Assembly (NCBI RefSeq): GCF_030389965.1
Contig: NZ_CP128399.1
Span: 682,001 to 746,000, forward strand
Reading direction: 5' to 3'
Length of the DNA stretch: 64,000 bases
Origin: Candidatus Chlorohelix allophototropha
Lineage (GTDB): Bacteria > Chloroflexota > Chloroflexia > Chloroheliales > Chloroheliaceae
Shown here piece by piece: positions 1 to 64,000 of this stretch. Position numbers and translations under genes: made by a program. Positions within the stretch are counted from its first letter, which is position 1. Every line of letters begins with the position of its first letter. The notes beneath the pieces were generated by a model. It worked only from the letters and a program-made list of their open reading frames with translations. It was not told where the DNA came from and ran no database searches.

Positions 1-654
1 CGCCACCATCAAGGCAGTATCACCACCCTCGATCAGTTCGCCCCAGTTAGAAAGGCTTTTGTTACTGGTAATGATCGTGGCACCTCTGAGGTAACGTCCG
101 CTGATCAGCTCATATAAGGCCGGACCTACACGTGCGTCCATCGGTAAATAGCCCAGTTCGTCTAATACCAACACCTGACATTTCAAAAGCGGCTCTAAAA
201 TCCTGGCTATTTCCTGGCGAGTGCTAGCCGCAATCACTTGGTTCGCCAGTTGTTGAGCCGTAATGAACTTTACGGTGTAACCCAACTGCACCATCTTAAT
301 TCCGGCTGCAATCGAAAGATGGGTTTTCCCAAGCCCACTTGCCCCGATTAGGAGTAAATTCCCAGCTTTTTCTACAAAACTGCTGTCGAAATAGCGTAAA
401 ATCACGCTGCGCTTCAGTTCCGGGTGGCGACTGAAATCGAATTGTTCCAGGCTGGCTTCAAAAGGGAAACTGGCTGAGTGCAAACGCTTTTTGAGTTGGT
501 TCTCCTGACGAGATAGCAACTCTTCGCTTAACAATTCTTCTAAAAACTCCCCGTAATCCATTCCGGTTTCGCGTGCCCGTTCAATCCAATCGCTGTATAC
601 CTGTTTTACCCTGCCCAGTTTTAGGCTGGTGAGTTTATGTTCCAGACTATTCAT
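1..654 (-). CDS. istB: IS21-family helper ATPase IstB (partial, runs off the left edge)
   Basis: An AAA+ ATPase that assists the IS21 transposase in strand transfer and target choice. Reading leftward from an ATG at 654, the frame stays open to base 1, giving 218 codons without a stop, so the gene is cut by the window edge. The translation begins MNSLEHKLTSLKLGRVKQ and contains a Walker A motif, GASGLGKTHLSIA, and a Walker B motif, VLVLDELGYLP, both in the usual IstB spacing, followed by the sensor-1-like TIITSNKS. The start codon overlaps the istA stop codon as ATGA (651-654), the translational coupling typical of IS21 elements. I see no frameshift in the visible part. Confidence 0.93.
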   Translation of the reverse strand, partial: MNSLEHKLTSLKLGRVKQVYSDWIERARETGMDYGEFLEELLSEELLSRQENQLKKRLHSASFPFEASLEQFDFSRHPELKRSVILRYFDSSFVEKAGNLLLIGASGLGKTHLSIAAGIKMVQLGYTVKFITAQQLANQVIAASTRQEIARILEPLLKCQVLVLDELGYLPMDARVGPALYELISGRYLRGATIITSNKSLSNWGELIEGGDTALMVA

Positions 655-2162
655 CCCACCGCCCTTTCTATTTCATTTTCCTCAGGTATGGCCGAAAAAC
701 GGTTGGCCACCAGTGGTTCGTATTCACTGAGTAGCCGTTCCACCGCTGGTTGAGTGGGCTTGAGGGTAGCGGCATTACTGCCTGAACCCGCTGGCTTGAG
801 TAATAAACCCTTGAGATATTCCGCCCCGTAAAGCTGTTGTTCCGTTGCCAATTCCACCGCCGCCTGGAATTCTTCCAGCCCTACCTGCTGGGCCAGCGCG
901 TATAGTTGGTGGATTTGTTCACTCATGGTGGCTCTTTGCCGTCGACAGATTACCGCCACATACTGGTACACTTGCGGTCCTAAATTTAACAACCAATCCC
1001 GCCACACCATGGTTCTGGCTCTGGGTTTGATCTCAAAAGCTTGGGTGTAATGTTCCGGTATTACTAAGCGGCGGTTTCGGGAATAACAACGGGGGTGCTG
1101 TGCCACCAGTTCCGTACCCCGCCATAACTTCAGCCATTCCCGATGTATCCGGGCTGTCAGGGTTTGTCCCATTAGTTCCGCCGGTACGCTATATTTGTTG
1201 GTCTCAAAAATGACTACCCCTTCCCGGTTTACCACCAGGCTGGTAAATAAACCGTAATCCCGGGCACTAGCAGGCAATGGGCTGAAGTGTTTACGCTCTA
1301 TTTCCAGTAAGCTACCCGGAATTTCCCCGGTCGCTGCGCATGTACGCTCGTAATTCACTACCCCTAACCATTCTTCCAACTGCCTTACCAGATCCGCCGC
1401 ATCGTAGAATGTACGACCAGCTAGAAAATTGTTTTTGGTATACTTTACCAAATTTTCTACGGCACCTTTCTGGTTTCCGCTGGCCGGGGCACAGGCTTCC
1501 GGGTGAAACTCGAATTCTAGTGCCAGTTTCTGCCACACCGGATGCCACACTGGTTGGTTCTTTTCATCTCGCCTCAGTACCACCGTCTTCATATTATCCG
1601 TGGTAATTACCCACGGTACTCCCCCCATCCGGTTGAGGGCTTCCACCAGGCAGCGCACCAGCGTTTCTTCGGCCATATCTTTCTGAAAGCTCACATACAT
1701 AAAACGCGAGTATTTCAGCCGGGCACAGAAAAAGTAGAAGGTTTGGGGTACACTATCTTGTTTACTGAACAGCACTCCCCGAATTTCACCCCAGTCTATT
1801 TGCAAAAACTCTCCAGGTAAGCCCTCAAAACGTATCTGTACCTGATGAGCCTGGTTCTCTCTGGCTTTTTTGAGCTTGCGCACATAGTCATAGAAGGCGG
1901 TGGGTCTGCCACAGTAGGGCTGTTTGGGATCTTCCCACGCTAGTTCCAGCATTCTTTTCACTTGTAGTTTTTGTTCTAGCCAGCCTTCAATCTGTTCTTT
2001 GAAGACTGCCACACTACTTTCACGATTGGGGCGGGTTTGTACCTTGTCGCTAGGTTCATTTAGCACTCTTTTTACGGTACGGGCATCATGTTGCACTTTG
2101 CCCGCAATTACGTTGTAGTTGTCCCCTCGTTTCCGGTGGTACTTTATTGCGCTTCTGGCCAT
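651..2162 (-). CDS. istA: IS21-family DDE transposase IstA
   Basis: Transposase of an IS21 element; catalyses excision and integration together with IstB, whose start overlaps its stop by 4 bases. Numbering from an upstream ATG at 2174, an N-terminal helix-turn-helix (about residues 1-60) is followed by a retroviral-integrase-like core. The catalytic triad is readable: Asp127 in LQIDWGE, Asp193 in VITTDN, Glu240 in GAVENLVKY. Length (about 503-507 aa) is normal for IstA. The ATG at 2162 (MARSAIKYHRK) is preferred because the AAGGAG sequence touches the 2174 ATG directly but lies 12 bases before 2162. The frame is intact, so the element may be active if its ends are complete. Confidence 0.92.
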   Translation of the reverse strand: MARSAIKYHRKRGDNYNVIAGKVQHDARTVKRVLNEPSDKVQTRPNRESSVAVFKEQIEGWLEQKLQVKRMLELAWEDPKQPYCGRPTAFYDYVRKLKKARENQAHQVQIRFEGLPGEFLQIDWGEIRGVLFSKQDSVPQTFYFFCARLKYSRFMYVSFQKDMAEETLVRCLVEALNRMGGVPWVITTDNMKTVVLRRDEKNQPVWHPVWQKLALEFEFHPEACAPASGNQKGAVENLVKYTKNNFLAGRTFYDAADLVRQLEEWLGVVNYERTCAATGEIPGSLLEIERKHFSPLPASARDYGLFTSLVVNREGVVIFETNKYSVPAELMGQTLTARIHREWLKLWRGTELVAQHPRCYSRNRRLVIPEHYTQAFEIKPRARTMVWRDWLLNLGPQVYQYVAVICRRQRATMSEQIHQLYALAQQVGLEEFQAAVELATEQQLYGAEYLKGLLLKPAGSGSNAATLKPTQPAVERLLSEYEPLVANRFSAIPEENEIERAVG

Positions 2163-2240
2163 AACTTCTAACATCTCCTTCTCGTAGCTCCTCTCTTCTC
2201 ACCCTTCTTGCCAATAGTGTTGCTAGAACAACTATTCTAC

Positions 2241-2691
2241 AAAATTGGTCTTCTAAGAGAAACCCAAAACGGCATTTTTATCCCGGAATCCTTTTCCTTT
2301 CCTTCCCGTATTCTACAACCCACGGCAAACAGCCGACCTATTGAGGCTTGCTTTGGGGTTTCACATGGAGGAGTAATCATTTTTTGCACCTTAGTCCAGC
2401 TAAAAGGGCTGCTACACAATGCACTATTGAACTTACGGGACACCCAACCATTCAGCGCGTGTGTAAGCTTATCGCGGATAGCCAGTCGCATAACTGCGCT
2501 GTAACAAGCCTAATTGCCGCTACTAGCGCTAATGGTCGGGGAACAGTCTTTGCAAGTCGGTCTTCTCCACTGCTATCCAGTTATGAAGCCGTAAGTCGAG
2601 ACCTCGGTTCTCCCGTTACCATCAGTCTATTAGCTTTTGAATACTTTGCTGTAGTCTAAGCTCTTCTTTGTTCAAAACTATTATATAAGTC
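2241..2691. other. Non-coding stretch between two insertion sequences
   Basis: About 450 bases between the IS21 end and the IS256-like end. Short open frames exist on both strands (for example 2348-2659 rightward), but none has a ribosome-binding site, a recognisable motif or convincing composition. I see nothing identifiable; it is probably residual sequence between insertions. Confidence 0.4.
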
Positions 2692-2717
2692 GGGGTATGT
2701 CAATAGTTTTGTGTAAA
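2692..2717. repeat. Probable terminal repeat of an IS256-family element
   Basis: The stretch GGGGTATGTCAATAGTTTTG plus GTAAA (2692-2717) reads, on the minus strand, as a TTTACACAAAA..TTGACA sequence, the kind found at the ends of IS256-family elements. It lies just downstream of the rejoined IS256 transposase stop at 2736. The opposite end is missing. Confidence 0.5.
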
Positions 2718-2796
2718 TGGAATTGATTGCTGAATTCAAATAGTTACTCTTTGCTTAAAACAGATCGAAAGCTGGTTCAAAATACATGCCCAATTA

Positions 2797-3802
2797 AGCC
2801 CTTGTGCTAGATAGGGAAAGCCAGGGCTTTGATCTTCAAACAATCTGGCTTTCCTAATAAACGGTTTAGATAAATCGATAAGGTATGACCAGCTAACTTG
2901 CTGTATAACCGACTACACAAACCCCAGAAACTATGCGCCCGGTTAATCTCAAGCTTGAATTGCTGCGCTAACTGCCCATTGACCGTTTCAATTATTTGCC
3001 GAAAATGATTGATTAGCTTCGCTCGTTCAGCAGGCTGTTCCACTTTTTGATTTTGTCGAGGGTTAGTCAACAATTTTATTCCCTGCTCCTGTTCCAAGTG
3101 CTGCTGTTCAGACTGGCTGATATAAGCTTTATCCCCTACCACTGTTAAACCTGGGTGGTTTTCCAGTAATTCTAGCCCCACCCTTAAATCAGGCTGGTTC
3201 GCTCCCGCTAACTCAAAGTCTACTATCACACCATTGAAGGTCACCAGCAACTGCAACTTGTAGCCAAAAATAGTTTGTTTCTTAGTGGCGACCTTACCAT
3301 AACGAGCTCCCTGACTGCTCCAATAAGAGCGTGCAGGCGAAAAATGAGCCTGCCTAAACTCGATAACCGGTAAGGGTAGACTATCCAGCACAGTTTGCTG
3401 ATCCTGTGCCAGGTCCAGTAAAGCTAACAGAGACTGACGAATACTATTGATTGCTCCCATCAGATTACGTCTGCGTCGGTTGAAGCGGCTACGCTCTGGT
3501 ATATGCGGGAACAAGTACTGATAGTTTCGCCAGTTGCTAATCAGTTCTGTTTCCTGATCCCAGCCTTTACACTCACCCACCACAGCCAGGGTAATAAGCT
3601 CACTATCAGAGCATGCTGGTTGTGGTCCAGTGCGTGTAAAGGCTGGGCTTAGCTCTTTCCACAGATCATCAATAATAACGAAAGCCCAAGTGCAAAAATC
3701 TTCGAAATTGGTTATCATGTTTTTATCCCTCCGATTGGTATAGGTTGATTCGCACCTTCTATACGTTTCGGAGGGTATTTTGTTTTATCTAGCACAAGGG
3801 CT
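2797..3802 (-). mobile_element. Complete IS982-family insertion sequence
   Basis: Perfect 17-bp terminal inverted repeats, AGCCCTTGTGCTAGATA at 2797-2813 and its reverse complement at 3786-3802, bracket one transposase gene. Both sides are flanked by the direct repeat CAATTA (2791-2796 and 3803-3808), a target-site duplication. Total length 1006 bp is normal for IS982. The element sits inside the IS256 transposase remnant. Confidence 0.92.
2807..3718 (-). CDS. IS982-family transposase
   Basis: A 303-aa DDE transposase that fills the IS982 element, with its stop codon inside the left terminal repeat. Family motifs visible in order: TVLDSLPLPV (first catalytic Asp), KKQTIFGYKLQLLV, LTVVGDKAYIS (second Asp), and QIIETVNGQLAQQFKLE (catalytic Glu). 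The start is the ATG at 3718, preceded by GGAGGGATAAAAAC, a strong ribosome-binding site. The frame is intact and both ends of the element are perfect, so it looks recently inserted and possibly still mobile. Confidence 0.93.
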   Translation of the reverse strand: MITNFEDFCTWAFVIIDDLWKELSPAFTRTGPQPACSDSELITLAVVGECKGWDQETELISNWRNYQYLFPHIPERSRFNRRRRNLMGAINSIRQSLLALLDLAQDQQTVLDSLPLPVIEFRQAHFSPARSYWSSQGARYGKVATKKQTIFGYKLQLLVTFNGVIVDFELAGANQPDLRVGLELLENHPGLTVVGDKAYISQSEQQHLEQEQGIKLLTNPRQNQKVEQPAERAKLINHFRQIIETVNGQLAQQFKLEINRAHSFWGLCSRLYSKLAGHTLSIYLNRLLGKPDCLKIKALAFPI

Positions 3803-4353
3803 CAATTAGGTATCGGCATGGTCCAATCGCTGGTAATATCACAATTTGCCAGGTAAAATAACTTCCTTACTGACTCCGCGGAGGGAAAAGCCCCCTTGGT
3901 TTTGATCACTTTACGCAATTGGCGATGGTAGCCCTCGACGGAATACCTCTGGTAGCAGGGCAACTCTGTTTCCCTAACGATTGGTGTTTGCAGGATAAAA
4001 TCGGAAAATCGTTCCAAGAAATTCATCAGCCGGTTCCAACCTCTGCCGAGCAAATCGGGCGGTCATCCTATCTGATGTTGGAGCGCATAAAGTCAGATAG
4101 ACCGACCTGGAGAGCTAATTGGGGTATAAAGCCTTCAAACAGGCTCAACCTTGCGACTAAATTCAAAGCGGAATTACAAGACCTGTATCGGGATATTACC
4201 CTAGAAAATGTGGGGGAGCGCTGCTATTTTCGGGTAGAACGGCAAGGGCTATTGCGACTGCCTCGTACTCAGGGAATATTATTCACCATTCATACTTATC
4301 AAACCGAGCTCAAAATATTAGCGCAGAATACTGGACAGGCTAGCCGTCTTTAT

Positions 4354-4375
4354 GGGGTGTTAAAGAGTATGCCCC
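4354..4375 (+). repeat. 22-bp direct repeat, left copy (right copy 7026-7047): long target duplication
   Basis: Identical 22-base sequences, GGGG-TGTTAAAGAGTATG-CCCC, flank the IS231-like element at 4354-4375 and 7026-7047. Because the ends are complementary (GGGG/CCCC), the split between target duplication and terminal repeat is ambiguous by up to 4 bases on each side, so the true duplication is 14-22 bp. Confidence 0.85.
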
Positions 4376-4413
4376 ATGGTCGTCAATTTAAAAAGAATGG
4401 GAAGTAGACAAAA

Positions 4414-4476
4414 GAAAGTACCTGTGGCAAAGATTTAATTGCCAAAAAAAACCTTAAGCCAAACACAGGTACTTTC
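4414..4476 (+). promoter_or_regulatory. Foldback hairpin ending at the transposase start codon
   Basis: GAAAGTACCTGTG (4414-4426) and its exact reverse complement CACAGGTACTTTC (4464-4476) form a 13-bp stem whose last base touches the ATG at 4477. An inner pairing, GGCAA (4426-4430) with TTGCC (4438-4442), is also possible. In a transcript reading in from outside, this would bury the initiation region, a control known for IS10- and IS231-type elements to limit transposase made by read-through. Function here is inferred from position and structure. Confidence 0.7.
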
Positions 4477-5739
4477 ATGGAAAAGCTTAAACAAATAGCG
4501 GGGAATTTGCAAGCCCTATTTAATGAAACAGCGCAACATCTGGCAGTGGAGACGGGTTTTCGACAACGCCGTTCAAAACTGGATGGCGCCACATTCGCCA
4601 AAGCGCTAATCGGAGGCTGGCTGTCCAATCCTGAGGCAAGTCGGAGTGAACTGGCACAAATAGCCAAGGTTAGCAAACAAGCGCTTGACCAGAGTTTTAC
4701 AAGCCAAGCGGCAAGTTATTTACAGGCTTTGTTAGGTTGGTGTGTAGAAAAAATGCTAGGGCAGGAACCAGCGAGTTTGAGCCTACTGCAACGCTTCAAA
4801 GGGGTGTATGTACTGGATAGTTCGACTATCAGTTTACCGCCAACCTTGAGCGCCCATTGGCAAGGGTGTGGGAAAGAGGGTAGTCAAAGTGAGGCTGGTC
4901 TGAAACTGCACGTGGGTTTGGAACTGCTAAGCGGGGCGCTACTGGGACCGGAATTAAGTCCAGCCCGTCTGCACGATCGGCAAGGACCGCATCAAAAGCT
5001 AAGTTTACCAGCGGGGGCGCTACGGATAACCGATTTAGGCTATTTCAAATTGGGACGATTGAAAGAATTAGAAGCGCAAGCGGTATTGTACCTAACCAAA
5101 GCTCAAACCGGACTACAAGTGTACGGGGCGCACCAACAACCCTTAGCTTTGAGTAAATGGTTGGGACAGCAGTCACAAAAGCTGATAGATAGGGTAGTAG
5201 AGGTGGGGGTAAAAGAACGTTTGCGCTGTCGGTTAGTGGCATGGCAAGTACCTTCTGGAGTAGTACAAACTCGTCAGCAGGCTTTCAAGGAGTTGGCACG
5301 CAAGCAGCAGCGTCCGGTCAGCGCCGAACGTCAAGCCTTAAGCTACTGGAGTGTGTATCTAACCAATCTATCGCAGGAGCAGGCTAGTCCCGCAGAAGTG
5401 GCAGTATTGTATCGGTTACGCTGGCAGATTGAACTTCTTTTCAAATTGTGGAAAAGTGGGGGTGGATTGGAACGCTGGCATAGCCACAAGCCTTGGGCGA
5501 TATTATGCGAAATATATGCCAAACTGATTGGGCAAATTATTCAGCACTGGTTAGTGCTGGCAGGGGTATGGCAAGAAGCGGAACGCAGTCTCATCAAGGC
5601 TAGTCGTATTGTGCGAGCACACGCCCGCAGCTTACTGTTTCGTATTGATAATCCGCCCCACTTATTGCAAGAATTGATTTATATTTGTGCTAGTATGCAA
5701 AAAGGCTGTCGTTTGGATTTTGCTACCGTACAGATATAA
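4477..5739 (+). pseudogene. IS231/IS4-type transposase, last 24 residues displaced by a nested IS
   Basis: A DDE transposase of the IS4 group. Visible motifs: YVLDSSTISLP (first catalytic Asp), RITDLGYF (second Asp) and YRLRWQIELLFKLWK, which fits the Y-2-R-3-E-6-K signature exactly. The present frame of 420 aa ends inside the terminal repeat of an inserted element at 5719. Joining base 5718 to 6944 restores the frame: after CRLD come RKKSKPSSFQLLNSPPILLP and QLLN, with a stop at 7016-7018, giving 438 aa. Only the tail beyond the catalytic core is lost, so residual activity cannot be excluded. The start ATG lies directly after a 13-bp foldback hairpin. Confidence 0.85.
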
Positions 5740-6935
5740 AGGAGAGGAAAAGGAGGAGAAGGTTGAGGCAGAGTGGTAAACTGTAGTTTTCTTACCGACC
5801 AAAGTAGAAAGCAAAAGGATACCAAAATGAGTGACAACCTTCGCCGACATCGTGCCATAAAACAGCAATTGTTGCAACTCCACCCACAAGCGCAGGGGCG
5901 CGAATTACAATATTTAACAATTCTAGCGATGGTGATCAGTGGGATTGTAGGTAGTCGGCATAGTGCGTTGCCTAATATCGCCGCCAAAGTGCCAGATAAA
6001 ACTAAACGGGAAAGCCGCATCATCCGAATGCGCCGATTGCTCAAAAATGATAACTTTAACCAAAAAGTGGTGTATGCTCCTTTCGCCAAACAATTGCTGA
6101 GTAGCCTGTGTCATTGTCCACTGGTACTGGTGATAGATGGCAGTCAGGTTGGTGCTGGTGGAATGGGCTTAGTAATCAGTGTAGTATATCAGGGGCGGGC
6201 TTTACCTTTGGGTTGGTTGGTGGTTAAGGCTAAAAAGGGACATTTAGCTCAAGCTTTGCACATCAGATTGTTAAAGCAAGTTCACTCGTTGGTTCCGTCT
6301 GGTAGCCAAGTAGTCTTTTTGGGTGATGGTGAATTCGATGGCTGTCGTTTGTTAAGACGGTTAGATTATTACGGTTGGCAGTATGTCTGTCGTACTGCTA
6401 AAAATAGCCAGGTCTGGTTGGATGAACAAGCTCATTATGCCATCAGTAAGTTAGGGGTTCAGCCTGGTCAGGTAGTGAGTCAGAGCGGCGTAGCATTCAG
6501 CAAACACGAGTACGGACCAGTACTGGTCATAGCGGTCTGGCAAAAGCCTTACCGTGAGCCACTTTATCTGGTGAGTAATTTGGCTCTAGCCCAGGAAGCA
6601 ATCCGGTACTACAAAAAGAGGTTTAGGATTGAAACCTTCTTTTCCGATAGCAAGAGCCGAGGGTTTCGGCTGGACAAGAGCCATTTGGATGACCCTAAAC
6701 GGCTAGAAAGGTTATTGTTAGCGGCTTGTCTGGCTTATCTTTGGATTGTACATCTGGGTACGATAGCTTTAGCTGAAGGCTGGAACCGGGTCATTCATCG
6801 CACCGAACGACTGGATTTGAGCCTGTTCAATTTAGGTTTGAACCTGCTTGAGCATTTTTTGAATGAACATTTACCCTTACCAGTCGCCTTTATCCCTTTT
6901 CTTTTAGAGGATTTCTAATTGTGTACGGTAGCAAA
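5719..6935 (+). mobile_element. IS4-superfamily insertion sequence nested in the IS231-like element
   Basis: Perfect 14-bp terminal inverted repeats, TTTGCTACCGTACA at 5719-5732 and its reverse complement at 6922-6935, bracket one transposase gene. The element is flanked by an 8-bp direct repeat, GTTTGGAT, at 5711-5718 and 6936-6943. Length is 1217 bp. It interrupts the outer transposase gene after codon 414. Confidence 0.92.
5827..6918 (+). CDS. IS4-superfamily (YREK) transposase
   Basis: A transposase of about 363 aa filling the nested element. Motifs: LVLVIDGSQVGAGG (first Asp), VVFLGDGEFDG (second Asp) and YYKKRFRIETFFSDSKSRGF, which fits the Y-2-R-3-E-6-K signature. The ATG at 5827 (MSDNLRRHRA) is chosen because AAAAGGA lies 7 bases upstream; the frame extends back to a GTG at 5773, but that start has no ribosome-binding site. 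Intact frame plus intact ends suggest a functional copy. Confidence 0.88.
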   Translation: MSDNLRRHRAIKQQLLQLHPQAQGRELQYLTILAMVISGIVGSRHSALPNIAAKVPDKTKRESRIIRMRRLLKNDNFNQKVVYAPFAKQLLSSLCHCPLVLVIDGSQVGAGGMGLVISVVYQGRALPLGWLVVKAKKGHLAQALHIRLLKQVHSLVPSGSQVVFLGDGEFDGCRLLRRLDYYGWQYVCRTAKNSQVWLDEQAHYAISKLGVQPGQVVSQSGVAFSKHEYGPVLVIAVWQKPYREPLYLVSNLALAQEAIRYYKKRFRIETFFSDSKSRGFRLDKSHLDDPKRLERLLLAACLAYLWIVHLGTIALAEGWNRVIHRTERLDLSLFNLGLNLLEHFLNEHLPLPVAFIPFLLEDF

Positions 6936-7171
6936 GTTTGGATAGGAAAAAATCCAAACCCTCCAGTTTTCAACTGCTTAATAGTCCTCCTATTTTGCTT
7001 CCGCAGCTCTTAAATTGACGACCATGGGGTGTTAAAGAGTATGCCCCCGGTTAATCTGGAATATAAGGGACTTACTCCCTATAACACAATTCTACTGGAG
7101 TATTTAGAAGGGCTGCTAACCTCACAACTATAGCGTCTCTACTCGAATTGCAAGAAACGATGCCATAATAA

Positions 7172-7411
7172 AACAGCGAACTGCCAGATTTAGACACTGT
7201 CGATGGCGCTCACTATCTGGACCTTAAAACTGGTAATTTGGAAGAAGTCTATAATACAGCTACTCTTTTATTGCTGCCTTTCCAGTGGCATCTGCCTGAA
7301 AAGCTGGAAGCTTTACTTCGGGAGGAAACGAAAACCATCCGTGCAGATAACCCAAGCCCTGAGGTTGAACTCGCCGCTTATAGCGCGATCCTAGAATGGT
7401 TTCAAGGGTGA
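7172..7411 (+). pseudogene. Fragment of an unidentified gene, possibly UPF0158-like
   Basis: The frame 7172-7411 reads LPDLDTVDGAHYLDLKTGNL, then LPFQWHLPEKLEALLREE and ELAAYSAILEWFQG before a stop at 7409-7411. The DGAHYLDLKTG segment resembles UPF0158-type proteins, but the match is weak. There is no start codon or ribosome-binding site and the frame is closed just upstream (TAA at 7169), so it is probably the tail of a gene destroyed by insertion or deletion. Confidence 0.4.
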
Positions 7412-10400
7412 ACTGCTATCCTATTCCCTTTACCGAATTGAAGTTGCGCCCCACCAAGAACTAGCAGACTGCTTGCGCCGTTGCGTAAATAAGCCTGCCC
7501 GTCAGAATTATAGCCGATCAGGTTGTAATAAAATTTGTTGCCGACTCCGCCTTCTGCCCAAATCCCATATTGAGTATTCCCGCTGATAAGATTCCCACCG
7601 ATTTGATTTCCCTCAGTTCCGAAACGATTATTATTCGCACCGGGAGCAAGCCGCACCCCCGTTCCATTTGAAGCAGGGTTCAGCCCATCAGCGCTACCAA
7701 GCCAATTACAGGTAACCGTATTATTGCTGCCGCTCAGGTGCAAGGCTGCCCCGCTAAAACCCGTAATCGAGAGTCCATTAATAGAGTTATTACCGGAGAG
7801 TTGCAAGGCATCACCGCTTAGCCCGTTTCCTGCCAGCAATCTCACTTTTGGTATGCCTCTACCTGTGGCAGTGTCGGCCCTACAACCTGCATCAACAGAG
7901 ACACCTGAAGTCAAGGCAGGCAATGACACATTAATCGTAAGTTGCGCCACATTAGAAGCGAAAGTGATCACAAGCGGATTGCCGTTAGTTGCTGCGCTTT
8001 TCAAGGCAAAGGACAGATTACCGCAAGTATCTGTGCCATCATCGCTGGTAAATTTGATTATATAAGGATTGCAACTGGTTTGAGTAAAGTCGAAGTCTGT
8101 AACCACCGCCTCATGGTCGCTGGCGCGTGAGAGGTCGCTGGCTAACTTACCGGCGTTAAGATGTACTATTGCGCTTGTTACTACCTGTGGGCTTAGCGTA
8201 TTGCTGTAAAAAATATGGTCAATCGTTTGGGCATTGCCCTCATAGATATAGGTATAACGCCCGGCAGTAAGCGCTACATTCTCGACAGCATCTATTAATC
8301 CCTGTGCCGGAGAAACGGGCAAGTCAGCCGCGCCTTGCTTCAAGATTCTAGCAGCAGCTGAAAATTCGTAATCGTTTAAGTCTCCGGTTACCACTACGCG
8401 GGCATTCGGGTCGGCAGTCAAAAGCATATTTACGAAAGTGCGTACCACCCGTGCCTGGTTCAATCGTTTTGCCTCTGTATTCAGGACGGGCGGTTGATTA
8501 CTTCCATAAAGTGAATCATCCCCAATCCTAGAATTGAAGTGATTGGCGATTACGATAAGCCGCTGCCCATTGAAGCTAAATTCACCCGCCAGCGGCTTAC
8601 GGCTATCCAGAAAGGCAGAATTGGTGGGGTCAACTCGCCCCGGACTGAGCGTTAGAGAGCCATCCGCATTGACTTGGGTGGCATCGGTTGGTCCCGCGCT
8701 ACCCCGCTCTACAAAGCTCAAACCCCGGTCGGTGCGATAGAAAAAAACTACTCGAATATTGCCGTTTATTGCCCCGCCATCCTGATTTGCCTGTGGGCTG
8801 ACATAACGCCAGCTATAAGCCGGACCACCCGCCGAACTGATAGCAACACTCAAGGCGCTCATATTTGCTTCAGCGGTAGTAATGCCAGTACCAGTGCCGT
8901 TGTCGTCCTGCACTTCTACTAGTGTTAGAATATCGGGCGCGCCCAGATTGAGCCGAATGTGGTCAGCGATTACAGCGAGGCGCGTTGCATTTTCCGGCAA
9001 AGCATTAAAATTCTCAATATTGTAGCTGGCAATTCGCAGATAATTGGAATTTGAAAGCGCCGTCAAACTGGTTTGAGGCGGACGTTGGCTGGTATCAATC
9101 GCGGTAATAGCAGCAACCGTCTGAAGCCGATATTGCCCTGAACTGCTGGAAGTTGAGCCATAATCGAGCAGCCCGGTGATAGGGGCAGTAATCCGGTCAC
9201 CAAGCGCTACTTGCGGGTTTGGACTCCCCAGCACGTTATTATCCACCAGAATACGCTCTGGGTTGAAGTCATCGCTAGAAATAGCAATAGCACTGCGCGT
9301 AGTAAAACCCGATGCGCCGATTCCATTATCCGGTACAATCCAGAACTCGCTGCCGGATGAAGTAGGTCCAACCACTACCGCATTATCCACTCTTACCAGC
9401 ATACCTTCCAGCGATTCGTAAAAATCCAGCGCGTCGGTAGTAGGGTCAAATGTAGAGGTCGAATAGATGGTAGCAAGCGGTGGTTGTCGGATGCCCGCCC
9501 CGCTTGTGGTAAGGCTGATTCTTACAGAAGTAGGTAAAAGCTGGCTCGCCCCTAAATCCGTTATAGTGGCGCTTGTGATTTCGGTTAAAGGCTGGTCGGC
9601 TGGCAAACGCTGGTATTCGGTAACAGCGCCACTGACTCGCACCCGATTTCCTACTGTTACGGTTGGTGTAGTGCTGGTAAAAACAAATATAGCATCTGAA
9701 GTATTATTGTTTCCATCGCCTGAAGGGTCTTGCATGAAAAAGCCCACGCCGCTACTGCTTTTTATTGCCGTTACAACTCCCTCAGTAGTTATCAACTGGT
9801 TTTCATAGGGCGAACGCAAGCCCGCGCCCTGAATAGTGTAAATCGGGGTGTAGCCAACGGGTGGAACACTAGGCGTAGGAGAAACGTTGCAAGGCGAAAG
9901 GGTAGTAGCCGAGTTTCGAGGTATTGGCGCAGTGATAGTAAAATCGCTGTTGTTATTGTTGGTTTCACGACAGCCCGCCGACAGACGTAAGGCGGCAGTG
10001 GTGTTGCTCAAGGCAGCTACGGGCGTATTTTCCGCGTTATCTGCGCTGCTGCCGTAGCCCACAAAATCAACAATATCAGCGTTAGGTAGGCACGCGATAC
10101 CACTCCCACAGACAAGATAGTTTGAAGTTCGTACCAGCGCCACTTTCCCGGTGGTTGCGCTCAGATTTATAGCGCCGGTAACATCGGGGGTTGGCAGATT
10201 GGTAGTACCACCAGTGCCACCGCCCTCCTGCACCAGAAAATATTGACCGGGCGCAATATTGCCGGAAAGTGACGTAGTTGCCCAACTGTTTCCGGTGGCA
10301 CTGGCATATTGCACCGTCCAGCCTGAAACGCTCACGGTGGCGCTACCACGATTAAAAAGCTCTATAAAGTCGTTGCGATAGGTAGAACCGCTGTTGCCGC

Positions 10401-10566
10401 CACCTCCATAAACTTGGCTGATAACTATATCAAGGCTTATGGCTGTAGCTTTTTGAGAAAGAATAGAGAGTCCCGGAACTAATAACAAGATGAACACGAA
10501 TATAAGAAGAAAAGATAAGTTCCGAAACTTTTTCTTCGCTTTAGTGGGTTGCTTGTTTAGCTTCAA
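7402..10566 (-). CDS. Large secreted multidomain protein: lamin-tail, EEP-type nuclease and beta-helix domains
   Basis: About 1054 aa. A basic N-terminus and hydrophobic segment (LSFLLIFVFILLLVPGLSIL) form a signal peptide, so the protein is exported. Residues about 50-230 are a lamin-tail domain (DIVISQVYGGGGNSG, NDFIELFNRG, DIVDFVGYG). An OB-like region follows (YTIQGAGLRSPYENQLI, FMQDPSGDGN). Residues about 520-840 are an endonuclease/exonuclease/phosphatase domain: LRIASYNIENFN, DILTLVEVQDDNG, NHFNSRIGDD, VVVTGDLNDYEF and SDHEAVVTDF carry the expected metal and catalytic residues. The C-terminus (about 850-1059) has parallel beta-helix repeats. Likely an extracellular DNase for nutrient or competitor DNA. 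No ATG is available: TTG at 10566 has AGGAAG six bases upstream; TTG at 10581 is the alternative. Confidence 0.85.
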   Translation of the reverse strand: MKLNKQPTKAKKKFRNLSFLLIFVFILLLVPGLSILSQKATAISLDIVISQVYGGGGNSGSTYRNDFIELFNRGSATVSVSGWTVQYASATGNSWATTSLSGNIAPGQYFLVQEGGGTGGTTNLPTPDVTGAINLSATTGKVALVRTSNYLVCGSGIACLPNADIVDFVGYGSSADNAENTPVAALSNTTAALRLSAGCRETNNNNSDFTITAPIPRNSATTLSPCNVSPTPSVPPVGYTPIYTIQGAGLRSPYENQLITTEGVVTAIKSSSGVGFFMQDPSGDGNNNTSDAIFVFTSTTPTVTVGNRVRVSGAVTEYQRLPADQPLTEITSATITDLGASQLLPTSVRISLTTSGAGIRQPPLATIYSTSTFDPTTDALDFYESLEGMLVRVDNAVVVGPTSSGSEFWIVPDNGIGASGFTTRSAIAISSDDFNPERILVDNNVLGSPNPQVALGDRITAPITGLLDYGSTSSSSGQYRLQTVAAITAIDTSQRPPQTSLTALSNSNYLRIASYNIENFNALPENATRLAVIADHIRLNLGAPDILTLVEVQDDNGTGTGITTAEANMSALSVAISSAGGPAYSWRYVSPQANQDGGAINGNIRVVFFYRTDRGLSFVERGSAGPTDATQVNADGSLTLSPGRVDPTNSAFLDSRKPLAGEFSFNGQRLIVIANHFNSRIGDDSLYGSNQPPVLNTEAKRLNQARVVRTFVNMLLTADPNARVVVTGDLNDYEFSAAARILKQGAADLPVSPAQGLIDAVENVALTAGRYTYIYEGNAQTIDHIFYSNTLSPQVVTSAIVHLNAGKLASDLSRASDHEAVVTDFDFTQTSCNPYIIKFTSDDGTDTCGNLSFALKSAATNGNPLVITFASNVAQLTINVSLPALTSGVSVDAGCRADTATGRGIPKVRLLAGNGLSGDALQLSGNNSINGLSITGFSGAALHLSGSNNTVTCNWLGSADGLNPASNGTGVRLAPGANNNRFGTEGNQIGGNLISGNTQYGIWAEGGVGNKFYYNLIGYNSDGQAYLRNGASSLLVLGGAQLQFGKGNRIAVHP

Positions 10567-10754
10567 GCTACTTCCTAGCAAAAGAATAAAATTCTGTTAG
10601 TGAAGGGGATATTGAACAGATAAAACTTCAAAAGCACTAGCATAAAATTGGGCGGGGGTTTAGCAAACACCTAGTTGTCTCTTTCCAAACTACATTCAAG
10701 AGATATAATGCCTATACCTCCGCCTGTCAGTCAGACCACTACATTGGCTGGCGC

Positions 10755-10982
10755 TTAAATTGATTTTCTGCCCACCAGTTTACCTAACAACAAGTAATCT
10801 TGCTGGGTCAGTCCAGCCGCAGGTAATAGCGACCAAGCACGCCCGCTCTGATAAACAGCTTTAAATGCCAGAAGAGTATCCGAATCATTCTGATTAAGCG
10901 CAAAATCCACGCCTAATTTCTGAATTTTGGCAGCCAATGCTTTGCAATTTGCCAAGATAGCAATCACTTCTTGATCGGTCAT
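10755..10982 (-). CDS. Small hypothetical protein, 75 aa
   Basis: No family recognised. A soluble, mostly helical small protein (MTDQEVIAILANCKALAAKI, then YLLLGKLVGRK at the end), without membrane segments or Cys motifs. The ATG at 10982 has AGGTGAG about 8 bases upstream, which supports real translation. It stands alone between the secreted nuclease gene and the response regulator gene, both on the same strand. Confidence 0.65.
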   Translation of the reverse strand: MTDQEVIAILANCKALAAKIQKLGVDFALNQNDSDTLLAFKAVYQSGRAWSLLPAAGLTQQDYLLLGKLVGRKSI

Positions 10983-11086
10983 AATTTTAACTCACCTCTT
11001 TCGCATCCCAGTGCCTTGTAGGGTAATTAACCCACTGTTTTAACCGTATTAAAACACCGTTAGAAATTAGAGTGAGCAGTTGTAAG

Positions 11087-11779
11087 CTATCCAACAATTA
11101 CAAGTTTGTAGCCACTTCCTCTGATAGTCTGAATCTGTGCAGAACTACCCTCAAGTTTATCCCGCACATGGGCTACATGAACATCGACGGTGCGGGTATC
11201 GCCAAAATACTCATAGCCCCACACAAGGTTCAATAAGCGATCGCGATCTAACACTATACCTGTATTTTGTGACAAAACTTTAAGCAAGTCAAATTCTTTA
11301 GCGCGTAATTCGATTAATTTCCCATTAACAGATACTTCGTGTCTGGCTAGGTCTATTCGGGTGTTGCCCAATTCAATTATTATACTTTTATCATTCAACG
11401 GGTCGGTGGTATGCTCAGAGCGTCTTAAAACCGCCTTGACTCTGGCTATTACCTCGCGCGGGTTGAAAGGTTTTGCCATGTAGTCATCTGCGCCCAACTC
11501 AAGCCCCACGATAGTATCTACATCATCGCCTTTGGCAGTTAGCATAATAATTGGGGTATTGCTCTCGCGCCTGATTTGGCGGCAAACCTCATAACCATCT
11601 AGTTCCGGTAGCATCAAGTCGAGCAGTATCAGCGCAGGGTTTAGCTGTTTGTGTAAACGCAGCGCTTCTCGCCCGTTAAAAGCCACCTCTACGTTATATC
11701 CTTCGTTACCTAGATAAATTTTAAGTAACTCGACGATATTGCGTTCATCGTCCACCACAAGAATTGTCTTGTCCGCCAT
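11087..11779 (-). CDS. OmpR/PhoB-family response regulator
   Basis: A two-component transcription regulator of 230 aa. The receiver domain (1-115) begins ILVVDDERNIVELLK (acidic pocket), has the phospho-acceptor Asp in ALILLDLMLPELDGYE, and the conserved Thr and Lys in IIMLTAKGD and DYMAKPFNP. The C-terminal winged-helix DNA-binding domain (about 130-230) ends TVDVHVAHVRDKLE and TIRGSGYKLV, typical of the OmpR class. No histidine kinase gene is adjacent, so it is an orphan by position. AGGAG lies 10 bases before the ATG at 11779. It follows the M20 peptidase gene by 14 bases and is probably co-transcribed with it. Confidence 0.94.
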   Translation of the reverse strand: MADKTILVVDDERNIVELLKIYLGNEGYNVEVAFNGREALRLHKQLNPALILLDLMLPELDGYEVCRQIRRESNTPIIMLTAKGDDVDTIVGLELGADDYMAKPFNPREVIARVKAVLRRSEHTTDPLNDKSIIIELGNTRIDLARHEVSVNGKLIELRAKEFDLLKVLSQNTGIVLDRDRLLNLVWGYEYFGDTRTVDVHVAHVRDKLEGSSAQIQTIRGSGYKLVIVG

Positions 11780-11793
11780 AACTGACTAAACTC

Positions 11794-12966
11794 CTATCCT
11801 AGCAACTCTAGCGCGGTTCGTTCCAGCACATCGGTTGCGGTATGAAGTTGGCTGATTTCGACCTTTTCATCGGTAGTATGCGCATCTTTCAAAGCGCCGG
11901 GTCCAAAGACGGTTGAATGTTGGTTTCCGGTGATAATTGCCAGCATCGCGGCATCAGTATATGCCAGAAAACCATGCTTTTCGGGCGCGTTTCCGGTTAC
12001 AGTAGTGTACGCTCTTTCAAACGCTTTTAGCAATGGAGAATCAGGGCGACATTCTACCGGGTGGCGCAATTCGGTGGGAGTGGTCAGTTCAAAACTTACC
12101 CCGTATTTATCCGCTGCTTTGCGTCCTACTTCTTCCAGATAGCTGATAATTTCATCGCTGCTGATAATAGGTGGGACGCGCATATCAATTTCAGCATTGC
12201 AAATTTCTGAAACAATGTTGGTTTTTACGCCACCCTGCAACTTGGAGACAATTAGCGAGGGCAAGCCTAGCAGGGGATGCGCTTTTAGTTTCGCCGGGAA
12301 GATTTTTTCTACTAAGTCGTACCAACCGAGCATCGCTTCCGCCATTGCTCGGTTCGCATCCGCGCCGAATTGCGGGTTGGCGGCATGCGCCCCGCGTCCC
12401 TTCATTTTGATGGTAAACCAGTACACTCCTTTGTGTGCCACGTTAAGGGTGCAATCGGTAGGTTCCATTGCCAGTAAATAAGCGTTCTCTTCAAGGGCGT
12501 GTATTCTGCCGATGTGGCTGATGCCTTTCATAGTGCTTTCTTCATCCACTGTGCAAGCCAGCACTAGGTCGCCCCGCAACTTCACGCCTGAATTCTTTAT
12601 GCGCTGGATGGCGACCATTGCCGCCGCTGTGCCACCTTTCATATCGCAAGAACCGCGACCATACAGATTGCCGTTTTCAATTTCTGCGCCGAATGGGTCA
12701 TAATTCCATTTATTGCGACCAATCGGTACGGTATCCATATGAGCCATATATACCAGCGGTTTGGATTCTCCTGCGCCCCGCAATCGCCCAATAACGTTTG
12801 CGCGTTTATTTTCCACCGGCAAGATTTGAACTTCCATGCCGATTTTTTTCATCCACCCCGTCATATATTCGCCCATCTCCGCTTCATCACCATTTGGATT
12901 CTCGCTAGGGATGTGTACCAATTCACGGGTTAATTCCACTACATCATCAGGATAACTGCGGGTCAT
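11794..12966 (-). CDS. M20-family metallopeptidase/deacylase (ArgE/DapE-like)
   Basis: A 390-aa di-zinc hydrolase of the M20 family. Metal and catalytic motifs are all present: VYMAHMDTVPIG (His and catalytic Asp), YGRGSCDMKGG (bridging Asp), CTVDEEST (catalytic Glu pair), AMEPTD, and a C-terminal His in TDEKVEISQLHTATD. The middle third is the usual dimerisation domain (VAHKGVYWFTIKMKGRGAHA). Members hydrolyse N-acyl amino acids such as acetylornithine or succinyl-diaminopimelate, or small peptides; the substrate cannot be told from sequence. Its position between a DUF2298 membrane protein gene and a response regulator gene gives no pathway hint. GTGGAGT lies upstream of the ATG at 12966. 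Confidence 0.88.
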   Translation of the reverse strand: MTRSYPDDVVELTRELVHIPSENPNGDEAEMGEYMTGWMKKIGMEVQILPVENKRANVIGRLRGAGESKPLVYMAHMDTVPIGRNKWNYDPFGAEIENGNLYGRGSCDMKGGTAAAMVAIQRIKNSGVKLRGDLVLACTVDEESTMKGISHIGRIHALEENAYLLAMEPTDCTLNVAHKGVYWFTIKMKGRGAHAANPQFGADANRAMAEAMLGWYDLVEKIFPAKLKAHPLLGLPSLIVSKLQGGVKTNIVSEICNAEIDMRVPPIISSDEIISYLEEVGRKAADKYGVSFELTTPTELRHPVECRPDSPLLKAFERAYTTVTGNAPEKHGFLAYTDAAMLAIITGNQHSTVFGPGALKDAHTTDEKVEISQLHTATDVLERTALELLG

Positions 12967-12980
12967 AACTACTCCACTCT

Positions 12981-15809
12981 TTATTTTAGGGCGTAAATTG
13001 TTACACCTTGTTGTTCATAAACAGGTTTCATAAATTGGCGGAATTTAGCAAGCCCTTCCGGGCTATACTCGTTATAGACAGAAGAATAAAGGGAGGCGCT
13101 GGCAGCTCCTGTCTCTATTAATCCCACATACACATATTTTACATTGTACTTTGCCAGCAATTGTTTTGCCAATGCTATATCGCCGGTATCATATATAGTT
13201 TTAATATCTTTGAAGCGTTGATTTACTTCAGCCATAGTAGCGGTATTGCCTCCGCGCCATTGTGCTTCATGGGATAGCCAACCCAATACGGTAGAATAGC
13301 CGCTAAAGGTTGCTATACGCGAATAGTTATTCCAATCACCACCCTCAGCCTCAAGCAACACCCCTTCAAAATTAGGATCGCTCGCTTTTTGCTGTCTTAG
13401 CCAATTAATGGCTGTGTAATCAGCGCCGTAGTATTGCGCTACCCATGCTTCGCCATCCAGTCCCTTGCGGTCGGCGTACCTGCCGCTCTTTTCGTAGGGA
13501 CCTAGTATGGGATAAACCATGCCACAAAGTACCAGTGCCAGCAGTCCGAACGCCCATAGCCAACGCCATGCCGGATATTTGCGTTCTTCAAGGCGGGAAA
13601 CTTCTAGTAACTCATCCTCGGAGTAATCAAATTTGCCTACTAGCCCACCTGCGGTTGCCAAAGCATATTCTGGCTGGACAGTTTTGGCGTAGTCACTTTC
13701 TTCTTCTGTGGTTTCAAAAGGCGCAAGTCGCCAGAGCCAAGCAATAACCCGCCAACTTGCGTATGCTCCTGCCAGCCCATACAAAAGCCATGTTTGATAA
13801 TAGAATTTGAAGATAGTATTAAAACGCGACTCAAAAATATCGCGCAGGTATATTACCTCGATTGTCCAGTTTATAACTACTGCCAGCAAGATTAGCGCCA
13901 GCGCAAAAATATCCGCGCTCATATGCCGGGCGTAGGGTTTGCGGATTTCGAACCATAACAATAATCCGGCTATGCTTCCCGCCATCACCAGCGGTCCGTA
14001 GAGTTCAAAATGTACCATCCAGCCTAGCAATACCAGCAGAACAGCAGCTACAAGCAGCGCGATTCTCAATTCAAAAGCCGGGCGCATAGAGCGAACGCTA
14101 ACAAGAATTTGCCTTACCAAATTGCCCGCCCCTATCGCTAAAACCGGCGCAGAAACCAGACCAACTGCCAAAGCTAATTCGAGGCTAATTTTTGTGATGA
14201 AAAGTAATTCTGACAGGATAAATAAACCCGCTCCTGCTAACAATGGCATAAAGTTGGCAGAGGAAAGCTTACTTGACATAATGTCATTATTATCGTTTTC
14301 GTCAAGATAGCGATAGGGTTCTTTCAGGTAAGGATATAATTTGATCAGCAAGAAACTTAGCAAAGGGAAAATGAAGATGCCAAAGACCAGAATGTAACCC
14401 CATAGCGGCGTGCGATCCCACGCCACCGCGCCGAATAGTTTGCCGATGGTGCTGACCAGCGGAATGCGGTTCACTGCGTCCGGTAATTCTTTTTCGCCTA
14501 CCAAAGAGGTAAAAGTGAGGTGAAATGGGGTGTATAGAAGCAGAGAAACCACGCCTAGCCTGAGTGAGAAGCCCAACCAACGCGCACCCCTTAGCCGAAA
14601 CTCATTGCGTGGGATTGCGCCACCCAATAGCGCTGCGCTCACCAACCCGCCTCTACCCTGTGCCTCTATTTCTTCAGCCCCGTGCCAGATTTCTCGCAAT
14701 AATGCTACGCCCACTACCAATAGCGTAAAGGTGGGGAAATCCCACGTATTGATGAAATACAGTGCGCCACAGGAAATGGACAATAACAAGAAGTTCAGGA
14801 TTCCTTCTGGGTTGCGCAGGGTCAGTGCGCCCCCGTCTGCCGGAGATAGCAGCAAATTCAGGGCGCTGGCTACCAGTAGCAATACAAAGGGTAGCGCCAT
14901 CACATGTGGGTGCATATCCGCCAACAAAAAGCTGAACATCGGAAATTCATTAATGGTCTGTCGCCACTCGTAAGTCCCGCCCGTAGTTGGCATATAGTCG
15001 TAAATGACTCGCGAGGGACTCCACCACGAAAAAAAGAAAGAGCCTGAATTGGGGTCGCGTTCCCCTTCACCCGGTCTCGGCGCAACCAACTGACGAATGA
15101 CCGAGAGATTTCCAAGCCAGCATAAGAACAGGCTAGCTGTCAGCCCCGCTAAAACTGCTGGAAAGCCTCCCTTGTTTCGGATAACCGCTACCAGATTGTA
15201 AACCAGTCCAAATGCCCCGCTTGCCAGCATTGCCATTATCATTGGGGTACTCAGGTTGAAGGTAATCGAGGGAGCAATGCCGCTCATTTTAGTGAGCAAG
15301 GCTATCATAAAGTGGCTGAAATAGTAATAATTGATGTTGTAACTGCTCATCCAAGGGTCGGCGGGTGGCAACTTATCGTGCAGCGCCATCGAATTGAGGA
15401 AAGCAAAATCCCCGAATTTTTCCTGATCGCGGATTTCGGGCATAAACGAACGCAGATTTACCAGATAATAATAGGCAAATATAAAGAGCAGTTCGATTAT
15501 AACCACCAACCAACGGTTGCGGCTGAACCATTCGCCCATTTCGGAGAGCAGTTTGCGCCCATCCTTGAGCAAGAGCCAAACGCCCAACCCACCCGGCAAT
15601 GCCAGCGTAACTACCCATCCGGTGAGGGAGGTGAACGGTAAGCCTAGCATCCCCGCAAACCAAACTACGAAAGAAATTAGCAGCAATCCCAGCGCTTTGC
15701 TGAAAGCGTAACCGCGCTCCGGCAAGTAACGAAAGAAGGTGAAAGTGAGGGGTAGTGTTACCAATCCGATTATTTCAAGCAGTAGCAGCCAGATGATGGA
15801 TTCAAGCAT
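12981..15809 (-). CDS. DUF2298 polytopic membrane protein (glycosyltransferase-like)
   Basis: A 942-aa membrane protein with many hydrophobic segments across its length. It starts with LLLLEIIGLVTLPLTFTFFR, and FGDFAFLNSM, YYFSHFMIALLTKM, QTINEFPMFSFLLADMHPHV and ARSNTIFKFYYQTWLLYG-type blocks are hallmarks of DUF2298 (YYY) proteins, which are found mainly in Chloroflexota and Archaea. The conserved acidic and His residues (Asp-Met-His-Pro-His) sit in predicted extracytoplasmic loops, and the family is related to GT-C/PMT-type glycosyltransferases, so a role in lipid-linked sugar transfer at the envelope is likely but unproven. The C-terminal part (about 740-942) is a soluble domain. The gene starts 14 bases upstream of the M20 peptidase gene start region and probably shares its transcript. 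Confidence 0.85.
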   Translation of the reverse strand: MLESIIWLLLLEIIGLVTLPLTFTFFRYLPERGYAFSKALGLLLISFVVWFAGMLGLPFTSLTGWVVTLALPGGLGVWLLLKDGRKLLSEMGEWFSRNRWLVVIIELLFIFAYYYLVNLRSFMPEIRDQEKFGDFAFLNSMALHDKLPPADPWMSSYNINYYYFSHFMIALLTKMSGIAPSITFNLSTPMIMAMLASGAFGLVYNLVAVIRNKGGFPAVLAGLTASLFLCWLGNLSVIRQLVAPRPGEGERDPNSGSFFFSWWSPSRVIYDYMPTTGGTYEWRQTINEFPMFSFLLADMHPHVMALPFVLLLVASALNLLLSPADGGALTLRNPEGILNFLLLSISCGALYFINTWDFPTFTLLVVGVALLREIWHGAEEIEAQGRGGLVSAALLGGAIPRNEFRLRGARWLGFSLRLGVVSLLLYTPFHLTFTSLVGEKELPDAVNRIPLVSTIGKLFGAVAWDRTPLWGYILVFGIFIFPLLSFLLIKLYPYLKEPYRYLDENDNNDIMSSKLSSANFMPLLAGAGLFILSELLFITKISLELALAVGLVSAPVLAIGAGNLVRQILVSVRSMRPAFELRIALLVAAVLLVLLGWMVHFELYGPLVMAGSIAGLLLWFEIRKPYARHMSADIFALALILLAVVINWTIEVIYLRDIFESRFNTIFKFYYQTWLLYGLAGAYASWRVIAWLWRLAPFETTEEESDYAKTVQPEYALATAGGLVGKFDYSEDELLEVSRLEERKYPAWRWLWAFGLLALVLCGMVYPILGPYEKSGRYADRKGLDGEAWVAQYYGADYTAINWLRQQKASDPNFEGVLLEAEGGDWNNYSRIATFSGYSTVLGWLSHEAQWRGGNTATMAEVNQRFKDIKTIYDTGDIALAKQLLAKYNVKYVYVGLIETGAASASLYSSVYNEYSPEGLAKFRQFMKPVYEQQGVTIYALK

Positions 15810-15856
15810 ATTTATTCAAGTATTCCCGTGATAAAATTTTGGATTTTGGCTACAGG

Positions 15857-15877
15857 CAAGGGGTTTAAAGCCCCTTG
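15857..15877. terminator. Hairpin between recG and the DUF2298 gene
   Basis: CAAGGGG (15857-15863), loop TTTAAAG, CCCCTTG (15871-15877): a 7-bp GC-rich stem just downstream of recG on the minus strand. There is no clear T tract on the minus strand, so it may be a weak terminator, processing site or attenuator. Confidence 0.4.
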
Positions 15878-15886
15878 TTTCAGTGT

Positions 15887-18394
15887 CTAACTTAGATCGC
15901 CTTCAGTATTCCAGAGTTGCGCCACTTTTCCCAGCAATAAGGGATATTGCAACAAGTTAGGGTCACGCTGGAAAAGCGCATTGGCTTCCTCGCGGGCTAA
16001 TTCCAGCAAATCGGTATCGCCTAAGCCTGCCACCCGCAAATCCGGCACACCGCTTTGGCGCGTTCCGAAAAATTCGCCCGGTCCTCGCATTTTTAGGTCT
16101 TGCTCTGCCAGAAAGAAACCGTCATTGCTTTGTTCGATGATTCTCAAACGTTGTGTACCGGCTTCGCTCAGATCGTCGCTTCCTAGCAGTAGGCAAGTGC
16201 TTTGCGCATCGCCCCGCCCCACTCTGCCCCGGAACTGGTGCAGTTGCGCCAGCCCGAAACGATCCGCGCCTTCTATCAATATAACGGTGGCGTTGGGAAT
16301 ATCGATACCCACCTCAATCACCGAAGTAGCCACCAAAATATGATGCTGTTTCTCACGGAACTCCAGCATTATACGGTCTTTCTCGGCAGGGCGCATCCGA
16401 CCATGCAAAAGGGCAAGCTCAAATTCCGGGAATACCTCACGTTTTAGTCGCGCATGCTCGTCAATCGCCGCTTTCGCTTCCAGATTCTCCGATTCTTCCA
16501 CTAGCGGACAGATGATAAATGCCTGATGTCCGGCATTGACTTGCTTGCGAATAAAATCATAGGCGCGTTGCCGTTCGTCCGGCATCACCCACTTGGTTTT
16601 TATATCTTTACGACCGGGCGGTTTCTCCTTGATAACCGATATATCAAGGTCGCCGTAAATCGTAAGTGATAAGCTGCGCGGAATGGGGGTGGCAGTCATG
16701 GTTAGCACATGAGGGTTCGTGGCATTGGTTTTATCGCGCAGGGTGCTGCGTTGCACCACGCCAAAGCGATGTTGCTCATCGGTAATTGCCAATCCAAGCT
16801 TGTTAAATGTAACCCCTTCCTGAATAATCGCAGTCGTACCGATGACAATATCTACGCTGCCCTCGGCGATTTCAACATAGGTATTCTCTTTATCCTTCTT
16901 CTTGACTGACCCGCTCAACAGCGCAATACGAGGCGTTAAGCCCCGCGCTTTTGCAGCATCGCTCTCGGCAAACTTGCTAAACAGCGCGGTTAAACCCTTA
17001 AAGTGCTGCTCTGCCAATATCTGAGTGGGAGCCATCATCACACCCTGATAGCCGTTAGCAATGGTTGCCAGCAGCGCGGTTGCTGCCACCACCGTTTTGC
17101 CGCTGCCCACATCGCCTTGCACTAGTCGCCGCATGGGTTTATCTTTATTCAAATCCGCCAGAATGCTCAGAATCGCTTTTTTCTGGTCATCGGTAAGGGC
17201 AAAGGGCAAGCTGTTATACCAACTATCCAACAAACCGGGGTCAGGGCGCATTGCTATGGCGGGTCGTTCATCCTGCCATTCACGCCGTTTGGTCAATACG
17301 CCCATCTGAATCAGGAAAAATTCGTCAAATGCCAGCCTACGCCGCGCCTTCTCTCTTGCCTCCAAATCTGCCGGATAATGATAATTCTGAATTGATACGC
17401 TCAAGTCGGGCAAACGCTGCCGGCTTTTTATATCGGCAGGCAAATGATCCGGCACTTTGGGAGCGTATTGATCTACCACATTTTTAATAATGCGGCGGAT
17501 AGTCGGTTGCTTCAGGTTTCCAGTAACGCTGTAAACGGGGACAAGTCGCCCGGTATTCAATAATTCCTGCTTGTCGGCAAGCTCAAATTGAGGCGATTTG
17601 AAACAAATGGTATTCTCCCGCCGCTCCACTCGCCCGCTCAATACCACCCGCACTCCCGGTTTTAGCTGGTAAACCATTTTCTGATTAAAGAAGATAGTAC
17701 GCAGCATGCCTGTTTCGTCCGATACCAGCACTTCAACAATTTCCTTGCCGTTGCGAGTGCGCGTTACGGTTTTATCTACTACTTGCACCAGCACGCTCTC
17801 AACCTGATTGATAATCAACTCGCTGATTTTTCGAAAACTGCTGAAATCTTCGTGGCGAAAGGGGAAATAATAAAGCGCCTGCCCCACCGTGGTCACTCCT
17901 AGCAGTTCCATCAACCGGGCAGAACCTTCACCTACCCCCTTTACACTGGTAAGCGGTGCGTTAAAATCAACGTTTCCGACTGACGCTGGCGGCTTTTTTT
18001 CAAGCGTTGTGCTGCCTTTATCGGGTATTTGGAGCGGGTTGGGTGGAATACTCGGAAGGGCTTTTTCAACTATTTGTGAGATTTTTTGAGCTGCCTGCTT
18101 TATAGGCGCTTTTTCTTGGTTTGGAGCATTGCTTTGGCGCACTTGCACAATTGCCTCCACTACTTCGCGGATTGCCTGTGCGCGTCCTGCCTGAGTATAA
18201 CTCCCGTAATCAATCAGCCGTTCTGAAACACGCTCAATCAACCTTGCTTCCATAGATGAAGGATTGGAGAAGCGGGACTTATTTACCCAATTTCCGATAA
18301 AGCCTTCCAGACCCCCCATTACTATCCGGTTCTGGTAGTTATTAGCGGCTTCGGATTTTAAGATTTTTTCCAGTTTTTCGATGTCAACCGGCAT
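15887..18394 (-). CDS. recG: ATP-dependent DNA helicase RecG
   Basis: Branch-migrating superfamily 2 helicase that remodels stalled forks and recombination intermediates. 835 aa: residues 1-130 are an N-terminal extension, longer than in the E. coli enzyme; about 145-330 form the wedge/OB domain (TSVKGVGEGSARLMELLGV helix-hairpin-helix, then VLSGRVERREN). The helicase motor follows with Walker A (LVQGDVGSGKTVVA), motif II as DEQHRFG, motif III (TMTATPIPRSLSLT), motif VI (QFRGRVGRG) and the TRG-like C-terminus (RGPGEFFGTRQSG). No good ribosome-binding site precedes the ATG at 18394, so the start is by length and alignment sense only. Confidence 0.95.
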   Translation of the reverse strand: MPVDIEKLEKILKSEAANNYQNRIVMGGLEGFIGNWVNKSRFSNPSSMEARLIERVSERLIDYGSYTQAGRAQAIREVVEAIVQVRQSNAPNQEKAPIKQAAQKISQIVEKALPSIPPNPLQIPDKGSTTLEKKPPASVGNVDFNAPLTSVKGVGEGSARLMELLGVTTVGQALYYFPFRHEDFSSFRKISELIINQVESVLVQVVDKTVTRTRNGKEIVEVLVSDETGMLRTIFFNQKMVYQLKPGVRVVLSGRVERRENTICFKSPQFELADKQELLNTGRLVPVYSVTGNLKQPTIRRIIKNVVDQYAPKVPDHLPADIKSRQRLPDLSVSIQNYHYPADLEAREKARRRLAFDEFFLIQMGVLTKRREWQDERPAIAMRPDPGLLDSWYNSLPFALTDDQKKAILSILADLNKDKPMRRLVQGDVGSGKTVVAATALLATIANGYQGVMMAPTQILAEQHFKGLTALFSKFAESDAAKARGLTPRIALLSGSVKKKDKENTYVEIAEGSVDIVIGTTAIIQEGVTFNKLGLAITDEQHRFGVVQRSTLRDKTNATNPHVLTMTATPIPRSLSLTIYGDLDISVIKEKPPGRKDIKTKWVMPDERQRAYDFIRKQVNAGHQAFIICPLVEESENLEAKAAIDEHARLKREVFPEFELALLHGRMRPAEKDRIMLEFREKQHHILVATSVIEVGIDIPNATVILIEGADRFGLAQLHQFRGRVGRGDAQSTCLLLGSDDLSEAGTQRLRIIEQSNDGFFLAEQDLKMRGPGEFFGTRQSGVPDLRVAGLGDTDLLELAREEANALFQRDPNLLQYPLLLGKVAQLWNTEGDLS

Positions 18395-18635
18395 GGCTGT
18401 ATTTTTCTCGAATCATTATAACCCGCTTATGATAACAGCCACTCCACTAATTCTCAACCTCTTATCCGGTTGTGAGTGTGACGTAATGTTGAGTTTGGCA
18501 TATTATTCTCTGAAAAGCCCTGTAGTTATACAATGTATCTTGACATATTATTTAGCGTTGCCTACAATTGGAAAGATTACATGGTGACATTTATATTGCC
18601 GGCATTCCCGCCAGAAAACCAGAAAATCTCAACAA
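18395..18635. other. Divergent intergenic region between recG and the DUF4388 gene
   Basis: About 240 AT-rich bases that must hold the promoters of both divergent genes. TTGACA at 18540-18545 is followed by TATTTAGCG and GCCTACAATT, giving a possible rightward promoter with TACAAT near 18561-18566. No hairpin or riboswitch was seen. Confidence 0.4.
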
Positions 18636-20060
18636 ATGTCCGAAACACGTTCCAATTCATTTTCCATAATTGAATTGCTGCAATATATCCGTCGGCATTC
18701 CGAAACAGGGCGTTTAAGTTTTGAGGAAAGCGGCGCAATTGTTGCTGAGCTTTTTTTTAAGCAAGGTCATCTTATACACGCTTCCAATGATAAAGTTACC
18801 GGCGATGATGTGGTTTATCAATTGCTAGGCAATCGTTCTGCACGGATACACTGGGAAAAGAATTTAACGCCTGAAGCTGAGTCCGTAACTAAAACCGATG
18901 AACTTCTCTTATTAGGCGCATTGGGCTTATTAACTGAAGATGATGCTGAAAGTGCTTTACAGGCTGTTAGCGACGAAACTAATAGTTTGATGGCTTCTAC
19001 TTTTGAAGCCACTGAAGCGAATTCGGTAATAGACGAAACAATTACAGATCGGGCAAAAATAACCCCGGTGCAACCACCTACTCCTGAAATGCCGACAATA
19101 GCCCCATCTCCCTTAAATCCGGTATTAACGGCAAATTCGCAAGCGATTGAGCAATTAGGGCAACTCCAATTTCTGCTTGGGGATGAAGTTTTGCGCCCAC
19201 CTCGCTTTAGAAGATGGAGTGGTTTTCCGCTCCCCTTTGTTAGCGCGTTTGTGTTAAAAGATTCGCCGAATTGGCGCATTGTTCGCAATGTACTTGATTT
19301 AATCTGGCACGAAAAGTTTTCAGGGTTTCTGACCTTGATCACAGCAAACCCCTTGATTGAGGCGGTTGTAATCCTATACAAAGGTCGGGTGGTGCATAGC
19401 CGCTTTGCCGACAACCGCTCAATTCATAAAGATCAGGGAGCTTTGCGCCGTATTGTGGATGTAACAGTTTCTGCAAACGAACGCAATCCTGTTTTGTTAT
19501 ATCCGCTTGAGGCTGATTTCATCCATAGCTATAGCGCTTTGATAATGGGTGACAAACTGCTAGATAGCTTTAGCAGTGCCAGTATGAAAATAAACAAACT
19601 TTTAAATACTCTCGAACATAGTCAGCATACCGGGGTAGTTCATATAACCAATCTCGCCGAAAGTGGTTATATATTTCTCAGTGGTGGGCAAAAACTCGGC
19701 AGCTATTATGAAGTGGATGATGTGCTGGAAGAATCAATTGTGCGTGTTTATCAGATTGTTAGCAAACCCGGCAGCATGATTGACGTTGTGACCAGTCCCC
19801 CTGAAGATAAAATGTTTGAAGTATCTAACCGCCCCAAATCTGTGGCAGAAATCAAACAACAGATGATAGCCATTGCCAACGAAGTTTTGGGTAAACGTGC
19901 CAATCGGGTAGTCAATTTGTTGGCACAAGCCGAAGATAATACCCCAAGTCTCAAAACTTATGCCAACCAAGCCCGGCTTGTGACCCAAATGTTTATAGAT
20001 AAGAATCTGGCTGACCAACTTTATGAGCGTTTTCTGTTCCTGATACAGGAGTTAGGTTAA
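18636..20060 (+). CDS. DUF4388 domain signalling protein
   Basis: A 474-aa soluble protein. The N-terminal 100 residues (FSIIELLQYIRRHSETGRLS, AELFFKQGHLIHA, DDVVYQLLG, ARIHWEKN) match DUF4388/PATAN-type domains, which occur in bacterial signalling proteins beside receiver and GTPase domains. A second region of similar shape (about 215-300: KFSGFLTLITANPLIEAVVI, YKGRVVHS) looks like a degenerate repeat of the same fold, and a third may follow (HTGVVHITNLAESGYIFLSG). No enzymatic motif seen. The cyclic-nucleotide-binding gene begins 14 bases downstream, suggesting a shared signalling role. Ribosome-binding site before the ATG is weak. Confidence 0.75.
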   Translation: MSETRSNSFSIIELLQYIRRHSETGRLSFEESGAIVAELFFKQGHLIHASNDKVTGDDVVYQLLGNRSARIHWEKNLTPEAESVTKTDELLLLGALGLLTEDDAESALQAVSDETNSLMASTFEATEANSVIDETITDRAKITPVQPPTPEMPTIAPSPLNPVLTANSQAIEQLGQLQFLLGDEVLRPPRFRRWSGFPLPFVSAFVLKDSPNWRIVRNVLDLIWHEKFSGFLTLITANPLIEAVVILYKGRVVHSRFADNRSIHKDQGALRRIVDVTVSANERNPVLLYPLEADFIHSYSALIMGDKLLDSFSSASMKINKLLNTLEHSQHTGVVHITNLAESGYIFLSGGQKLGSYYEVDDVLEESIVRVYQIVSKPGSMIDVVTSPPEDKMFEVSNRPKSVAEIKQQMIAIANEVLGKRANRVVNLLAQAEDNTPSLKTYANQARLVTQMFIDKNLADQLYERFLFLIQELG

Positions 20061-20074
20061 GAACAGGGTGAAAT

Positions 20075-20518
20075 ATGGATAATGAATATTTGATAGAGAA
20101 CCTTAAAAAAGTACCGATTCTGGCTGCATTGAAACATGATCACCTTGATATGCTTGCCAAATTATCTACCACCCGTAACTTTAAAAAGGGTGAGATAATT
20201 ATCAAGCAAGGAGACCCCGGTTCAGGCTTGTTTGTAATTTTGAGTGGCTCTGTCTCGGTATCCAACAAAAACCGCCCTGGATTGCCCGATAACATGTTAA
20301 ATGAATTAGGACGTGGCGATTTTTTCGGGGAAATGTCGCTGATAGATGGTTACCCACGCAGCGCAACTTGTGCCGCCTCCACCGAAACTCAAGTAGTGGA
20401 ATTAAATCGCTGGGTCTTTCTTGATGTTCTAAGAAGAGAGCCTAGTATCGCAGTTGCCATGCTACCGGTCTTGTGCCGCCGTATTCGCAATCTGGAAGAC
20501 CAGAAAACCAAACGATAA
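20075..20518 (+). CDS. Cyclic-nucleotide-binding (CAP/cNMP) domain protein
   Basis: A 147-aa protein that is a single cNMP-binding domain: KGEIIIKQGDPGSGLFVILS, GRGDFFGEMSLIDGYPRSAT and AMLPVLCRRIRNLEDQ form the beta-roll, phosphate-binding cassette (GEMSL..YPRSAT, with the conserved Glu and Arg) and C-helix. There is no DNA-binding domain, so it probably acts through a partner rather than as a transcription factor. GGGTGA lies 5 bases before the ATG. The preceding DUF4388 gene is 14 bases away, consistent with one operon, possibly extending to the deacetylase-like gene 59 bases on. Confidence 0.88.
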   Translation: MDNEYLIENLKKVPILAALKHDHLDMLAKLSTTRNFKKGEIIIKQGDPGSGLFVILSGSVSVSNKNRPGLPDNMLNELGRGDFFGEMSLIDGYPRSATCAASTETQVVELNRWVFLDVLRREPSIAVAMLPVLCRRIRNLEDQKTKR

Positions 20519-20577
20519 TTTACTTTATAAGGGCGGGCGCTTAAATTTACCTGCTCTTTTTTATTTCCGGAAAACAA

Positions 20578-21756
20578 ATGTTACCAGTTGGGTTAGTTTA
20601 TTCGTCCAGCTTTGAAGCCCACAATCCGGGTTTGATTCGGGTTGAAGGTAATAATTTATACCATGAAGTAGAAGGTCAAAATTATCTTGACCAGTTCTAT
20701 ACTATGGATAGAATCAAATACCCCTATACTTACCAGAACCCCACCCATCATCCAGAGAGGTCTAACCGCGCCACCGCTGCCTATAACGCGCTTGTCAATT
20801 CAGGGTTAGCCCAACGCATGCTTTTGTACGAACCTAGCTCTGCTAATCTTGAAGATTTAATTGAAGCGCACGCTATGAGCTATATAGAGCAGGTACAATT
20901 GGTAAGCCAGAAGGATAGGTTTTTGGCAGAAGCTACCTACTTAAACCGGGAATCCTATCAAACTGGATTGCTATCGGCAGGCGCTGCGCTGTCGGTTAGC
21001 GCAGATTTACTAAACGGCGTGTTGGATAGCGCCCTATGCCTGAGTCGCCCACCTGGTCATCATGCCGGACGAAAGAACGCTGGCGGCTTTTGCCTGTTCA
21101 ATAATGCCGCTATTGCCGCCAAGCATTTCTTGAAGCAATTTGGTATAGAACGGGTTATGATTCTTGATTGGGATTTGCATCATGGTGATGGCACTCAGAA
21201 TATTGTTAAGGACGACCCGCGCATTCTTTTCTGTTCCCTTCACCAATTCGGACCGGAGCTTTACCCAGAATCAGGCGATTTCCACGAAACTGGCAATTAT
21301 GGCAATATAATCAATCTTCCGTTACCAGCCAAAATTACCGATAATGAATATCTAGCTGTATTTAAGCGAATCGTACCGATCATAGTTGCGCAATGGTGTC
21401 CACAAATAATTATTGTTAGCGCCGGGTTTGATGGTCATTTTAATGACATTAACCATCTATACCTGTATGACCCCGGCGCAGGTTTTAACCTTACACCCCA
21501 ACTTTATCATACCCTTACCGATATTGTAGGGCGTGCTGCGCAAACTATTGGTGCAAAATATCTAGTTTTGCTGGAAGGTGGGTATGACTTAGGCAATTTG
21601 GGGAATTCTGTTTCCAATGTAGTAGCCGCAATGTTGCATTTGCCGCCTGTAGTTAGGCAAGCGCTGCCGCCAGAATTGGAATGTTATGAGGGGTTCGAGT
21701 TGGAAAGTTATATTACAGAGCTAAACAACTATCATCTTGGTAAGTGGAAATTCTAG
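20578..21756 (+). CDS. Histone deacetylase-family (class II-like) zinc hydrolase
   Basis: A 392-aa member of the arginase/deacetylase fold family, which in bacteria includes acetylpolyamine amidohydrolases, AcuC and other deacetylases. Signature motifs: HPERSNRATAAYNAL, LCLSRPPGHHAGRKN (catalytic His pair), MILDWDLHHGDGTQ (zinc-binding Asp and His), IIIVSAGFDGHFND (second zinc Asp) and VLLEGGYDLGNLG (terminal Tyr/Gly motif). All catalytic residues are present, so it should be active; substrate unknown. An extra 40-residue N-terminal segment precedes the domain. It is the third gene after the DUF4388 and cNMP genes and ends 3 bases before a convergent caspase-like gene. Confidence 0.9.
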   Translation: MLPVGLVYSSSFEAHNPGLIRVEGNNLYHEVEGQNYLDQFYTMDRIKYPYTYQNPTHHPERSNRATAAYNALVNSGLAQRMLLYEPSSANLEDLIEAHAMSYIEQVQLVSQKDRFLAEATYLNRESYQTGLLSAGAALSVSADLLNGVLDSALCLSRPPGHHAGRKNAGGFCLFNNAAIAAKHFLKQFGIERVMILDWDLHHGDGTQNIVKDDPRILFCSLHQFGPELYPESGDFHETGNYGNIINLPLPAKITDNEYLAVFKRIVPIIVAQWCPQIIIVSAGFDGHFNDINHLYLYDPGAGFNLTPQLYHTLTDIVGRAAQTIGAKYLVLLEGGYDLGNLGNSVSNVVAAMLHLPPVVRQALPPELECYEGFELESYITELNNYHLGKWKF

Positions 21757-21759
21757 AGG

Positions 21760-22851
21760 CTAAACCTGTGCAAGTGCATCTTCCAGTGTCATATAATCAA
21801 GTTTGGTGCGTCGCAGGTAATCTAAAATCTCCTGATCAAGCTCATTGCGACTAATAATCAAGCCGTGAGTTATTTCACCCATAGTTTTCAAACGCTCAAT
21901 CTGCTCGGCAAATTGCTGCGCCTGTAACTCGCTCCAGTTCCCATGTCCATTATCCAGCGCCAACACTTCGATAACAGCGCGAGTGAAGGCGACGGTTATT
22001 TCTGCCCTCAATCTGCCGATTTTTTGTTCAAAGCGATTTGTATTACCCATCCTGTACCCATTACGCTGCAAGGCTATTTTTACCTCGCGGGTAAATTCTT
22101 CCGATTCGGAAGCTACCCGTAATAAAGGCAAATCATCCATAAGTTCGCTGGGATAATTTAACATCTGGCTGTGTTCAGCCCAGTATGTATCCAACAACTC
22201 TCGTAACTGGCGGACTATAAAGTTCTGAATTGAGCTTACCATCAACCATCCATCGGGTTTTGGCGGTTGCTTCAAAGCTTTGAACAAGCTATAGCTAAAT
22301 GGACTATGCTTTAGCATATGCAATTGGTCAATAATCTCGGCGCTAATAATCGAACCGATGGTGAAAAAATTGGGGTTTTCTGTCAATTTTACCCGGCGTG
22401 CCAAGGCGCTACGTTCTCCGGTATATGCCATATCCAGCACTAGAACCAGATTGTTCGTATAACTACCCGAAAAGTAAGCAGCAATATTCTCAAGGCGGAG
22501 CATACTGGCAAGATCAGGAATACCCCAGTGATTAATACGACCATCGCTAGGAATTAGAAAGAGGCGATCCTGTGGGTCAAGTCCACAATGTCCGGCAAAA
22601 TAAAGTAAAACGAGGTCATCTGGCTCTGGCTTTATCTCGTAGAAAAGACGTTTAAGCGCATCTATTAGACCGGAAAGTGTAGTTTGTGCCGGTTTGGTCA
22701 AAAGCTCAACCTTATCAAACGCGCCATATGCTGTATCCAAGAGGATTTCTGACATAGCACGGGCATCTACACCGGCAAATTCTAGCGAATCCCAGCCTTC
22801 CGGTAAGTTATCGTAGTCATCTATACCAACGCAAATTGCGTAGCGACCCAT
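21760..22851 (-). CDS. Caspase-like (C14) protein without the catalytic Cys, with an extra C-terminal domain
   Basis: 363 aa. The first 200 residues have the caspase/metacaspase fold: YAICVGIDDYDNLPEG, AGVDARAMSEIL, VLLYFAGHCGLD (catalytic His) and LFLIPSDGR. At the place of the nucleophile (family pattern D-x-C-x-S-G) the sequence is LVLVLDMAYTGERS, so Cys is replaced by Ala and Ser by Thr; proteolysis is not expected by the usual mechanism. Residues about 255-363 (EFTREVKIALQRNGYRM, RAVIEVLALDNGHGNWSE, THGLIISRNELDQEI) have the order of a restriction-endonuclease-like fold, with IEVL in place of the usual (V/I)E-x-K, which would also be inactive. That second assignment is tentative. Confidence 0.75.
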   Translation of the reverse strand: MGRYAICVGIDDYDNLPEGWDSLEFAGVDARAMSEILLDTAYGAFDKVELLTKPAQTTLSGLIDALKRLFYEIKPEPDDLVLLYFAGHCGLDPQDRLFLIPSDGRINHWGIPDLASMLRLENIAAYFSGSYTNNLVLVLDMAYTGERSALARRVKLTENPNFFTIGSIISAEIIDQLHMLKHSPFSYSLFKALKQPPKPDGWLMVSSIQNFIVRQLRELLDTYWAEHSQMLNYPSELMDDLPLLRVASESEEFTREVKIALQRNGYRMGNTNRFEQKIGRLRAEITVAFTRAVIEVLALDNGHGNWSELQAQQFAEQIERLKTMGEITHGLIISRNELDQEILDYLRRTKLDYMTLEDALAQV

Positions 22852-23054
22852 GGTAAACCCTAACCTTGTGAGCCAATTATATAGGATTCTGAAACCCTAT
22901 TTGTTGTTGACTCATCTGAAACTGATACTAAAGGTGATTATAACACAGGTGTTTCCATCATCAAATATAAATCTATTAATATAGCGATATTAAACGTATT
23001 GACTCTATTATTTTTCGTTTTTTATTTAGTTGCTTGTGGCTAAAAATAAATAAT

Positions 23055-23083
23055 GGAACTATCCGTTTCCACTGGATAGTTCC
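23055..23083 (-). terminator. Intrinsic terminator downstream of the secreted protein gene
   Basis: GGAACTATCC (23055-23064), 9-base loop, GGATAGTTCC (23074-23083): a perfect 10-bp stem. On the minus strand it is followed by a T-rich run (ATTATTTATTTTTAG), as expected for a terminator of the gene ending at 23127. Confidence 0.8.
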
Positions 23084-23126
23084 ACCTCTGGTTCAACTAG
23101 CTTACTTGAAAAGCAACAGTTTGTGG

Positions 23127-24716
23127 TTATTTGTTAAGGGTAATAGTTGCACTGGCGCTGCGTTGCCCATCAACAGAACTGGCGACGATCAACCAATTAC
23201 CAGGTTGCAAGTATTGTTCGTGACCTTTGTAAATTTCACGCACTAGCCAAAGTACAGTCCTACTTCCTTCTGCTGTGACTGGTAAAGGAAATCTTAATGC
23301 TCCCATCGGATTCGGAGGTGTAAACAGGATGTTAATCTTTTCATCTGCTTTGAAGCCAACTATCACAGTAGTAATATCCTGATCCAGCCGTCCCGGATTT
23401 GGGAATACTATAATAGTTGGTTTATCAACCGGTTTATCCAACCAAATGTACGTCTTAGCTACCTTACCGCTCTTTTGTCCCGTAAATGTAAAGGTGAATT
23501 TACCTTGGTCTGTAGTACTACTGTTCCATGAAATAACCAGGTTTCCATCAGGCTGCGCAGTTGTGTATCCCAGAATTCTGGAATCACCGGGATAGGTTAT
23601 ATCAAATAAGACAGTTTCATTGGCTGTCATAGGTGCGACTACTACCATTTCCATCCCCGCTGGACCACACTTCAGGAAGGGGTAAGCCCCTCCGGTGCTG
23701 GCTGGTAGGCTGTCACAGCCGCCAGTAGGCGCAGGTGCGGTGGTGGTTGGGGGTGCGGTTGGGACTGGGGTAGGTGTAACCGCAGGCGCATCGTATTTCT
23801 GATTGTAGCGCCAGTTGTAGTAATGCCGTCCCACGTTGCCCATCTCTACCTGAAACGCGGGCGGGTTGTCGGGCGTGAAGGTCAATACTCGGCGTTCGAA
23901 CGCTTGAATCAGTACGTCCTTCGCCTGTCCTGCCAGCGTTACTTTGCCCCAATAGGCATCTGTAATCGGTAAGCCGGTTGCATCCAGCCATGGGGCTAAA
24001 GGATTGTCGCCCAGTATTGGCTGGTCGTTCACTAACTGCCCGTTCACATACACATTTCCACGTTGGTTCATAAAGGTTAGAAACACATCGGGGATATTGT
24101 GCTTCAATGCGCTGTCAAAATAGGTGTATTTGGCTTTTTTGCCAAGTTCCGCGTTGCTGCCCACATTCCCATCCTTATCAAGGGTATCGGCAACGGGCTG
24201 CCCGGTTTTATCGGTAGAGGGATTATCGTTGTTCAGGCTGGCAATTTTGGCAAAACTGGCGTAAGTTGGGCCGTTGTTGTTAGCCGGGTCACCTGCCACC
24301 GGAATATCATCGGCGGCGCGCCTAGTAATACTGGCTGCATCTCCTGTCGCTTGCTTACCGGAAATTAGCTCGCGCACCAGCAAGCCATTGGTTACCAGCG
24401 AGTTAGTAGGGTTGTTGATTTCCATGCGAGCTTTGTCGAAGTATAGTACTTGGCGAGTACCGCCGGGACTCTCGGTGTAGGGTTCGGTATTACCCGCAAC
24501 CGGGGAGAAGCTATCTGGGCCCCACAACCAACTACGCGCAGGATTGGCAGTACCGTCGTTGATGGGTTTGTCGGCACGCTGCCATTTTGTTTTGAATAAA
24601 TCACTGCTAAATGAAGGTTCTGCAAAAACGAAGGTAGGAGTGAAAATCGTTAGAACAAGGAGCATACTCACAAACAGATAAATTCCTCTGCTTGTTCTCA
24701 AGTGATGAGAGTGCAT
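23127..24716 (-). CDS. Secreted hypothetical protein typical of Chloroflexota
   Basis: 529 aa with a clear signal peptide (IYLFVSMLLVLTIFTPTFVFA). The mature N-terminal half carries repeated patterns I recognise from uncharacterised Chloroflexota surface proteins: WGPDSFSPVAGNTEPYTESP, GGTRQVLYFDKARMEINNP, VTNGLLVRELISGKQATGD, AFERRVLTFTPDN and EMGNVGRHYYNWRYNQKYD. A Pro/Thr linker (about 315-335) joins it to a C-terminal beta-rich half (about 335-529) that looks like one or two Ig-like domains (VLFDITYPGD, KVAKTYIWLDKP). No catalytic motif seen. Probably anchored or associated with the cell envelope; function unknown. Confidence 0.8.
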   Translation of the reverse strand: MHSHHLRTSRGIYLFVSMLLVLTIFTPTFVFAEPSFSSDLFKTKWQRADKPINDGTANPARSWLWGPDSFSPVAGNTEPYTESPGGTRQVLYFDKARMEINNPTNSLVTNGLLVRELISGKQATGDAASITRRAADDIPVAGDPANNNGPTYASFAKIASLNNDNPSTDKTGQPVADTLDKDGNVGSNAELGKKAKYTYFDSALKHNIPDVFLTFMNQRGNVYVNGQLVNDQPILGDNPLAPWLDATGLPITDAYWGKVTLAGQAKDVLIQAFERRVLTFTPDNPPAFQVEMGNVGRHYYNWRYNQKYDAPAVTPTPVPTAPPTTTAPAPTGGCDSLPASTGGAYPFLKCGPAGMEMVVVAPMTANETVLFDITYPGDSRILGYTTAQPDGNLVISWNSSTTDQGKFTFTFTGQKSGKVAKTYIWLDKPVDKPTIIVFPNPGRLDQDITTVIVGFKADEKINILFTPPNPMGALRFPLPVTAEGSRTVLWLVREIYKGHEQYLQPGNWLIVASSVDGQRSASATITLNK

Positions 24717-25033
24717 AAGAACCCCCTTTTTCTTTGGCTTGGCAAATTATGCCAATTCTGTTATTAACAACGCTGTTAATCCCGACCATTCCAAGGGAAT
24801 TATTCGCATTATAGCAATTAAACGTAAATATACTAATAAACAAAGATTAAAATATTTTAACCTAAGCCACTATAAATGCATAATTTTATAAACTCTAATC
24901 TATTATTAATAACTCTCTTTGGATTTGCTCAGGTTATAAAGCAAGAGCACTTGCTACAAAAAATTAAATTAAAAGCAGCAGGATCAGCTTTTAATCCTGC
25001 TGCTTATTTAAACTAAGTTTGCATCTTAATTTA
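24717..25033. other. Intergenic region upstream of the secreted protein gene
   Basis: About 317 AT-rich bases. The 3' end of this stretch holds the terminator of the acyl-CoA ligase gene (24973-25005). The rest must contain the promoter of the leftward secreted protein gene; no clear -35/-10 pair could be singled out. Confidence 0.4.
24973..25005 (-). terminator. Intrinsic terminator of the acyl-CoA ligase gene
   Basis: AAGCAGCAGGAT (24973-24984), 9-base loop, ATCCTGCTGCTT (24994-25005): a perfect 12-bp stem 28 bases past the stop codon at 25034, followed on the minus strand by the T-rich TTAATTTAATTT. Confidence 0.85.
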
Positions 25034-26653
25034 TTAGGAAACGCCGACTTTATATTCCTTAAACTGCTCGCGTAAGGCAGTTTTCAGAAATTTCCCGGTG
25101 GCAGTGCGTGGAATCGAATCCACAAACTCAATTGCGTCCGGTAACCACCAAGTGGCAAACTTAGGCATCAAGAAATCTTTCAACTCCTCGGCAGTGGCGC
25201 TTTGTCCTTGCTTCAATACCACTATAGCAAGCGGACGCTCTGCCCATTTGGGGTGAAAGACTGAAATAACTGCCGCTTCCGCTACTTTAGGATGTGCCAT
25301 CAAGGCATTTTCAAGATCAACCGAGCTAATCCACTCTCCGCCCGACTTAATCAAATCCTTGCTGCGATCCTGAATTTTTACAGTGCCACGAAAATCAATT
25401 GTCACAATATCGCCGGTGCGGAACCAACCATCTTCGGTGAAGCGGTCTGCGCCTTGCGGGGCGTTATAGTATGAGGCTGCAATCCAAGGACCACGCACTT
25501 CAAGTTCGCCCATCGTTTTGCCATCCCACGGTATCAACCCCTCATCACCACGCGCTCTAATTTCAACCATCGGCGCGGGAGTCCCTTGGGAGGCACGATA
25601 CGCATATTTAGCATCATCGGACGCATCTTTAAGCGCGCTCGGCAGATTCGCCATAGTGCCAAGGGGAGTCATCTCGGTCATACCCCAAGCTTGAACTACC
25701 CGCAAATTAAATTTGTCGTAATTGCGGATCATGCCTTCAGGGGCAGCCGATCCTCCCACTACCATTCGCATATCCGGTGTAAGATTAAACTGGTTCGGGT
25801 TCGCCTCAAGATGCTGGATGATTCCCAGCCAAATAGTAGGTACTCCGGCAGTTAAAGTAACCTTTTCGCGCTCGAAATCCTCAAGAAGACTCACTGCATC
25901 GAGGTGAGGTCCCGGATACACCTGTTTTGCGCCAACCATTGTGGCAGTATAGGGTAAGCCCCATGCATTGGCGTGGAACATCGGCACTACTGGCAAAACC
26001 GTGTCAATCTCGCTCAGGTTCATTACGTCAGGTAAAGCCGCACCCATCGAGTGCAAAACTACTGCGCGATGCGAATATAGAACCCCCTTGGGTTTTCCGG
26101 TTGTACCGGAGGTATAGCACATTGCAGAAGCTTGGTTCTCGTCAAAATCAGGATAAACAAAGCTTGCCTCGTTTTCCGCTGCCAGCAAGGTTTCGTAATC
26201 ATACATGCCTTCTGGAACCTGCCCATCATCTGAAATTACGATGAAGGTACGAGCCTGGATATTATTTTTGAACTTCTCAAATAAAGGCAGCAGAATTTTA
26301 TCAATGATAATAACCTTATCATTGGCATCGTTCGCGATAAAAGTCAGGTCTTCGGGGAAAAGACGAATGTTGAGGGTATGTAAAACTGCCCCAAATGTAG
26401 GGATGGCAAAATACGCTTCTAGGTGACGGTAATGGTTCCAGCAGAAAGTGGCTACTCTTTCACCGGGTTGCACGCCCAATCTCTGTAAAGCCAAAGTCAA
26501 CTTTTTAGCACGGCTCACGAAATCAGCATAGGTATATTCGTGAAAACTCTTGTCAGGCTGGCGCGTTACAATTTTCTTGTAACTATAAACTTGCTCTGCC
26601 CGCTTTAAAATAGTCGGGATAGTAAGCTGGTAATTCATCATCAAGCCTTGCAT
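25034..26653 (-). CDS. Acyl-CoA synthetase (AMP-forming, medium/long-chain fatty acid ligase family)
   Basis: 539 aa. Activates a fatty or other carboxylic acid to its CoA thioester via an acyl-adenylate. Motifs of the ANL superfamily: P-loop-like MCYTSGTTGKPKGVLYSHRA, ATP/AMP-binding VVQAWGMTEMTPLGT, YNAPQGADRFTEDGWFRTGD, hinge DRSKDLIKSGGEWIS and the catalytic Lys in IPRTATGKFLKTALRE. Overall similarity is to the AlkK/medium-chain ligase group; exact substrate unknown. AAAGGAG lies 9 bases before the ATG at 26653, which is preferred over the in-frame ATGs at 26641 and 26638. It stands as a single gene with its own terminator. Confidence 0.92.
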   Translation of the reverse strand: MQGLMMNYQLTIPTILKRAEQVYSYKKIVTRQPDKSFHEYTYADFVSRAKKLTLALQRLGVQPGERVATFCWNHYRHLEAYFAIPTFGAVLHTLNIRLFPEDLTFIANDANDKVIIIDKILLPLFEKFKNNIQARTFIVISDDGQVPEGMYDYETLLAAENEASFVYPDFDENQASAMCYTSGTTGKPKGVLYSHRAVVLHSMGAALPDVMNLSEIDTVLPVVPMFHANAWGLPYTATMVGAKQVYPGPHLDAVSLLEDFEREKVTLTAGVPTIWLGIIQHLEANPNQFNLTPDMRMVVGGSAAPEGMIRNYDKFNLRVVQAWGMTEMTPLGTMANLPSALKDASDDAKYAYRASQGTPAPMVEIRARGDEGLIPWDGKTMGELEVRGPWIAASYYNAPQGADRFTEDGWFRTGDIVTIDFRGTVKIQDRSKDLIKSGGEWISSVDLENALMAHPKVAEAAVISVFHPKWAERPLAIVVLKQGQSATAEELKDFLMPKFATWWLPDAIEFVDSIPRTATGKFLKTALREQFKEYKVGVS

Positions 26654-26915
26654 AGAACCTGCTCCTTTGGATGGCTAATGCATTACGCTATAAGCGCGTG
26701 TTTGTTCTTATTATGGTTTTGGGAAGATAACAGGAAAACAACTGCTCCGTATGTTACAAAGCGATCTTACACTTGTCAAATAAACGGAGAATTAAAGAGG
26801 AGGCGGAAATTATTGCAAAGCAAAGGATAGGATAAGAAAAACCAGTCAAAATGGAAGAATGGAGTATCTAAAGCCAGTTTTGTTAAAATTGAAGCCCCTA
26901 TTAACCAAATTGAGA

Positions 26916-27323
26916 CTAAATTCCAAAATCTATTTCGGTTTCGAGAATCGCTTCCGCTTCGATTTCTACCAACATATCGGGCGAAATCAGCCTTTGCACT
27001 TCCAGCATGCTGGAGACAGGGCGTATTTCTCCAAAAAATTCACCATGAGCTTTGCCTACCTGCTCCCATAAATCTATATTGGTTACAAACATACGGGTGC
27101 GAACCACCGCTTTAAGACTCGCGCCTGCTGCCTCCAAGGCTTTCTGAATATTCAGGATTGCCTGTCGCGCCTGAAGATAAGCATCACCCTTTCCCACTAC
27201 CTCGCCCTGTTCGTTAGTGGCAGTCGTGCCGGAGATGTAGACAAAATTGCCTACGCGCACTGCTCGCGAATAGCCCACTAGTGGTTCCCAGGGTGTTCCA
27301 GTGGCAATGTTCATCCTTTTCAA
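26916..27323 (-). CDS. RidA/YjgF-family protein
   Basis: 135 aa, one RidA domain. Family members hydrolyse reactive enamine/imine intermediates made by PLP enzymes, or act in specific deaminations. Motifs: [54 protein letters not shown] and the C-terminal EIEAEAILE, which contains the Glu of the usual VEIEA site. In RidA proper a conserved Arg (here in VVRTRMFVT) binds the substrate carboxylate. Start is a TTG at 27323 with GAGGGTGA upstream; the ATG at 27314 lies too close to its only purine-rich stretch. A repeated DNA element sits right at the 5' side of this gene. Confidence 0.9.
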
Positions 27324-27394
27324 AAAATCACCCTCTTTTCTTAATCAGGGCTTTTGCAAGAACCCATTTTAAGGCAATAACCTGTTGCTCTCGC

Positions 27395-27485
27395 CGGAGA
27401 GGAGGAGAGAGGGTGAGTTCAAGGGGACACCCCTTGCGACCCCGGCAGGCGTTCCACCTGCATCCCCTTTCCGAACTTGCAACTA
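27395..27485. repeat. Interspersed structured repeat, copy 1 (copy 2 at 43296-43386)
   Basis: 91 bases nearly identical to 43296-43386. Two internal stem-loops: AAGGGG-ACA-CCCCTT and GCAGG-CGTTCCA-CCTGC. Weaker similarity to copy 2 extends left to about 27346. The whole unit (27346-27487) is flanked by the direct repeat CTCTTTTCTTAAT at 27333-27345 and 27488-27500. Probably a small non-autonomous mobile or REP-like element. Confidence 0.8.
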
Positions 27486-27564
27486 GTCTCTTTTCTTAAT
27501 GAACAAAGGTCTCCATGCCTTCGCAGGAGACCCTTTGATTCTAGAAGATTTTAAAACCGCAATC

Positions 27565-28116
27565 TTATTTGAACCAGATGGCGTTAGGATAACGTTTGCG
27601 CAATTCTTTATCAAACCCAACCCAATCGCTGGTAGGGAAAGCCATAAGCACCAACGAATAGAAAACAAATGGGCCGATGGTTTTGTTGCCGTAACCGCCC
27701 GCTACAAAGTTTAGTAGCATAAACAGACCCATTGCCGCATTTGCCCGTACCGCTGTTCCGGTAAGCGTGCTGGCAGCTATAGAGGCTTGCCCGATTGTTA
27801 CAAACCAAGCAATCGGCATATACAAAGGGATAGCGAAATAGCGTAGGTATTTTGCATGGAAACTGGTTTTCGGCAGTTCACTTAACCTTTGCTTATAGTG
27901 TTTTTGCAAGGCATCTGTCCACATCCACTTATGGGTGAGCTTGAAGGTAAAGGCATAAGTGAACATCAAGGCGTACAGGTAGCGCCCGGTCAATAAAGTG
28001 ATGACTCCGGCAGTTTTCAGCTTGTGCTGTTGGCGATATTCCTTGCTCCAGTTAAATTTCCGCATTTCCCTGAGAGACTGTATAGTATCTTGATACTCGG
28101 AACTGCTGGTTGACAT
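27565..28116 (-). CDS. DoxX-like membrane protein
   Basis: 183 aa with about four hydrophobic segments: LKTAGVITLLTGRYLYALMF, YFAIPLYMPIAWFVTIGQAS, ANAAMGLFMLLNFVAGGYG and IGPFVFYSLVLMAF. The order and the motif GQASIAASTLTGTAVRANAA resemble DoxX/DoxD-type proteins, linked in other bacteria to thiosulfate or quinone-dependent redox reactions and to oxidative stress. No metal or cofactor motif is visible, so the assignment is to the family only. It is followed on the same strand by the repeat element and ridA, about 240 bases away; no operon is evident. Confidence 0.65.
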   Translation of the reverse strand: MSTSSSEYQDTIQSLREMRKFNWSKEYRQQHKLKTAGVITLLTGRYLYALMFTYAFTFKLTHKWMWTDALQKHYKQRLSELPKTSFHAKYLRYFAIPLYMPIAWFVTIGQASIAASTLTGTAVRANAAMGLFMLLNFVAGGYGNKTIGPFVFYSLVLMAFPTSDWVGFDKELRKRYPNAIWFK

Positions 28117-28233
28117 AAGTAGATTCTTCTCCGTTTCTCCGGCTTAGGCTGGTTTTCAACTTAACTTGAGCCGGAATCCTTTTAGTTTAACGCACTTGCG
28201 AGAGCTTATAGGTTATGCTATTATATGTGGGAT

Positions 28234-28304
28234 GCGGCTAAGGTGTTACGGTAGCACTACTGCCTTCCAAGCAGTAAGCATGGGTTCGACTCCCATTAGC
28301 CGCT
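28234..28304 (+). tRNA. tRNA-Gly (anticodon TCC)
   Basis: Cloverleaf readable: acceptor GCGGCTA/TAGCCGC, D arm GTGT-TACGGTA-GCAC, anticodon stem ACTGC/GCAGT with loop CTTCCAA (anticodon TCC), T arm ATGGG-TTCGACT-CCCAT, discriminator T at 28304. CCA is not encoded. A T run (28304-28310) right after it probably ends transcription. Confidence 0.96.
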
Positions 28305-28315
28305 TTTTTTGTTGT

Positions 28316-29836
28316 CTAGATAAATGCCAGCACTACTAACATTCCCACCAGACCGCCCATAGCCGAGCTTAGACAGTTAACCATGTCGTTATCCATATAG
28401 CGCCAGCCCCGGTTAAACTTGTTTTTCACTCCATTTTTGGCAACCTTTTTCTCGGTTTCCTTGCCTGTTTGTGGGTTTATATACATCGCTTGTACTGTAG
28501 CGCCTAATAAGCTGTCGAACATTGTCCCGGCGATACCGCCCACCAACCCGGCAATAAGTATCCAGACCTTGAAGAAATAATCGGCATTGCCGTTCGCAAC
28601 CAGCCCGTAAACACCGTAGAATAGCCAAGTTGATATACCGATTGCCAAGCCCCCAACTAAGGCAGCGGTAGTGCCGAGCAGTGTAATGCCTCCGCTTGTA
28701 CCGGGCACTACAACTTTGCCGCTGGTGATCATGCGAGGTGGGCGTTTGCTCAAAACCCCGATTTCGGTTGCACAGGTATCACCGTTAACGGTTGCCATCA
28801 CTCCAATAAATACCGCAAAAAGCCAAGTTTGAGTGGGATTGAGGAAATAAACTACCGCTATCACCGCACCAAGCCCACCGTTTGCAAATGCTTGACCGAT
28901 GTCGCGGCGGCTGCCCTTCTCAAATTTTTCAACCGCTACACCGCTTTTCTGGGTTTCCTTGTATTTGGAAAGAACCGAACCAAATACGAAAAAGGAGATA
29001 AGCGTAAGACCCCATACCCAGCCGCCAAAGCCGAAAATGAATGTACCGGTAATCATTGCGCCCAACACGCCGCTAAAAGAAAGCGCGCGCTTACGGTAGG
29101 CGAAAGCTCCGATCAAGGTGCTGATGACGAGCCCGCCAAAAATCATCGGGACATCCACTTTCCAGCCATACATTGCCCAGAGCGCCATGCTCACCCCAAT
29201 GGGTACAAAGATGTTATCCAGCCCAGCCAGCGAAATTGCTTCTAAGAAGGTTGCAATAAGCGCAAGGAAAAAGGCATAAGCAATCGTTCGAGACATATCA
29301 AGCCCGGTATTCATCAATAACATGGTAAGTGATATTGGCACGAAGCTGAATACGAACATTGCGCCACTGCCTTCAAAGCTGCGTCTATGTCCTGCAATAA
29401 AGTAGGGGTGTTTGCCAAATGCACGTCCCAATACTGAAGCGGCTGCATCGCCCCATGTCATCGCCATTGTTCCGGCTACGGCTATATACGCAAGGTTTTG
29501 CGACCAGAAAATTGCAAGTAACAGGGTCACCGAAAACGGGAAATAAACCGTTCCGAGTGTATCGCCCTGCAAATCCATGGCTTTAATAAGCTGCTTGCGG
29601 GAACTCAGATAGTTGAAAAAGATGAATGTACCGATTGGGATAATACCAAAATACCAGTGGTTATTATCAAAGGTCGCCAGAATAATGAATATCGCCATGC
29701 CTGCTCCAACATGGACAATCTTACGGGTAAATTCGGGTGGGTAGCCCCGCCATTTTTGAATCAAAGTCGCTATTATTAATAGCGAAAAGGCGTAGGCATA
29801 GGTGACAATCAATCCGGTGATGTCATTCTGGCTCAT
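28316..29836 (-). CDS. Fused phytol kinase / phytyl-phosphate kinase (VTE5-VTE6-type) membrane protein
   Basis: 506 aa, membrane-embedded throughout. The N-terminal half (1-215) matches the CTP-dependent prenol kinase family (phytol kinase VTE5, dolichol kinase): FTRKIVHVGAGMAIFI, TMAMTWGDAAASVLGRAFGK and GHRRSFEGSGAMF. The C-terminal half (235-506) matches DUF92/TMEM19, the family of phytyl-phosphate kinase VTE6: LSFSGVLGAMITGTFIFGFG, GSRRDIGQAFANGGLGAV, TVNGDTCATEIGVLSKRP, VVPGTSGGITLLGT and GTMFDSLLGATVQAMY. One chain would do two steps, phytol to phytyl-P to phytyl-PP, salvaging the alcohol from chlorophyll breakdown for chlorophyll, tocopherol or quinone synthesis. The substrate could instead be another polyprenol. 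AAAGGAG precedes the ATG. Confidence 0.85.
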   Translation of the reverse strand: MSQNDITGLIVTYAYAFSLLIIATLIQKWRGYPPEFTRKIVHVGAGMAIFIILATFDNNHWYFGIIPIGTFIFFNYLSSRKQLIKAMDLQGDTLGTVYFPFSVTLLLAIFWSQNLAYIAVAGTMAMTWGDAAASVLGRAFGKHPYFIAGHRRSFEGSGAMFVFSFVPISLTMLLMNTGLDMSRTIAYAFFLALIATFLEAISLAGLDNIFVPIGVSMALWAMYGWKVDVPMIFGGLVISTLIGAFAYRKRALSFSGVLGAMITGTFIFGFGGWVWGLTLISFFVFGSVLSKYKETQKSGVAVEKFEKGSRRDIGQAFANGGLGAVIAVVYFLNPTQTWLFAVFIGVMATVNGDTCATEIGVLSKRPPRMITSGKVVVPGTSGGITLLGTTAALVGGLAIGISTWLFYGVYGLVANGNADYFFKVWILIAGLVGGIAGTMFDSLLGATVQAMYINPQTGKETEKKVAKNGVKNKFNRGWRYMDNDMVNCLSSAMGGLVGMLVVLAFI

Positions 29837-30168
29837 TCTAGCTCTCCTTTTGTTTCACCAACAAGGCATCATTGTCAGTAGCGTCCTATTTTTAGGGTCT
29901 ATGCTCGTTTCATTGCAGAGCAACATAATATTTACGTTAGATTTTAGCATACTCCTGCGAGGGACAATAGTTCCTGATTAACATTAGTTCAAGAAAGAAT
30001 CAGTCTTTTGAACTTGCCAAAGTAGTTTATATCCTAACTATTAAGCTGACTTTCATATACAATGATAATTGCCGCTAGAAATAAGGGGTTTTTAACGAAA
30101 CTATCAGGTATTCCAAGCGTAAGTTTTATATAACCCCGGAGGTGCCGGGAAGAAAGAAAGAGTATTGG
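29837..30168. other. Divergent intergenic region, about 330 bases
   Basis: AT-rich region that must hold the promoters of the leftward VTE5-VTE6-type gene and the rightward lipoprotein gene. A short stem, CCCGG-AGGTG-CCGGG (30135-30149), lies in the leader of the lipoprotein gene. No other structured element seen. Confidence 0.4.
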
Positions 30169-31221
30169 ATGAATACCCAATCTGAAAAAAATAAGGGATT
30201 AGAAAATCGGAAAAAACTGCAAAACAAATTCAGCGTTTTTTCTTTTTTCTTGATTTTAATGTTGTTGCTGGCGGCTTGTGGTGATGCAGCTACGCCTGTT
30301 CCAACCGTTAGCGCGGGTGATTTCGCGGATACCAGCGCTACTTGTGACGGGAAAGGACAGGTTTCCGGTCAGGTTTTGGTGTTGACCGATGAAACGCAAG
30401 GTTTGCAGCCTGTAGTGTCTACTCTTACGCTGACTACTGCGGGCGCACAGCCTGTTATTTTGAAGACTGACCCTGATGGCAATTATTCGGTAAATGAGCT
30501 TGCTATCAACGAATATGAGATTGAGGCTACTGTACCGGAGGGGGTGAATGGAAAAGTCATTCAGCCCAAGAAAAAATACCTGACAGTTGATGATTGTCAG
30601 ATTGAGACGGTCAGTATGGTGTTGTTGGCGGAAGGGATAAAAGCGCCGGAAACTCCACCCGCTCCACCCCAGCAACAGGTTGTGTATGTTAACCAGCAGC
30701 CGCATTACAGCGTAACCAACAACCCTTTCTTCTGGATGTGGCTTTTGGACAGACCGGGTTATTACGGTTACAGCTACCCGCCCTATTACACTACTCATAT
30801 TTATAATCAGGGCGGCTATATCTATGTACCGCAAACTCCGCATGTTGCGCCTTCAAGCGCCAGTTATAGCTATACCAGCTACAAGTCAGGAGATACCGCC
30901 ACTAAGGTTAAATCTGACCCGCCTGTGGTCAGCAAGGGCACAACCAGAGTTGGTTCGAGCGGCTACGTCAAGCCTGCGGTTACTACCAGTACTAAGGGAA
31001 GTTCGCGCCCCGGTGGTGTAGCGATTAATACTCCAAAATCGGGAAGTAGCAGTTCAACCAGCAAGGGGAGCGGTAGCTCGAATGTTTCCTCACCGGGTGG
31101 AAGTAGTAGCTCAAGCGGGGTTAAATCCGGTGGTAGCAGTAGTACGGGAGGTGGCAGTTCAAAGGTTTCCTCACCGGGTAGCAGCAGCAAGGGCAGTTCA
31201 CGCCCCGGTAGAAAGAAATAA
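30169..31221 (+). CDS. Lipoprotein with low-complexity Ser/Gly tail
   Basis: About 350 aa. The N-terminus (SVFSFFLILMLLLAACGD) is a lipoprotein signal with lipobox LAAC, so the protein is anchored on the outer face of the membrane. Residues about 60-150 look like a carboxypeptidase-regulatory/Ig-like domain (CDGKGQVSGQVLVL, KTDPDGNYSVNELAINEYEI). A Tyr/Pro-rich stretch follows (YYGYSYPPYYTTHIYNQGGY), then about 110 residues rich in Ser, Gly and Lys (GSSSSTSKGSGSSN) and a basic end, RPGRKK. The ATG at 30169 is taken; an upstream GTG at 30142 has its GGAG directly adjacent and is less likely. Function unknown; perhaps a wall- or surface-binding protein. Confidence 0.8.
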   Translation: MNTQSEKNKGLENRKKLQNKFSVFSFFLILMLLLAACGDAATPVPTVSAGDFADTSATCDGKGQVSGQVLVLTDETQGLQPVVSTLTLTTAGAQPVILKTDPDGNYSVNELAINEYEIEATVPEGVNGKVIQPKKKYLTVDDCQIETVSMVLLAEGIKAPETPPAPPQQQVVYVNQQPHYSVTNNPFFWMWLLDRPGYYGYSYPPYYTTHIYNQGGYIYVPQTPHVAPSSASYSYTSYKSGDTATKVKSDPPVVSKGTTRVGSSGYVKPAVTTSTKGSSRPGGVAINTPKSGSSSSTSKGSGSSNVSSPGGSSSSSGVKSGGSSSTGGGSSKVSSPGSSSKGSSRPGRKK

Positions 31222-31235
31222 AGTTTGGGCGACTT

Positions 31236-31266
31236 TCAGGCAAGGGATTTAGAATCTCTTGCCTGA
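31236..31266. terminator. Bidirectional terminator between convergent genes
   Basis: TCAGGCAAGGGATT (31236-31249), 3-base loop, AATCTCTTGCCTGA (31253-31266): 14-bp stem with one G-T pair, placed between the lipoprotein gene and the GMC oxidoreductase gene. Confidence 0.8.
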
Positions 31267-31272
31267 TGCTAT

Positions 31273-33282
31273 TTATATAATCGATTTGATATATTGGGCG
31301 GCGCGGTGGGCAATGGTTTCGATGGTAATCATCGGGTTTACGCCGCTGGCAGTAGGGAAAGTGCTGGCATCGGTTATGAACAAACCGGGCGTGGTGTGCG
31401 CCTCGTTGTGTTGGTTGATCACTGAACGAGCCGGGTCACTTCCCATTCGGCAACTGCCCATTTGGTGAAAACTAATATAGGTGGTTTGATTTGCGCCCCA
31501 GCCACGCCGGTCTATCTCTTCCATAAAGTGCTGGCGGGTTTGCCCCAATTTGCCCGGTTCGTATTTCACCGGAACCGTTTGCACACTGTATATTTCCTTT
31601 GCGCCCGCCGCTTCTAGCACCTGAATAGCGCCTTCGGTAGCCAAGCGCATGTTGGCAGCATCGTATTTGGACAGACGATAGTTAAAGCTCGGTTGCCCAT
31701 GTTTGTTCAGGCGCACATCCCCTCCGTCGTGATCGCGTAACAACACCCCAATATAGGCGGTATGTTTTAAGTTGCCCACCATTTTCTTGAAGGAAAGCCC
31801 GTTTTCCCAGCCAAAAATATAGGAGGGAGTTGCCAGATGCCCCGGCGCAGTTTCGAAGATTGCGCCATAGCCTTTGCCATCTAGGTTGGCGAATTGGGTG
31901 CTGTATCCGGCTTGCATTACACCCGTCCAAGGTCGCACCTCTTCTTCCATTCGCGCCATTACCACCCCAACTGGATGCAACCGTAGATTTTTGCCTACCG
32001 CCGCACCGCCAAGTTTCGAGCGTAGCAGCAACGCGGGAGTGTGCAACGAACCGCACGCTGCCACTACCGCTTTAGCTTTAACGGTCAGGTTGTATCTCTC
32101 GCCGCTTTCGGGATTGGTGACGGTGGCAACCACCCCAGAGGCACGCCCTTTTTCGGTCAAGATTATATCGGCGGTGCAGTTCACGATAAAACGCGCGCCG
32201 TGTTGGTTGGCATCTTCTAGCCAAGTAATCAAGGTGCTTTGTTTTGCTCCGTTCTGGCAACCGTAAATGCAATAGCCGCAATCGTCTTCTTGGCTACATC
32301 CTCGCACATTGCGGGGCATTAAATCTTTATGCCAGCCGAGCTTTTCCAGACCTCGATGTAGTACCGTATCACGCCCGCTCAAGCGGTTATACTTGGTAGA
32401 TATACCGAGTTTATCATGTACAGCCCGGTTGCTTTGTTCGTATTCGGGCGTGTCAAATACCTTAAAGCCGGAAAGGCTATCCCACTCACGGCGCACAGCT
32501 TCGGGCGTGGCAAAACTGGTGGTGTAATTGATTACAGTGCCACCCCCCAAACAACTACCAGATAGGATTGCCACCCCCTGATCACGAGTAGCAGTCTTAC
32601 CGCCATCAAGATAAAGCTTACCTAGTAGCTCGCTCTCCACCTGATTGAAATCGGCTTCGTTGTAATAACCGCCCTTTTCCAACACTATTACATCTAGTCC
32701 GGCTTTAGCCAGTTCTCCAGCAACTACGCCACCACCTGCGCCACTACCTACCACCACCACATCGCAACTCAGGAGAGTATGTCGCGAAATCTCAACAGGC
32801 TTAATGGTTTTGGGTTTTTCGGGGGGAGGGAAGAGTGCGCCGGGATAGCCGATTATTTCCCAGGTGGGGTTGGGGCGTTCTCCAAACTGCGGTGTACCGA
32901 AAAATCCGGTAGCCGTGAGCGCTTTGAACACTTTGAAGCCACTCCGAAGCGCAGAAACCTTATGGGTTGCCAGTTTGAACAGATATTGTTCTCGCTGTAA
33001 AGGATTCATGTTGCTAAAAGAGCGGACAGTTCCGGCAATTGCAATATTAGCCACTTGGTTGTCAATTAACTTTAGAAACAGGCGTATTTGGGTTAGGTCT
33101 TCGGGGTTGGGCAATTGCTCAAGCGTTTCGATTACCAGATCGGCTACTTTTAAATCGTCCGCTCCAAAATATAACGGAGACCCGGCTTCAGCTTCATTTT
33201 TGAAAGAGGGTATGAGCGTATTGCACAGGGCTTCAATGGTGCGCCGCTCCTTTGCATTGAAAATAGGTTTATGGATGACCAT
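31273..33282 (-). CDS. GMC-family FAD oxidoreductase with N-terminal gluconate dehydrogenase subunit 3-like domain
   Basis: 669 aa. Residues 1-170 (FNAKERRTIEALCNTLIPSF, FLKLIDNQVANIAI, LQREQYLFKLATHKVSALRS) resemble the small subunit of gluconate 2-dehydrogenase-type enzymes. The rest is a GMC (glucose-methanol-choline) flavoenzyme: FAD-binding VVVGSGAGGGVVAGELAKAG, LGGGTVINYTTSFATPEAVR, CGYCIYGCQNGAKQSTLITW and the C-terminal catalytic/FAD segment YISFHQMGSCRMGSDP and TDASTFPTASGVNPMITIET. Likely oxidises an alcohol, sterol or sugar. Having both parts in one chain is a known fusion in Actinobacteria and Chloroflexota. No Tat signal is visible, so it is probably cytoplasmic. AGGGA lies 10 bases before the ATG. 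Confidence 0.9.
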   Translation of the reverse strand: MVIHKPIFNAKERRTIEALCNTLIPSFKNEAEAGSPLYFGADDLKVADLVIETLEQLPNPEDLTQIRLFLKLIDNQVANIAIAGTVRSFSNMNPLQREQYLFKLATHKVSALRSGFKVFKALTATGFFGTPQFGERPNPTWEIIGYPGALFPPPEKPKTIKPVEISRHTLLSCDVVVVGSGAGGGVVAGELAKAGLDVIVLEKGGYYNEADFNQVESELLGKLYLDGGKTATRDQGVAILSGSCLGGGTVINYTTSFATPEAVRREWDSLSGFKVFDTPEYEQSNRAVHDKLGISTKYNRLSGRDTVLHRGLEKLGWHKDLMPRNVRGCSQEDDCGYCIYGCQNGAKQSTLITWLEDANQHGARFIVNCTADIILTEKGRASGVVATVTNPESGERYNLTVKAKAVVAACGSLHTPALLLRSKLGGAAVGKNLRLHPVGVVMARMEEEVRPWTGVMQAGYSTQFANLDGKGYGAIFETAPGHLATPSYIFGWENGLSFKKMVGNLKHTAYIGVLLRDHDGGDVRLNKHGQPSFNYRLSKYDAANMRLATEGAIQVLEAAGAKEIYSVQTVPVKYEPGKLGQTRQHFMEEIDRRGWGANQTTYISFHQMGSCRMGSDPARSVINQHNEAHTTPGLFITDASTFPTASGVNPMITIETIAHRAAQYIKSII

Positions 33283-33478
33283 TTTTGAAAATCCCTGTAA
33301 GGTATTCTATTGATTTAACTACACTTAGATTCGTGGTGATTTCTACTAATTCATTTTAGCATACTCGGTATTATAAAGAGATTTTAATTCTTTTTGAACG
33401 GTTGCCTCTAATCAAGCTGAATGTTATATTAAAGTTACCTAAAACAATACCTATTAACCAAGTTGAGGGATTGCTGGA

Positions 33479-33955
33479 ATGATTGAGGAATTGGCAAACT
33501 ATTTCGATATAATACAAACCCGTTTTGATTCGATTGCAGATACACTTTCCGAAATTGGAGACGATGTTGATCAGCTAAACTGGATGCCGGTTGGGAATGA
33601 GCAGCCGAGCATTTTTAGGCTGGTAGCATTTATTGCCCTTAATGCGGATTACTGGATTGGGCATTTAATAGGTGGGCGCGGTGAACCGGCTGGGTTCGAT
33701 AGTGCGTTGGACGAGGCAAGTGGTACAAACCCTGATGTATTAAGGCAATTATTGAGTAGTGCGCTGGAAACGGTTCGTGAAGTTTTTGAAGACATCAAAC
33801 CCAATAAAATGAACCGAATGATTGAATACGCAGATGAGATCTTCACCCCACGTCAATGCATAATACAAGTAATAGATCAGGCAGCAGCGCGCTACGGCGA
33901 GATAGAAGTTATAAGACGCTGGTATTCTTTTGCAAACCCTGATTATCTCTCTTAA
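33479..33955 (+). CDS. DinB-like (DUF664) four-helix protein
   Basis: 158 aa, all helical. The pattern IQTRFDSIADTLSEIGDDVD, LNWMPVGNEQPSIFRLVAFI, NADYWIGHLIGG and CIIQVIDQAAARYGEIEVIR matches the DinB/YfiT superfamily of metal-binding four-helix bundles, some of which are thiol-dependent transferases. Only one of the usual three metal-binding His residues is clear (in WIGHLI); the His pair near the C-terminus is replaced (DQAAARYG), so metal binding may be lost. GAGGGA lies 8 bases before the ATG. The yvcK gene starts 11 bases after its stop, so the two are likely co-transcribed. Confidence 0.75.
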   Translation: MIEELANYFDIIQTRFDSIADTLSEIGDDVDQLNWMPVGNEQPSIFRLVAFIALNADYWIGHLIGGRGEPAGFDSALDEASGTNPDVLRQLLSSALETVREVFEDIKPNKMNRMIEYADEIFTPRQCIIQVIDQAAARYGEIEVIRRWYSFANPDYLS

Positions 33956-33966
33956 AGGACAAAAAA

Positions 33967-34953
33967 ATGAACGAGAAAACTACCCGTGGTAGTAGTAAAA
34001 GGTTAAAGATCATAGTCATTGGCGGTGGCACAGGGGTTTCTACGGTATTGGGCGCGTTAAAGAAAGTAAGCGATGTAACTGCCATCGTTAGTACGATGGA
34101 TAGTGGGGGTAGTAGCGGTCGTTTAAGGGACGAACACGGTATTTTACCGCCCGGTGATATCCTCAAGTGCATTTCCGAACTGTTGCCGGATGATCTACGC
34201 AGCACCAAGTGGCGGGATATCCTGAATTATCGTTTTCGCAAGGGGAAGGGTTTGGAAGGGCATAGCCTCGGCAACCTTTTACTAGCAGCTGCTTATGACT
34301 GGGAGGGTGGCACAAACTTTGGCATAGATGCGGTTTCGTGGTTGTTGAACTTGCAAGGACGGGTGTTGCCAGTCACACTAAACGATGTGCAATTGATTGC
34401 CAAGCTTTCAGATGGTTCCGATATAGAGGGCGAAACAAAAATTGATTTGCGCAAAGATGACTTGTATCGCCGTATTGAATATATTTACACCTCACGCCGC
34501 GCCCAGATTTATAAACCTGCGCTCGAAGCCATTCAGAAAGCCGATAAAGTTGTCATCGGACCGGGTAGTCTTTTTACCAGCGTCCTGCCCAATTTTCTGG
34601 TAGAGGGTTTGCCGGAAGCGCTAGCAGAGACAACCGCGCAAAAAATTTATGTGTGCAATCTTGTAACCGACCCTTCTGAAACCGATGGTTATAAAGCCAG
34701 CGACTTCATTGATAAGGTGAACGAATATTGCCAAGAGGGTGAATTAATGGATCATATGATTGTAAATACTGGTCCGATCAGCGAGGTTGCCCGTCGTATG
34801 TACGAGACTGAGCGTAAATTCCCGGTGGAACTCGATATGGCAGATTGCGAGAAAAAGGTTAAAAAGGGAGTGATCACTGGCTCGTATTGCAAAGGGAAGA
34901 CGATTTTGCGGCACGATAGTGCGCGGTTGGCTCAAACTATTTTGGAGCTTTGA
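33967..34953 (+). CDS. yvcK: YvcK/CofD-like gluconeogenesis factor family protein
   Basis: 328 aa. YvcK proteins bind UDP-sugars and affect cell-wall synthesis and growth on gluconeogenic carbon sources; they share a fold with the F420-biosynthesis enzyme CofD. Motifs: KIIVIGGGTGVSTVLGALKK, AIVSTMDSGGSSGRLRDEHG, LPPGDILKCISEL, LEGHSLGNLLLAAAYDWEGG, VVIGPGSLFTSVLPNFLVEG and YVCNLVTDPSETDGYKASD. Length is usual for the family. AAAGGA lies 7 bases before the ATG. A 12-bp terminator stem follows at 34969-35003. Confidence 0.93.
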   Translation: MNEKTTRGSSKRLKIIVIGGGTGVSTVLGALKKVSDVTAIVSTMDSGGSSGRLRDEHGILPPGDILKCISELLPDDLRSTKWRDILNYRFRKGKGLEGHSLGNLLLAAAYDWEGGTNFGIDAVSWLLNLQGRVLPVTLNDVQLIAKLSDGSDIEGETKIDLRKDDLYRRIEYIYTSRRAQIYKPALEAIQKADKVVIGPGSLFTSVLPNFLVEGLPEALAETTAQKIYVCNLVTDPSETDGYKASDFIDKVNEYCQEGELMDHMIVNTGPISEVARRMYETERKFPVELDMADCEKKVKKGVITGSYCKGKTILRHDSARLAQTILEL

Positions 34954-34968
34954 TTACTATCGTCAAAT

Positions 34969-35003
34969 ATCAGGAAGCGGTACATTTACAGCCGCTTCCT
35001 GAT
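34969..35003. terminator. Bidirectional terminator between yvcK and the flavin reductase gene
   Basis: ATCAGGAAGCGG (34969-34980), 11-base loop, CCGCTTCCTGAT (34992-35003): perfect 12-bp stem between two convergent genes. Confidence 0.85.
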
Positions 35004-35013
35004 TCTAAGTTAA

Positions 35014-35499
35014 TTACCCGCCGTAGTGCCAACCAAGCGCGGCAAGGCTGAGCGGGGTAGCGTCAGCCTTGTTTATACCAGCGTTCACAACTTTGCCGAT
35101 ATAAAGCTGGTGATCGCCACTCTCGATCGTATTTACCACTTCACATTCCCACCAACTAACCGCATCGGTAAATAAAGGAGCGCCTGTTTCTCCGGTAACG
35201 AATTCGAATTTATCCATTTTATTGCGATAAGGTTTTTGGGGTTTTACCATAAGGTCGATCAGGGCGCGTCCTACTTCGGAGTCCTCAACCACATTAACGC
35301 TGAAAACTCTACCCCCATCGATCAGCTTGCGCGTATGGGAGTCATTTTCAATTGCAATTGCTACCAACGGCGGGTCAAAGGAAACCTGTATGACCCAGTT
35401 GGCAGTCATTCCGTTCAATTCCTCTCCGTTCCGGCTGCCGATTATATACATCCCGTAGTTTATTTGATTGAGCGCATGGCTCTTGGCATTATCATCCAT
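35014..35499 (-). CDS. Flavin reductase-like FMN-binding protein
   Basis: 161 aa. Split-barrel flavoprotein of the flavin_Reduct family, which reduces FMN/FAD for a partner oxygenase or acts on its own. Motifs: LNQINYGMYIIGSR, NGMTANWVIQVSFDPPLVAI, FSVNVVEDSEVGRALID, WWECEVVNTIESGDHQLYIG and ALGWHYGG. The ATG at 35499 is chosen because GGAGGAA lies 6 bases before it; an in-frame ATG at 35514 would overlap that site. tRNA-Sec lies 28 bases upstream on the same strand, so read-through transcription is possible. No partner oxygenase gene is near. Confidence 0.88.
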   Translation of the reverse strand: MDDNAKSHALNQINYGMYIIGSRNGEELNGMTANWVIQVSFDPPLVAIAIENDSHTRKLIDGGRVFSVNVVEDSEVGRALIDLMVKPQKPYRNKMDKFEFVTGETGAPLFTDAVSWWECEVVNTIESGDHQLYIGKVVNAGINKADATPLSLAALGWHYGG

Positions 35500-35526
35500 C
35501 TTATTCCTCCACATATCAGATAAAGG

Positions 35527-35619
35527 CGGAAGCGCATGGGAGTCGAACCCACCTGCGTCGCTCTAACGACGCACAGCAGTTTTGAAGACTGTGGCAACCA
35601 CCCGGTCACAGGCGCTTCC
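35527..35619 (-). tRNA. selC: tRNA-Sec (anticodon TCA)
   Basis: On the minus strand: 8-bp acceptor GGAAGCGC/GCGCTTCC, long D arm, anticodon stem CAGT with loop CTTCAAA (anticodon TCA), a long variable arm with a 7-bp stem TGCGTCG-TTAGAG-CGACGCA, T arm GTGGG-TTCGACT-CCCAT and discriminator G. 93 nt. The TCA anticodon, extended acceptor and long extra arm identify selenocysteine tRNA. CCA is not encoded. Confidence 0.95.
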
Positions 35620-35684
35620 ATAATAAAAGCACTTAGAATTGTATGTATGAGGCTTGTGGCTGTCAAATGAGTATAAAATAACTA

Positions 35685-35711
35685 AGCGGTGAGAGGGTTA
35701 GCCTCACCGCT
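35685..35711. terminator. Hairpin upstream of tRNA-Sec
   Basis: AGCGGTGAG (35685-35693), loop AGGGTTAGC, CTCACCGCT (35703-35711): perfect 9-bp GC-rich stem. It lies upstream of tRNA-Sec on the minus strand with no gene running into it, so the terminator label is uncertain. Confidence 0.45.
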
Positions 35712-36023
35712 CTGGTTTACATTGATGAGTGAAGTGGATTTTTAATAGGGGCGTAAAACTTGCATGCTAAATTAAAATCCGGCTGAAGGGTTTAATTTCC
35801 CTCACCCGAACATAATTCTAATACACCAAATTAATAAGCACATCACTCTTAAGGATGATTTTTATTCTTGGAATGTATATTGAAAATTAATTTTTCACAA
35901 TACACTGCTATTGGAGTGCTGCTGCACAGGCATTTAAAACTGCTATAATTTATATTATAGCTAGCATACAACATGTATTTTAAATGTCAAGAAATTCCTT
36001 TGCAAAATTCGAATTAACAACTC

Positions 36024-36052
36024 TTGACAAACTCTATAAAATACATTATCTT
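36024..36052 (+). promoter_or_regulatory. Sigma-70-type promoter of the SAM-riboswitch/thrC transcript
   Basis: TTGACA (36024-36029), 17-base spacer, TATCTT (36047-36052). Transcription would start near 36060, about 40 bases before the riboswitch. Confidence 0.7.
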
Positions 36053-36097
36053 AATAACGCCGAGCGAGATTATCGGCTTAACAAATGAATAGTTGTT

Positions 36098-36220
36098 GCT
36101 CTTATCAAGAGAGGTGGAGGGATAAAGGCCCTGTGAAGCCCGGCAACCAACGCAAACCAAAAATAATGTGCGTATGGTGCCAATTCCTGCATAACAGTTA
36201 GTTGTGCAAGATAAGGGAGC
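36098..36220 (+). promoter_or_regulatory. SAM-I (S-box) riboswitch
   Basis: Conserved S-box blocks are readable in order: P1 5' strand CTTATC (36101-36106), AAGAGAGGTGGAGGGATAAA, GGCCCTGTGAAGCCCGGCAA, the variable P3 (GCGCAA/CGTATG region), GGTGCCAATTCC and the P1 3' strand GATAAG (36210-36215). S-adenosylmethionine binding stabilises P1 and, with the platform downstream, turns expression off. Confidence 0.95.
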
Positions 36221-36264
36221 TAGTAAAATTGCCTAAGCGCAATTTATCAAGAATATCTAGTTTA

Positions 36265-36299
36265 CCCCCTTATCCAAGAGCAGATAAGCGGGTTTTTTT
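36265..36299 (+). terminator. Riboswitch-controlled intrinsic terminator (expression platform)
   Basis: CCCCCTTATC (36265-36274), 8-base loop, GATAAGCGGG (36283-36292), then a run of T. The 5' arm CCCTTATC (36267-36274) can instead pair with GATAAGGG (36210-36217), which includes the P1 3' strand, giving an antiterminator when SAM is low. Confidence 0.85.
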
Positions 36300-36458
36300 A
36301 TACCCGTTTACTCCTATATGGTTAAGAACCGCGCAATTTTTTAAAGTTGCAGAGCCTGTTGCGTCGCTGGATTTGGATAAACATCCGAAAGCCGTTACGC
36401 TTTCTTAAAGTTTGCCCGGTTTAGAAAAACTAAATGCTCGTTATAAGGAGAGAAAAAA

Positions 36459-37733
36459 ATGACCAGTATATTAGAAAAAAGCGAAAAACCCATTCAAAAT
36501 ATAGCTGTAAGCGCCGCATCGGGGTTGATATGTAAAGCTTGTGGTGCGCTGCATCCAATTTCTCCTGCGCATGTTTGCGATGAGTGTTTTGGACCACTCG
36601 AAGTAACCTACGATTTCAGCAATCTAGACCCGGTTAAATTAAAGAAACAAATTGAAGCTGGTCCGCGCGACATTTGGCGATATGCCCCTTTACTTCCGGT
36701 TCAACCGCATAGTCGTACACTGAGCGGTGTTGGTTATACTCCTTTGCAACGTGCTTGGAATCTGGCTGCTAAACTTGGAATAGATGAACTTTATATAAAA
36801 AATGATGCAGTTAATCCCACTCACTCCTTTAAAGATCGGGTTGTAGCAGTAGCGCTGGCAAAAGCGCTTGAATTTGGATTTGATACCATCGCCTGTGCCT
36901 CCACCGGAAATTTGGCAGGCGCAGTAGCGGCGGCAGGCGCACGGGCAGGCTTGAAAACTTATGTATTTGTACCTGCTTCAATTGAACCGGGCAAGATTCT
37001 GTCAGCCGCGGTTTACGGTGCGGAGATTGTATCGGTAGACGGCACTTACGACGAAGCAAACCGACTCGCCAGCCAAGTAGCAGACGAATACGGTTGGGGC
37101 TTTGTAAACATCAACTTGCGCCCTTTCTATAGTGAAGGTTCAAAAACGTTGGCTTACGAAACTGCCGAGCAATTGGGCTGGAAATTACCTGATCATGTAG
37201 TTGCGCCCATTGCCAGCGGCTCGCTCTATACCAAAATTACCAAAGGTTTCAAGGAACTCATCAGCTTGGGGTTGGTGGCTGACCAAGCGCTACCTGCTAT
37301 GTCAGGAGCGCAAGCTGCCGGATGCAACCCGGTTGCCACTGCCTACTCCAATGAAGCGGGCGAAATTACCCCGGTACGAAACCCCACTACCATTGCTCAT
37401 TCGCTAGCAATCGGTAGCCCTGCCGATGGTTATTACAGCTTGCAAATTGCCCGCCAGACCGGGGGGATAATCGAGCAAGTTACCGATGCAGAAATAATCG
37501 AGGCGGTTAAATTGCTGGCTTCCACCGAAGGTATCTTCACCGAACCAGCCGGTGGCGTTACGCTCGCAGTTTTGAAAAAGCTGATAAAAGAGGGCAAAAT
37601 ACGCCGTGATGAAAAGACCGTAGTTTACATAACTGGAAACGGTTATAAAACCCAATCCGCGCTAGAGGGCGAATATAACCTGCCACAGCCCATTACCCCG
37701 AAACTAAGCGCTTTCGAAAAACTGCTAGGCTGA
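36459..37733 (+). CDS. thrC: Threonine synthase-family PLP enzyme under SAM-riboswitch control
   Basis: 424 aa. Fold-type II PLP enzyme: NPTHSFKDRVVAVALAKALE (PLP Lys), CASTGNLAGAVAAAGARAG (phosphate-binding loop region) and VYITGNGYKTQSALEG near the end. The N-terminus has a zinc-ribbon-like Cys set (CKACG and CDECF), as in many bacterial threonine synthases. The classical reaction is O-phosphohomoserine to threonine. Control by a SAM-I riboswitch, usual for methionine and cysteine genes, suggests either that threonine and methionine branches from homoserine are balanced here, or that this homologue makes a sulfur amino acid precursor. AAGGAGAG lies 7 bases before the ATG. A large hairpin separates it from selD. 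Confidence 0.88.
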   Translation: MTSILEKSEKPIQNIAVSAASGLICKACGALHPISPAHVCDECFGPLEVTYDFSNLDPVKLKKQIEAGPRDIWRYAPLLPVQPHSRTLSGVGYTPLQRAWNLAAKLGIDELYIKNDAVNPTHSFKDRVVAVALAKALEFGFDTIACASTGNLAGAVAAAGARAGLKTYVFVPASIEPGKILSAAVYGAEIVSVDGTYDEANRLASQVADEYGWGFVNINLRPFYSEGSKTLAYETAEQLGWKLPDHVVAPIASGSLYTKITKGFKELISLGLVADQALPAMSGAQAAGCNPVATAYSNEAGEITPVRNPTTIAHSLAIGSPADGYYSLQIARQTGGIIEQVTDAEIIEAVKLLASTEGIFTEPAGGVTLAVLKKLIKEGKIRRDEKTVVYITGNGYKTQSALEGEYNLPQPITPKLSAFEKLLG

Positions 37734-37757
37734 TTTTCAGACTCCTATATTTGCTTC

Positions 37758-37814
37758 TATAACTTCGGGGCATGCTATAATTTACAGTAGGTTATAGCAT
37801 AACTCGAAGTTATA
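37758..37814. repeat. Two-tier inverted repeat between thrC and selD
   Basis: Outer stem TATAACTTCG (37758-37767) with CGAAGTTATA (37805-37814), inner stem ATGCTATAA (37772-37780) with TTATAGCAT (37792-37800). Both stems are perfect, separated by 4-base internal loops and an 11-base apical loop. No T tract follows. May end thrC transcripts, protect RNA ends or regulate selD. Confidence 0.75.
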
Positions 37815-37838
37815 TTAGACTTTAAAGGAGTTAGAGAA

Positions 37839-38909
37839 ATGGCGGAGTCGCTCCCCGATAAGATAAAGTTAACCGCTCTGGCTGCATGCGCCGGTTGAGC
37901 TTCCAAAATGAGTCCAACGGCTCTGGAGCAAGTTTTGCTCCCTTTGAAAAAATACAATAACCCCAACCTATTGGTGGGTTTGGAAGCCAGCGACGATGCG
38001 GCGGTGTACCGGATTTCGTCCGATGTGGCAATTGTACAAACCGTCGATTTTTTCCCGCCGGTAGTTGACGACCCTTATTTTTATGGAGCGATTGCGGCTG
38101 CCAATGCGATGAGCGATGTGTATGCGATGGGTGGCGAGGTTACGATGGGTATAAATATCGTAGCTTTCCCCGATAATCTGCCCTTGTCTATCCTTTCAAC
38201 CATTCTTCAGGGCGGGGCGGACAAAATGGCAGAAGTGGGCGCAGTTATTGCGGGTGGTCATACTGTAACCGACAAAGAACCTAAGTATGGAATCTGTGTG
38301 ACGGGAGTGGTGCATCCCGACCAGATTTTTACCAAAGGGGGGGCTAAAGCGGGTGATTTTCTCTATCTGACCAAGCCGCTTGGGGTTGGCACGATTACTA
38401 CCGCGCACAAGGGCGATAAGGTTGACCCGGAAGACTTGCGAATCGCTATCGAGAGCATGTTAAGGCTTAATCGGGGCGCTTCTCAAATATTGCGGCGTTT
38501 TGGAGTCGGTAAGGTACACGCCTGTACCGATATTACTGGCTTTGGCTTGCTTGGGCATGCTTCCGAAATGGCAGCCCAGAGCGCAGCGGTTGATCTGGTA
38601 ATCGATTCGCAGGCTGTGCCGCTATTGCCGGGCGCGCGCCGCTATTCTAGCGAGGGCTTTATGCCGGGTGGGATGGGTAGAAATCGGGTATTTCTACAAG
38701 AAGAGACTGTACCTAAAGTAAAAGTTACCCGCAAACTTGAGCTTGACTTAGAAGATTTGTTATTTGACCCTGAGACTAGCGGCGGGTTGTTTTTTGCTTT
38801 TGATGCAAATGCCGCCGAAAAGTTGGAAACTGCTTATAAAGCGGCGGGCGAACCGTTATGGAAAATCGGCGAAGTTCAACTTGGCAGCGGTCTGGTGTTG
38901 GTAAAATAA
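37839..38909 (+). CDS. selD: Selenophosphate synthase SelD, itself a selenoprotein (Sec at codon 20)
   Basis: Makes selenophosphate, the selenium donor for selenocysteine tRNA, from selenide and ATP. The visible uninterrupted frame starts at an ATG at 37908, but the family N-terminus lies upstream in the same frame: from ATG 37839 (AAAGGAG 8 bases before it) it reads MAESLPDKIKLTALAACAG, then TGA (37896-37898), then ASKMSPTALEQVL. SelD proteins have Cys or Sec exactly here, so TGA must be read as selenocysteine, giving 356 aa. Further motifs: VGLEASDDAAVY, QTVDFFPPVVDDPY, IAAANAMSDVYAMGG (ATP-binding), AGGHTVTDKEPKYG and the late DPETSGGL. A stem-loop after the TGA is a SECIS candidate. tRNA-Sec is 2.2 kb away. 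Confidence 0.95.
37896..37930 (+). promoter_or_regulatory. Candidate bacterial SECIS element after the selD UGA codon
   Basis: Starting at the TGA (37896-37898), GC-T-TCC (37899-37904) can pair with GGAGC (37925-37929) leaving one bulged T, and GAG (37910-37912) with CTC (37921-37923) inside, capped by an 8-base loop. A bulged U and a loop 15-25 bases from the UGA fit bacterial SECIS form. A competing stem, GGAGCAA/TTGCTCC (37925-37941), also exists. Confidence 0.45.
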
Positions 38910-39070
38910 GTAACATGTTTTTTTGAGGGCGTGGTTATTGCTATGCCCTTTCTTGTTGTCTGAAATCGGGAATAGTGTAGGCTAACTTGTGGTTTTAGCA
39001 GGCTGTGTTGCAGATGAACTTATAATGGATGGAGTGATTGTGTTTTATGAAAATGTAAGGGATCAAAATA

Positions 39071-39970
39071 TTGGAAAATAATAAACTTAAATTTATTTAT
39101 CTATCTCTAGCAACCTCTTTCGCAACTATAACCCTAAAAGCGGTTGCTTTTTTGTTGACCGGCTCGGTCAGCCTTTTGTCAGACGCGATGGAGAGCATCG
39201 TCAATGTTGTTGCCGCTTTCACTGCGCTAATTGCCTTGAAGATAGCAGCGCGTCCTCCCGATAAAACTCACCAATATGGGCATGAAAAAGCCGAATTTTT
39301 TAGCAGCGCTATTGAAGGTGGGCTAATTCTAGTAGCGGCTTTCGCAATTGTAAGCCAAGCTATTCCGCGTTTATTCAACCCGAAGGAACTTGAAAGCCTC
39401 GGTTGGGGCTTGGGGGTTTCAATGGCAGCTACCCTGCTGAACTTTATTGTGGCGCGGACTCTTATAACCGCGGGTCGCAAGCATGATAGCATTGCTTTGG
39501 AAGCCGACGGTAAGCACTTAATGACCGATGTAGTAACTTCGGTGGGGGTGGTAATTGGCTTGCTGATAGTTTTACCTACAAACTGGTTACTACTCGACCC
39601 GATTATCGCTATTCTGGTGGCATGCAACATTATTTTTGAGGGTGGCAGGCTGATAATGCGTAGCGTGGATGGCTTGATGGATAAGACTTTGCCTGAGAGC
39701 GAGATTGCACGGATTAATAAGACGATCAATGAGGTGGTGAAATCCTCGAACGGGCAGGTAAATTTCCATAATTTGCGCACTCGCAAAAGTGGCGGATTCC
39801 GTTTTGCCGAATTGCACTTGCTAACGCCGGGGAATTGGTCGGTGCTGGAAGCGCACCAATGGTCAGAAGAGATACAAGAGGCTTTAGGCAAAGAATTTAG
39901 CAATATCCGGGTTTCGATTCATGAAGAGCCGATAGAAGACCCCCGCGCTCACAGTGATTCTTGGAGCTAG
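39071..39970 (+). CDS. Cation diffusion facilitator (CDF) family metal exporter
   Basis: 299 aa. Proton-coupled efflux of divalent metals (Zn, Fe, Mn, Co or Cd). Six hydrophobic segments in residues 1-200, then a cytoplasmic metal-binding domain (about 205-290). Key sites: LLSDAMESIVNVVAAF in TM2 (Asp of the transport site), HQYGHEKAEFFSS between TM2 and TM3 and EADGKHLMTDVVTSVGVVIG in TM5 (with the His and Asp of the transport site). The C-terminal part has the usual NFHNLRTRKSGGFRFAELHL. Start is TTG at 39071 with AAGGGA 8 bases upstream; no ATG fits. Metal specificity cannot be read. Confidence 0.92.
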   Translation: MENNKLKFIYLSLATSFATITLKAVAFLLTGSVSLLSDAMESIVNVVAAFTALIALKIAARPPDKTHQYGHEKAEFFSSAIEGGLILVAAFAIVSQAIPRLFNPKELESLGWGLGVSMAATLLNFIVARTLITAGRKHDSIALEADGKHLMTDVVTSVGVVIGLLIVLPTNWLLLDPIIAILVACNIIFEGGRLIMRSVDGLMDKTLPESEIARINKTINEVVKSSNGQVNFHNLRTRKSGGFRFAELHLLTPGNWSVLEAHQWSEEIQEALGKEFSNIRVSIHEEPIEDPRAHSDSWS

Positions 39971-40022
39971 TAGTAGCAGGGAATTGAGCGGTCGGTTGGT
40001 TAATGTTACTGTTTCATAGGAG

Positions 40023-41561
40023 TTATAGTGCGCTTGAGGTTTGATTTCCAGAATTTAAAGTTACAACACTTTTGGAGAGGCGGCGACGGCTGGAGACGCT
40101 CTCTTCGAGGGTATCGCGCACTATGATTTCATATAGAAAAGCCTTTGCCCCGCCCTGCCTACGCAAAATACGTCCCAAACGCTGGGTATATTCGGTAGAA
40201 GTAGCCCCGCCTCCCAATATTATGGCTATCTTTGCGGCTGGCAAGTCTACGCCCTCGTTCAATACACGCGCAGTTACAATGGCGGGGAATTCTCCGGCAC
40301 GAAATCCGTCCAATATCGCTTTGCGTTCGGCGGTGGGAGTTTGGTGAGTAATGGCGGGGAGTAGAAATTGTTCGGAAAGCTCGTAAACAGCCTGATTTGT
40401 TTCGGTAAAGATAATGGCGCTTTGTCCCTGGTGTAGCGCCATAATACGCGCTAGCGCAAGTCGTTTGGCACGCGCATTCTCGATTATTTGCTCCATTCTC
40501 GCTTTGTAGAGCAACGCCTGACGATAGAGTTTGTTTTTGTTTTGCTCGCGCATGAGCGTGTTATACCATTTCGCGCCAAAGCTTTTCCACATGCGCTGCG
40601 CAAAGGGTGAATAAAACGCTTTAAGTTCGTTATATTCCTGTGCTTCCGCCTCTGTAAATTTTACCCTTACCCTTACCGTTTCGTATTCAGCCAGATAAGT
40701 ACCTGCCATTTCTTCAGGGGTTTTGTAATAGCAGGGCGGTCCGATTAGCTCTTGTAACAGCATATGGTCTTCAAATTCGGCGGGGTAGGTAGCAGTTAGG
40801 GCAAGTCGTTTGGGCGCTATCGAGAAACGAGCGGCTTGTTGCCAAATCGTACCGGTGAGATGATGTACTTCATCGCATATCAATAGGTAAAAGCGGTTTC
40901 CCAGTTCCTCTAGCCTTTGTGAGGCGCTGGAATAGGTGGTTACGGTGATGGCACGTATATCTTTTTTCTCACCGAAATATGCGCCGATGTTTTCCTGACC
41001 ATAGACATTGCTAAGATTCTCATACCATTGATGTAACAAGTCAAGTTGTGGGACTATGATTAAGGTAGGCGCGCGCACCGTTTCGATTGCCAACATCGCT
41101 ACCATGCTCTTGCCTGAGCCTGTGGGCAATACCACAGTGCCACGCCCTCCCAATGTTTTCCAAGACTCGATTGCTTCAAGCTGATATGGACGAGGCGTAA
41201 ATGTTGGCGGTGGGTTTACTGCATAGGCAGCGCGTTGCTCAGCCACTTTGTGTTCAGCTTTAGGTTCGGACTCATTACTCAAGCGTTCGAAGCGAAAACC
41301 TCTAACTGCTTGATGTCGGTAACGGGGGGCGTTATTGGTATAGCCCTGCTCTGCCAACCAGCCTTTGATTTCGGGGTAACGGTAGGCGGGTGCGACCCAA
41401 TGTCCGGCGTGCCACACAAAATAGTCAGGCAGAGAAGGGGCATCTTGTGGCACTGCTTTTAGAATAAGCGCCCCGCCTTCAAACACCAAACGGGGCTGCT
41501 CATATCTATCTAAATTCAGGGTTAATTGAGCTTCGGGAGCAGGAGAAGGTTTCTTTTTCAT
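40023..41561 (-). CDS. Superfamily 2 DEAD/DEAH helicase (XPB/Rad25-like)
   Basis: 512 aa. Residues 1-115 are an N-terminal region of unknown type; the motor then has RPYQLEAIESW (Q-like motif), Walker A VVLPTGSGKSMVAMLA, motif Ia TLIIVPQLDLLHQWYENL, motif II LICDEVHHLTG, motif III ALTATYP, motif IV IIFTETNQAVYEL, motif V VLNEGVDLPAA and motif VI EYTQRLGRILRRQGG. The layout is that of XPB/Rad25-like repair helicases found beside McrB-type or phospholipase D nucleases, although none is adjacent. Its ATG overlaps the stop of the YceD gene (ATGA at 41558-41561), so the two are translationally coupled. Confidence 0.88.
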   Translation of the reverse strand: MKKKPSPAPEAQLTLNLDRYEQPRLVFEGGALILKAVPQDAPSLPDYFVWHAGHWVAPAYRYPEIKGWLAEQGYTNNAPRYRHQAVRGFRFERLSNESEPKAEHKVAEQRAAYAVNPPPTFTPRPYQLEAIESWKTLGGRGTVVLPTGSGKSMVAMLAIETVRAPTLIIVPQLDLLHQWYENLSNVYGQENIGAYFGEKKDIRAITVTTYSSASQRLEELGNRFYLLICDEVHHLTGTIWQQAARFSIAPKRLALTATYPAEFEDHMLLQELIGPPCYYKTPEEMAGTYLAEYETVRVRVKFTEAEAQEYNELKAFYSPFAQRMWKSFGAKWYNTLMREQNKNKLYRQALLYKARMEQIIENARAKRLALARIMALHQGQSAIIFTETNQAVYELSEQFLLPAITHQTPTAERKAILDGFRAGEFPAIVTARVLNEGVDLPAAKIAIILGGGATSTEYTQRLGRILRRQGGAKAFLYEIIVRDTLEESVSSRRRLSKSVVTLNSGNQTSSAL

Positions 41562-42283
41562 TCCTCCAGCCGTAAATTTTTCAAAGCAGACCAGCGAACA
41601 TCCACCGGAGCGGCGGTGTCTTCTTCGACTTCCACTTCTTCATTATTTACTCGCTCTAGCTCACTGTACAAACCGGGGCAATCCTCGCCACAATGCGGAT
41701 ATAAGGGCAGGCTTACCAGAATTTGCTGTCGTAGCGCTTCTCCTAAGTCAAGTAAGTGGTTTTCGTCAATCACCAGTTTTTCATCGTCAAAGCCTTCTTG
41801 CGGTTGAATCGGTAGCCCGGTAATCACATCAATACTGGGGCGATAAATATCTTCTAATTCAAATTCAATATGCGTAGCGAAATCGTTCAGACAGCGCACA
41901 CAATTTAGTATGGAGTCCGCTTCGAATTTTCCCTGCACCAACGCATCGTTGACTACTTTGGTCAGGTGAACATGCCCTTTTATATTGGTAGCAACGGTCG
42001 CATCGTTATCATCGAGGTTTAATTTTGCAGTTTGTACATCATAGCTACGGGTCGCCCCTTCATGAGAGCGTAGCAATTGCGCCACATTAAAAATCAGATC
42101 GCCATTTTTATCAATTATGATATGCGCTTGCCGATTTTGAAAACGAGTCGTGCGTCTATGCTCACGCTCGTTATTCCTTGCGGACTCGATATTTAACGGT
42201 CTTGGCTCAGGGCTGGGATAATTGAAATTAAAACGGGTTCGCGACTGACGAGGAATACGCTTGGGTTGTTCTGAATTATCCAT
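41558..42283 (-). CDS. YceD/DUF177-family protein
   Basis: 241 aa. The C-terminal 150 residues carry the DUF177 pattern: VNDALVQGKFEADSILNCVR, CLNDFATHIEFELEDIYRP, LLDLGEALRQQILVSLPLYP and HCGEDCPGL. The CVRC and CGEDC pairs are possible metal ligands. The N-terminal 70 residues are polar (RIPRQSRTRFNFNYPSPEPR) and probably disordered. DUF177 genes normally precede rpmF (ribosomal protein L32) and take part in 23S rRNA or ribosome biogenesis; here no rpmF follows and instead a helicase gene overlaps its stop. Confidence 0.85.
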   Translation of the reverse strand: MDNSEQPKRIPRQSRTRFNFNYPSPEPRPLNIESARNNEREHRRTTRFQNRQAHIIIDKNGDLIFNVAQLLRSHEGATRSYDVQTAKLNLDDNDATVATNIKGHVHLTKVVNDALVQGKFEADSILNCVRCLNDFATHIEFELEDIYRPSIDVITGLPIQPQEGFDDEKLVIDENHLLDLGEALRQQILVSLPLYPHCGEDCPGLYSELERVNNEEVEVEEDTAAPVDVRWSALKNLRLEE

Positions 42284-42313
42284 TTTTATACTTCTCGTTT
42301 CTAGTTGAGACGA

Positions 42314-43165
42314 TTAATCCCCGTCTTCGTTTTCTTGCTCTTGTTCTTTGGGTGGCGGTTTTGGCACTGCCCTAAGAACCGGCTGCCGATTCGGAGTAAA
42401 GAAATTCCCACCTCTTTCGGGCGGCTTGGGGTTGGGCTGCACCGAAGGTTTCGCCTGATTCGGTGGTTGCTGCGGCGGTCGCTGCTGCTGAGGTTGGTTT
42501 GCTGGTACGGGCTGTGGTTTCTTTGTTATAGTGGGGGTAGGCTGTGCTGGTTGCCTGCCACTTTCGGCAGCGGCATTAGAATTCTTTTGTGCCACTTTTT
42601 CAGCCGGGACATACTCAGGTTTATATTGTTCTTGATATTCGTCAATTTGTTGCTGGTATTGTTCAGCCTGATCTTTGAAGCTACGCAACCCATTTTGAAC
42701 CATGCTAAAATGTTTGCCCAGTAAGGTTTCCAACTCCTGAAGTACCTGCACTGCGTATTGGTTAGCGCCTTCCCGCATTTCTTGCGCCTGAGCCACCGCT
42801 TCATCATACATCGACTGTGCTTGCATGTGCATCTCATCCGACTCTTCGGTGGCAACACTAATAATAATCTCGCGTTGCCGTTCCGCTTCCGCCAGCAAAC
42901 CTTTTTCCCCTAGCATATGTTGCCGTTCGCGCTCTGCTTGCTCAATAAGGTGTTGGGCATCTTCAGTAGCATCTGCCAGAATACGCTCACGCTCAAGTAA
43001 GGTACGTTTGGCAATTTTAACTTCTTCCGGCACAGTAATACGCATCTGGTCAATTAGATCATAGCATTCCTGCTCATCGATCATAATCTTGTTGCCAGTG
43101 AGCGGCACTCTTTTGCCATTGCGTATAAGGGCTTCAAGCCTATCAATTAAATAATCAATGTCCAT
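42314..43165 (-). CDS. DivIVA-like/ATP synthase B-like coiled-coil protein
   Basis: About 283 aa. MDIDYLIDRLEALIRNGKRV, then VPEEVKIAKRTLLERERIL and a long heptad-rich helix (ADATEDAQHLIEQAERERQH through SMYDEAVAQAQEMREGAN) form a continuous coiled coil of about 150 residues. The C-terminal 90 residues are Pro/Gln-rich and presumably disordered (QPQQQRPPQQPPNQAKP). The combination is seen in DivIVA-like cell-pole or division proteins; Chloroflexota homologues sit in the same place near coaD. The start at 43165 is chosen because the 27 codons further upstream have unlike composition (CIVQISINRKIIIYSP). 30 bases separate it from the YceD gene. Confidence 0.75.
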   Translation of the reverse strand: MDIDYLIDRLEALIRNGKRVPLTGNKIMIDEQECYDLIDQMRITVPEEVKIAKRTLLERERILADATEDAQHLIEQAERERQHMLGEKGLLAEAERQREIIISVATEESDEMHMQAQSMYDEAVAQAQEMREGANQYAVQVLQELETLLGKHFSMVQNGLRSFKDQAEQYQQQIDEYQEQYKPEYVPAEKVAQKNSNAAAESGRQPAQPTPTITKKPQPVPANQPQQQRPPQQPPNQAKPSVQPNPKPPERGGNFFTPNRQPVLRAVPKPPPKEQEQENEDGD

Positions 43166-43295
43166 GCCTAGTGCTGTAGGGGAATAAATAATTATTTTTC
43201 TGTTTATACTGATTTGTACTATACATAATTGTACAATACTACGCAACAGTTGTGCCTCACAAGGCTGTTGCGAGAAACGTTTTTAGAGCGATAAT

Positions 43296-43386
43296 CGGAG
43301 AGGATGAGAGAGGATGAGTTCAAGGGGACACCCCTTGCGACCCCGACAGGCGTTCCACCTGCACCCCCTTTCCGAACTTGCAACTA
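43296..43386. repeat. Interspersed structured repeat, copy 2 (copy 1 at 27395-27485)
   Basis: Nearly identical to 27395-27485 over 91 bases, same orientation. The larger unit (43260-43393) is flanked by CAGTTGTGCCTCA (43247-43259) and CAGTTGTGTCTCA (43394-43406), a 13-base direct repeat with one mismatch. Ends show weak inverted similarity (AAGG..GTTGC.AG). Confidence 0.8.
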
Positions 43387-43403
43387 CCCTAAGCAGTTGT
43401 GTC

Positions 43404-43901
43404 TCAAGTTAACTTTATTGCCACAGTATTATAGGCTGTATAAAGCTTTGTGGCTATGTGGGGTGGTACCATTTGAGATACATCTCCACCTAGCCGCGCA
43501 ATTTCCTTTACCATGCTGCTGGCAATATAGGAAAAATTCTGCGATGTCATTAAATAACAAATCTCAATATGAGGAGCTAGGTTGCGATAATTCTGGGTTA
43601 ACTGTAATTCATAATCAAAATCACTAACGGTACGAAGCCCTCGAATGATCACCTGTGCGCCAATTTCATGAGCATAATGAGTGGTCAGCATTTTATAATG
43701 TTCCACCCGAATGTTGGGAACATTCTTTATAGCCTCAATAATCATAGCTTTACGCTCTTCGGTAGAAAAGAGCAAATTTTTAACAGGCGCATCATAGGGA
43801 GCAATTACTACTTCATCAAATATTTTTGCAGCCCGCGTTGCAATATCAATATGACCATAAGTTATCGGGTCAAAACTCGCCGGATAGAGCGCCAGTACCA
43901 C
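43404..43901 (-). CDS. coaD: Phosphopantetheine adenylyltransferase
   Basis: 165 aa. Fourth step of coenzyme A synthesis: 4'-phosphopantetheine plus ATP to dephospho-CoA. Nucleotidyltransferase motifs: LALYPASFDPITYGHIDIAT (T/HxGH site), VVIAPYDAPVKNLLFSTEER, IIRGLRTVSDFDYELQL and SYIASSMVKEIARLGGDVSQ (ISSTxVR-like site, here ASSMVKE). Length is normal. The start is a GTG at 43901 with AGGAGGAATAAATTCT just before it. It follows rsmD by 14 bases in the common rsmD-coaD order. Confidence 0.95.
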   Translation of the reverse strand: MVLALYPASFDPITYGHIDIATRAAKIFDEVVIAPYDAPVKNLLFSTEERKAMIIEAIKNVPNIRVEHYKMLTTHYAHEIGAQVIIRGLRTVSDFDYELQLTQNYRNLAPHIEICYLMTSQNFSYIASSMVKEIARLGGDVSQMVPPHIATKLYTAYNTVAIKLT

Positions 43902-43915
43902 AGAATTTATTCCTC

Positions 43916-44710
43916 CTAGTCGGTGTCAGGTGCAGTTAAAAGTTCGGGTGGTGGTTCACCTTCCATATAAATAGAGAAAGCAGAATCGCCATGTTGGCGA
44001 AACCGGATACGTTTTAGCATTGCAGAGGACGTATCCGGTTTATCAGCATCAATGCCATCCCCCTCGTAGCTGTCAGCCAGTACTACACGAGGCGAATGTC
44101 CAATTATTACCAACCCTCCCGACTTTAGCAAACCACTTCTAGCCACATGTTGAATGGTTTCGGGAATTTTGGGATCAGCATAAGGCGGATCAAGAAAAAT
44201 TATATCATATTTGGTATCTTCTACAGGTAAAATAGCTAACTGCTCCTCTACCGGGTTTTGATTTTCATCAATTTCGAGTTCCAATGTTAGTCGTGCATCC
44301 CGCCAACTGCCACCCTTGCGGCGATGTAATCCTCCGGTGGCGCGGTGCTTCCTTTGGCTACTATCGTTAGAAGGCGGTGCATTTATAAAACTGGTTACAC
44401 TGCGATTGTTAACCCGCGCTAATTGCGCAAAACCTGTATGTTCAAGGTTATCTGAAATGATTCGGCAAGTTCCGGCGTTAACTTCTACAAAGTCCGCCCA
44501 CTCTGCTCCTCTTGATAGCGCTTCTATCCCTATAGAACCTGTGCCTGCATACAAATCTAGCACTCTGCCCCAATCCCGTTCGAGCTGCGACAGAATATTA
44601 GAGAGCATGGAATATACTGCGCCCTTGACCTTGTCAGCCATAGGGCGTGTACTCGCGCTTTTCGGACCTTTCAGGGTATGCCCTTTGGCAATACCTGCAA
44701 TAACACGCAT
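43916..44710 (-). CDS. rsmD: 16S rRNA (guanine(966)-N(2))-methyltransferase RsmD
   Basis: 264 aa. Methylates G966 of 16S rRNA in the assembled 30S subunit using SAM. Motifs: MRVIAGIAKGHTLKGPKSAS, VLDLYAGTGSIGIEALSRGA (SAM site) and YDIIFLDPPYADPKIPE (catalytic DPPY). It is about 70 residues longer than usual: between the SAM site and DPPY there is an insertion of roughly 55-60 residues, rich in Ser, Arg and Glu (SQRKHRATGGLHRRKGGSWR, then LTLELEIDENQNPVEEQL). Frame is continuous through it. Located between the PD40/C39/PA14 gene (23 bases upstream) and coaD. Confidence 0.93.
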   Translation of the reverse strand: MRVIAGIAKGHTLKGPKSASTRPMADKVKGAVYSMLSNILSQLERDWGRVLDLYAGTGSIGIEALSRGAEWADFVEVNAGTCRIISDNLEHTGFAQLARVNNRSVTSFINAPPSNDSSQRKHRATGGLHRRKGGSWRDARLTLELEIDENQNPVEEQLAILPVEDTKYDIIFLDPPYADPKIPETIQHVARSGLLKSGGLVIIGHSPRVVLADSYEGDGIDADKPDTSSAMLKRIRFRQHGDSAFSIYMEGEPPPELLTAPDTD

Positions 44711-44733
44711 TTTTGTATCAATTCTCCAGTTCG

Positions 44734-47379
44734 TTAGCCGATTTTATCCCAGCTTAGCTTTGCTACACCGCTGCCACTGGCATTGAAATATTCCAGCACA
44801 ATTGTGATAGTGCCTGCCAGCGAAAAATCGAAGGTATAGGTTTGAACGCTACTGGGTCTCCAGTATTCATTGGGATTATCCCCGCTTGCGGCTACCCCGT
44901 TCAAGAACATTCGGAATCCGTCATCAATCGTTGCGCTGAACCGATAATTTCCTGAATCAAAACTAATTGTTTTTGTCCAACGTGCCGAGAAGTTGGTAGG
45001 GAAGATGCCGAGCTTTCCACCTTCTGGCCCGCCTGTTCCAAAATCATAATTCAAATCAGGTTCATCGCGGATACAACTAGGAGAACCTGCCAATCCCGGA
45101 TTATTGAAATATTCCGCTTTCCAACCGTTGAATTGGTCAGACCAAGCATAGGCATCATTCGGTTGTGGTTTGCTGGTATCCCATACCAAATAGCCCGCTT
45201 CAAAATTAACCTGCCGAAGCCCGTCAAGGTTGGTAAATTCATCACTCATTACCGAACCGAGCGGGCCGCTGCTACCGTTATAAGCATCTCGATATTTTGA
45301 TAGGAATTGTCCCTCAATTACAAAAGCCGGTTGTAGCGCCGGAATCGGTGAAGCATTTGGCTGGTCGTTACGATCATCGAGTGTGATTATGGATTGTCCA
45401 AAAGCACCCCCGTTAAATTCCTGTACCCAACGTGGGTTATCGGGCGGGGCGACCTGTGCAGGAGAATTCTGTCCTGTGCCAAGCGCTGAGATACCACCAT
45501 TTCGTTTGAAAGCCGCCACGAACCGCGCTTTCTGCTCAGCGTTTGTCCCATCTCCCACAATCACCGGCACTCCATCCTGTATGGAAGGCGGTTGCGGCTG
45601 TGGTTGCGCTATAGGCGGTTGCGGTTGTGCTACAGGTGGTTGCGAAACTACCTGTGGTTGGCTCTGTGCCGGTTGCTGCGGTAACGGACTATCAACCAGC
45701 ATCATCCAAGGGCAGAAACCAAACTCCCACCATGCGTAAATATCGTCAGAACCGCCCTTTTTGCGCCAGTAGGGATCGTTACAAATGAACCTACCATCAT
45801 TGGTTAGCCCCTTCACCAAAACAACATGACCGAAGCCATGCACAGTTGTACCAAGCACTACTGGCTTTCCGTTGCGTAGTTGTTGCTTTACCAAATCCTG
45901 AGTAGGGCTAACCGAACGTGCACCAAGTCCGTGTTTGCTCACGAAATCCGCCGCTAACCCGCCATAAGCATCCCCGCCATTTGTACAAGCGCCGTATGCG
46001 CCCGCCACCCAATGCCCTTTGGGGTCGGGTTGGGTTCGATTAATGCTCACGCCGCGCCTGTTTGTATAGGCGTTACTTATATACCAGCCATAAGGACTTA
46101 AACCCCACTCGTAGTTGTCATTGCGCTGGTCGAGCAAACCATAAGCTGCCAGCAGCATGGTTGAAGAAGTAGGACCACAAGCCCAATTGCCGTCAAAATT
46201 TGGGGCGGTATCATGTACCTGATTTATATAAGGGACATCTAGCAAAACATCAACATTGCCTCCGGCTGAGAAGGCGCTAACCCCTCCACTACTGCTAATT
46301 GTGCTATCTGCCTGGGCGTTTAGAGTAGTTTGTACTGAAGAATTCCAATCAATTACGGCTCGGCGAGTGCCATCGCAGCCAATGAATTCCACGCCGCTGC
46401 CTACATGCGCGAAAACTCCCGAATTATCGTTCGCCCAGCACACCACATCGAAATAATCCACATCGGCTTGTGCCGGTAAAATCATCTTTGGTTGTTCAGA
46501 ACCGTCAGTTTTTACCGTCCAAACTGTACTTCCCGCGACCTGTCCCTGTTCATCGAAAGTGCGGCTGCTAAAAGCTAACAAGCCATTGTCAGGGCTGGCG
46601 TTTATATCCGTTACGGCAAACTCAACATTTACGGTATATATCTCTGCGCCACTATTTGCATCTACTGCTCTTATCGGCGTGGCATGGTTGGACTGAAGAT
46701 AAGGAGAAGGGCTAAGGCTGTAAACCAGCGCGTCTTTATCACCTACTTTACATAATATAAGGTTGTAGGCATTGTGATTAACCCCATCAAGTACATCGCT
46801 CAGCAAAAATTCGTGTTCTTTAACCCCTTCAAGCGTTATTTCGGCATAAGTTGGGGCGGCTCCAACCCCATAACCCTTGCTACTTATATACAGTTTCTGA
46901 CCATCTGAAGAAAACCCCGTGATACTTTCAGCATCATCCCCATATATTTTAGCGGGTGTGCTACCATCAAGCGGAACCAGCCATATTTCTGATACAGGTT
47001 GCCCATATGGGTCGGAAGTTGGCATAGATTTTATCACCGCCAGTTGCGCCCCATCGGGACTCCAAACCGGATGGCTATAGCGTTCAGACCCGGAAGTCTG
47101 GAAAATAGCCGTTGCCTTAAGCGTAGCTAAATCGGCTAATTTTAGAATCGGACTACCAAGCGCCCCATCCGACATTAGATAAACCAACTTGGTTCCATCC
47201 GGTGAAAGCACCGAATCTACATTTACACTGTTGGGCAGCAAACCCAAATCTGAGGGATCAACCGTTATCGTATGGGATACATTTATACCATTTACTATAT
47301 ATATACCGGGTAAACTACCGGCTGTAGCTACAAATGAACCACTAGCCGGTAAAGCAACGGCGGTTAGTGTATCAGACAT
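44734..47379 (-). CDS. PD40 propeller - C39-like Cys protease - PA14 multidomain protein
   Basis: 881 aa. Residues about 1-385 have TolB/PD40-type propeller repeats (VLSPDGTKLVYLMSDGALGS, HPVWSPDGAQLAVIK, FSSDGQKLYISSKG, SPDNGLLAFSSRTFDEQ). About 390-590 is a C39-like papain-fold peptidase: GNWACGPTSSTMLLAAYG (catalytic Cys), VVLGTTVHGFGHVVLVKGLT (His) and FICNDPYWRKKGG (Asp/Asn). A Pro/Gln-rich linker leads to LGFP-like repeats (GGISALGTGQNSPAQ). The last 130 residues are PA14 (FSARWTKTISFDSGNYRFSA, DDGFRMFLNGV). No signal peptide is visible at MSDTLTAVALPASGSF, which is odd for such a surface-type protein. AAAGGAG lies 8 bases before the ATG at 47379. Third gene of a GTPase/PH/protease set. 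Confidence 0.85.
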   Translation of the reverse strand: MSDTLTAVALPASGSFVATAGSLPGIYIVNGINVSHTITVDPSDLGLLPNSVNVDSVLSPDGTKLVYLMSDGALGSPILKLADLATLKATAIFQTSGSERYSHPVWSPDGAQLAVIKSMPTSDPYGQPVSEIWLVPLDGSTPAKIYGDDAESITGFSSDGQKLYISSKGYGVGAAPTYAEITLEGVKEHEFLLSDVLDGVNHNAYNLILCKVGDKDALVYSLSPSPYLQSNHATPIRAVDANSGAEIYTVNVEFAVTDINASPDNGLLAFSSRTFDEQGQVAGSTVWTVKTDGSEQPKMILPAQADVDYFDVVCWANDNSGVFAHVGSGVEFIGCDGTRRAVIDWNSSVQTTLNAQADSTISSSGGVSAFSAGGNVDVLLDVPYINQVHDTAPNFDGNWACGPTSSTMLLAAYGLLDQRNDNYEWGLSPYGWYISNAYTNRRGVSINRTQPDPKGHWVAGAYGACTNGGDAYGGLAADFVSKHGLGARSVSPTQDLVKQQLRNGKPVVLGTTVHGFGHVVLVKGLTNDGRFICNDPYWRKKGGSDDIYAWWEFGFCPWMMLVDSPLPQQPAQSQPQVVSQPPVAQPQPPIAQPQPQPPSIQDGVPVIVGDGTNAEQKARFVAAFKRNGGISALGTGQNSPAQVAPPDNPRWVQEFNGGAFGQSIITLDDRNDQPNASPIPALQPAFVIEGQFLSKYRDAYNGSSGPLGSVMSDEFTNLDGLRQVNFEAGYLVWDTSKPQPNDAYAWSDQFNGWKAEYFNNPGLAGSPSCIRDEPDLNYDFGTGGPEGGKLGIFPTNFSARWTKTISFDSGNYRFSATIDDGFRMFLNGVAASGDNPNEYWRPSSVQTYTFDFSLAGTITIVLEYFNASGSGVAKLSWDKIG

Positions 47380-47390
47380 TGGAGACTCCT

Positions 47391-48113
47391 TTATCTGGTA
47401 AACATTTGAGGATAAAATATTAATACACTGAGGAACATTAGCAGAATTGCTAAGCACCAGAAACCTAGAATTAGGTTCCCGCTCATAATTATTATACGCC
47501 GTGAAACTACTAGGTTCTCGGCATCATTTAGTTTGAAAATCCAGTTTTTAAACATGCTGTTTGTTTTATCTAGGAAACGCTGACCGGTTCTAGTTGAAAA
47601 GAAAAGAAGGCATAGTAGGAAAGAACCTAAACCTAAAATGCCGGGAAAGGAATGGTTCGACCAAGTTGCAAGTATAGCCAGTCCTGCGTAGAAAAATACA
47701 ATAGAGTTTTGCTTGATAAAATTATAAAAGAAAAAGGGAACCAGTTTAGCATACACTACTTTTGGAATTTCTTCACCGTTGGCTATGGCGCGTTGAATCG
47801 AGCGATCGCGTGCCTCTAGCAGTTTGTGATAAACCGCAGAGGCTTCCTCTTTCAGTTTTAAGGTAAGATTGGGAACTTCACCACGTTCAAAGCTGATGGT
47901 TAGATAACTGAAGTCTTTACGAGATTCGAATTCTACCGTCAGGACGTGGCATAAATCGAAACTTTTATAGCTAACTTTAGTGGTTTGTACTAGCAAGCGT
48001 TCATCGGTAAGATAGTAACGGGGAAATTGGCGGCTTGTACCTCGATAATCTTGCCCCTTCCAGAGCAAGACTTCGCCCGGCAACAGAATAGCTGTTTCTA
48101 CTGAGAGGGACAT
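47391..48113 (-). CDS. Membrane protein with N-terminal PH-like domain
   Basis: About 240 aa. The first 110 residues (LPGEVLLWKGQDYRGTSRQF, YYLTDERLLVQTTKVSYKSF, HVLTVEFESRKDFSYLTISF) have the strand pattern and the YLTDERLL motif of bacterial PH-like domains. Then come four hydrophobic segments in two hairpins (NSIVFFYAGLAILATW, FPGILGLGSFLLCLLFF; then GNLILGFWCLAILLMFLSVL). The ATG at 48113 is taken; a TTG at 48137 inside the end of the GTPase gene is possible but lacks a ribosome-binding site. It lies 10 bases after the GTPase stop and 11 bases before the protease start, so the three are one operon. Confidence 0.7.
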   Translation of the reverse strand: MSLSVETAILLPGEVLLWKGQDYRGTSRQFPRYYLTDERLLVQTTKVSYKSFDLCHVLTVEFESRKDFSYLTISFERGEVPNLTLKLKEEASAVYHKLLEARDRSIQRAIANGEEIPKVVYAKLVPFFFYNFIKQNSIVFFYAGLAILATWSNHSFPGILGLGSFLLCLLFFSTRTGQRFLDKTNSMFKNWIFKLNDAENLVVSRRIIIMSGNLILGFWCLAILLMFLSVLIFYPQMFTR

Positions 48114-48123
48114 AGGCGCAAAC

Positions 48124-48624
48124 CTATTTCTTTTCAATGGATTGTATGGCTAGTTTGGCAAGCATGCTAAAGATTTGATCGACATTATCACCGTTACGCG
48201 CAGAGGCTGTCAGATGAGGGGCATGCGCGTAATTGGCAAATATTTCTGCCCATTTTTCGGGGAAACGGAAGCCTAAATCTATTTTGTTACCTACTACCAT
48301 AATTCCAGCATTCGGGATGGTAGAGCGGCACATATTATTCCAGACTGCCAGTTGTTGCAATGTTTTCTCACGGGTTACGTCATATACCAACATACAACCG
48401 GCTGCACCCCGGTAAAACTCAGTGCGTTCAAAATATTCGCCTGCTATATCCCATAATTCCAGCTTTACAGGACGACTGCCAGCCATCGCTATATGAGTAG
48501 TGACGTTTAAACCAAGGCTGTGGCTATACTGCCCACTGAACTTTCCCATGGTATATTGTTCTACAAGGCTTGTTTTGCCTACAGTCTTTTCACCCGCTAC
48601 TATCACCTTTATGCTTTGCAGCAT
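48124..48624 (-). CDS. Ras/Rab-like small GTPase
   Basis: About 166 aa, a complete small G domain: G1 IVAGEKTVGKTSLVEQYTMG, G2 Thr in SHSLGLNVTTHIA, G3 VKLELWDIAGEYFERTEFYR, G4 GIMVVGNKIDLG and G5 PHLTASARNGDNVDQIF. The WDIAGE segment and overall length are closer to eukaryotic Rab/Ras and bacterial MglA/Rup-type GTPases than to Era/Obg. The usual catalytic Gln after G3 (DTAGQE) is replaced by Glu (DIAGEY), which often slows hydrolysis. No lipidation Cys at the C-terminus. The start at 48624 is chosen because the preceding residues (CRKIEREPST) are unlike the family. First gene of a tight three-gene set. Confidence 0.88.
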   Translation of the reverse strand: MLQSIKVIVAGEKTVGKTSLVEQYTMGKFSGQYSHSLGLNVTTHIAMAGSRPVKLELWDIAGEYFERTEFYRGAAGCMLVYDVTREKTLQQLAVWNNMCRSTIPNAGIMVVGNKIDLGFRFPEKWAEIFANYAHAPHLTASARNGDNVDQIFSMLAKLAIQSIEKK

Positions 48625-48741
48625 TGTGCTTGGCTCTCTTTCAATTTTCCGGCACAACCCACCGTGATATTATGCTTAAATGTTAATGCTGTGTTTATCG
48701 GATTATACTCTAACCACGCACTCGCTACAATAGTACAGTCT

Positions 48742-49947
48742 TTAATGTTTAAGGCTTTCTATTGCTTCCCAAACTTGAGAAACTGTAACTTTCTCAATCC
48801 CACCCTGTGCAGCGCTAATTGTCTCATATTCATGCAAGGGTAAATTGCTTTTCCAATCTAGATTGGGCGGATATACTGCTTTTCCTCTAGCTGTATAAGG
48901 CCCGTAGGCTATTGGATTGCTCGGTCCGAAAATCGCTATTACTTTTGTGCCACATGCCACTGCCAGATGCATCAAGCCGGTATCATTACCAATAAATAGC
49001 GCGGCTTTCTCAAATAATGCGCCGCTTTCATCTATGTTAAACATACCCACTGTATCAATTACAGATTCGGCTAAACTTTCGGGAATTGCTTGCAATAAAC
49101 GTTCAGCTAATTCACCATCACCCTGTTGTAACGCTCCAATTATTATAACAGTATAATCTTTTGTTATCAGCCTTGTGGCGATTTCAGCGAAATTCTCCGG
49201 TTTCCAGCGTTTGGATTTTACAAGGGTATCAGGGTTGTTGCCTCCCCCCGGATGAATTACAACCAGCTTACCATTGCTATTCTGAAAAGCGGGCAATTCT
49301 CCCAGAAATTTTGCCACCTTGCTCTTTGCTTTATCCGATGGGTAAAACTCCATTTTTGCTGCTGTTGGGTCAAGTCCGGCAGCCCTGAGTACATCCTTAT
49401 AAATTTCAGCTTCGTGCTTTATTATAGCGTTGCGTTCGAGCCGAGAACGGATGTTGAGCGCAAAGCCTCGTCCTCGGCTATCAATCCCCACTCGTAGTTT
49501 TGCTCCTGCCAACCAAGGCAACAAATTCAATAAGGGCGAACGATCCAGCACTATTATTGCTGAATAATGCTGCCTCCGCACTTTACGGGTAAAAGCTAGA
49601 TATTGCTTTAATGTAAAGGAAGAACCGCTAACGCCTGTATCCAATATTCCATCTAGGCGCGGGTTGCCTTCCACTACTGGTTTAGACCAGTCGCTAACTG
49701 CATATTCTAAATGAGCATGCGGCAAAGCCTCTCGAATTGCCGCGATAACCGGAGTAGTAAGAATTACATCTCCCAGACAGCATGGCTTAAGGATAAGTAC
49801 CCGCGCTCCGGTAGGCAAATCTCTCAAGTTTGCGCTATTTCGCTCAAATAGCCTGAACAATAATGCTAGAATCCGGCAAATGAGCGAGATTAGCCTTTCA
49901 CGAATCAGGGCGAGGCGACTACGCCGGAAAGTCCCGGTCTTATGCAT
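48742..49947 (-). CDS. Glycosyltransferase family 9 (heptosyltransferase-like)
   Basis: 401 aa. GT-B fold enzyme of the ADP-heptose:LPS heptosyltransferase family. Motifs: RVLILKPCCLGDVILTTPVI (N-terminal acceptor domain), HYSAIIVLDRSPLLNLLPWL, LVVIHPGGGNNPDTLVKSKR (donor domain) and FIGNDTGLMHLAVACGTKVI AIFG (sugar-nucleotide site). Chloroflexota lack classical LPS, so the enzyme probably acts on another envelope glycan or glycolipid. It begins 6 bases after the fabZ stop on the same strand, implying one transcript; ribosome-binding site is weak. Confidence 0.88.
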   Translation of the reverse strand: MHKTGTFRRSRLALIRERLISLICRILALLFRLFERNSANLRDLPTGARVLILKPCCLGDVILTTPVIAAIREALPHAHLEYAVSDWSKPVVEGNPRLDGILDTGVSGSSFTLKQYLAFTRKVRRQHYSAIIVLDRSPLLNLLPWLAGAKLRVGIDSRGRGFALNIRSRLERNAIIKHEAEIYKDVLRAAGLDPTAAKMEFYPSDKAKSKVAKFLGELPAFQNSNGKLVVIHPGGGNNPDTLVKSKRWKPENFAEIATRLITKDYTVIIIGALQQGDGELAERLLQAIPESLAESVIDTVGMFNIDESGALFEKAALFIGNDTGLMHLAVACGTKVIAIFGPSNPIAYGPYTARGKAVYPPNLDWKSNLPLHEYETISAAQGGIEKVTVSQVWEAIESLKH

Positions 49948-49953
49948 AGATTT

Positions 49954-50397
49954 TTATGCTTGACCGGGGAGTGGTCCTAGAGCAAAGGTCATTTCCCCAC
50001 GCGCGGCTATCTCGCCATCCACAGTAGCAACTCCATGCGCTTTACCAACCGGTCCGCGCACCTGTATCATTTCTGCCTCAAGTCGCAAAATATCGCCGGG
50101 TCGTACCTGTCGTTTAAAGCGCACGCCATCCATGCCGCCAAAAAAGGCGATTCGCCCTTTATTCTGCTCCATGCCGAGCAACGCCACTGCCCCCACTTGC
50201 GCCAACGCTTCAATGATTAACACGCCGGGCATTACCGGGTAATCGGGGAAATGCCCTTGAAAGAACCATTCGTTATAACTCACGCTTTTAATACCTACTG
50301 CGCGTTTGCCCCATTCCACTTCTATTATCTTGTCAAAGAGCAGGAAAGGGAAACGATGCGGAATAATCTTCTGGATTTCGGGGATTGTCAATTCCAT
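49954..50397 (-). CDS. fabZ: 3-hydroxyacyl-[acyl-carrier-protein] dehydratase FabZ
   Basis: 147 aa. Dehydrates 3-hydroxyacyl-ACP in fatty acid elongation. Hot-dog fold motifs: [40 protein letters not shown] (catalytic His) and [15 protein letters not shown] (catalytic Glu region), [18 protein letters not shown]. The true start is the ATG at 50397, with AAAGGAGA 10 bases upstream; the open frame further upstream has unlike composition. Divergent from the zincin gene with a 67-base intergenic region. Confidence 0.95.
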
Positions 50398-50464
50398 GGG
50401 TAGGTTAGTCTCCTTTTTTGAATTAGCTTTTGCCAATTTTACCATATTCGCTATAATCAAGAGC

Positions 50465-50842
50465 ATGAGCAAACTTGAATTTGAAAAATTTGTTAAAATA
50501 GCAATTCGTAAGTTACCACCTCGTTTCAGAAAAGCAATGGCAAGCGGTAATCTGGTAATTGTGGTACAACAACGCCCCACCCGTGAACAACTATTCAAAT
50601 TAAAACTTGATCCGGTAGAAGAAAGCCTGTTCGGTTTATATGAAGGGGTTTCGTTGCCTAATCGCACACAGGGTTATAACATGACCGTACCGGATAAAAT
50701 TACTATTTTTCAAGAACCGTTGGAAGCGGCTTATCCAAATCCTTTGAGTTTGAAAGAACAGGTGCGGCGGACAGTTTTTCACGAAGTCGCCCATTTCTTT
50801 GGTATAAGCGACGAAGAATTAGACGCGATGGGCTGGGGTTAA
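50465..50842 (+). CDS. Minimal zincin-like metallopeptidase family protein
   Basis: 125 aa. Small metalloprotease-like protein (DUF1025-type): [58 protein letters not shown] and the zinc-binding [20 protein letters not shown], in which HEVAH is the HExxH motif and the following Asp/Glu is the third ligand. Length is usual. Physiological substrate unknown. The start ATG at 50465 has only a weak AAGAG upstream; it is divergent from fabZ. Confidence 0.88.
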
Positions 50843-51025
50843 AAAAAGTAACCGTTCACAAAAGTCAGAAAAGTTGTATAAATTAGCTAAAAAATAAGCA
50901 TATCCCACCCCTACGAATTGTTTCTTATGGATATATGCCGTGAGAAAAGGCGGTTCGTACTTGACCTATAATTCACCTAACCCTAAAATTAAGCCGCGAC
51001 TTGCTTTAGATGAGAAGGGGTTTTT

Positions 51026-51274
51026 ATGCAAAGTATTAAACTGCATTCGCATACTGGCGCAGATGGTATGCTTAAACTAGAAGTGCCGATGGGGCTTGCC
51101 AATACCGATTTTGAGATAGTGTTAATTGTACAACCAGTAACAAAAGCCGAATCTAGCCCGGAAGATTTGGGTTGGCCCACAGGCTTTTTTGAGCAGACTT
51201 ATGGAATATTGGCGGATGACCCGATTGAGCAGGTGGCACAGCTTGAATATGAGGAGCGTGAGGAAATCTTGTGA
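51026..51274 (+). CDS. Antitoxin of a VapBC-type pair
   Basis: 82 aa. MQSIKLHSHTGADGMLKLEV begins with a short beta-rich segment like AbrB/VapB-type or DUF2281-like antitoxins, followed by an acidic C-terminal part (FFEQTYGILADDPIEQVAQL, EYEEREEIL) of the kind that wraps around a PIN toxin. GAAGGG is 8 bases before the ATG. Its TGA stop overlaps the toxin GTG start (GTGA, 51271-51274). Confidence 0.8.
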   Translation: MQSIKLHSHTGADGMLKLEVPMGLANTDFEIVLIVQPVTKAESSPEDLGWPTGFFEQTYGILADDPIEQVAQLEYEEREEIL

Positions 51275-51678
51275 TTTACCTGCTGGATAGTAACACCTGC
51301 ATAAAATATATGAATGGTAGGTCTATAGAAGTTCTGCATCGCCTTCAAGCTTTACCCACGCGAGATATTGGGGTTTGTTCGGTGGTTAAAGCTGAACTGT
51401 ATTATGGTGCGATGAAAAGCCAAGACCCGGCAAGATCTCTTGCTGCCCAAATGTTGTTTTTAAATCAGTTTGTCTCTTTGCCTTTTGATGATGTAGCCGC
51501 TGAAATTTATGGTCAGGAACGGGCTAGATTGACCTTACTTGGTACACCCATCGGCGCAAACGATTTGTTGATTGCCAGTATTGCGCTTGCCAATGGGCTG
51601 ACACTGGTTACGCATAACACCCGCGAGTTTAGCCGGATAAACGGACTGCGACTGGAAGATTGGGAAACTACATTTTAA
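51271..51678 (+). CDS. vapC: PIN-domain ribonuclease toxin (VapC family)
   Basis: 135 aa. Mg-dependent endoribonuclease of toxin-antitoxin systems, usually cutting tRNA or rRNA. Acidic active-site residues are visible: IYLLDSNTCIKYMNGRS (first Asp), CSVVKAELYYGAMKS (Glu), GTPIGANDLLIASIALANGL (Asp) and LVTHNTREFSRINGLRLEDW (the N in place of the often seen D, plus the terminal Asp region). Start is GTG at 51271, overlapping the antitoxin stop by 4 bases, as is common in such pairs. All core residues are present, so it is probably functional. Confidence 0.93.
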   Translation: MIYLLDSNTCIKYMNGRSIEVLHRLQALPTRDIGVCSVVKAELYYGAMKSQDPARSLAAQMLFLNQFVSLPFDDVAAEIYGQERARLTLLGTPIGANDLLIASIALANGLTLVTHNTREFSRINGLRLEDWETTF

Positions 51679-51828
51679 CATACGGCAGCAGCGTGCTGGG
51701 CGACTCTTTGTAGAAAACGGTTCTTCTACAAAGTGTGTAGTACGATTGCAATGATTTTTATAAAGTAAGCTTGAGAGTCAGATTCTAAGCAGCAATCAAA
51801 GCAAGTCACGTTAGCAATGAACCAAAAA

Positions 51829-51851
51829 AGAGACGCAATTGCTGCGCCCCT
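51829..51851 (-). terminator. Intrinsic terminator of the isocitrate dehydrogenase gene
   Basis: On the minus strand AGGGGCGCA (51851-51843), loop GCAAT, TGCGTCTCT (51837-51829): 9-bp stem with two G-T pairs, followed by TTTTTT. It lies 27 bases past the stop codon at 51878. Confidence 0.75.
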
Positions 51852-51877
51852 TGATTTTTGTTAAGCTATTTTCGCGC

Positions 51878-53332
51878 TTACTGCCCGTAACTTTGGGTAT
51901 AGCCTTGTACACCGTCGAAATTATATAGGCTTTCAATTTCGACAAAATCTAGTCCTGCCTCCGCGAATTTGCCGAGCAATTCTACCAAGTCGGCATGCGT
52001 GACTTTATGCCCGTTGCTGGTTTGGAAGCGGCAACGCCAATGGTCGGTGTTAAAGGTTTCAGCCATGCCTTCGGGCCATACCTTAACGCCTCGGTTGGTG
52101 ATAATTTTCAGTTCCAACCCTTTAACGGTAATATTTGTCAGCTTTTCCGCCAATTCATTAGCGCTTGTTCCAGTCCAATCTAGAAACACATCTACGCCCA
52201 CCAGTACTTTGATGGCACGCACCGATTCGATTAGGTGCATTTCATGTGAAGCTACCCCGCCTTCATCGCTGGCTTTGTAAGTAACTGTTTTGAGCGTTTG
52301 CGGTTTCTGCCCTAGACGTGCAACAACCGCTTGCGCAAATTCTTTAGTGCCGACCTTTTCCTTACTTACTCCTTCAGTGTAGATGTCATAAGTATGAATA
52401 CCGTCTTCGATGGTGCGTAACCAAGCGTTGTGGACACGTTCCGCTACCTTTGACTGTCCGATATGAACTAGCATCATCACCGCCCCTAGCAATAAACCGG
52501 AGGGGTTCGCCATATTCTGACCGGCGCGGCGCGGCGCAGAGCCATGAATTGCTTCAAACATGGCGGCATGCTGCCCTATGTTACAAGAACCTGCCAAACC
52601 TACCGAACCCGCGATTTGAGCCGCCACATCGGATAGTATATCGCCGTACAGATTGGGCAACACAATCACATCAAAAGCTTCGGGCGTATCTGCCATTTTG
52701 GCTGCGCCAATATCAACAATCCAACTTTCGTTTTCAATATCCGGATATTCTTTGGCAACCTCGTCAAAGACTTTGTGGAATAACCCATCGGTCATCTTCA
52801 TAATATTATCTTTTATGAAGCAGGTAACCTTTTTGCGGTTATACAACTGGGCATATTCAAAGGCATAGCGGATAATTTTTTCGCTACCGGGGCGGCTGAT
52901 CAATTTGAGTGATTGCACCATTTGTTCAGTTTGGCGATGCTCAATCCCGGTATAGAGATCTTCTTCGTTCTCGCGAACAATTACAATATCCATCCCCGGA
53001 TGCTTGGTATCCACAAAAGGATGGTAGGCTACACAAGGGCGTACATTAGCGTATAGACCAAGCGCATTACGAACCGTCACATTGAGGCTTTTGTATCCGC
53101 CACCTTGCGGTGTGGTGATGGGCGCTTTCAGGAAAACTTTAGTGCGGCGGATTGATTCCCAAGCGTCCGCTTCTATTCCGGCAGTATTGCCGCTCAAATA
53201 TACCTGTTCACCCACAGCCACTTTCTCAATTTCGATTTCTGCGCCAGCTTCAAGAATGATTTGAAGGGTAGCATCCATGATTTCGGGCCCAATCCCGTCA
53301 CCATGCGCTACAGATATGGGGGTTTTAGACAT
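51878..53332 (-). CDS. icd: Isocitrate dehydrogenase (Thermus/Rickettsia-type)
   Basis: 484 aa. Oxidative decarboxylation of isocitrate to 2-oxoglutarate in the TCA cycle. Motifs: ISVAHGDGIGPEIMDATLQI, VTVRNALGLYANVRPCVAYH (substrate Arg set), VIVRENEEDLYTGIEHRQTE, CFIKDNIMKMTDGLFHKVFD (catalytic Lys), IVLPNLYGDILSDVAAQIAG (metal Asp pair) and FEAIHGSAPRRAGQNMANPS (adenine site). The C-terminal 140-residue extension after residue 340 (SVRAIKVLVGVDVFLDWTGT) is typical of the approximately 490-aa bacterial subfamily. Cofactor (NAD or NADP) is not safely readable, although NADP is usual. It has its own terminator. Confidence 0.92.
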   Translation of the reverse strand: MSKTPISVAHGDGIGPEIMDATLQIILEAGAEIEIEKVAVGEQVYLSGNTAGIEADAWESIRRTKVFLKAPITTPQGGGYKSLNVTVRNALGLYANVRPCVAYHPFVDTKHPGMDIVIVRENEEDLYTGIEHRQTEQMVQSLKLISRPGSEKIIRYAFEYAQLYNRKKVTCFIKDNIMKMTDGLFHKVFDEVAKEYPDIENESWIVDIGAAKMADTPEAFDVIVLPNLYGDILSDVAAQIAGSVGLAGSCNIGQHAAMFEAIHGSAPRRAGQNMANPSGLLLGAVMMLVHIGQSKVAERVHNAWLRTIEDGIHTYDIYTEGVSKEKVGTKEFAQAVVARLGQKPQTLKTVTYKASDEGGVASHEMHLIESVRAIKVLVGVDVFLDWTGTSANELAEKLTNITVKGLELKIITNRGVKVWPEGMAETFNTDHWRCRFQTSNGHKVTHADLVELLGKFAEAGLDFVEIESLYNFDGVQGYTQSYGQ

Positions 53333-53428
53333 TAGAACCTTTTCTCCTGCTCATAATAAAAATGAGGTATTTACAATATTAATATAACATGCACTGTTTC
53401 TTCACACAAATTGTGCTTAGCAATGATG

Positions 53429-54247
53429 TTAATAGGTTGCCAGCAAATCTTTCCACTTTGCTGCCATTATGCGGTTCTTACCGGTGCGCTCTGTATCAGC
53501 ATGTGCCAGTGTAATTTCGTAGCTAATCCCATCCATTGTGTTAATGAGTAGCGTATCCTCGTTTTGTTTGACCGTGCTGATGTCCTTACGGTGGAGTACC
53601 AACAAGCTTTTGCCGGTTCTGATAGCAGGATTTGGTCGTTTTTCTTTACCGTATATGAGAAGGTAGTGGAGAGTTAAAAGCATTAATCCGGCTTCGGGTG
53701 AAAATCCGTGGGTTTCGCTAAGCAAACGCATGCGTACAGGCTCAGGACCTTGCATAGGCTTTTCAATAGAATAAGGTGCTAGTAACCGTTCCACTTCGGC
53801 TCTATCCTCTTTGCGCAGCATAGAGGCATGCACGAATATTGTCTCAAATTTCGTTAACAGACGGATTCCATTCGCGCCAGTCGGGTCTAGTTTAAATCCG
53901 GTCTTGCCATAGCTGAATCGCTCGTAATCGTAGCACGCGGTTTTGGCACGTGATAGGTCGAACTCCACCAAAATTTTCGACCCGTTTTTTACATATAGGC
54001 AATTGTTTTCATGTACCAGCGTTGTACTTACTACCACTATGCTGACATATATTGCGGTCATTAAACCGATGACACTCAAACCGACTAGCAAGAGTCCCAG
54101 CAGGGCAAGTAGGGTAAAAGTTATCGGTGTGGTATTGATGAGTGTTGCACCTAAACCTACCAACGCTATTCCGAAAAGAATCAGGAAAAGAGCGTTAAAA
54201 ATTAGCTTTACATAACGATTAGGCACAAAACGGAAATTAAACGCCAA
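53429..54247 (-). CDS. Hypothetical membrane protein downstream of ruvB
   Basis: 272 aa, unknown function. Two hydrophobic segments near the N-terminus (LIFNALFLILFGIALVGLG, FTLLALLGLLLVGLSVIGLM) anchor a cytoplasmic beta-rich part (ENNCLYVKNGSKILVEFDLS, IRLLTKFETIFVHAS, RTGKSLLVLHRKDISTVKQN) that resembles a PH-like domain, but the match is weak. Start is a TTG at 54247 with AGGAGA 9 bases upstream. It begins 17 bases after the ruvB stop and is likely co-transcribed with it; the link to recombination is not obvious. Confidence 0.7.
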   Translation of the reverse strand: MAFNFRFVPNRYVKLIFNALFLILFGIALVGLGATLINTTPITFTLLALLGLLLVGLSVIGLMTAIYVSIVVVSTTLVHENNCLYVKNGSKILVEFDLSRAKTACYDYERFSYGKTGFKLDPTGANGIRLLTKFETIFVHASMLRKEDRAEVERLLAPYSIEKPMQGPEPVRMRLLSETHGFSPEAGLMLLTLHYLLIYGKEKRPNPAIRTGKSLLVLHRKDISTVKQNEDTLLINTMDGISYEITLAHADTERTGKNRIMAAKWKDLLATY

Positions 54248-54263
54248 AGCAGGTTTCTCCTGT

Positions 54264-55367
54264 TTATTCGTCAGTTGCGGAATCCCATAAGGTAGATTGG
54301 CGGGTTACAGTTGAGGTGGTATCGGAAGCTACTAAACCAAGCCGATCTCGTGCGCGGGCGGTAGGATTGCGCTTCAGGTGGTCGTAGGCACTTTGAGTAA
54401 CAATGCGCCCACGCGGGGTACGCACAATGAAGCCGAGTTGCAGTAAATAGGGTTCGTATACATCCATGATAGCATCGGTTTCTTCGCTGGTAGCAGCAGC
54501 AAGCGTTTCTATGCCTACGGGACCACCATCGAATTTGTCAATCAAGGCTGTCAGAATGCGCCTATCGCCATCGTCCAGACCTAATTCGTCAACGTCCAAC
54601 ATATTGAGCGCGTCTTGCGCCACTTTGCGAGTAATATGTCCTTCGGCACGAACTTGCGCATAATCTCGCACACGTTTTAGCAAACGGTTGGCGACACGGG
54701 GAGTACCTCTAGAACGGCGGGCAATTTCGGCTGCCCCTTCCGCATCCACCGGAATACGTAATATCACGGCGCTGCGTTGAATTATCAACTCCATTGCCGC
54801 CTGATCGTAAAAATCGAGCCGATAAACTGCTCCAAAACGATCACGCAAGGGCGAAGTTAAGAGCGCAAGACGGGTGGTAGCGCCGATTATGGTAAAGCGC
54901 GGCAACCTGAGATGGATAGTCTGCGCGCTTGGTCCTTTCCCGGTAACAAGGTCAACCGCGAAGTCCTCCATTGCCGGATATAACACTTCTTCAATGGTGC
55001 GGTTCAAGCGGTGAATTTCATCAATGAACAGGATATCTTCACGCTTAAGGTTGGTTAGTATCGCTACCAAATCCCCAGCGCGTTCGATGGCAGGTCCACT
55101 GGTGACGCGAATATTTACGCCCATTTCGGCAGCAAGAATGTTGCTCAGCGTAGTTTTGCCAAGCCCGGGAGGCCCATAAAATAAAACGTGGTCAAGCGGT
55201 TCTTTGCGCGCTTTGGCAGCTTCGATTAATATTTGCAGGCTTTCCTTTATTTTATCCTGCCCTATATATTCAGCAATGGTGCGCGGACGCAAAGTAGCTT
55301 CAAAGGCACGCTCTTCCGGGCGTTTCTTAGCTGAAATAGGTCTTTCGTTGCTTTCAGAATCTAGCAT
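54264..55367 (-). CDS. ruvB: Holliday junction branch-migration ATPase RuvB
   Basis: 367 aa. AAA+ motor that drives branch migration with RuvA. Motifs: [40 protein letters not shown] (Walker A), [20 protein letters not shown] (Walker B), [20 protein letters not shown] (sensor 1 and Arg finger), [20 protein letters not shown] (sensor 2) and the winged-helix C-terminus ([19 protein letters not shown]). A basic Ser/Arg/Lys-rich N-terminal lead and a 25-residue C-terminal tail are slightly longer than in E. coli. No ruvA or ruvC is in the window. Confidence 0.97.
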
Positions 55368-55451
55368 TGGGAAAATTTTATATCTTGTTATATAATCTTA
55401 TTAATATTTTGCGCTAATTATAGCGCGTTTGTTCATATTTGTCTCGCGAAA

Positions 55452-56297
55452 GTGCAAGGGATGACTGATAAACACTTTCAAGCAGTTTCAAATCGCTTGA
55501 GCAAAAGCTATCAGCTTCTGGCTGAGGTTGAGCAACGGCTGATAAACCCCCATGACGAATCCACACAACGGGCGGGTTTGCTAAAAAGCAAACAGAAAAT
55601 AGAGGAACGTATTTCTGAATTGGAAATCACGTTACTGAGCCCTGCCAGACCCACTCTACCGGATAAATCAATTCATTCGCCTTCGTTTGAAACCCTGATT
55701 AGCTATCTGGAAGATCCTGACCCGGCGGTACGTTTCTGGGCATTAGGCGAATTAGCCGCCTCTAACCAGCAGGAGGCTTATCCATATCTACTCAAATCTT
55801 TGAAAGACTCTGACCCTGAAATTAGAGTTACGGCGGTTGAAGCGCTTGCCCGTTTTGGGCGGTATGCAGTAAAACCCTTGCTGGCTTTATTTAGTGACCG
55901 CGATTACCGGGTGAGAAATAGCGTAGTAACTGCGCTAGCTTGCATTGGTCCCACTATTTTGCCCTATCTTATTAATCTACTCAAGGATGAAATGGTGGAA
56001 AAGCATGTTCTGGTAGTTGCTACGCTGCGTGAAACTGGTCCTGTTCTTTTACCTCAATTGCATGAAATGTTGCGTTGGCCCTATTCTAATCTGGTGTATT
56101 CGATTGTTACCGTGATCGGTGATTTGGGTAATGACGAAAGCCTGACATGGCTGCAACCATTAGCGGACGGGCAGTGGCAGCCTACCAGTTGGGGAGCTTC
56201 TATTAGCGAAGCAGCCCGAAATGCAATCCGTAAAATTCGCCGAAGAAAAACTATGTTTGAATCCGGTAAGAAGCCCGGTAGTGATGAAGATTTCTAG
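55452..56297 (+). CDS. HEAT-repeat protein
   Basis: 281 aa. Residues 1-60 are a helical lead, possibly coiled coil (VSNRLSKSYQLLAEVEQRLI). About 80-265 are HEAT/PBS-lyase-like repeats: LISYLEDPDPAVRFWALGEL, YLLKSLKDSDPEIRVTAVEA, PLLALFSDRDYRVRNSVVTA, YLINLLKDEMVEKHVLVVAT and QLHEMLRWPYSNLVYSIVTV. Such arrays act as binding scaffolds; no enzymatic motif is seen. Start is uncertain: GTG at 55452 (no good ribosome-binding site) or ATG at 55461 (AAGGG directly adjacent). Divergent from ruvB. Confidence 0.82.
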   Translation: MQGMTDKHFQAVSNRLSKSYQLLAEVEQRLINPHDESTQRAGLLKSKQKIEERISELEITLLSPARPTLPDKSIHSPSFETLISYLEDPDPAVRFWALGELAASNQQEAYPYLLKSLKDSDPEIRVTAVEALARFGRYAVKPLLALFSDRDYRVRNSVVTALACIGPTILPYLINLLKDEMVEKHVLVVATLRETGPVLLPQLHEMLRWPYSNLVYSIVTVIGDLGNDESLTWLQPLADGQWQPTSWGASISEAARNAIRKIRRRKTMFESGKKPGSDEDF

Positions 56298-56298
56298 C

Positions 56299-57120
56299 AT
56301 GCCGCAATCCCATTCAGGCAAAGTACAGGTTGGCACATTAAAGCTTGCTTATGAGCAAGTTACTCCGGCAGAATCACAGGGCAATCTTTTGTTGCTCACC
56401 GGGCTTGGCGCAACCAAAGCCGCTTGGTATGGGCATCTCACCACCTTTGGGCGACAGTATAGAACCGTTGCTATGGATCATCGGGATGCCGGTGGCAGTG
56501 ATAATTCGTTGGAATCTTATACTACTCAAGATCAAGCGCACGATGCCGCCGCTGTTATTAAAGCGTTGAACCTTGCCCCCTCGCATGTTATCGGGGTTTC
56601 GATGGGCGGCTATGTGGCAATGGAACTGGCTTTAGGCTATCCTGAACTGGTAAGCAGCCTGATACTGGTATGTACCAGCGATGGCGCACCTTCTAATTTA
56701 CCGCCTACATCGCAAGGACTGGCTGCCTTGGAGTGGTTTCCCGGAGAAGACGGCGTCGCTTTTCTCAGGCGTAGCTACCCTTTAATCGTTGCCCCCGGCT
56801 ATTTCGATAAATATCCTGAAAGGTTGCAAAAGCTGGTTGAGGGAATGGCAAAAAGTATGATGCCGTATGAGAATTATCAGCGGCAGAAAGCTACGATTAT
56901 GCGCCGCAGCCTGTACCCACGTGTGTGCCAGTTGGCTAAACCCACCCTCATTTTAAATGGTGAGGATGACCCTGTTTGTCCGGTAGAAAATGCACGTGAA
57001 TTAGCACAACACATACCCAGTGCAAAGCTGATTACTTACCCTGACTGTGGGCATTTGGTAACTATGGAGAAAAGCCGTGAATTTACCGCAGATGTTCTGG
57101 CTTTTTTGAAACACCGTTAA
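56299..57120 (+). CDS. Alpha/beta hydrolase
   Basis: 273 aa. Alpha/beta fold hydrolase: LLLLTGLGATKAAWYGHLTT (oxyanion loop), VAMDHRDAGGSD, HVIGVSMGGYVAMELALGYP (nucleophile elbow with catalytic Ser), TLILNGEDDPVCPVENAREL (catalytic Asp) and ITYPDCGHLVTMEKSREF (catalytic His). Substrate unknown; overall like small esterases or C-C hydrolases. The ATG at 56299 (MPQSHSGKVQ) is taken because GAAG lies about 8 bases upstream; an ATG at 56284 overlapping the HEAT-protein stop is an alternative. Close spacing suggests co-transcription with that gene. Confidence 0.88.
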   Translation: MPQSHSGKVQVGTLKLAYEQVTPAESQGNLLLLTGLGATKAAWYGHLTTFGRQYRTVAMDHRDAGGSDNSLESYTTQDQAHDAAAVIKALNLAPSHVIGVSMGGYVAMELALGYPELVSSLILVCTSDGAPSNLPPTSQGLAALEWFPGEDGVAFLRRSYPLIVAPGYFDKYPERLQKLVEGMAKSMMPYENYQRQKATIMRRSLYPRVCQLAKPTLILNGEDDPVCPVENARELAQHIPSAKLITYPDCGHLVTMEKSREFTADVLAFLKHR

Positions 57121-57202
57121 GCTCTAGTTTCTACAAGTTTTATAGCGTAAAGGGTGTTAGCTCACATCAATGCGTGGCTTGACACAGGGATCTACGATAG
57201 TG

Positions 57203-57499
57203 TTAGTTTAATTCTTTTACCGCATCAACATTTAAAGTTATACCATCTTCTGAGGAAAAATGAATTACAGCAACTATTGTTTCGAAAAAATCATCATAAA
57301 CTGCTAATCCAGTTCTTTTTGCATCAAGACCATCGGACTCAAGGATAGCAACAAGTTTAGCTTTTTCTCTATCCCAACTAATTTTAGGGTTATAAAGATA
57401 TTCTCTTAAAGAGAGTGCCGCTATTAAGCTTGAAAGGTTATCCTTCACTTCATTTTCGCTCAGACCTAATAAAGATAAGTTAACCGAAAACCTCTTCAT
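57203..57499 (-). CDS. Hypothetical protein, 98 aa
   Basis: No family recognised. MKRFSVNLSLLGLSENEVKD, NLSSLIAALSLREYLYNP and IVAVIHFSSEDGITLNVDAV suggest a small alpha/beta protein with normal bacterial composition. No membrane or catalytic motif. The ATG at 57499 has only a weak purine stretch upstream, so confidence is moderate. It stands alone, in the direction of the urt genes. Confidence 0.55.
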   Translation of the reverse strand: MKRFSVNLSLLGLSENEVKDNLSSLIAALSLREYLYNPKISWDREKAKLVAILESDGLDAKRTGLAVYDDFFETIVAVIHFSSEDGITLNVDAVKELN

Positions 57500-57709
57500 C
57501 TTTTATTCTCGATTATGAGCTAATCATACAACCCACTATTCCCTTACTTATGCCAAATTGAGTGTTGTAAATAAAACCAACAAGGTCTGCGCTGAAGTAA
57601 AGTTTCCCAATTCCATTCTGGAAAGAGTTTTAAGGAACAAAGCTTTTTTGTCTTATTAAGGGAAAGGGTCACTACTTGGAAGTCATTAAATAAAGAAACT
57701 ATTACTCGC
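57500..57709. other. AT-rich gap downstream of urtE
   Basis: About 210 bases with no convincing gene; a short leftward frame at 57544-57747 overlaps the urtE end and has unusual composition. No clear terminator hairpin for urtE could be identified. Confidence 0.4.
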
Positions 57710-58414
57710 TCAAATACCCAGATATTCCCGTTGCAAATCTTGGTCATTCAGAATCGCTTCGGCAGGAATTTCGCGTTTGACTTGACCTTTATCCACTAGA
57801 ATTGCACGTAACGCCAAATGTACCGCGAAATCCAGATTTTGCTCGACCAGCAAGACGGTTATATTTTTCTCCGTATTAATTCGTCGGATAATCTCTGCTA
57901 TCTGATCCACAATCGAAGGTTGCACACCCTCGGTTGGTTCATCCAGCAGTAATAGCTTGGGATTTGTTAGCAGGGCACGTGCCAACGCCAAAATTTGTTG
58001 CTGTCCACCGCTCAGGCTACCGCCACGCAAATTGCGCTTTTCCGCCAATACCGGAAATTCGCTGAAAGTTTCCTCTAGCTTCAAATTCAGGTTTGGTTGG
58101 CGAGAAGCATAGCCTGCTACTTTCAGGTTCTCCAACACCGTCAGGTTAGGGAAAATTTCGCGCCCCTGCGGTACATAAGCAATCCCCATTTGGGCGCGTT
58201 CATGCGCGTGCTTATGAGAGATGTCTTTATCGTCAAATGTTATTATGCCCGATTGCATAGGCAGTGTACCCGCGATTGCCCGCAACAGGGTGGATTTGCC
58301 TGCACCGTTACGCCCCAACACGGCTACTATTTCTCCGTTTGCAATCTCAAGATTAAATCCGGATAGTACAGTGGTGCGTTTGTAACCGACTGTAAGGTTA
58401 CTTAACTTCAACAT
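57710..58414 (-). CDS. urtE: ABC transporter ATP-binding protein, UrtE/LivF type
   Basis: 234 aa. One of two nucleotide-binding subunits of a urea or branched-chain amino acid type importer. Walker A VLGRNGAGKSTLLRAIAGTL, Q-loop IAYVPQGREIFPNLTVLENL, signature SLSGGQQQILALARALL, Walker B LLLLDEPTEGVQPSIVDQIA and H-loop ITVLLVEQNLDFAVHLA. The DEPTEGVQPSIV segment is typical of UrtE. The ATG at 58414 is chosen (GGGGAGA 8 bases upstream); it overlaps the end of the preceding permease-ATPase gene by 17 bases. Confidence 0.9.
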   Translation of the reverse strand: MLKLSNLTVGYKRTTVLSGFNLEIANGEIVAVLGRNGAGKSTLLRAIAGTLPMQSGIITFDDKDISHKHAHERAQMGIAYVPQGREIFPNLTVLENLKVAGYASRQPNLNLKLEETFSEFPVLAEKRNLRGGSLSGGQQQILALARALLTNPKLLLLDEPTEGVQPSIVDQIAEIIRRINTEKNITVLLVEQNLDFAVHLALRAILVDKGQVKREIPAEAILNDQDLQREYLGI

Positions 58415-60191
58415 TGTGGTGTCTCCCCAGATAAATGTTCTGCAAATCCTCGTTCTGTCGTAATTCTTCAAGACGACCCTTCGCAAAAATTTGTCCTTGG
58501 TGAAAGACTGTGACAGGCGCATCCAGTAAGCGCACAAATTCCATATCATGTTCTACCACAATTACGCTTGCATGTTTCCCTAACTCCCTGATCAGATCAG
58601 CGGTGCGGGCGGTTTCTTCGCGGGTCATTCCGGCGGTAGGCTCATCCAGCAAAATAACAGAAGGCTCTTGTGCTAGCACCATTCCGATTTCTAGCCATTG
58701 TTGTTGCCCGTGCGACAGCGTCCCGGCTTGCATATCGGCATAATCCAAGATTCCAAAACGCTCTAGCAACTTTTCGGCTTGCTGCTTCGCCCAAAGTGAA
58801 TTGCGACTATTGGCGTATGCTGCCAACCACATGTTTTCAAATACGCTCAACTCGGTAAAAATACTGACCACCTGTAGCTTTATACCCATTCCTTGCTGGA
58901 CTCGCCGAAAGATCGGTAGTCGGTTCAGCGGTTTTCCGGCAAATAGCACCTGTCCGGATGTAGGTTTGTAGCGACCTATTAGCAGGTTAAAATAGGTGCT
59001 TTTTCCCGCCCCGTTAGGCCCAATCAGGCAATATACACCAGGCGTACCAAATTCGAGGCTAGCGCTTGCCACGGCTACCAGTCCGCCAAAGGTTTTACGC
59101 AAATCTACTGTGTCCAGCCTACCGCCGTTTTTTCGATAAACGCGCGCGCTTGGTATGGTTTTCAGTTCAGGTCTTTTACTTTGGACTGTGATTCGGGGTA
59201 TAAGTTGGAAGCGGCTTAACAAAGTTGCAAGGGCTGGAACAATTCCGGTTGGTAATACCAGCACAATGAGAATCATTACCAGACCCAGCACAATCGGGGT
59301 TGCTTCTGTGCCTCCCTTACTGAGGGTGGTAGATAATCCCTCCACCAGAATCGCCCCGGCAAATGCGCCCGTAAGCGAGGCGCGCCCCCCCACCAGCACA
59401 TATATAACCACCAACGAAGCCTGAGAAAGGCTGAAAACGGTGGGGCTTATAAACTGACCCCACGCGGCATAGCATCCGCCCGCTAATCCGGCAATTCCCC
59501 CTCCAAGCGTATAAAGCAGCAATTTATAGCGGCGGGCATCATAGCCGAGCAATTGGGTACGCAATTCGTTGTTGCGCAATCCGGCAATTACTTTGCCAAA
59601 AGGTCGCCATAGCAGATAGCGTACCCCAAACGCGATTGCTGCCGCTAAAATAATAGTAAGCAGCAACAGGTCGCGCTGGCTAGGGTACGAATTAAAAAGT
59701 GTTAGCGGCGGTACATTGGTCATGCCGTTAAAGCCGCCGAGATAGGCTTTGCCGATAGCGTATTGCCGCCCGGAGGTACTGAGCATAAAGGTGTAAAGCA
59801 CCAGCGTAGTCGCCAGCGTAATTACCGCTATATAAACATCGCCGACATTGCCGTAAAACATGAAAAAGCCTTGCGCCGCCGCAAATAGAGCAGCCAACAA
59901 ACCCGCTGTCACCAGCGCGCTCAGGCTCTCTCCGGTTGTATTTAGCAGGTTAACGCCCACCACCCCGTAAGCATAGCCACCGATTCCAAAAAAGGCTACT
60001 TGCCCCAGACTGAAAATGCCACCCTTGCCCCATACCAGCGTTAGGCTCAACGCCAGTAAGCCGTAAATTACCCATACAGTCCATTGGGTCGCCTGATAAT
60101 CTTCGACCAATCCGGTGAGAATATACGCGGCAATCGCAATAACTAGCAGCCCTTTGGCTTCAAAAGGGATTTTTTGCAAAAGTAACTTCAT
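58398..60191 (-). CDS. Fused ABC permease and ATPase, UrtC-UrtD type
   Basis: 597 aa in one frame. Residues 1-330 are a LivM/UrtC-type permease: about eight hydrophobic segments, LVWGKGGIFSLGQVAFFGIG, LYTFMLSTSGRQYAIGKAYL, GGFNGMTNVPPLTLFN and YVLVGGRASLTGAFAGAILV. Residues about 350-597 are a LivG/UrtD-type ATPase: TVDLRKTFGGLVAVASASLE, CLIGPNGAGKSTYFNLLIG (Walker A), ENMWLAAYANSRNS, TLSHGQQQWLEIGMVLAQEP (signature) and VILLDEPTAGMTREETARTA (Walker B). In most bacteria these are separate genes. The ATG at 60191 overlaps the urtB stop as ATGA (60188-60191). Confidence 0.92.
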   Translation of the reverse strand: MKLLLQKIPFEAKGLLVIAIAAYILTGLVEDYQATQWTVWVIYGLLALSLTLVWGKGGIFSLGQVAFFGIGGYAYGVVGVNLLNTTGESLSALVTAGLLAALFAAAQGFFMFYGNVGDVYIAVITLATTLVLYTFMLSTSGRQYAIGKAYLGGFNGMTNVPPLTLFNSYPSQRDLLLLTIILAAAIAFGVRYLLWRPFGKVIAGLRNNELRTQLLGYDARRYKLLLYTLGGGIAGLAGGCYAAWGQFISPTVFSLSQASLVVIYVLVGGRASLTGAFAGAILVEGLSTTLSKGGTEATPIVLGLVMILIVLVLPTGIVPALATLLSRFQLIPRITVQSKRPELKTIPSARVYRKNGGRLDTVDLRKTFGGLVAVASASLEFGTPGVYCLIGPNGAGKSTYFNLLIGRYKPTSGQVLFAGKPLNRLPIFRRVQQGMGIKLQVVSIFTELSVFENMWLAAYANSRNSLWAKQQAEKLLERFGILDYADMQAGTLSHGQQQWLEIGMVLAQEPSVILLDEPTAGMTREETARTADLIRELGKHASVIVVEHDMEFVRLLDAPVTVFHQGQIFAKGRLEELRQNEDLQNIYLGRHHNVEVK

Positions 60192-61054
60192 AGCTGTTTA
60201 CCCCAGCGTCCTGAAAGCCCGGTTGGCAAAAAGCGAATCAGCACAATGGCAAAGATGAGTAACGCGGCTTGACCGATAAAAGGGGTTGAGACATACGAGG
60301 CAGTGTATTCCACCGTACCGAGCAAACCAGAGGCAGCGGTAGTGCCTGTCAACACTCCCGGTCCGGCAATGATGACGTTCATAAAGGTGCGTCCGATATA
60401 TGCCTGACCCATTCCCGGCACTACTCCAGTAATCGGCGCGAGTAATGCTCCCCCCGCCCCCGCCAATGCCGAACCAAAAGCGAAGGTTAGAGCGTTCAAA
60501 CGCCGGGTGTTGATGCCCAGCGACATAGCCATTTCCGGCAATTGCATGGCAGCCCGCGCCAGCAGCCCATAGCGGGTGCGTTTGAAAACCCAGAAAACAA
60601 CGCTTATCAGTAAAAGAGCCGCAAATATCAATACCATCGAATACCACGAAATCGAATATTGCCCCAGATTGAAGCTGCCGAGCGGAGTAGGAATTCCTTG
60701 CGTGGTAGTGCCAAAGATAAAAACCACTGCCTGCACCATTATCAAGCTCAAGCCCCATGTCGCCAGCATTGAGTCTGCCAATCGCCCGTATAAGAACTGG
60801 ATGAGCAAACGCTCTACCAGCAAGCCAAACAATCCTACTACTAGCGGAGCGAGTAGCATCGCCAGCCAGATATTCAGCCCGACGCGCACTCCCGCCAGCG
60901 TAGCAAACGCCCCTAGCATCAGGAACTCACCATGAGCTAGATTTATTATGCCCATCATGCCGAAAATCACTGCCAGCCCGATTGAGATAATCAGTAGCAG
61001 TGAAATGCTGGTCAGCGCCGTTAATAGCTGGTTCAATAGCTGGTCAAGATTCAT
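60188..61054 (-). CDS. urtB: ABC permease, UrtB/LivH type
   Basis: 288 aa, eight or nine membrane segments. LivH family signature: IGLAVIFGMMGIINLAHGEF, GLLVERLLIQFLYGRLADSM, LARAAMQLPEMAMSLGINTR and RRLNALTFAFGSALAGAGGA. It forms the channel together with the permease half of the fused downstream gene. The ATG at 61054 (MNLDQLLNQLL) is chosen because GAGGA lies 8 bases upstream; that site directly follows the T tract of the terminator behind urtA. Confidence 0.9.
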   Translation of the reverse strand: MNLDQLLNQLLTALTSISLLLIISIGLAVIFGMMGIINLAHGEFLMLGAFATLAGVRVGLNIWLAMLLAPLVVGLFGLLVERLLIQFLYGRLADSMLATWGLSLIMVQAVVFIFGTTTQGIPTPLGSFNLGQYSISWYSMVLIFAALLLISVVFWVFKRTRYGLLARAAMQLPEMAMSLGINTRRLNALTFAFGSALAGAGGALLAPITGVVPGMGQAYIGRTFMNVIIAGPGVLTGTTAASGLLGTVEYTASYVSTPFIGQAALLIFAIVLIRFLPTGLSGRWGKQL

Positions 61055-61070
61055 AGAAAATTCCTCATAT

Positions 61071-61112
61071 AAAAAAATCGGCAACCCTCCCTATTGTAGC
61101 AGGATTGCCGAT
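61071..61112 (-). terminator. Intrinsic terminator/attenuator between urtA and urtB
   Basis: On the minus strand ATCGGCAA (61112-61105), 20-base loop, TTGCCGAT (61084-61077), followed by seven T (61077-61071). It lies 9 bases past the urtA stop and just before the urtB ribosome-binding site, so it would reduce but need not stop transcription into the permease genes. Confidence 0.85.
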
Positions 61113-61120
61113 TATCCGGT

Positions 61121-62401
61121 TTACTTCTGTCCGGGCGTGAACTGGGTGTAGGTTTCCGGGTTTTTCACCAGATTACATACTTGCTGTTCAAACGCAGGCG
61201 GTACCGCTTTCTGGGTTTCGATCAGATTAAAGCCCTTTTTGTCGTTGGCACGCGCAATTGTTATATCAAAAGTGGCGTGGTGAGTAGGACCATCCATTTG
61301 CACCGTACCGCGTGGCGCATCCCATGTTAAACCCTTTTCGATTTCTGCCGTCACCTTTTCACGATCAAGGCTGTTGGCTTTTTTGACCGCCTCAGCCCAG
61401 ATATGCCATGAGTTCCAAGTTGCTTCGGCAAGGTCTGTAATATAAGGGTAATCCTTACCGTACTCATCCTGCCACATCTTTACAAATTTCTGGTTGGTAG
61501 GGTTGGTCAACTCTTGAAAATAAGGATAAGCCACCACAATATCTTTTGATTCGGCGGGTGAAAGCACGATTTGTTCATTGCCGACCCCAAAAGTGGACGA
61601 AATAATCTTCATCTTTGCGCCAAGTCCTGCCGCTGCAAACTGGCGATAGAAGGCGATGTGGTTGCCGCCCACCAGAATGGAGAATACGATGTCAGGCTTT
61701 GCATCCTGCAATTTGCTGATGATTGAGCCAAACTCGGAAACATCTAGCGGTACAAAGTCGGTGCCGATCACCTGACCGCCAAACTGTGCCGCGTATTGCT
61801 TCACCCAGTCGGTGCTGATTTGACCGAAGTTATAGTCAGCCGCCAGCACGTAAATTTTTGGACCAACATTCTTAATGCCCCATTGGGTCAACGGGATAAG
61901 TTGCTGAGTTGGCACATTTTCTGTCAGAAAGGTGTTCTTGTCACAAACGCCGCCCTCATACTGCACGTTGTAGAAATACAGTTGCTTGTTGCGATCAACA
62001 ATCGGGCGAATCGCTTCTCGTGCGGCGCTGGTAATGCCGCCCATCAGCACTGCCACTTTATCCTGCTGGATAATCTGAGTGGTAAGTTGGGTGTATTTTC
62101 CGGTATCCGATTGAGTATCGTAGGAAACGAGCTTCAACTTGCGCCCTAACACCCCACCGTTATTGTTGATGTCCTTGATGGCAAGCTTCGCTGCATCCGC
62201 CATCGGTTTGCCATAAATATTTAGCGGACCTGTTTCGTCCAGCAAACTTCCTACTGCAATATCGCTTTTGTCATCGGTAGTCGCGCTTTTGGTAGAATCA
62301 CCGCAAGCTGACAATGCCAAGTTTGCCATCAACAGGGTTAAAACAAGGAACCCGAAAGCCGTTTTAACGCGCTTCTCACCCATCCTCAAGAACCTGAACA
62401 T
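61121..62401 (-). CDS. urtA: ABC transporter substrate-binding lipoprotein, UrtA/AmiC type
   Basis: 426 aa. The signal (TAFGFLVLTLLMANLALSACG, lipobox LSAC) anchors it outside the membrane. The mature part is a type I periplasmic binding fold: IAVGSLLDETGPLNIYGKPM, AKLAIKDINNNGGVLGRKLK, AVLMGGITSAAREAIRPIVD, LYFYNVQYEGGVCDKNTFLT, VLAADYNFGQISTDWVKQYA and DIVFSILVGGNHIAFYRQFA. The YEGGVC and DYNFG segments place it with urea and short-chain amide binding proteins rather than leucine-binding ones, but the ligand is inferred. GAGGAGG lies 10 bases before the ATG at 62401. First gene of a four-gene importer operon. Confidence 0.9.
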   Translation of the reverse strand: MFRFLRMGEKRVKTAFGFLVLTLLMANLALSACGDSTKSATTDDKSDIAVGSLLDETGPLNIYGKPMADAAKLAIKDINNNGGVLGRKLKLVSYDTQSDTGKYTQLTTQIIQQDKVAVLMGGITSAAREAIRPIVDRNKQLYFYNVQYEGGVCDKNTFLTENVPTQQLIPLTQWGIKNVGPKIYVLAADYNFGQISTDWVKQYAAQFGGQVIGTDFVPLDVSEFGSIISKLQDAKPDIVFSILVGGNHIAFYRQFAAAGLGAKMKIISSTFGVGNEQIVLSPAESKDIVVAYPYFQELTNPTNQKFVKMWQDEYGKDYPYITDLAEATWNSWHIWAEAVKKANSLDREKVTAEIEKGLTWDAPRGTVQMDGPTHHATFDITIARANDKKGFNLIETQKAVPPAFEQQVCNLVKNPETYTQFTPGQK

Positions 62402-62826
62402 TAACTTGTGTCCTCCTCAATGCTTAACGCTTGCGACTGCACCCCTATGCATCGACAAACATTTTGACTTAGATTGATAATATCTATAGCAGGTGGGCAC
62501 TTGCTATGACCCCTTAGTCCTGCCTACAGATAGCGCAATTCACCCCGCAATGTGTATAGCTGAACCTGTATATAGCCACCGTCAGTTAGTGTATTATTAA
62601 CAGTAACGCACCCGTTGATAATAATAGCAGATTAATTAGATAGTGTAAAGTGGACAATTATGAAAGATGGGTGTAAATTTTCTCACCTTTTGAAATCTTA
62701 ATGGTTGTTGAAATATCAATTGAGAGGGGCAATGATGGGCGGATAAAATGGGTGGATTCGGATAACTTGAGAAGGGCGGTTCGCTTCTCTCCTGAAATGG
62801 AAGTGAACCACCCTTAGTTGCTTGCT
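62402..62826. other. Intergenic region between gyrB and urtA
   Basis: About 425 bases. The right end holds the gyrB hairpin (62772-62815). The rest should hold the urtA promoter and any nitrogen-control site; no clear consensus could be assigned by eye. Confidence 0.4.
62772..62815 (-). terminator. Hairpin downstream of gyrB
   Basis: AAGGGCGGTTCGCTTC (62772-62787) pairs with GAAGTGAACCACCCTT (62800-62815) over 16 bp with two G-T/A-C type mismatches, 11 bases past the gyrB stop. No strong T tract on the minus strand, so termination efficiency is uncertain. Confidence 0.6.
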
Positions 62827-64000
62827 CTAAATATCGAGGTTTTTGACGTACTTGGCGTGGGTGGTGATGAAGCTCTTGCGGGGTGGTACTTCATCGCCCA
62901 TCAGCATCTGGAACACTTCATCGGCTCCAGCGGCATCATCAATCGTTACCTGTAACAGCGTGCGATTACGTGGATCCATTGTGGTATCCCACAACTGCTC
63001 CGAGTTCATTTCGCCCAAACCTTTGTAACGCTGGATGTTTACTTTGTCAGAACTAAAACGCTTCATAGCAAGGTCTTTTTCCGCGTCATTGTAGGCGTAA
63101 ACTACTTGCTTGTTGTGAGCAAGGCGATATAGCGGAGGCTGAGCAATGTAAAGATGCCCGTTCGAGATTATTTCTTCCATATTGCGGAAGAAGAAAGTTA
63201 GCAGCAAGGTGCGAATATGTGCGCCGTCCACATCAGCGTCAGTCATAATGATGATACGGTGGTAACGCAGACGAGCCAGTTCAAACTGGTCACCAATACC
63301 CGTACCAAGCGCGGTAATAAGTGACCGGATAGTATCGCTGCTGAGCATTCTATCTAAGGCTGCGCGCTCCACGTTGAGGATTTTACCGCGTAATGGCAAA
63401 ATCGCCTGAAAACGGCGGTCGCGTCCCTGCTTGGCGGTACCACCTGCGCTATCACCCTCGACAATATACAGTTCGCTACGGGTGGCATCTTTCTCAGAAC
63501 AGTCAGCCAGTTTACCGGGAAGGGACAAGCCATCGAAAGCGCCCTTACGCACGATATTTTCTTTGATTTTGCTTTGTGCCTCACGCACGCGCTGTGCCAA
63601 CAAGCATTTATCAATAATGCGCTTGGCATCGGCGGGGTTTTGCTCAAGCCATTCCTCTAGCGCTTCACCCACCACCGCTTCAACAATTGTCTTGACCTCG
63701 GCATTGCTCAGCTTAACCTTGGTCTGACTCTGGAATTGCGGATTGGTCAGCTTCACACTGACGATAGCGCACAAACCCTGACGGATATCATCCCCGGTAA
63801 AATTATCATCTTTTTCTTTAAGCCCACCGCTCTTACGCGCATAGTTATTGATAGTGCGGGTTAAAGCGGTGCGGAAGCCAGTGAGATGCGTACCACCGTC
63901 CACGTTATTGATGTTATTGGCGAAGGCAAAAACCGACTCGTTATAGCCGTCGTTGTATTGCATTGCCACTTCTACTTTGGTATTGTCAACAGTTTTATCG
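62827..64000 (-). CDS. gyrB: DNA gyrase subunit B, C-terminal part (gene continues past the right edge)
   Basis: The frame is open from 62827 to the window end at 64000, about 390 codons; an internal Met at 63969 is not the start because [20 protein letters not shown] continues upstream in the conserved way. Visible parts: the end of the transducer domain ([20 protein letters not shown]), the TOPRIM domain ([50 protein letters not shown]) and the C-terminal tail with [20 protein letters not shown], which is the gyrase/topo IV motif that aligns DNA for GyrA. GyrB rather than ParE by the [14 protein letters not shown] tail. The ATPase domain lies outside the window. Confidence 0.95.

Follow-up and report, generated by a model that had tools for sequence, protein, structure and literature searches.

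A Rup-family small GTPase gene beside the gene of a signal-less propeller-C39-PA14 protein in Chloroheliaceae

Three closely spaced genes in Candidatus Chlorohelix allophototropha, a newly cultured green phototrophic bacterium, raise the question of whether a Ras-like GTPase, a membrane protein and a multidomain cysteine protease form a signalling system and, if so, which of the three belong to it. The assembly analysed comprises five contigs with 6,086,194 bases, the two largest of 2,961,161 and 2,453,413 bases; for the L227-S17 genome, two chromosomes (2.96 and 2.45 Mb), one chromid and a pair of plasmids have been described (PMC10972752). The window, that is, the whole stretch of 64,000 nucleotides that was analysed, lies on contig 1. 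A sequence-only reading of this DNA placed the three genes on one strand with gaps of 10 and 11 bases, and this arrangement is borne out: the open reading frames all lie on the minus strand, the first gap spans positions 48114-48123 (10 bp) and the second is listed in Table 1, and codon use in each of the three is of the coding type in its own frame alone. Past the protease gene the tight run takes in two more genes of that strand, rsmD and coaD; these two are not considered part of the unit, because in relatives they form a housekeeping block apart from the GTPase and protease genes. For a defence role, PADLOC gave no match at E 0.1, and with its housekeeping flanks and no viral relatives the locus does not resemble a phage lysis cassette.

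Table 1. Features of the locus, in window coordinates unless given in residues (aa)
Feature	Position	Strand	Evidence or remark
Rup-family small GTPase, 166 aa	48124..48624	-	Ras-family profile, G motifs
Membrane protein, 240 aa	47391..48113	-	TM helices, C-terminal half
Gap, 11 bp, upstream of protease ATG	47380..47390	-	AAAGGAG ribosome site inside gap and at its upstream edge
TolB-like propeller/C39_2/PA14 protein, 881 aa	44734..47379	-	Pfam domains, model
Domain order of the 881-aa protein	propeller aa ~13-344; C39_2 aa ~381-538; Pro/Gln-rich linker; PA14 aa ~752-878		
rsmD	43916..44710	-	Directly downstream of protease gene
coaD	43404..43901	-	Downstream, same strand, after rsmD

The GTPase had been called Ras/Rab-like, and the Ras family is confirmed (Pfam PF00071, E 2.4e-31). 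Its motifs are intact (G1 GEKTVGKTS, G3 DIAGE, G4 NKID and G5 SAR), the closest solved structures are Rab14, Rab7 and Sec4, its switch II is three residues shorter than in Rab and Ras, and a lipidation motif is absent from its sequence. The Chloroheliaceae sample consists of five genomes in total, assigned to genera g1 (the Chlorohelix genome studied here), g2 (loci L007, L008 and L009 of genomes G084, G085 and G083) and g3 (L006 of G086). The GTPase gene is single-copy in all five, and the proteins of the other four are 79-84% identical to the window copy. A tree of 33 sequences was built with Chloroflexales Rup proteins, RAB1A, HRAS and the genome's own MglA-like protein as references. In this tree, from which the published Rup set was left out and in which the MglA branch is very long, the GTPase branches with Rup/Rab and not with MglA. 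The Chloroheliaceae proteins and their counterparts from 15 genomes (families f10, f11 and f13) form one clade (support 100/98), of which the three-residue deletion in switch II is a common trait, and the Chloroflexales proteins stand separately; we take f13 to be the Sphaerobacter group (Thermomicrobiales) and genome G007 to be Chloroflexus aurantiacus.

The gene neighbours differ along the same lines. In the Thermomicrobiales-type genomes fmt lies directly after the GTPase gene (15/15), so that the main job of this GTPase may be unrelated to the protease, and most Chloroflexales GTPase genes sit in a Group 1 Rup neighbourhood with genes for a coiled coil, a membrane domain protein and a histidine kinase. 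Roadblock matches in the Chlorohelix genome number four, all far from the GTPase gene, and its MglA-like/roadblock pair is at C1:2764k, away from the window locus. Clade placement, neighbourhood and the absence from Chloroheliaceae of the domain of the Group 1 third gene together identify the GTPase, on sequence grounds, as a member of the Rup family that is not part of a Group 1 system; the absence of that domain also means that a different GTPase partner is needed. The suggestion of an undescribed kind of system therefore fails for the GTPase part, which belongs to the known Rup family; at the time of the 2014 survey, Rup GTPases were without any experimental characterisation (PMC4316618).

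The residue at the position of the catalytic Gln bears on how such a switch might work. Glu was said to replace it, and Glu indeed occupies the Gln61 position within G3 in 5/5 Chloroheliaceae genomes; elsewhere the residue is Gln in Thermomicrobiales-type genomes and Gly or Ser in Chloroflexales. The Q61E form of Ras hydrolyses GTP faster, not slower, and its intrinsic activity is raised (PMC10515638, PMC2987813), so that Glu in the Rup GTPase is no sign of a locked-on switch. By analogy with Ras, which is a distant homologue, Glu suggests that the switch is not dead but hydrolyses GTP with no need of a GAP that supplies a Gln.

The middle gene had been read as encoding a PH-like membrane protein. 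The membrane part of this description stands, with two clear and perhaps four transmembrane helices, but the PH-like part is unsupported, as neither a profile nor a PDB match was obtained. The N-terminal 119 residues have no Pfam match even at E 10, the protein has no NCBIfam, PHROG or PDB match, and its single-sequence AlphaFold model is unusable (pLDDT 47.6). Pfam (to E 10), PDB sequences and AlphaFold thus give the PH-domain assignment no support, and it is not adopted here. No credible relative was found in 158 genomes of the class, 400 genomes of the phylum, the family at E 10 or plasmids, and weak matches were discounted for having stops inside or covering short stretches only. The protein is missing at the g2 loci and was found solely in the Chlorohelix genome among the collections searched, and by its sequence distribution it is probably a species-specific add-on. 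With this component known from one genome, there is no support for conservation of the proposed membrane signalling system with three components.

In the large protein both the C39 domain (Pfam C39_2, E 1.3e-11) and the PA14 domain (E 1.6e-10) announced for it are recovered. The PD40 propeller is clear in the relative P0004 (E 8.9e-8) but falls just under the cut-off in the window protein, whose modelled N terminus (aa 13-344 of a moderate-confidence model) has its Foldseek matches among TolB and S9-peptidase propellers (E 4e-10). Residues ~607-745 form a domain that also occurs in other Chloroflexota proteins. The predicted C39 catalytic residues Cys401, His518 and Asp535 are intact and are invariant across four propeller proteins; the catalytic set of the C39_2 domain is thus complete and proteolysis is predicted. 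The model of P0003 is poor in the C39 region. The search for the protease across the phylum was scored at two candidate places in each genome only, so that other members of this architecture may exist. A 1179-aa C39 protein of G086, with Pfam C39 and PA14 domains and no propeller, was not counted as a full-architecture homologue.

Modules of the C39_2, PA14 and propeller types are as a rule found outside the cell. The protein had nevertheless been described as lacking a signal peptide, and this holds: its ATG at 47379 is preceded by AAAGGAG, and the N terminus has no hydrophobic stretch. The MSDT start and the purine-rich ribosome site are kept in three relatives, and the signal is absent in all four members. 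An overlooked upstream signal peptide was considered and rejected, as the frame upstream encodes nothing hydrophobic and the relatives share the start. A colinear Chloroflexales homologue (P0008 of G014; BLASTP E 7e-24) has a hydrophobic, signal-like N terminus, and the C39 protein of G033 also starts signal-like. The Chloroheliaceae may have lost the signal, or the other lineages may have gained one. Two C39 proteins of G086 are likewise signal-less, one of them encoded behind an endolysin-like amidase. The location of the window protease, as predicted from its N terminus, is probably cytosolic.

The comparison of loci shows which genes stay together. In 3/3 g2 genomes the GTPase gene is followed on the same strand by that of a propeller-C39-PA14 protein and then by that of an alpha/beta hydrolase, with no membrane protein in between; the g2 protease proteins are ~40% identical to that of the window, and the GTPase is ~80% identical across the family. 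The nearest locus in another genome is that of 'Ca. Chloroheliaceae bacterium L227-5C'. In g3 the GTPase gene lies beside other genes and the protease gene is not adjacent. A DNA comparison of positions 38000-56500 with G083, G084 and G086 identifies the rsmD/coaD and GT9/FabZ flanks as conserved units, and in g2 both blocks are on other contigs. Since the flanks thus differ between the window and g2, the GTPase and protease genes stay together through rearrangement. In g2 the two are separated by 164-179 bp with a promoter-like sequence inside, so that a transcript boundary, judged from the letters of the DNA, may lie between them there. The expectation that the genes would be neighbours in relatives and co-occur across Chloroflexota is therefore borne out in part: the GTPase and protease genes are adjacent in the three g2 genomes, and so in two Chloroheliaceae genera, but the pair is absent from g3, and the set of three, with its membrane protein, does not recur outside Chlorohelix.

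The reading that we favour, and put forward tentatively, is that of a lineage-specific functional pair in which the GTPase would control a cytosolic, propeller-gated peptidase, the membrane protein having been added in Chlorohelix. The propeller-C39-PA14 protein, akin to secreted Chloroflexota proteases and without an export signal, would act in the cell. Its N-terminal propeller might gate the C39 domain or recruit substrates to it, as in cytosolic prolyl oligopeptidases, and could bind the GTP form of the GTPase, which, with its Glu, might hydrolyse GTP without an MglB-type GAP and thereby act as a self-timing switch. In Chlorohelix the membrane protein may anchor the pair to the inner membrane. 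A GTPase encoded beside an unexported protease hints at, and does not prove, a GTP-controlled intracellular protease; the narrower proposal, that a Ras-like GTPase directly switches a cytosolic, signal-less cysteine protease akin to secreted ones, for which we know of no described counterpart, we consider doubtful. In favour of the pair we count the kept adjacency, the invariant C39 residues, the signal-less start against the signal-like one of the G014 homologue, the propeller type, the stronger conservation of the GTPase than of its partner, the lack of the Group 1 third-gene domain and the Ras Q61E precedent, and against it the g3 exception, the g2 gap, the fmt context, the usual extracellular place of such modules and the poor C39 model.

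Given that g3 lacks the pair, that the two genes are spaced apart in g2 and that the sister clade has the GTPase gene next to fmt, it is about as likely that the genes adjoin but do not work together: a conserved Rup GTPase of general function would lie beside an unrelated C39 gene that was inherited along with it, and the tight spacing would reflect compact packing upstream of rsmD/coaD. This is a serious possibility, if still short of a probable one. Conservation of the GTPase is high, its gene in L006 has no protease gene beside it, its lineage keeps other neighbours in the Thermomicrobiales-type genomes, the intergenic stretch in g2 contains promoter-like sequence, and the window run continues just as tightly into the unrelated rsmD and coaD. 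However, GTPase and protease are the only gene pair common to the window neighbourhood and the g2 loci, and in our qualitative judgement chance retention of exactly these two would be unlikely under random gene order.

An unlikely alternative in terms of function is a lysin-like cell-wall enzyme that would exit the cell non-classically or in a holin-like manner, perhaps via the membrane protein, and cleave peptidoglycan cross-links. In its favour, G086 encodes, after a signal-less Amidase_2 protein matching endolysin families, a C39-PA14 protein that also lacks a signal and is 52% identical to aa 378-880 of the window protein. A C39 fragment also lies behind prophage tail genes in that genome, P0003 weakly matches an endolysin among the PHROG families (E 2.6e-4), and C39-like domains are present in mycobacteriophage endolysins (PMC3314691). 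Against this, two viral-contig scans and a phage search returned no C39 relatives, the phages giving a PA14 match alone; a propeller is not an endolysin part, no membrane protein accompanies the protease gene in g2, and the prophage-associated G086 copy is only a fragment. A viral origin of the protease was rejected for the same lack of viral-contig or phage matches to C39. It is quite improbable that the protein is a protease that works outside the cell and leaves it after translation through some export route not yet recognised, as the secreted Chloroflexales relatives would suggest, with the GTPase irrelevant: the closest outside architecture (G014) and the G033 protein do start signal-like, but 4/4 members lack a signal, their start and ribosome site are conserved, and the propeller begins as early as residue 13. 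A Group 1 Rup or conservon-type two-component system is highly improbable, for although the GTPase superfamily is the same and Chloroflexus has a Group 1 Rup gene set (PMC4316618), no coiled-coil, histidine kinase or cyclase gene is adjacent, the third-gene domain is unmatched in Chloroheliaceae and the GTPase clade is separate (100/98). Matches that might have betrayed a hidden Group 1 system elsewhere in Chloroheliaceae were Thr/Pro-rich low complexity only.

The gene set of this locus is thus real, and two of its genes form a core that is conserved in part. A known GTPase family and a known peptidase family are combined in it; we did not find this combination described, the literature on Rup GTPases in Chloroflexota yielding the 2014 survey only. 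It resembles the Rup family, especially Group 1 (Wuichet and Sogaard-Andersen 2014, PMC4316618), in its Ras/Rab-like G motifs, the lack of an adjacent MglB, its occurrence in Chloroflexota and a catalytic Gln that is not conserved, but differs from Group 1 in its separate clade, short switch II and Glu at the Gln61 position, and in a locus without coiled coil, membrane domain protein, histidine kinase or cyclase. The secreted P0008 of G014 has propeller, C39 and PA14 in colinear order, but its N terminus is hydrophobic and signal-like, PA14 occurs in it as three stretches, and the GTPase is without a match in the G014 genome. Like prolyl oligopeptidases (S9), the window protein appears to carry a beta-propeller before the peptidase domain, its model matching S9/TolB propellers; unlike them, it has a C39-type cysteine peptidase as catalytic domain, not a serine alpha/beta hydrolase. 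The N5 domain of mycobacteriophage Lysin A (PMC3314691) is likewise a C39-like peptidase without a signal peptide, whereas the window protein has a propeller and PA14, no prophage context and no viral relatives found. With MglA/MglB and the actinobacterial conservons the locus shares a bacterial Ras-like switch with a gene partner, but no roadblock gene is present here. We know of no output for Rup GTPases outside Group 1. The distinct Rup lineage described here, whose switch II is short, now offers concrete partners, namely the signal-less C39 protein in Chloroheliaceae and fmt in Thermomicrobiales-type genomes, and if the protease does prove to be GTP-gated, bacterial Ras-like switches would gain an output of a new type.

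In each of the 15 Thermomicrobiales-type genomes of families f10, f11 and f13 (loci L016-L030 and L061-L071), the sister-clade Rup GTPase gene is followed directly, on the same strand, by the gene for methionyl-tRNA formyltransferase (fmt), the two ORFs overlapping in some of them. Beyond this conserved pair, for which we found no published description, lie endonuclease V or other genes. In the window genome itself, far from the window, a roadblock gene adjoins an MglA-like GTPase gene (loci L002 and L081).

In G086, a Chloroheliaceae genome of a third genus, one C39_2-like protein is a probable inactive peptidase: Ala replaces its catalytic Cys (QLAAGPT). Elsewhere, an Amidase_2 protein with endolysin-type PHROG matches precedes a C39-PA14 protein; both lack a signal, and ordinary bacterial genes flank the pair. 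At a further G086 locus, tape measure and tail genes of a prophage are followed by a 141-aa protein that combines a hydrophobic N-terminal stretch with a same-family C39 fragment.

Within the window, the lamin-tail protein is probably a secreted nuclease, and the true FabZ start probably lies further downstream (MELTIPEIQ...).

Coordinates of the features discussed
Feature	Location	Strand	Basis
Lamin-tail and endonuclease/exonuclease/phosphatase protein, 1059 aa	window 7402-10581	-	
FabZ-like ORF overlapping zincin-like metallopeptidase ORF	window 49954-50842	-/+	ORFs called from first start
MglA-like GTPase and roadblock genes	G000:C1:2764326-2765137
C39_2-like protein	L046:1483-2172
Amidase_2 and C39-PA14 pair	L045:538-2940 (G086:C227)
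Prophage tail region	L114:1332-10323 (G086:C552)
Group 1 Rup set	L073:8101-12552

Group 1 Rup sets of GTPase, coiled coil, membrane protein and histidine kinase occur at four Chloroflexales loci, L073 (presumably Chloroflexus aurantiacus), L074, L075 and L076. The L073 membrane protein carries an SH3 domain, and in the G3 motif of these GTPases the residue corresponding to Gln61 is Gly or Ser.
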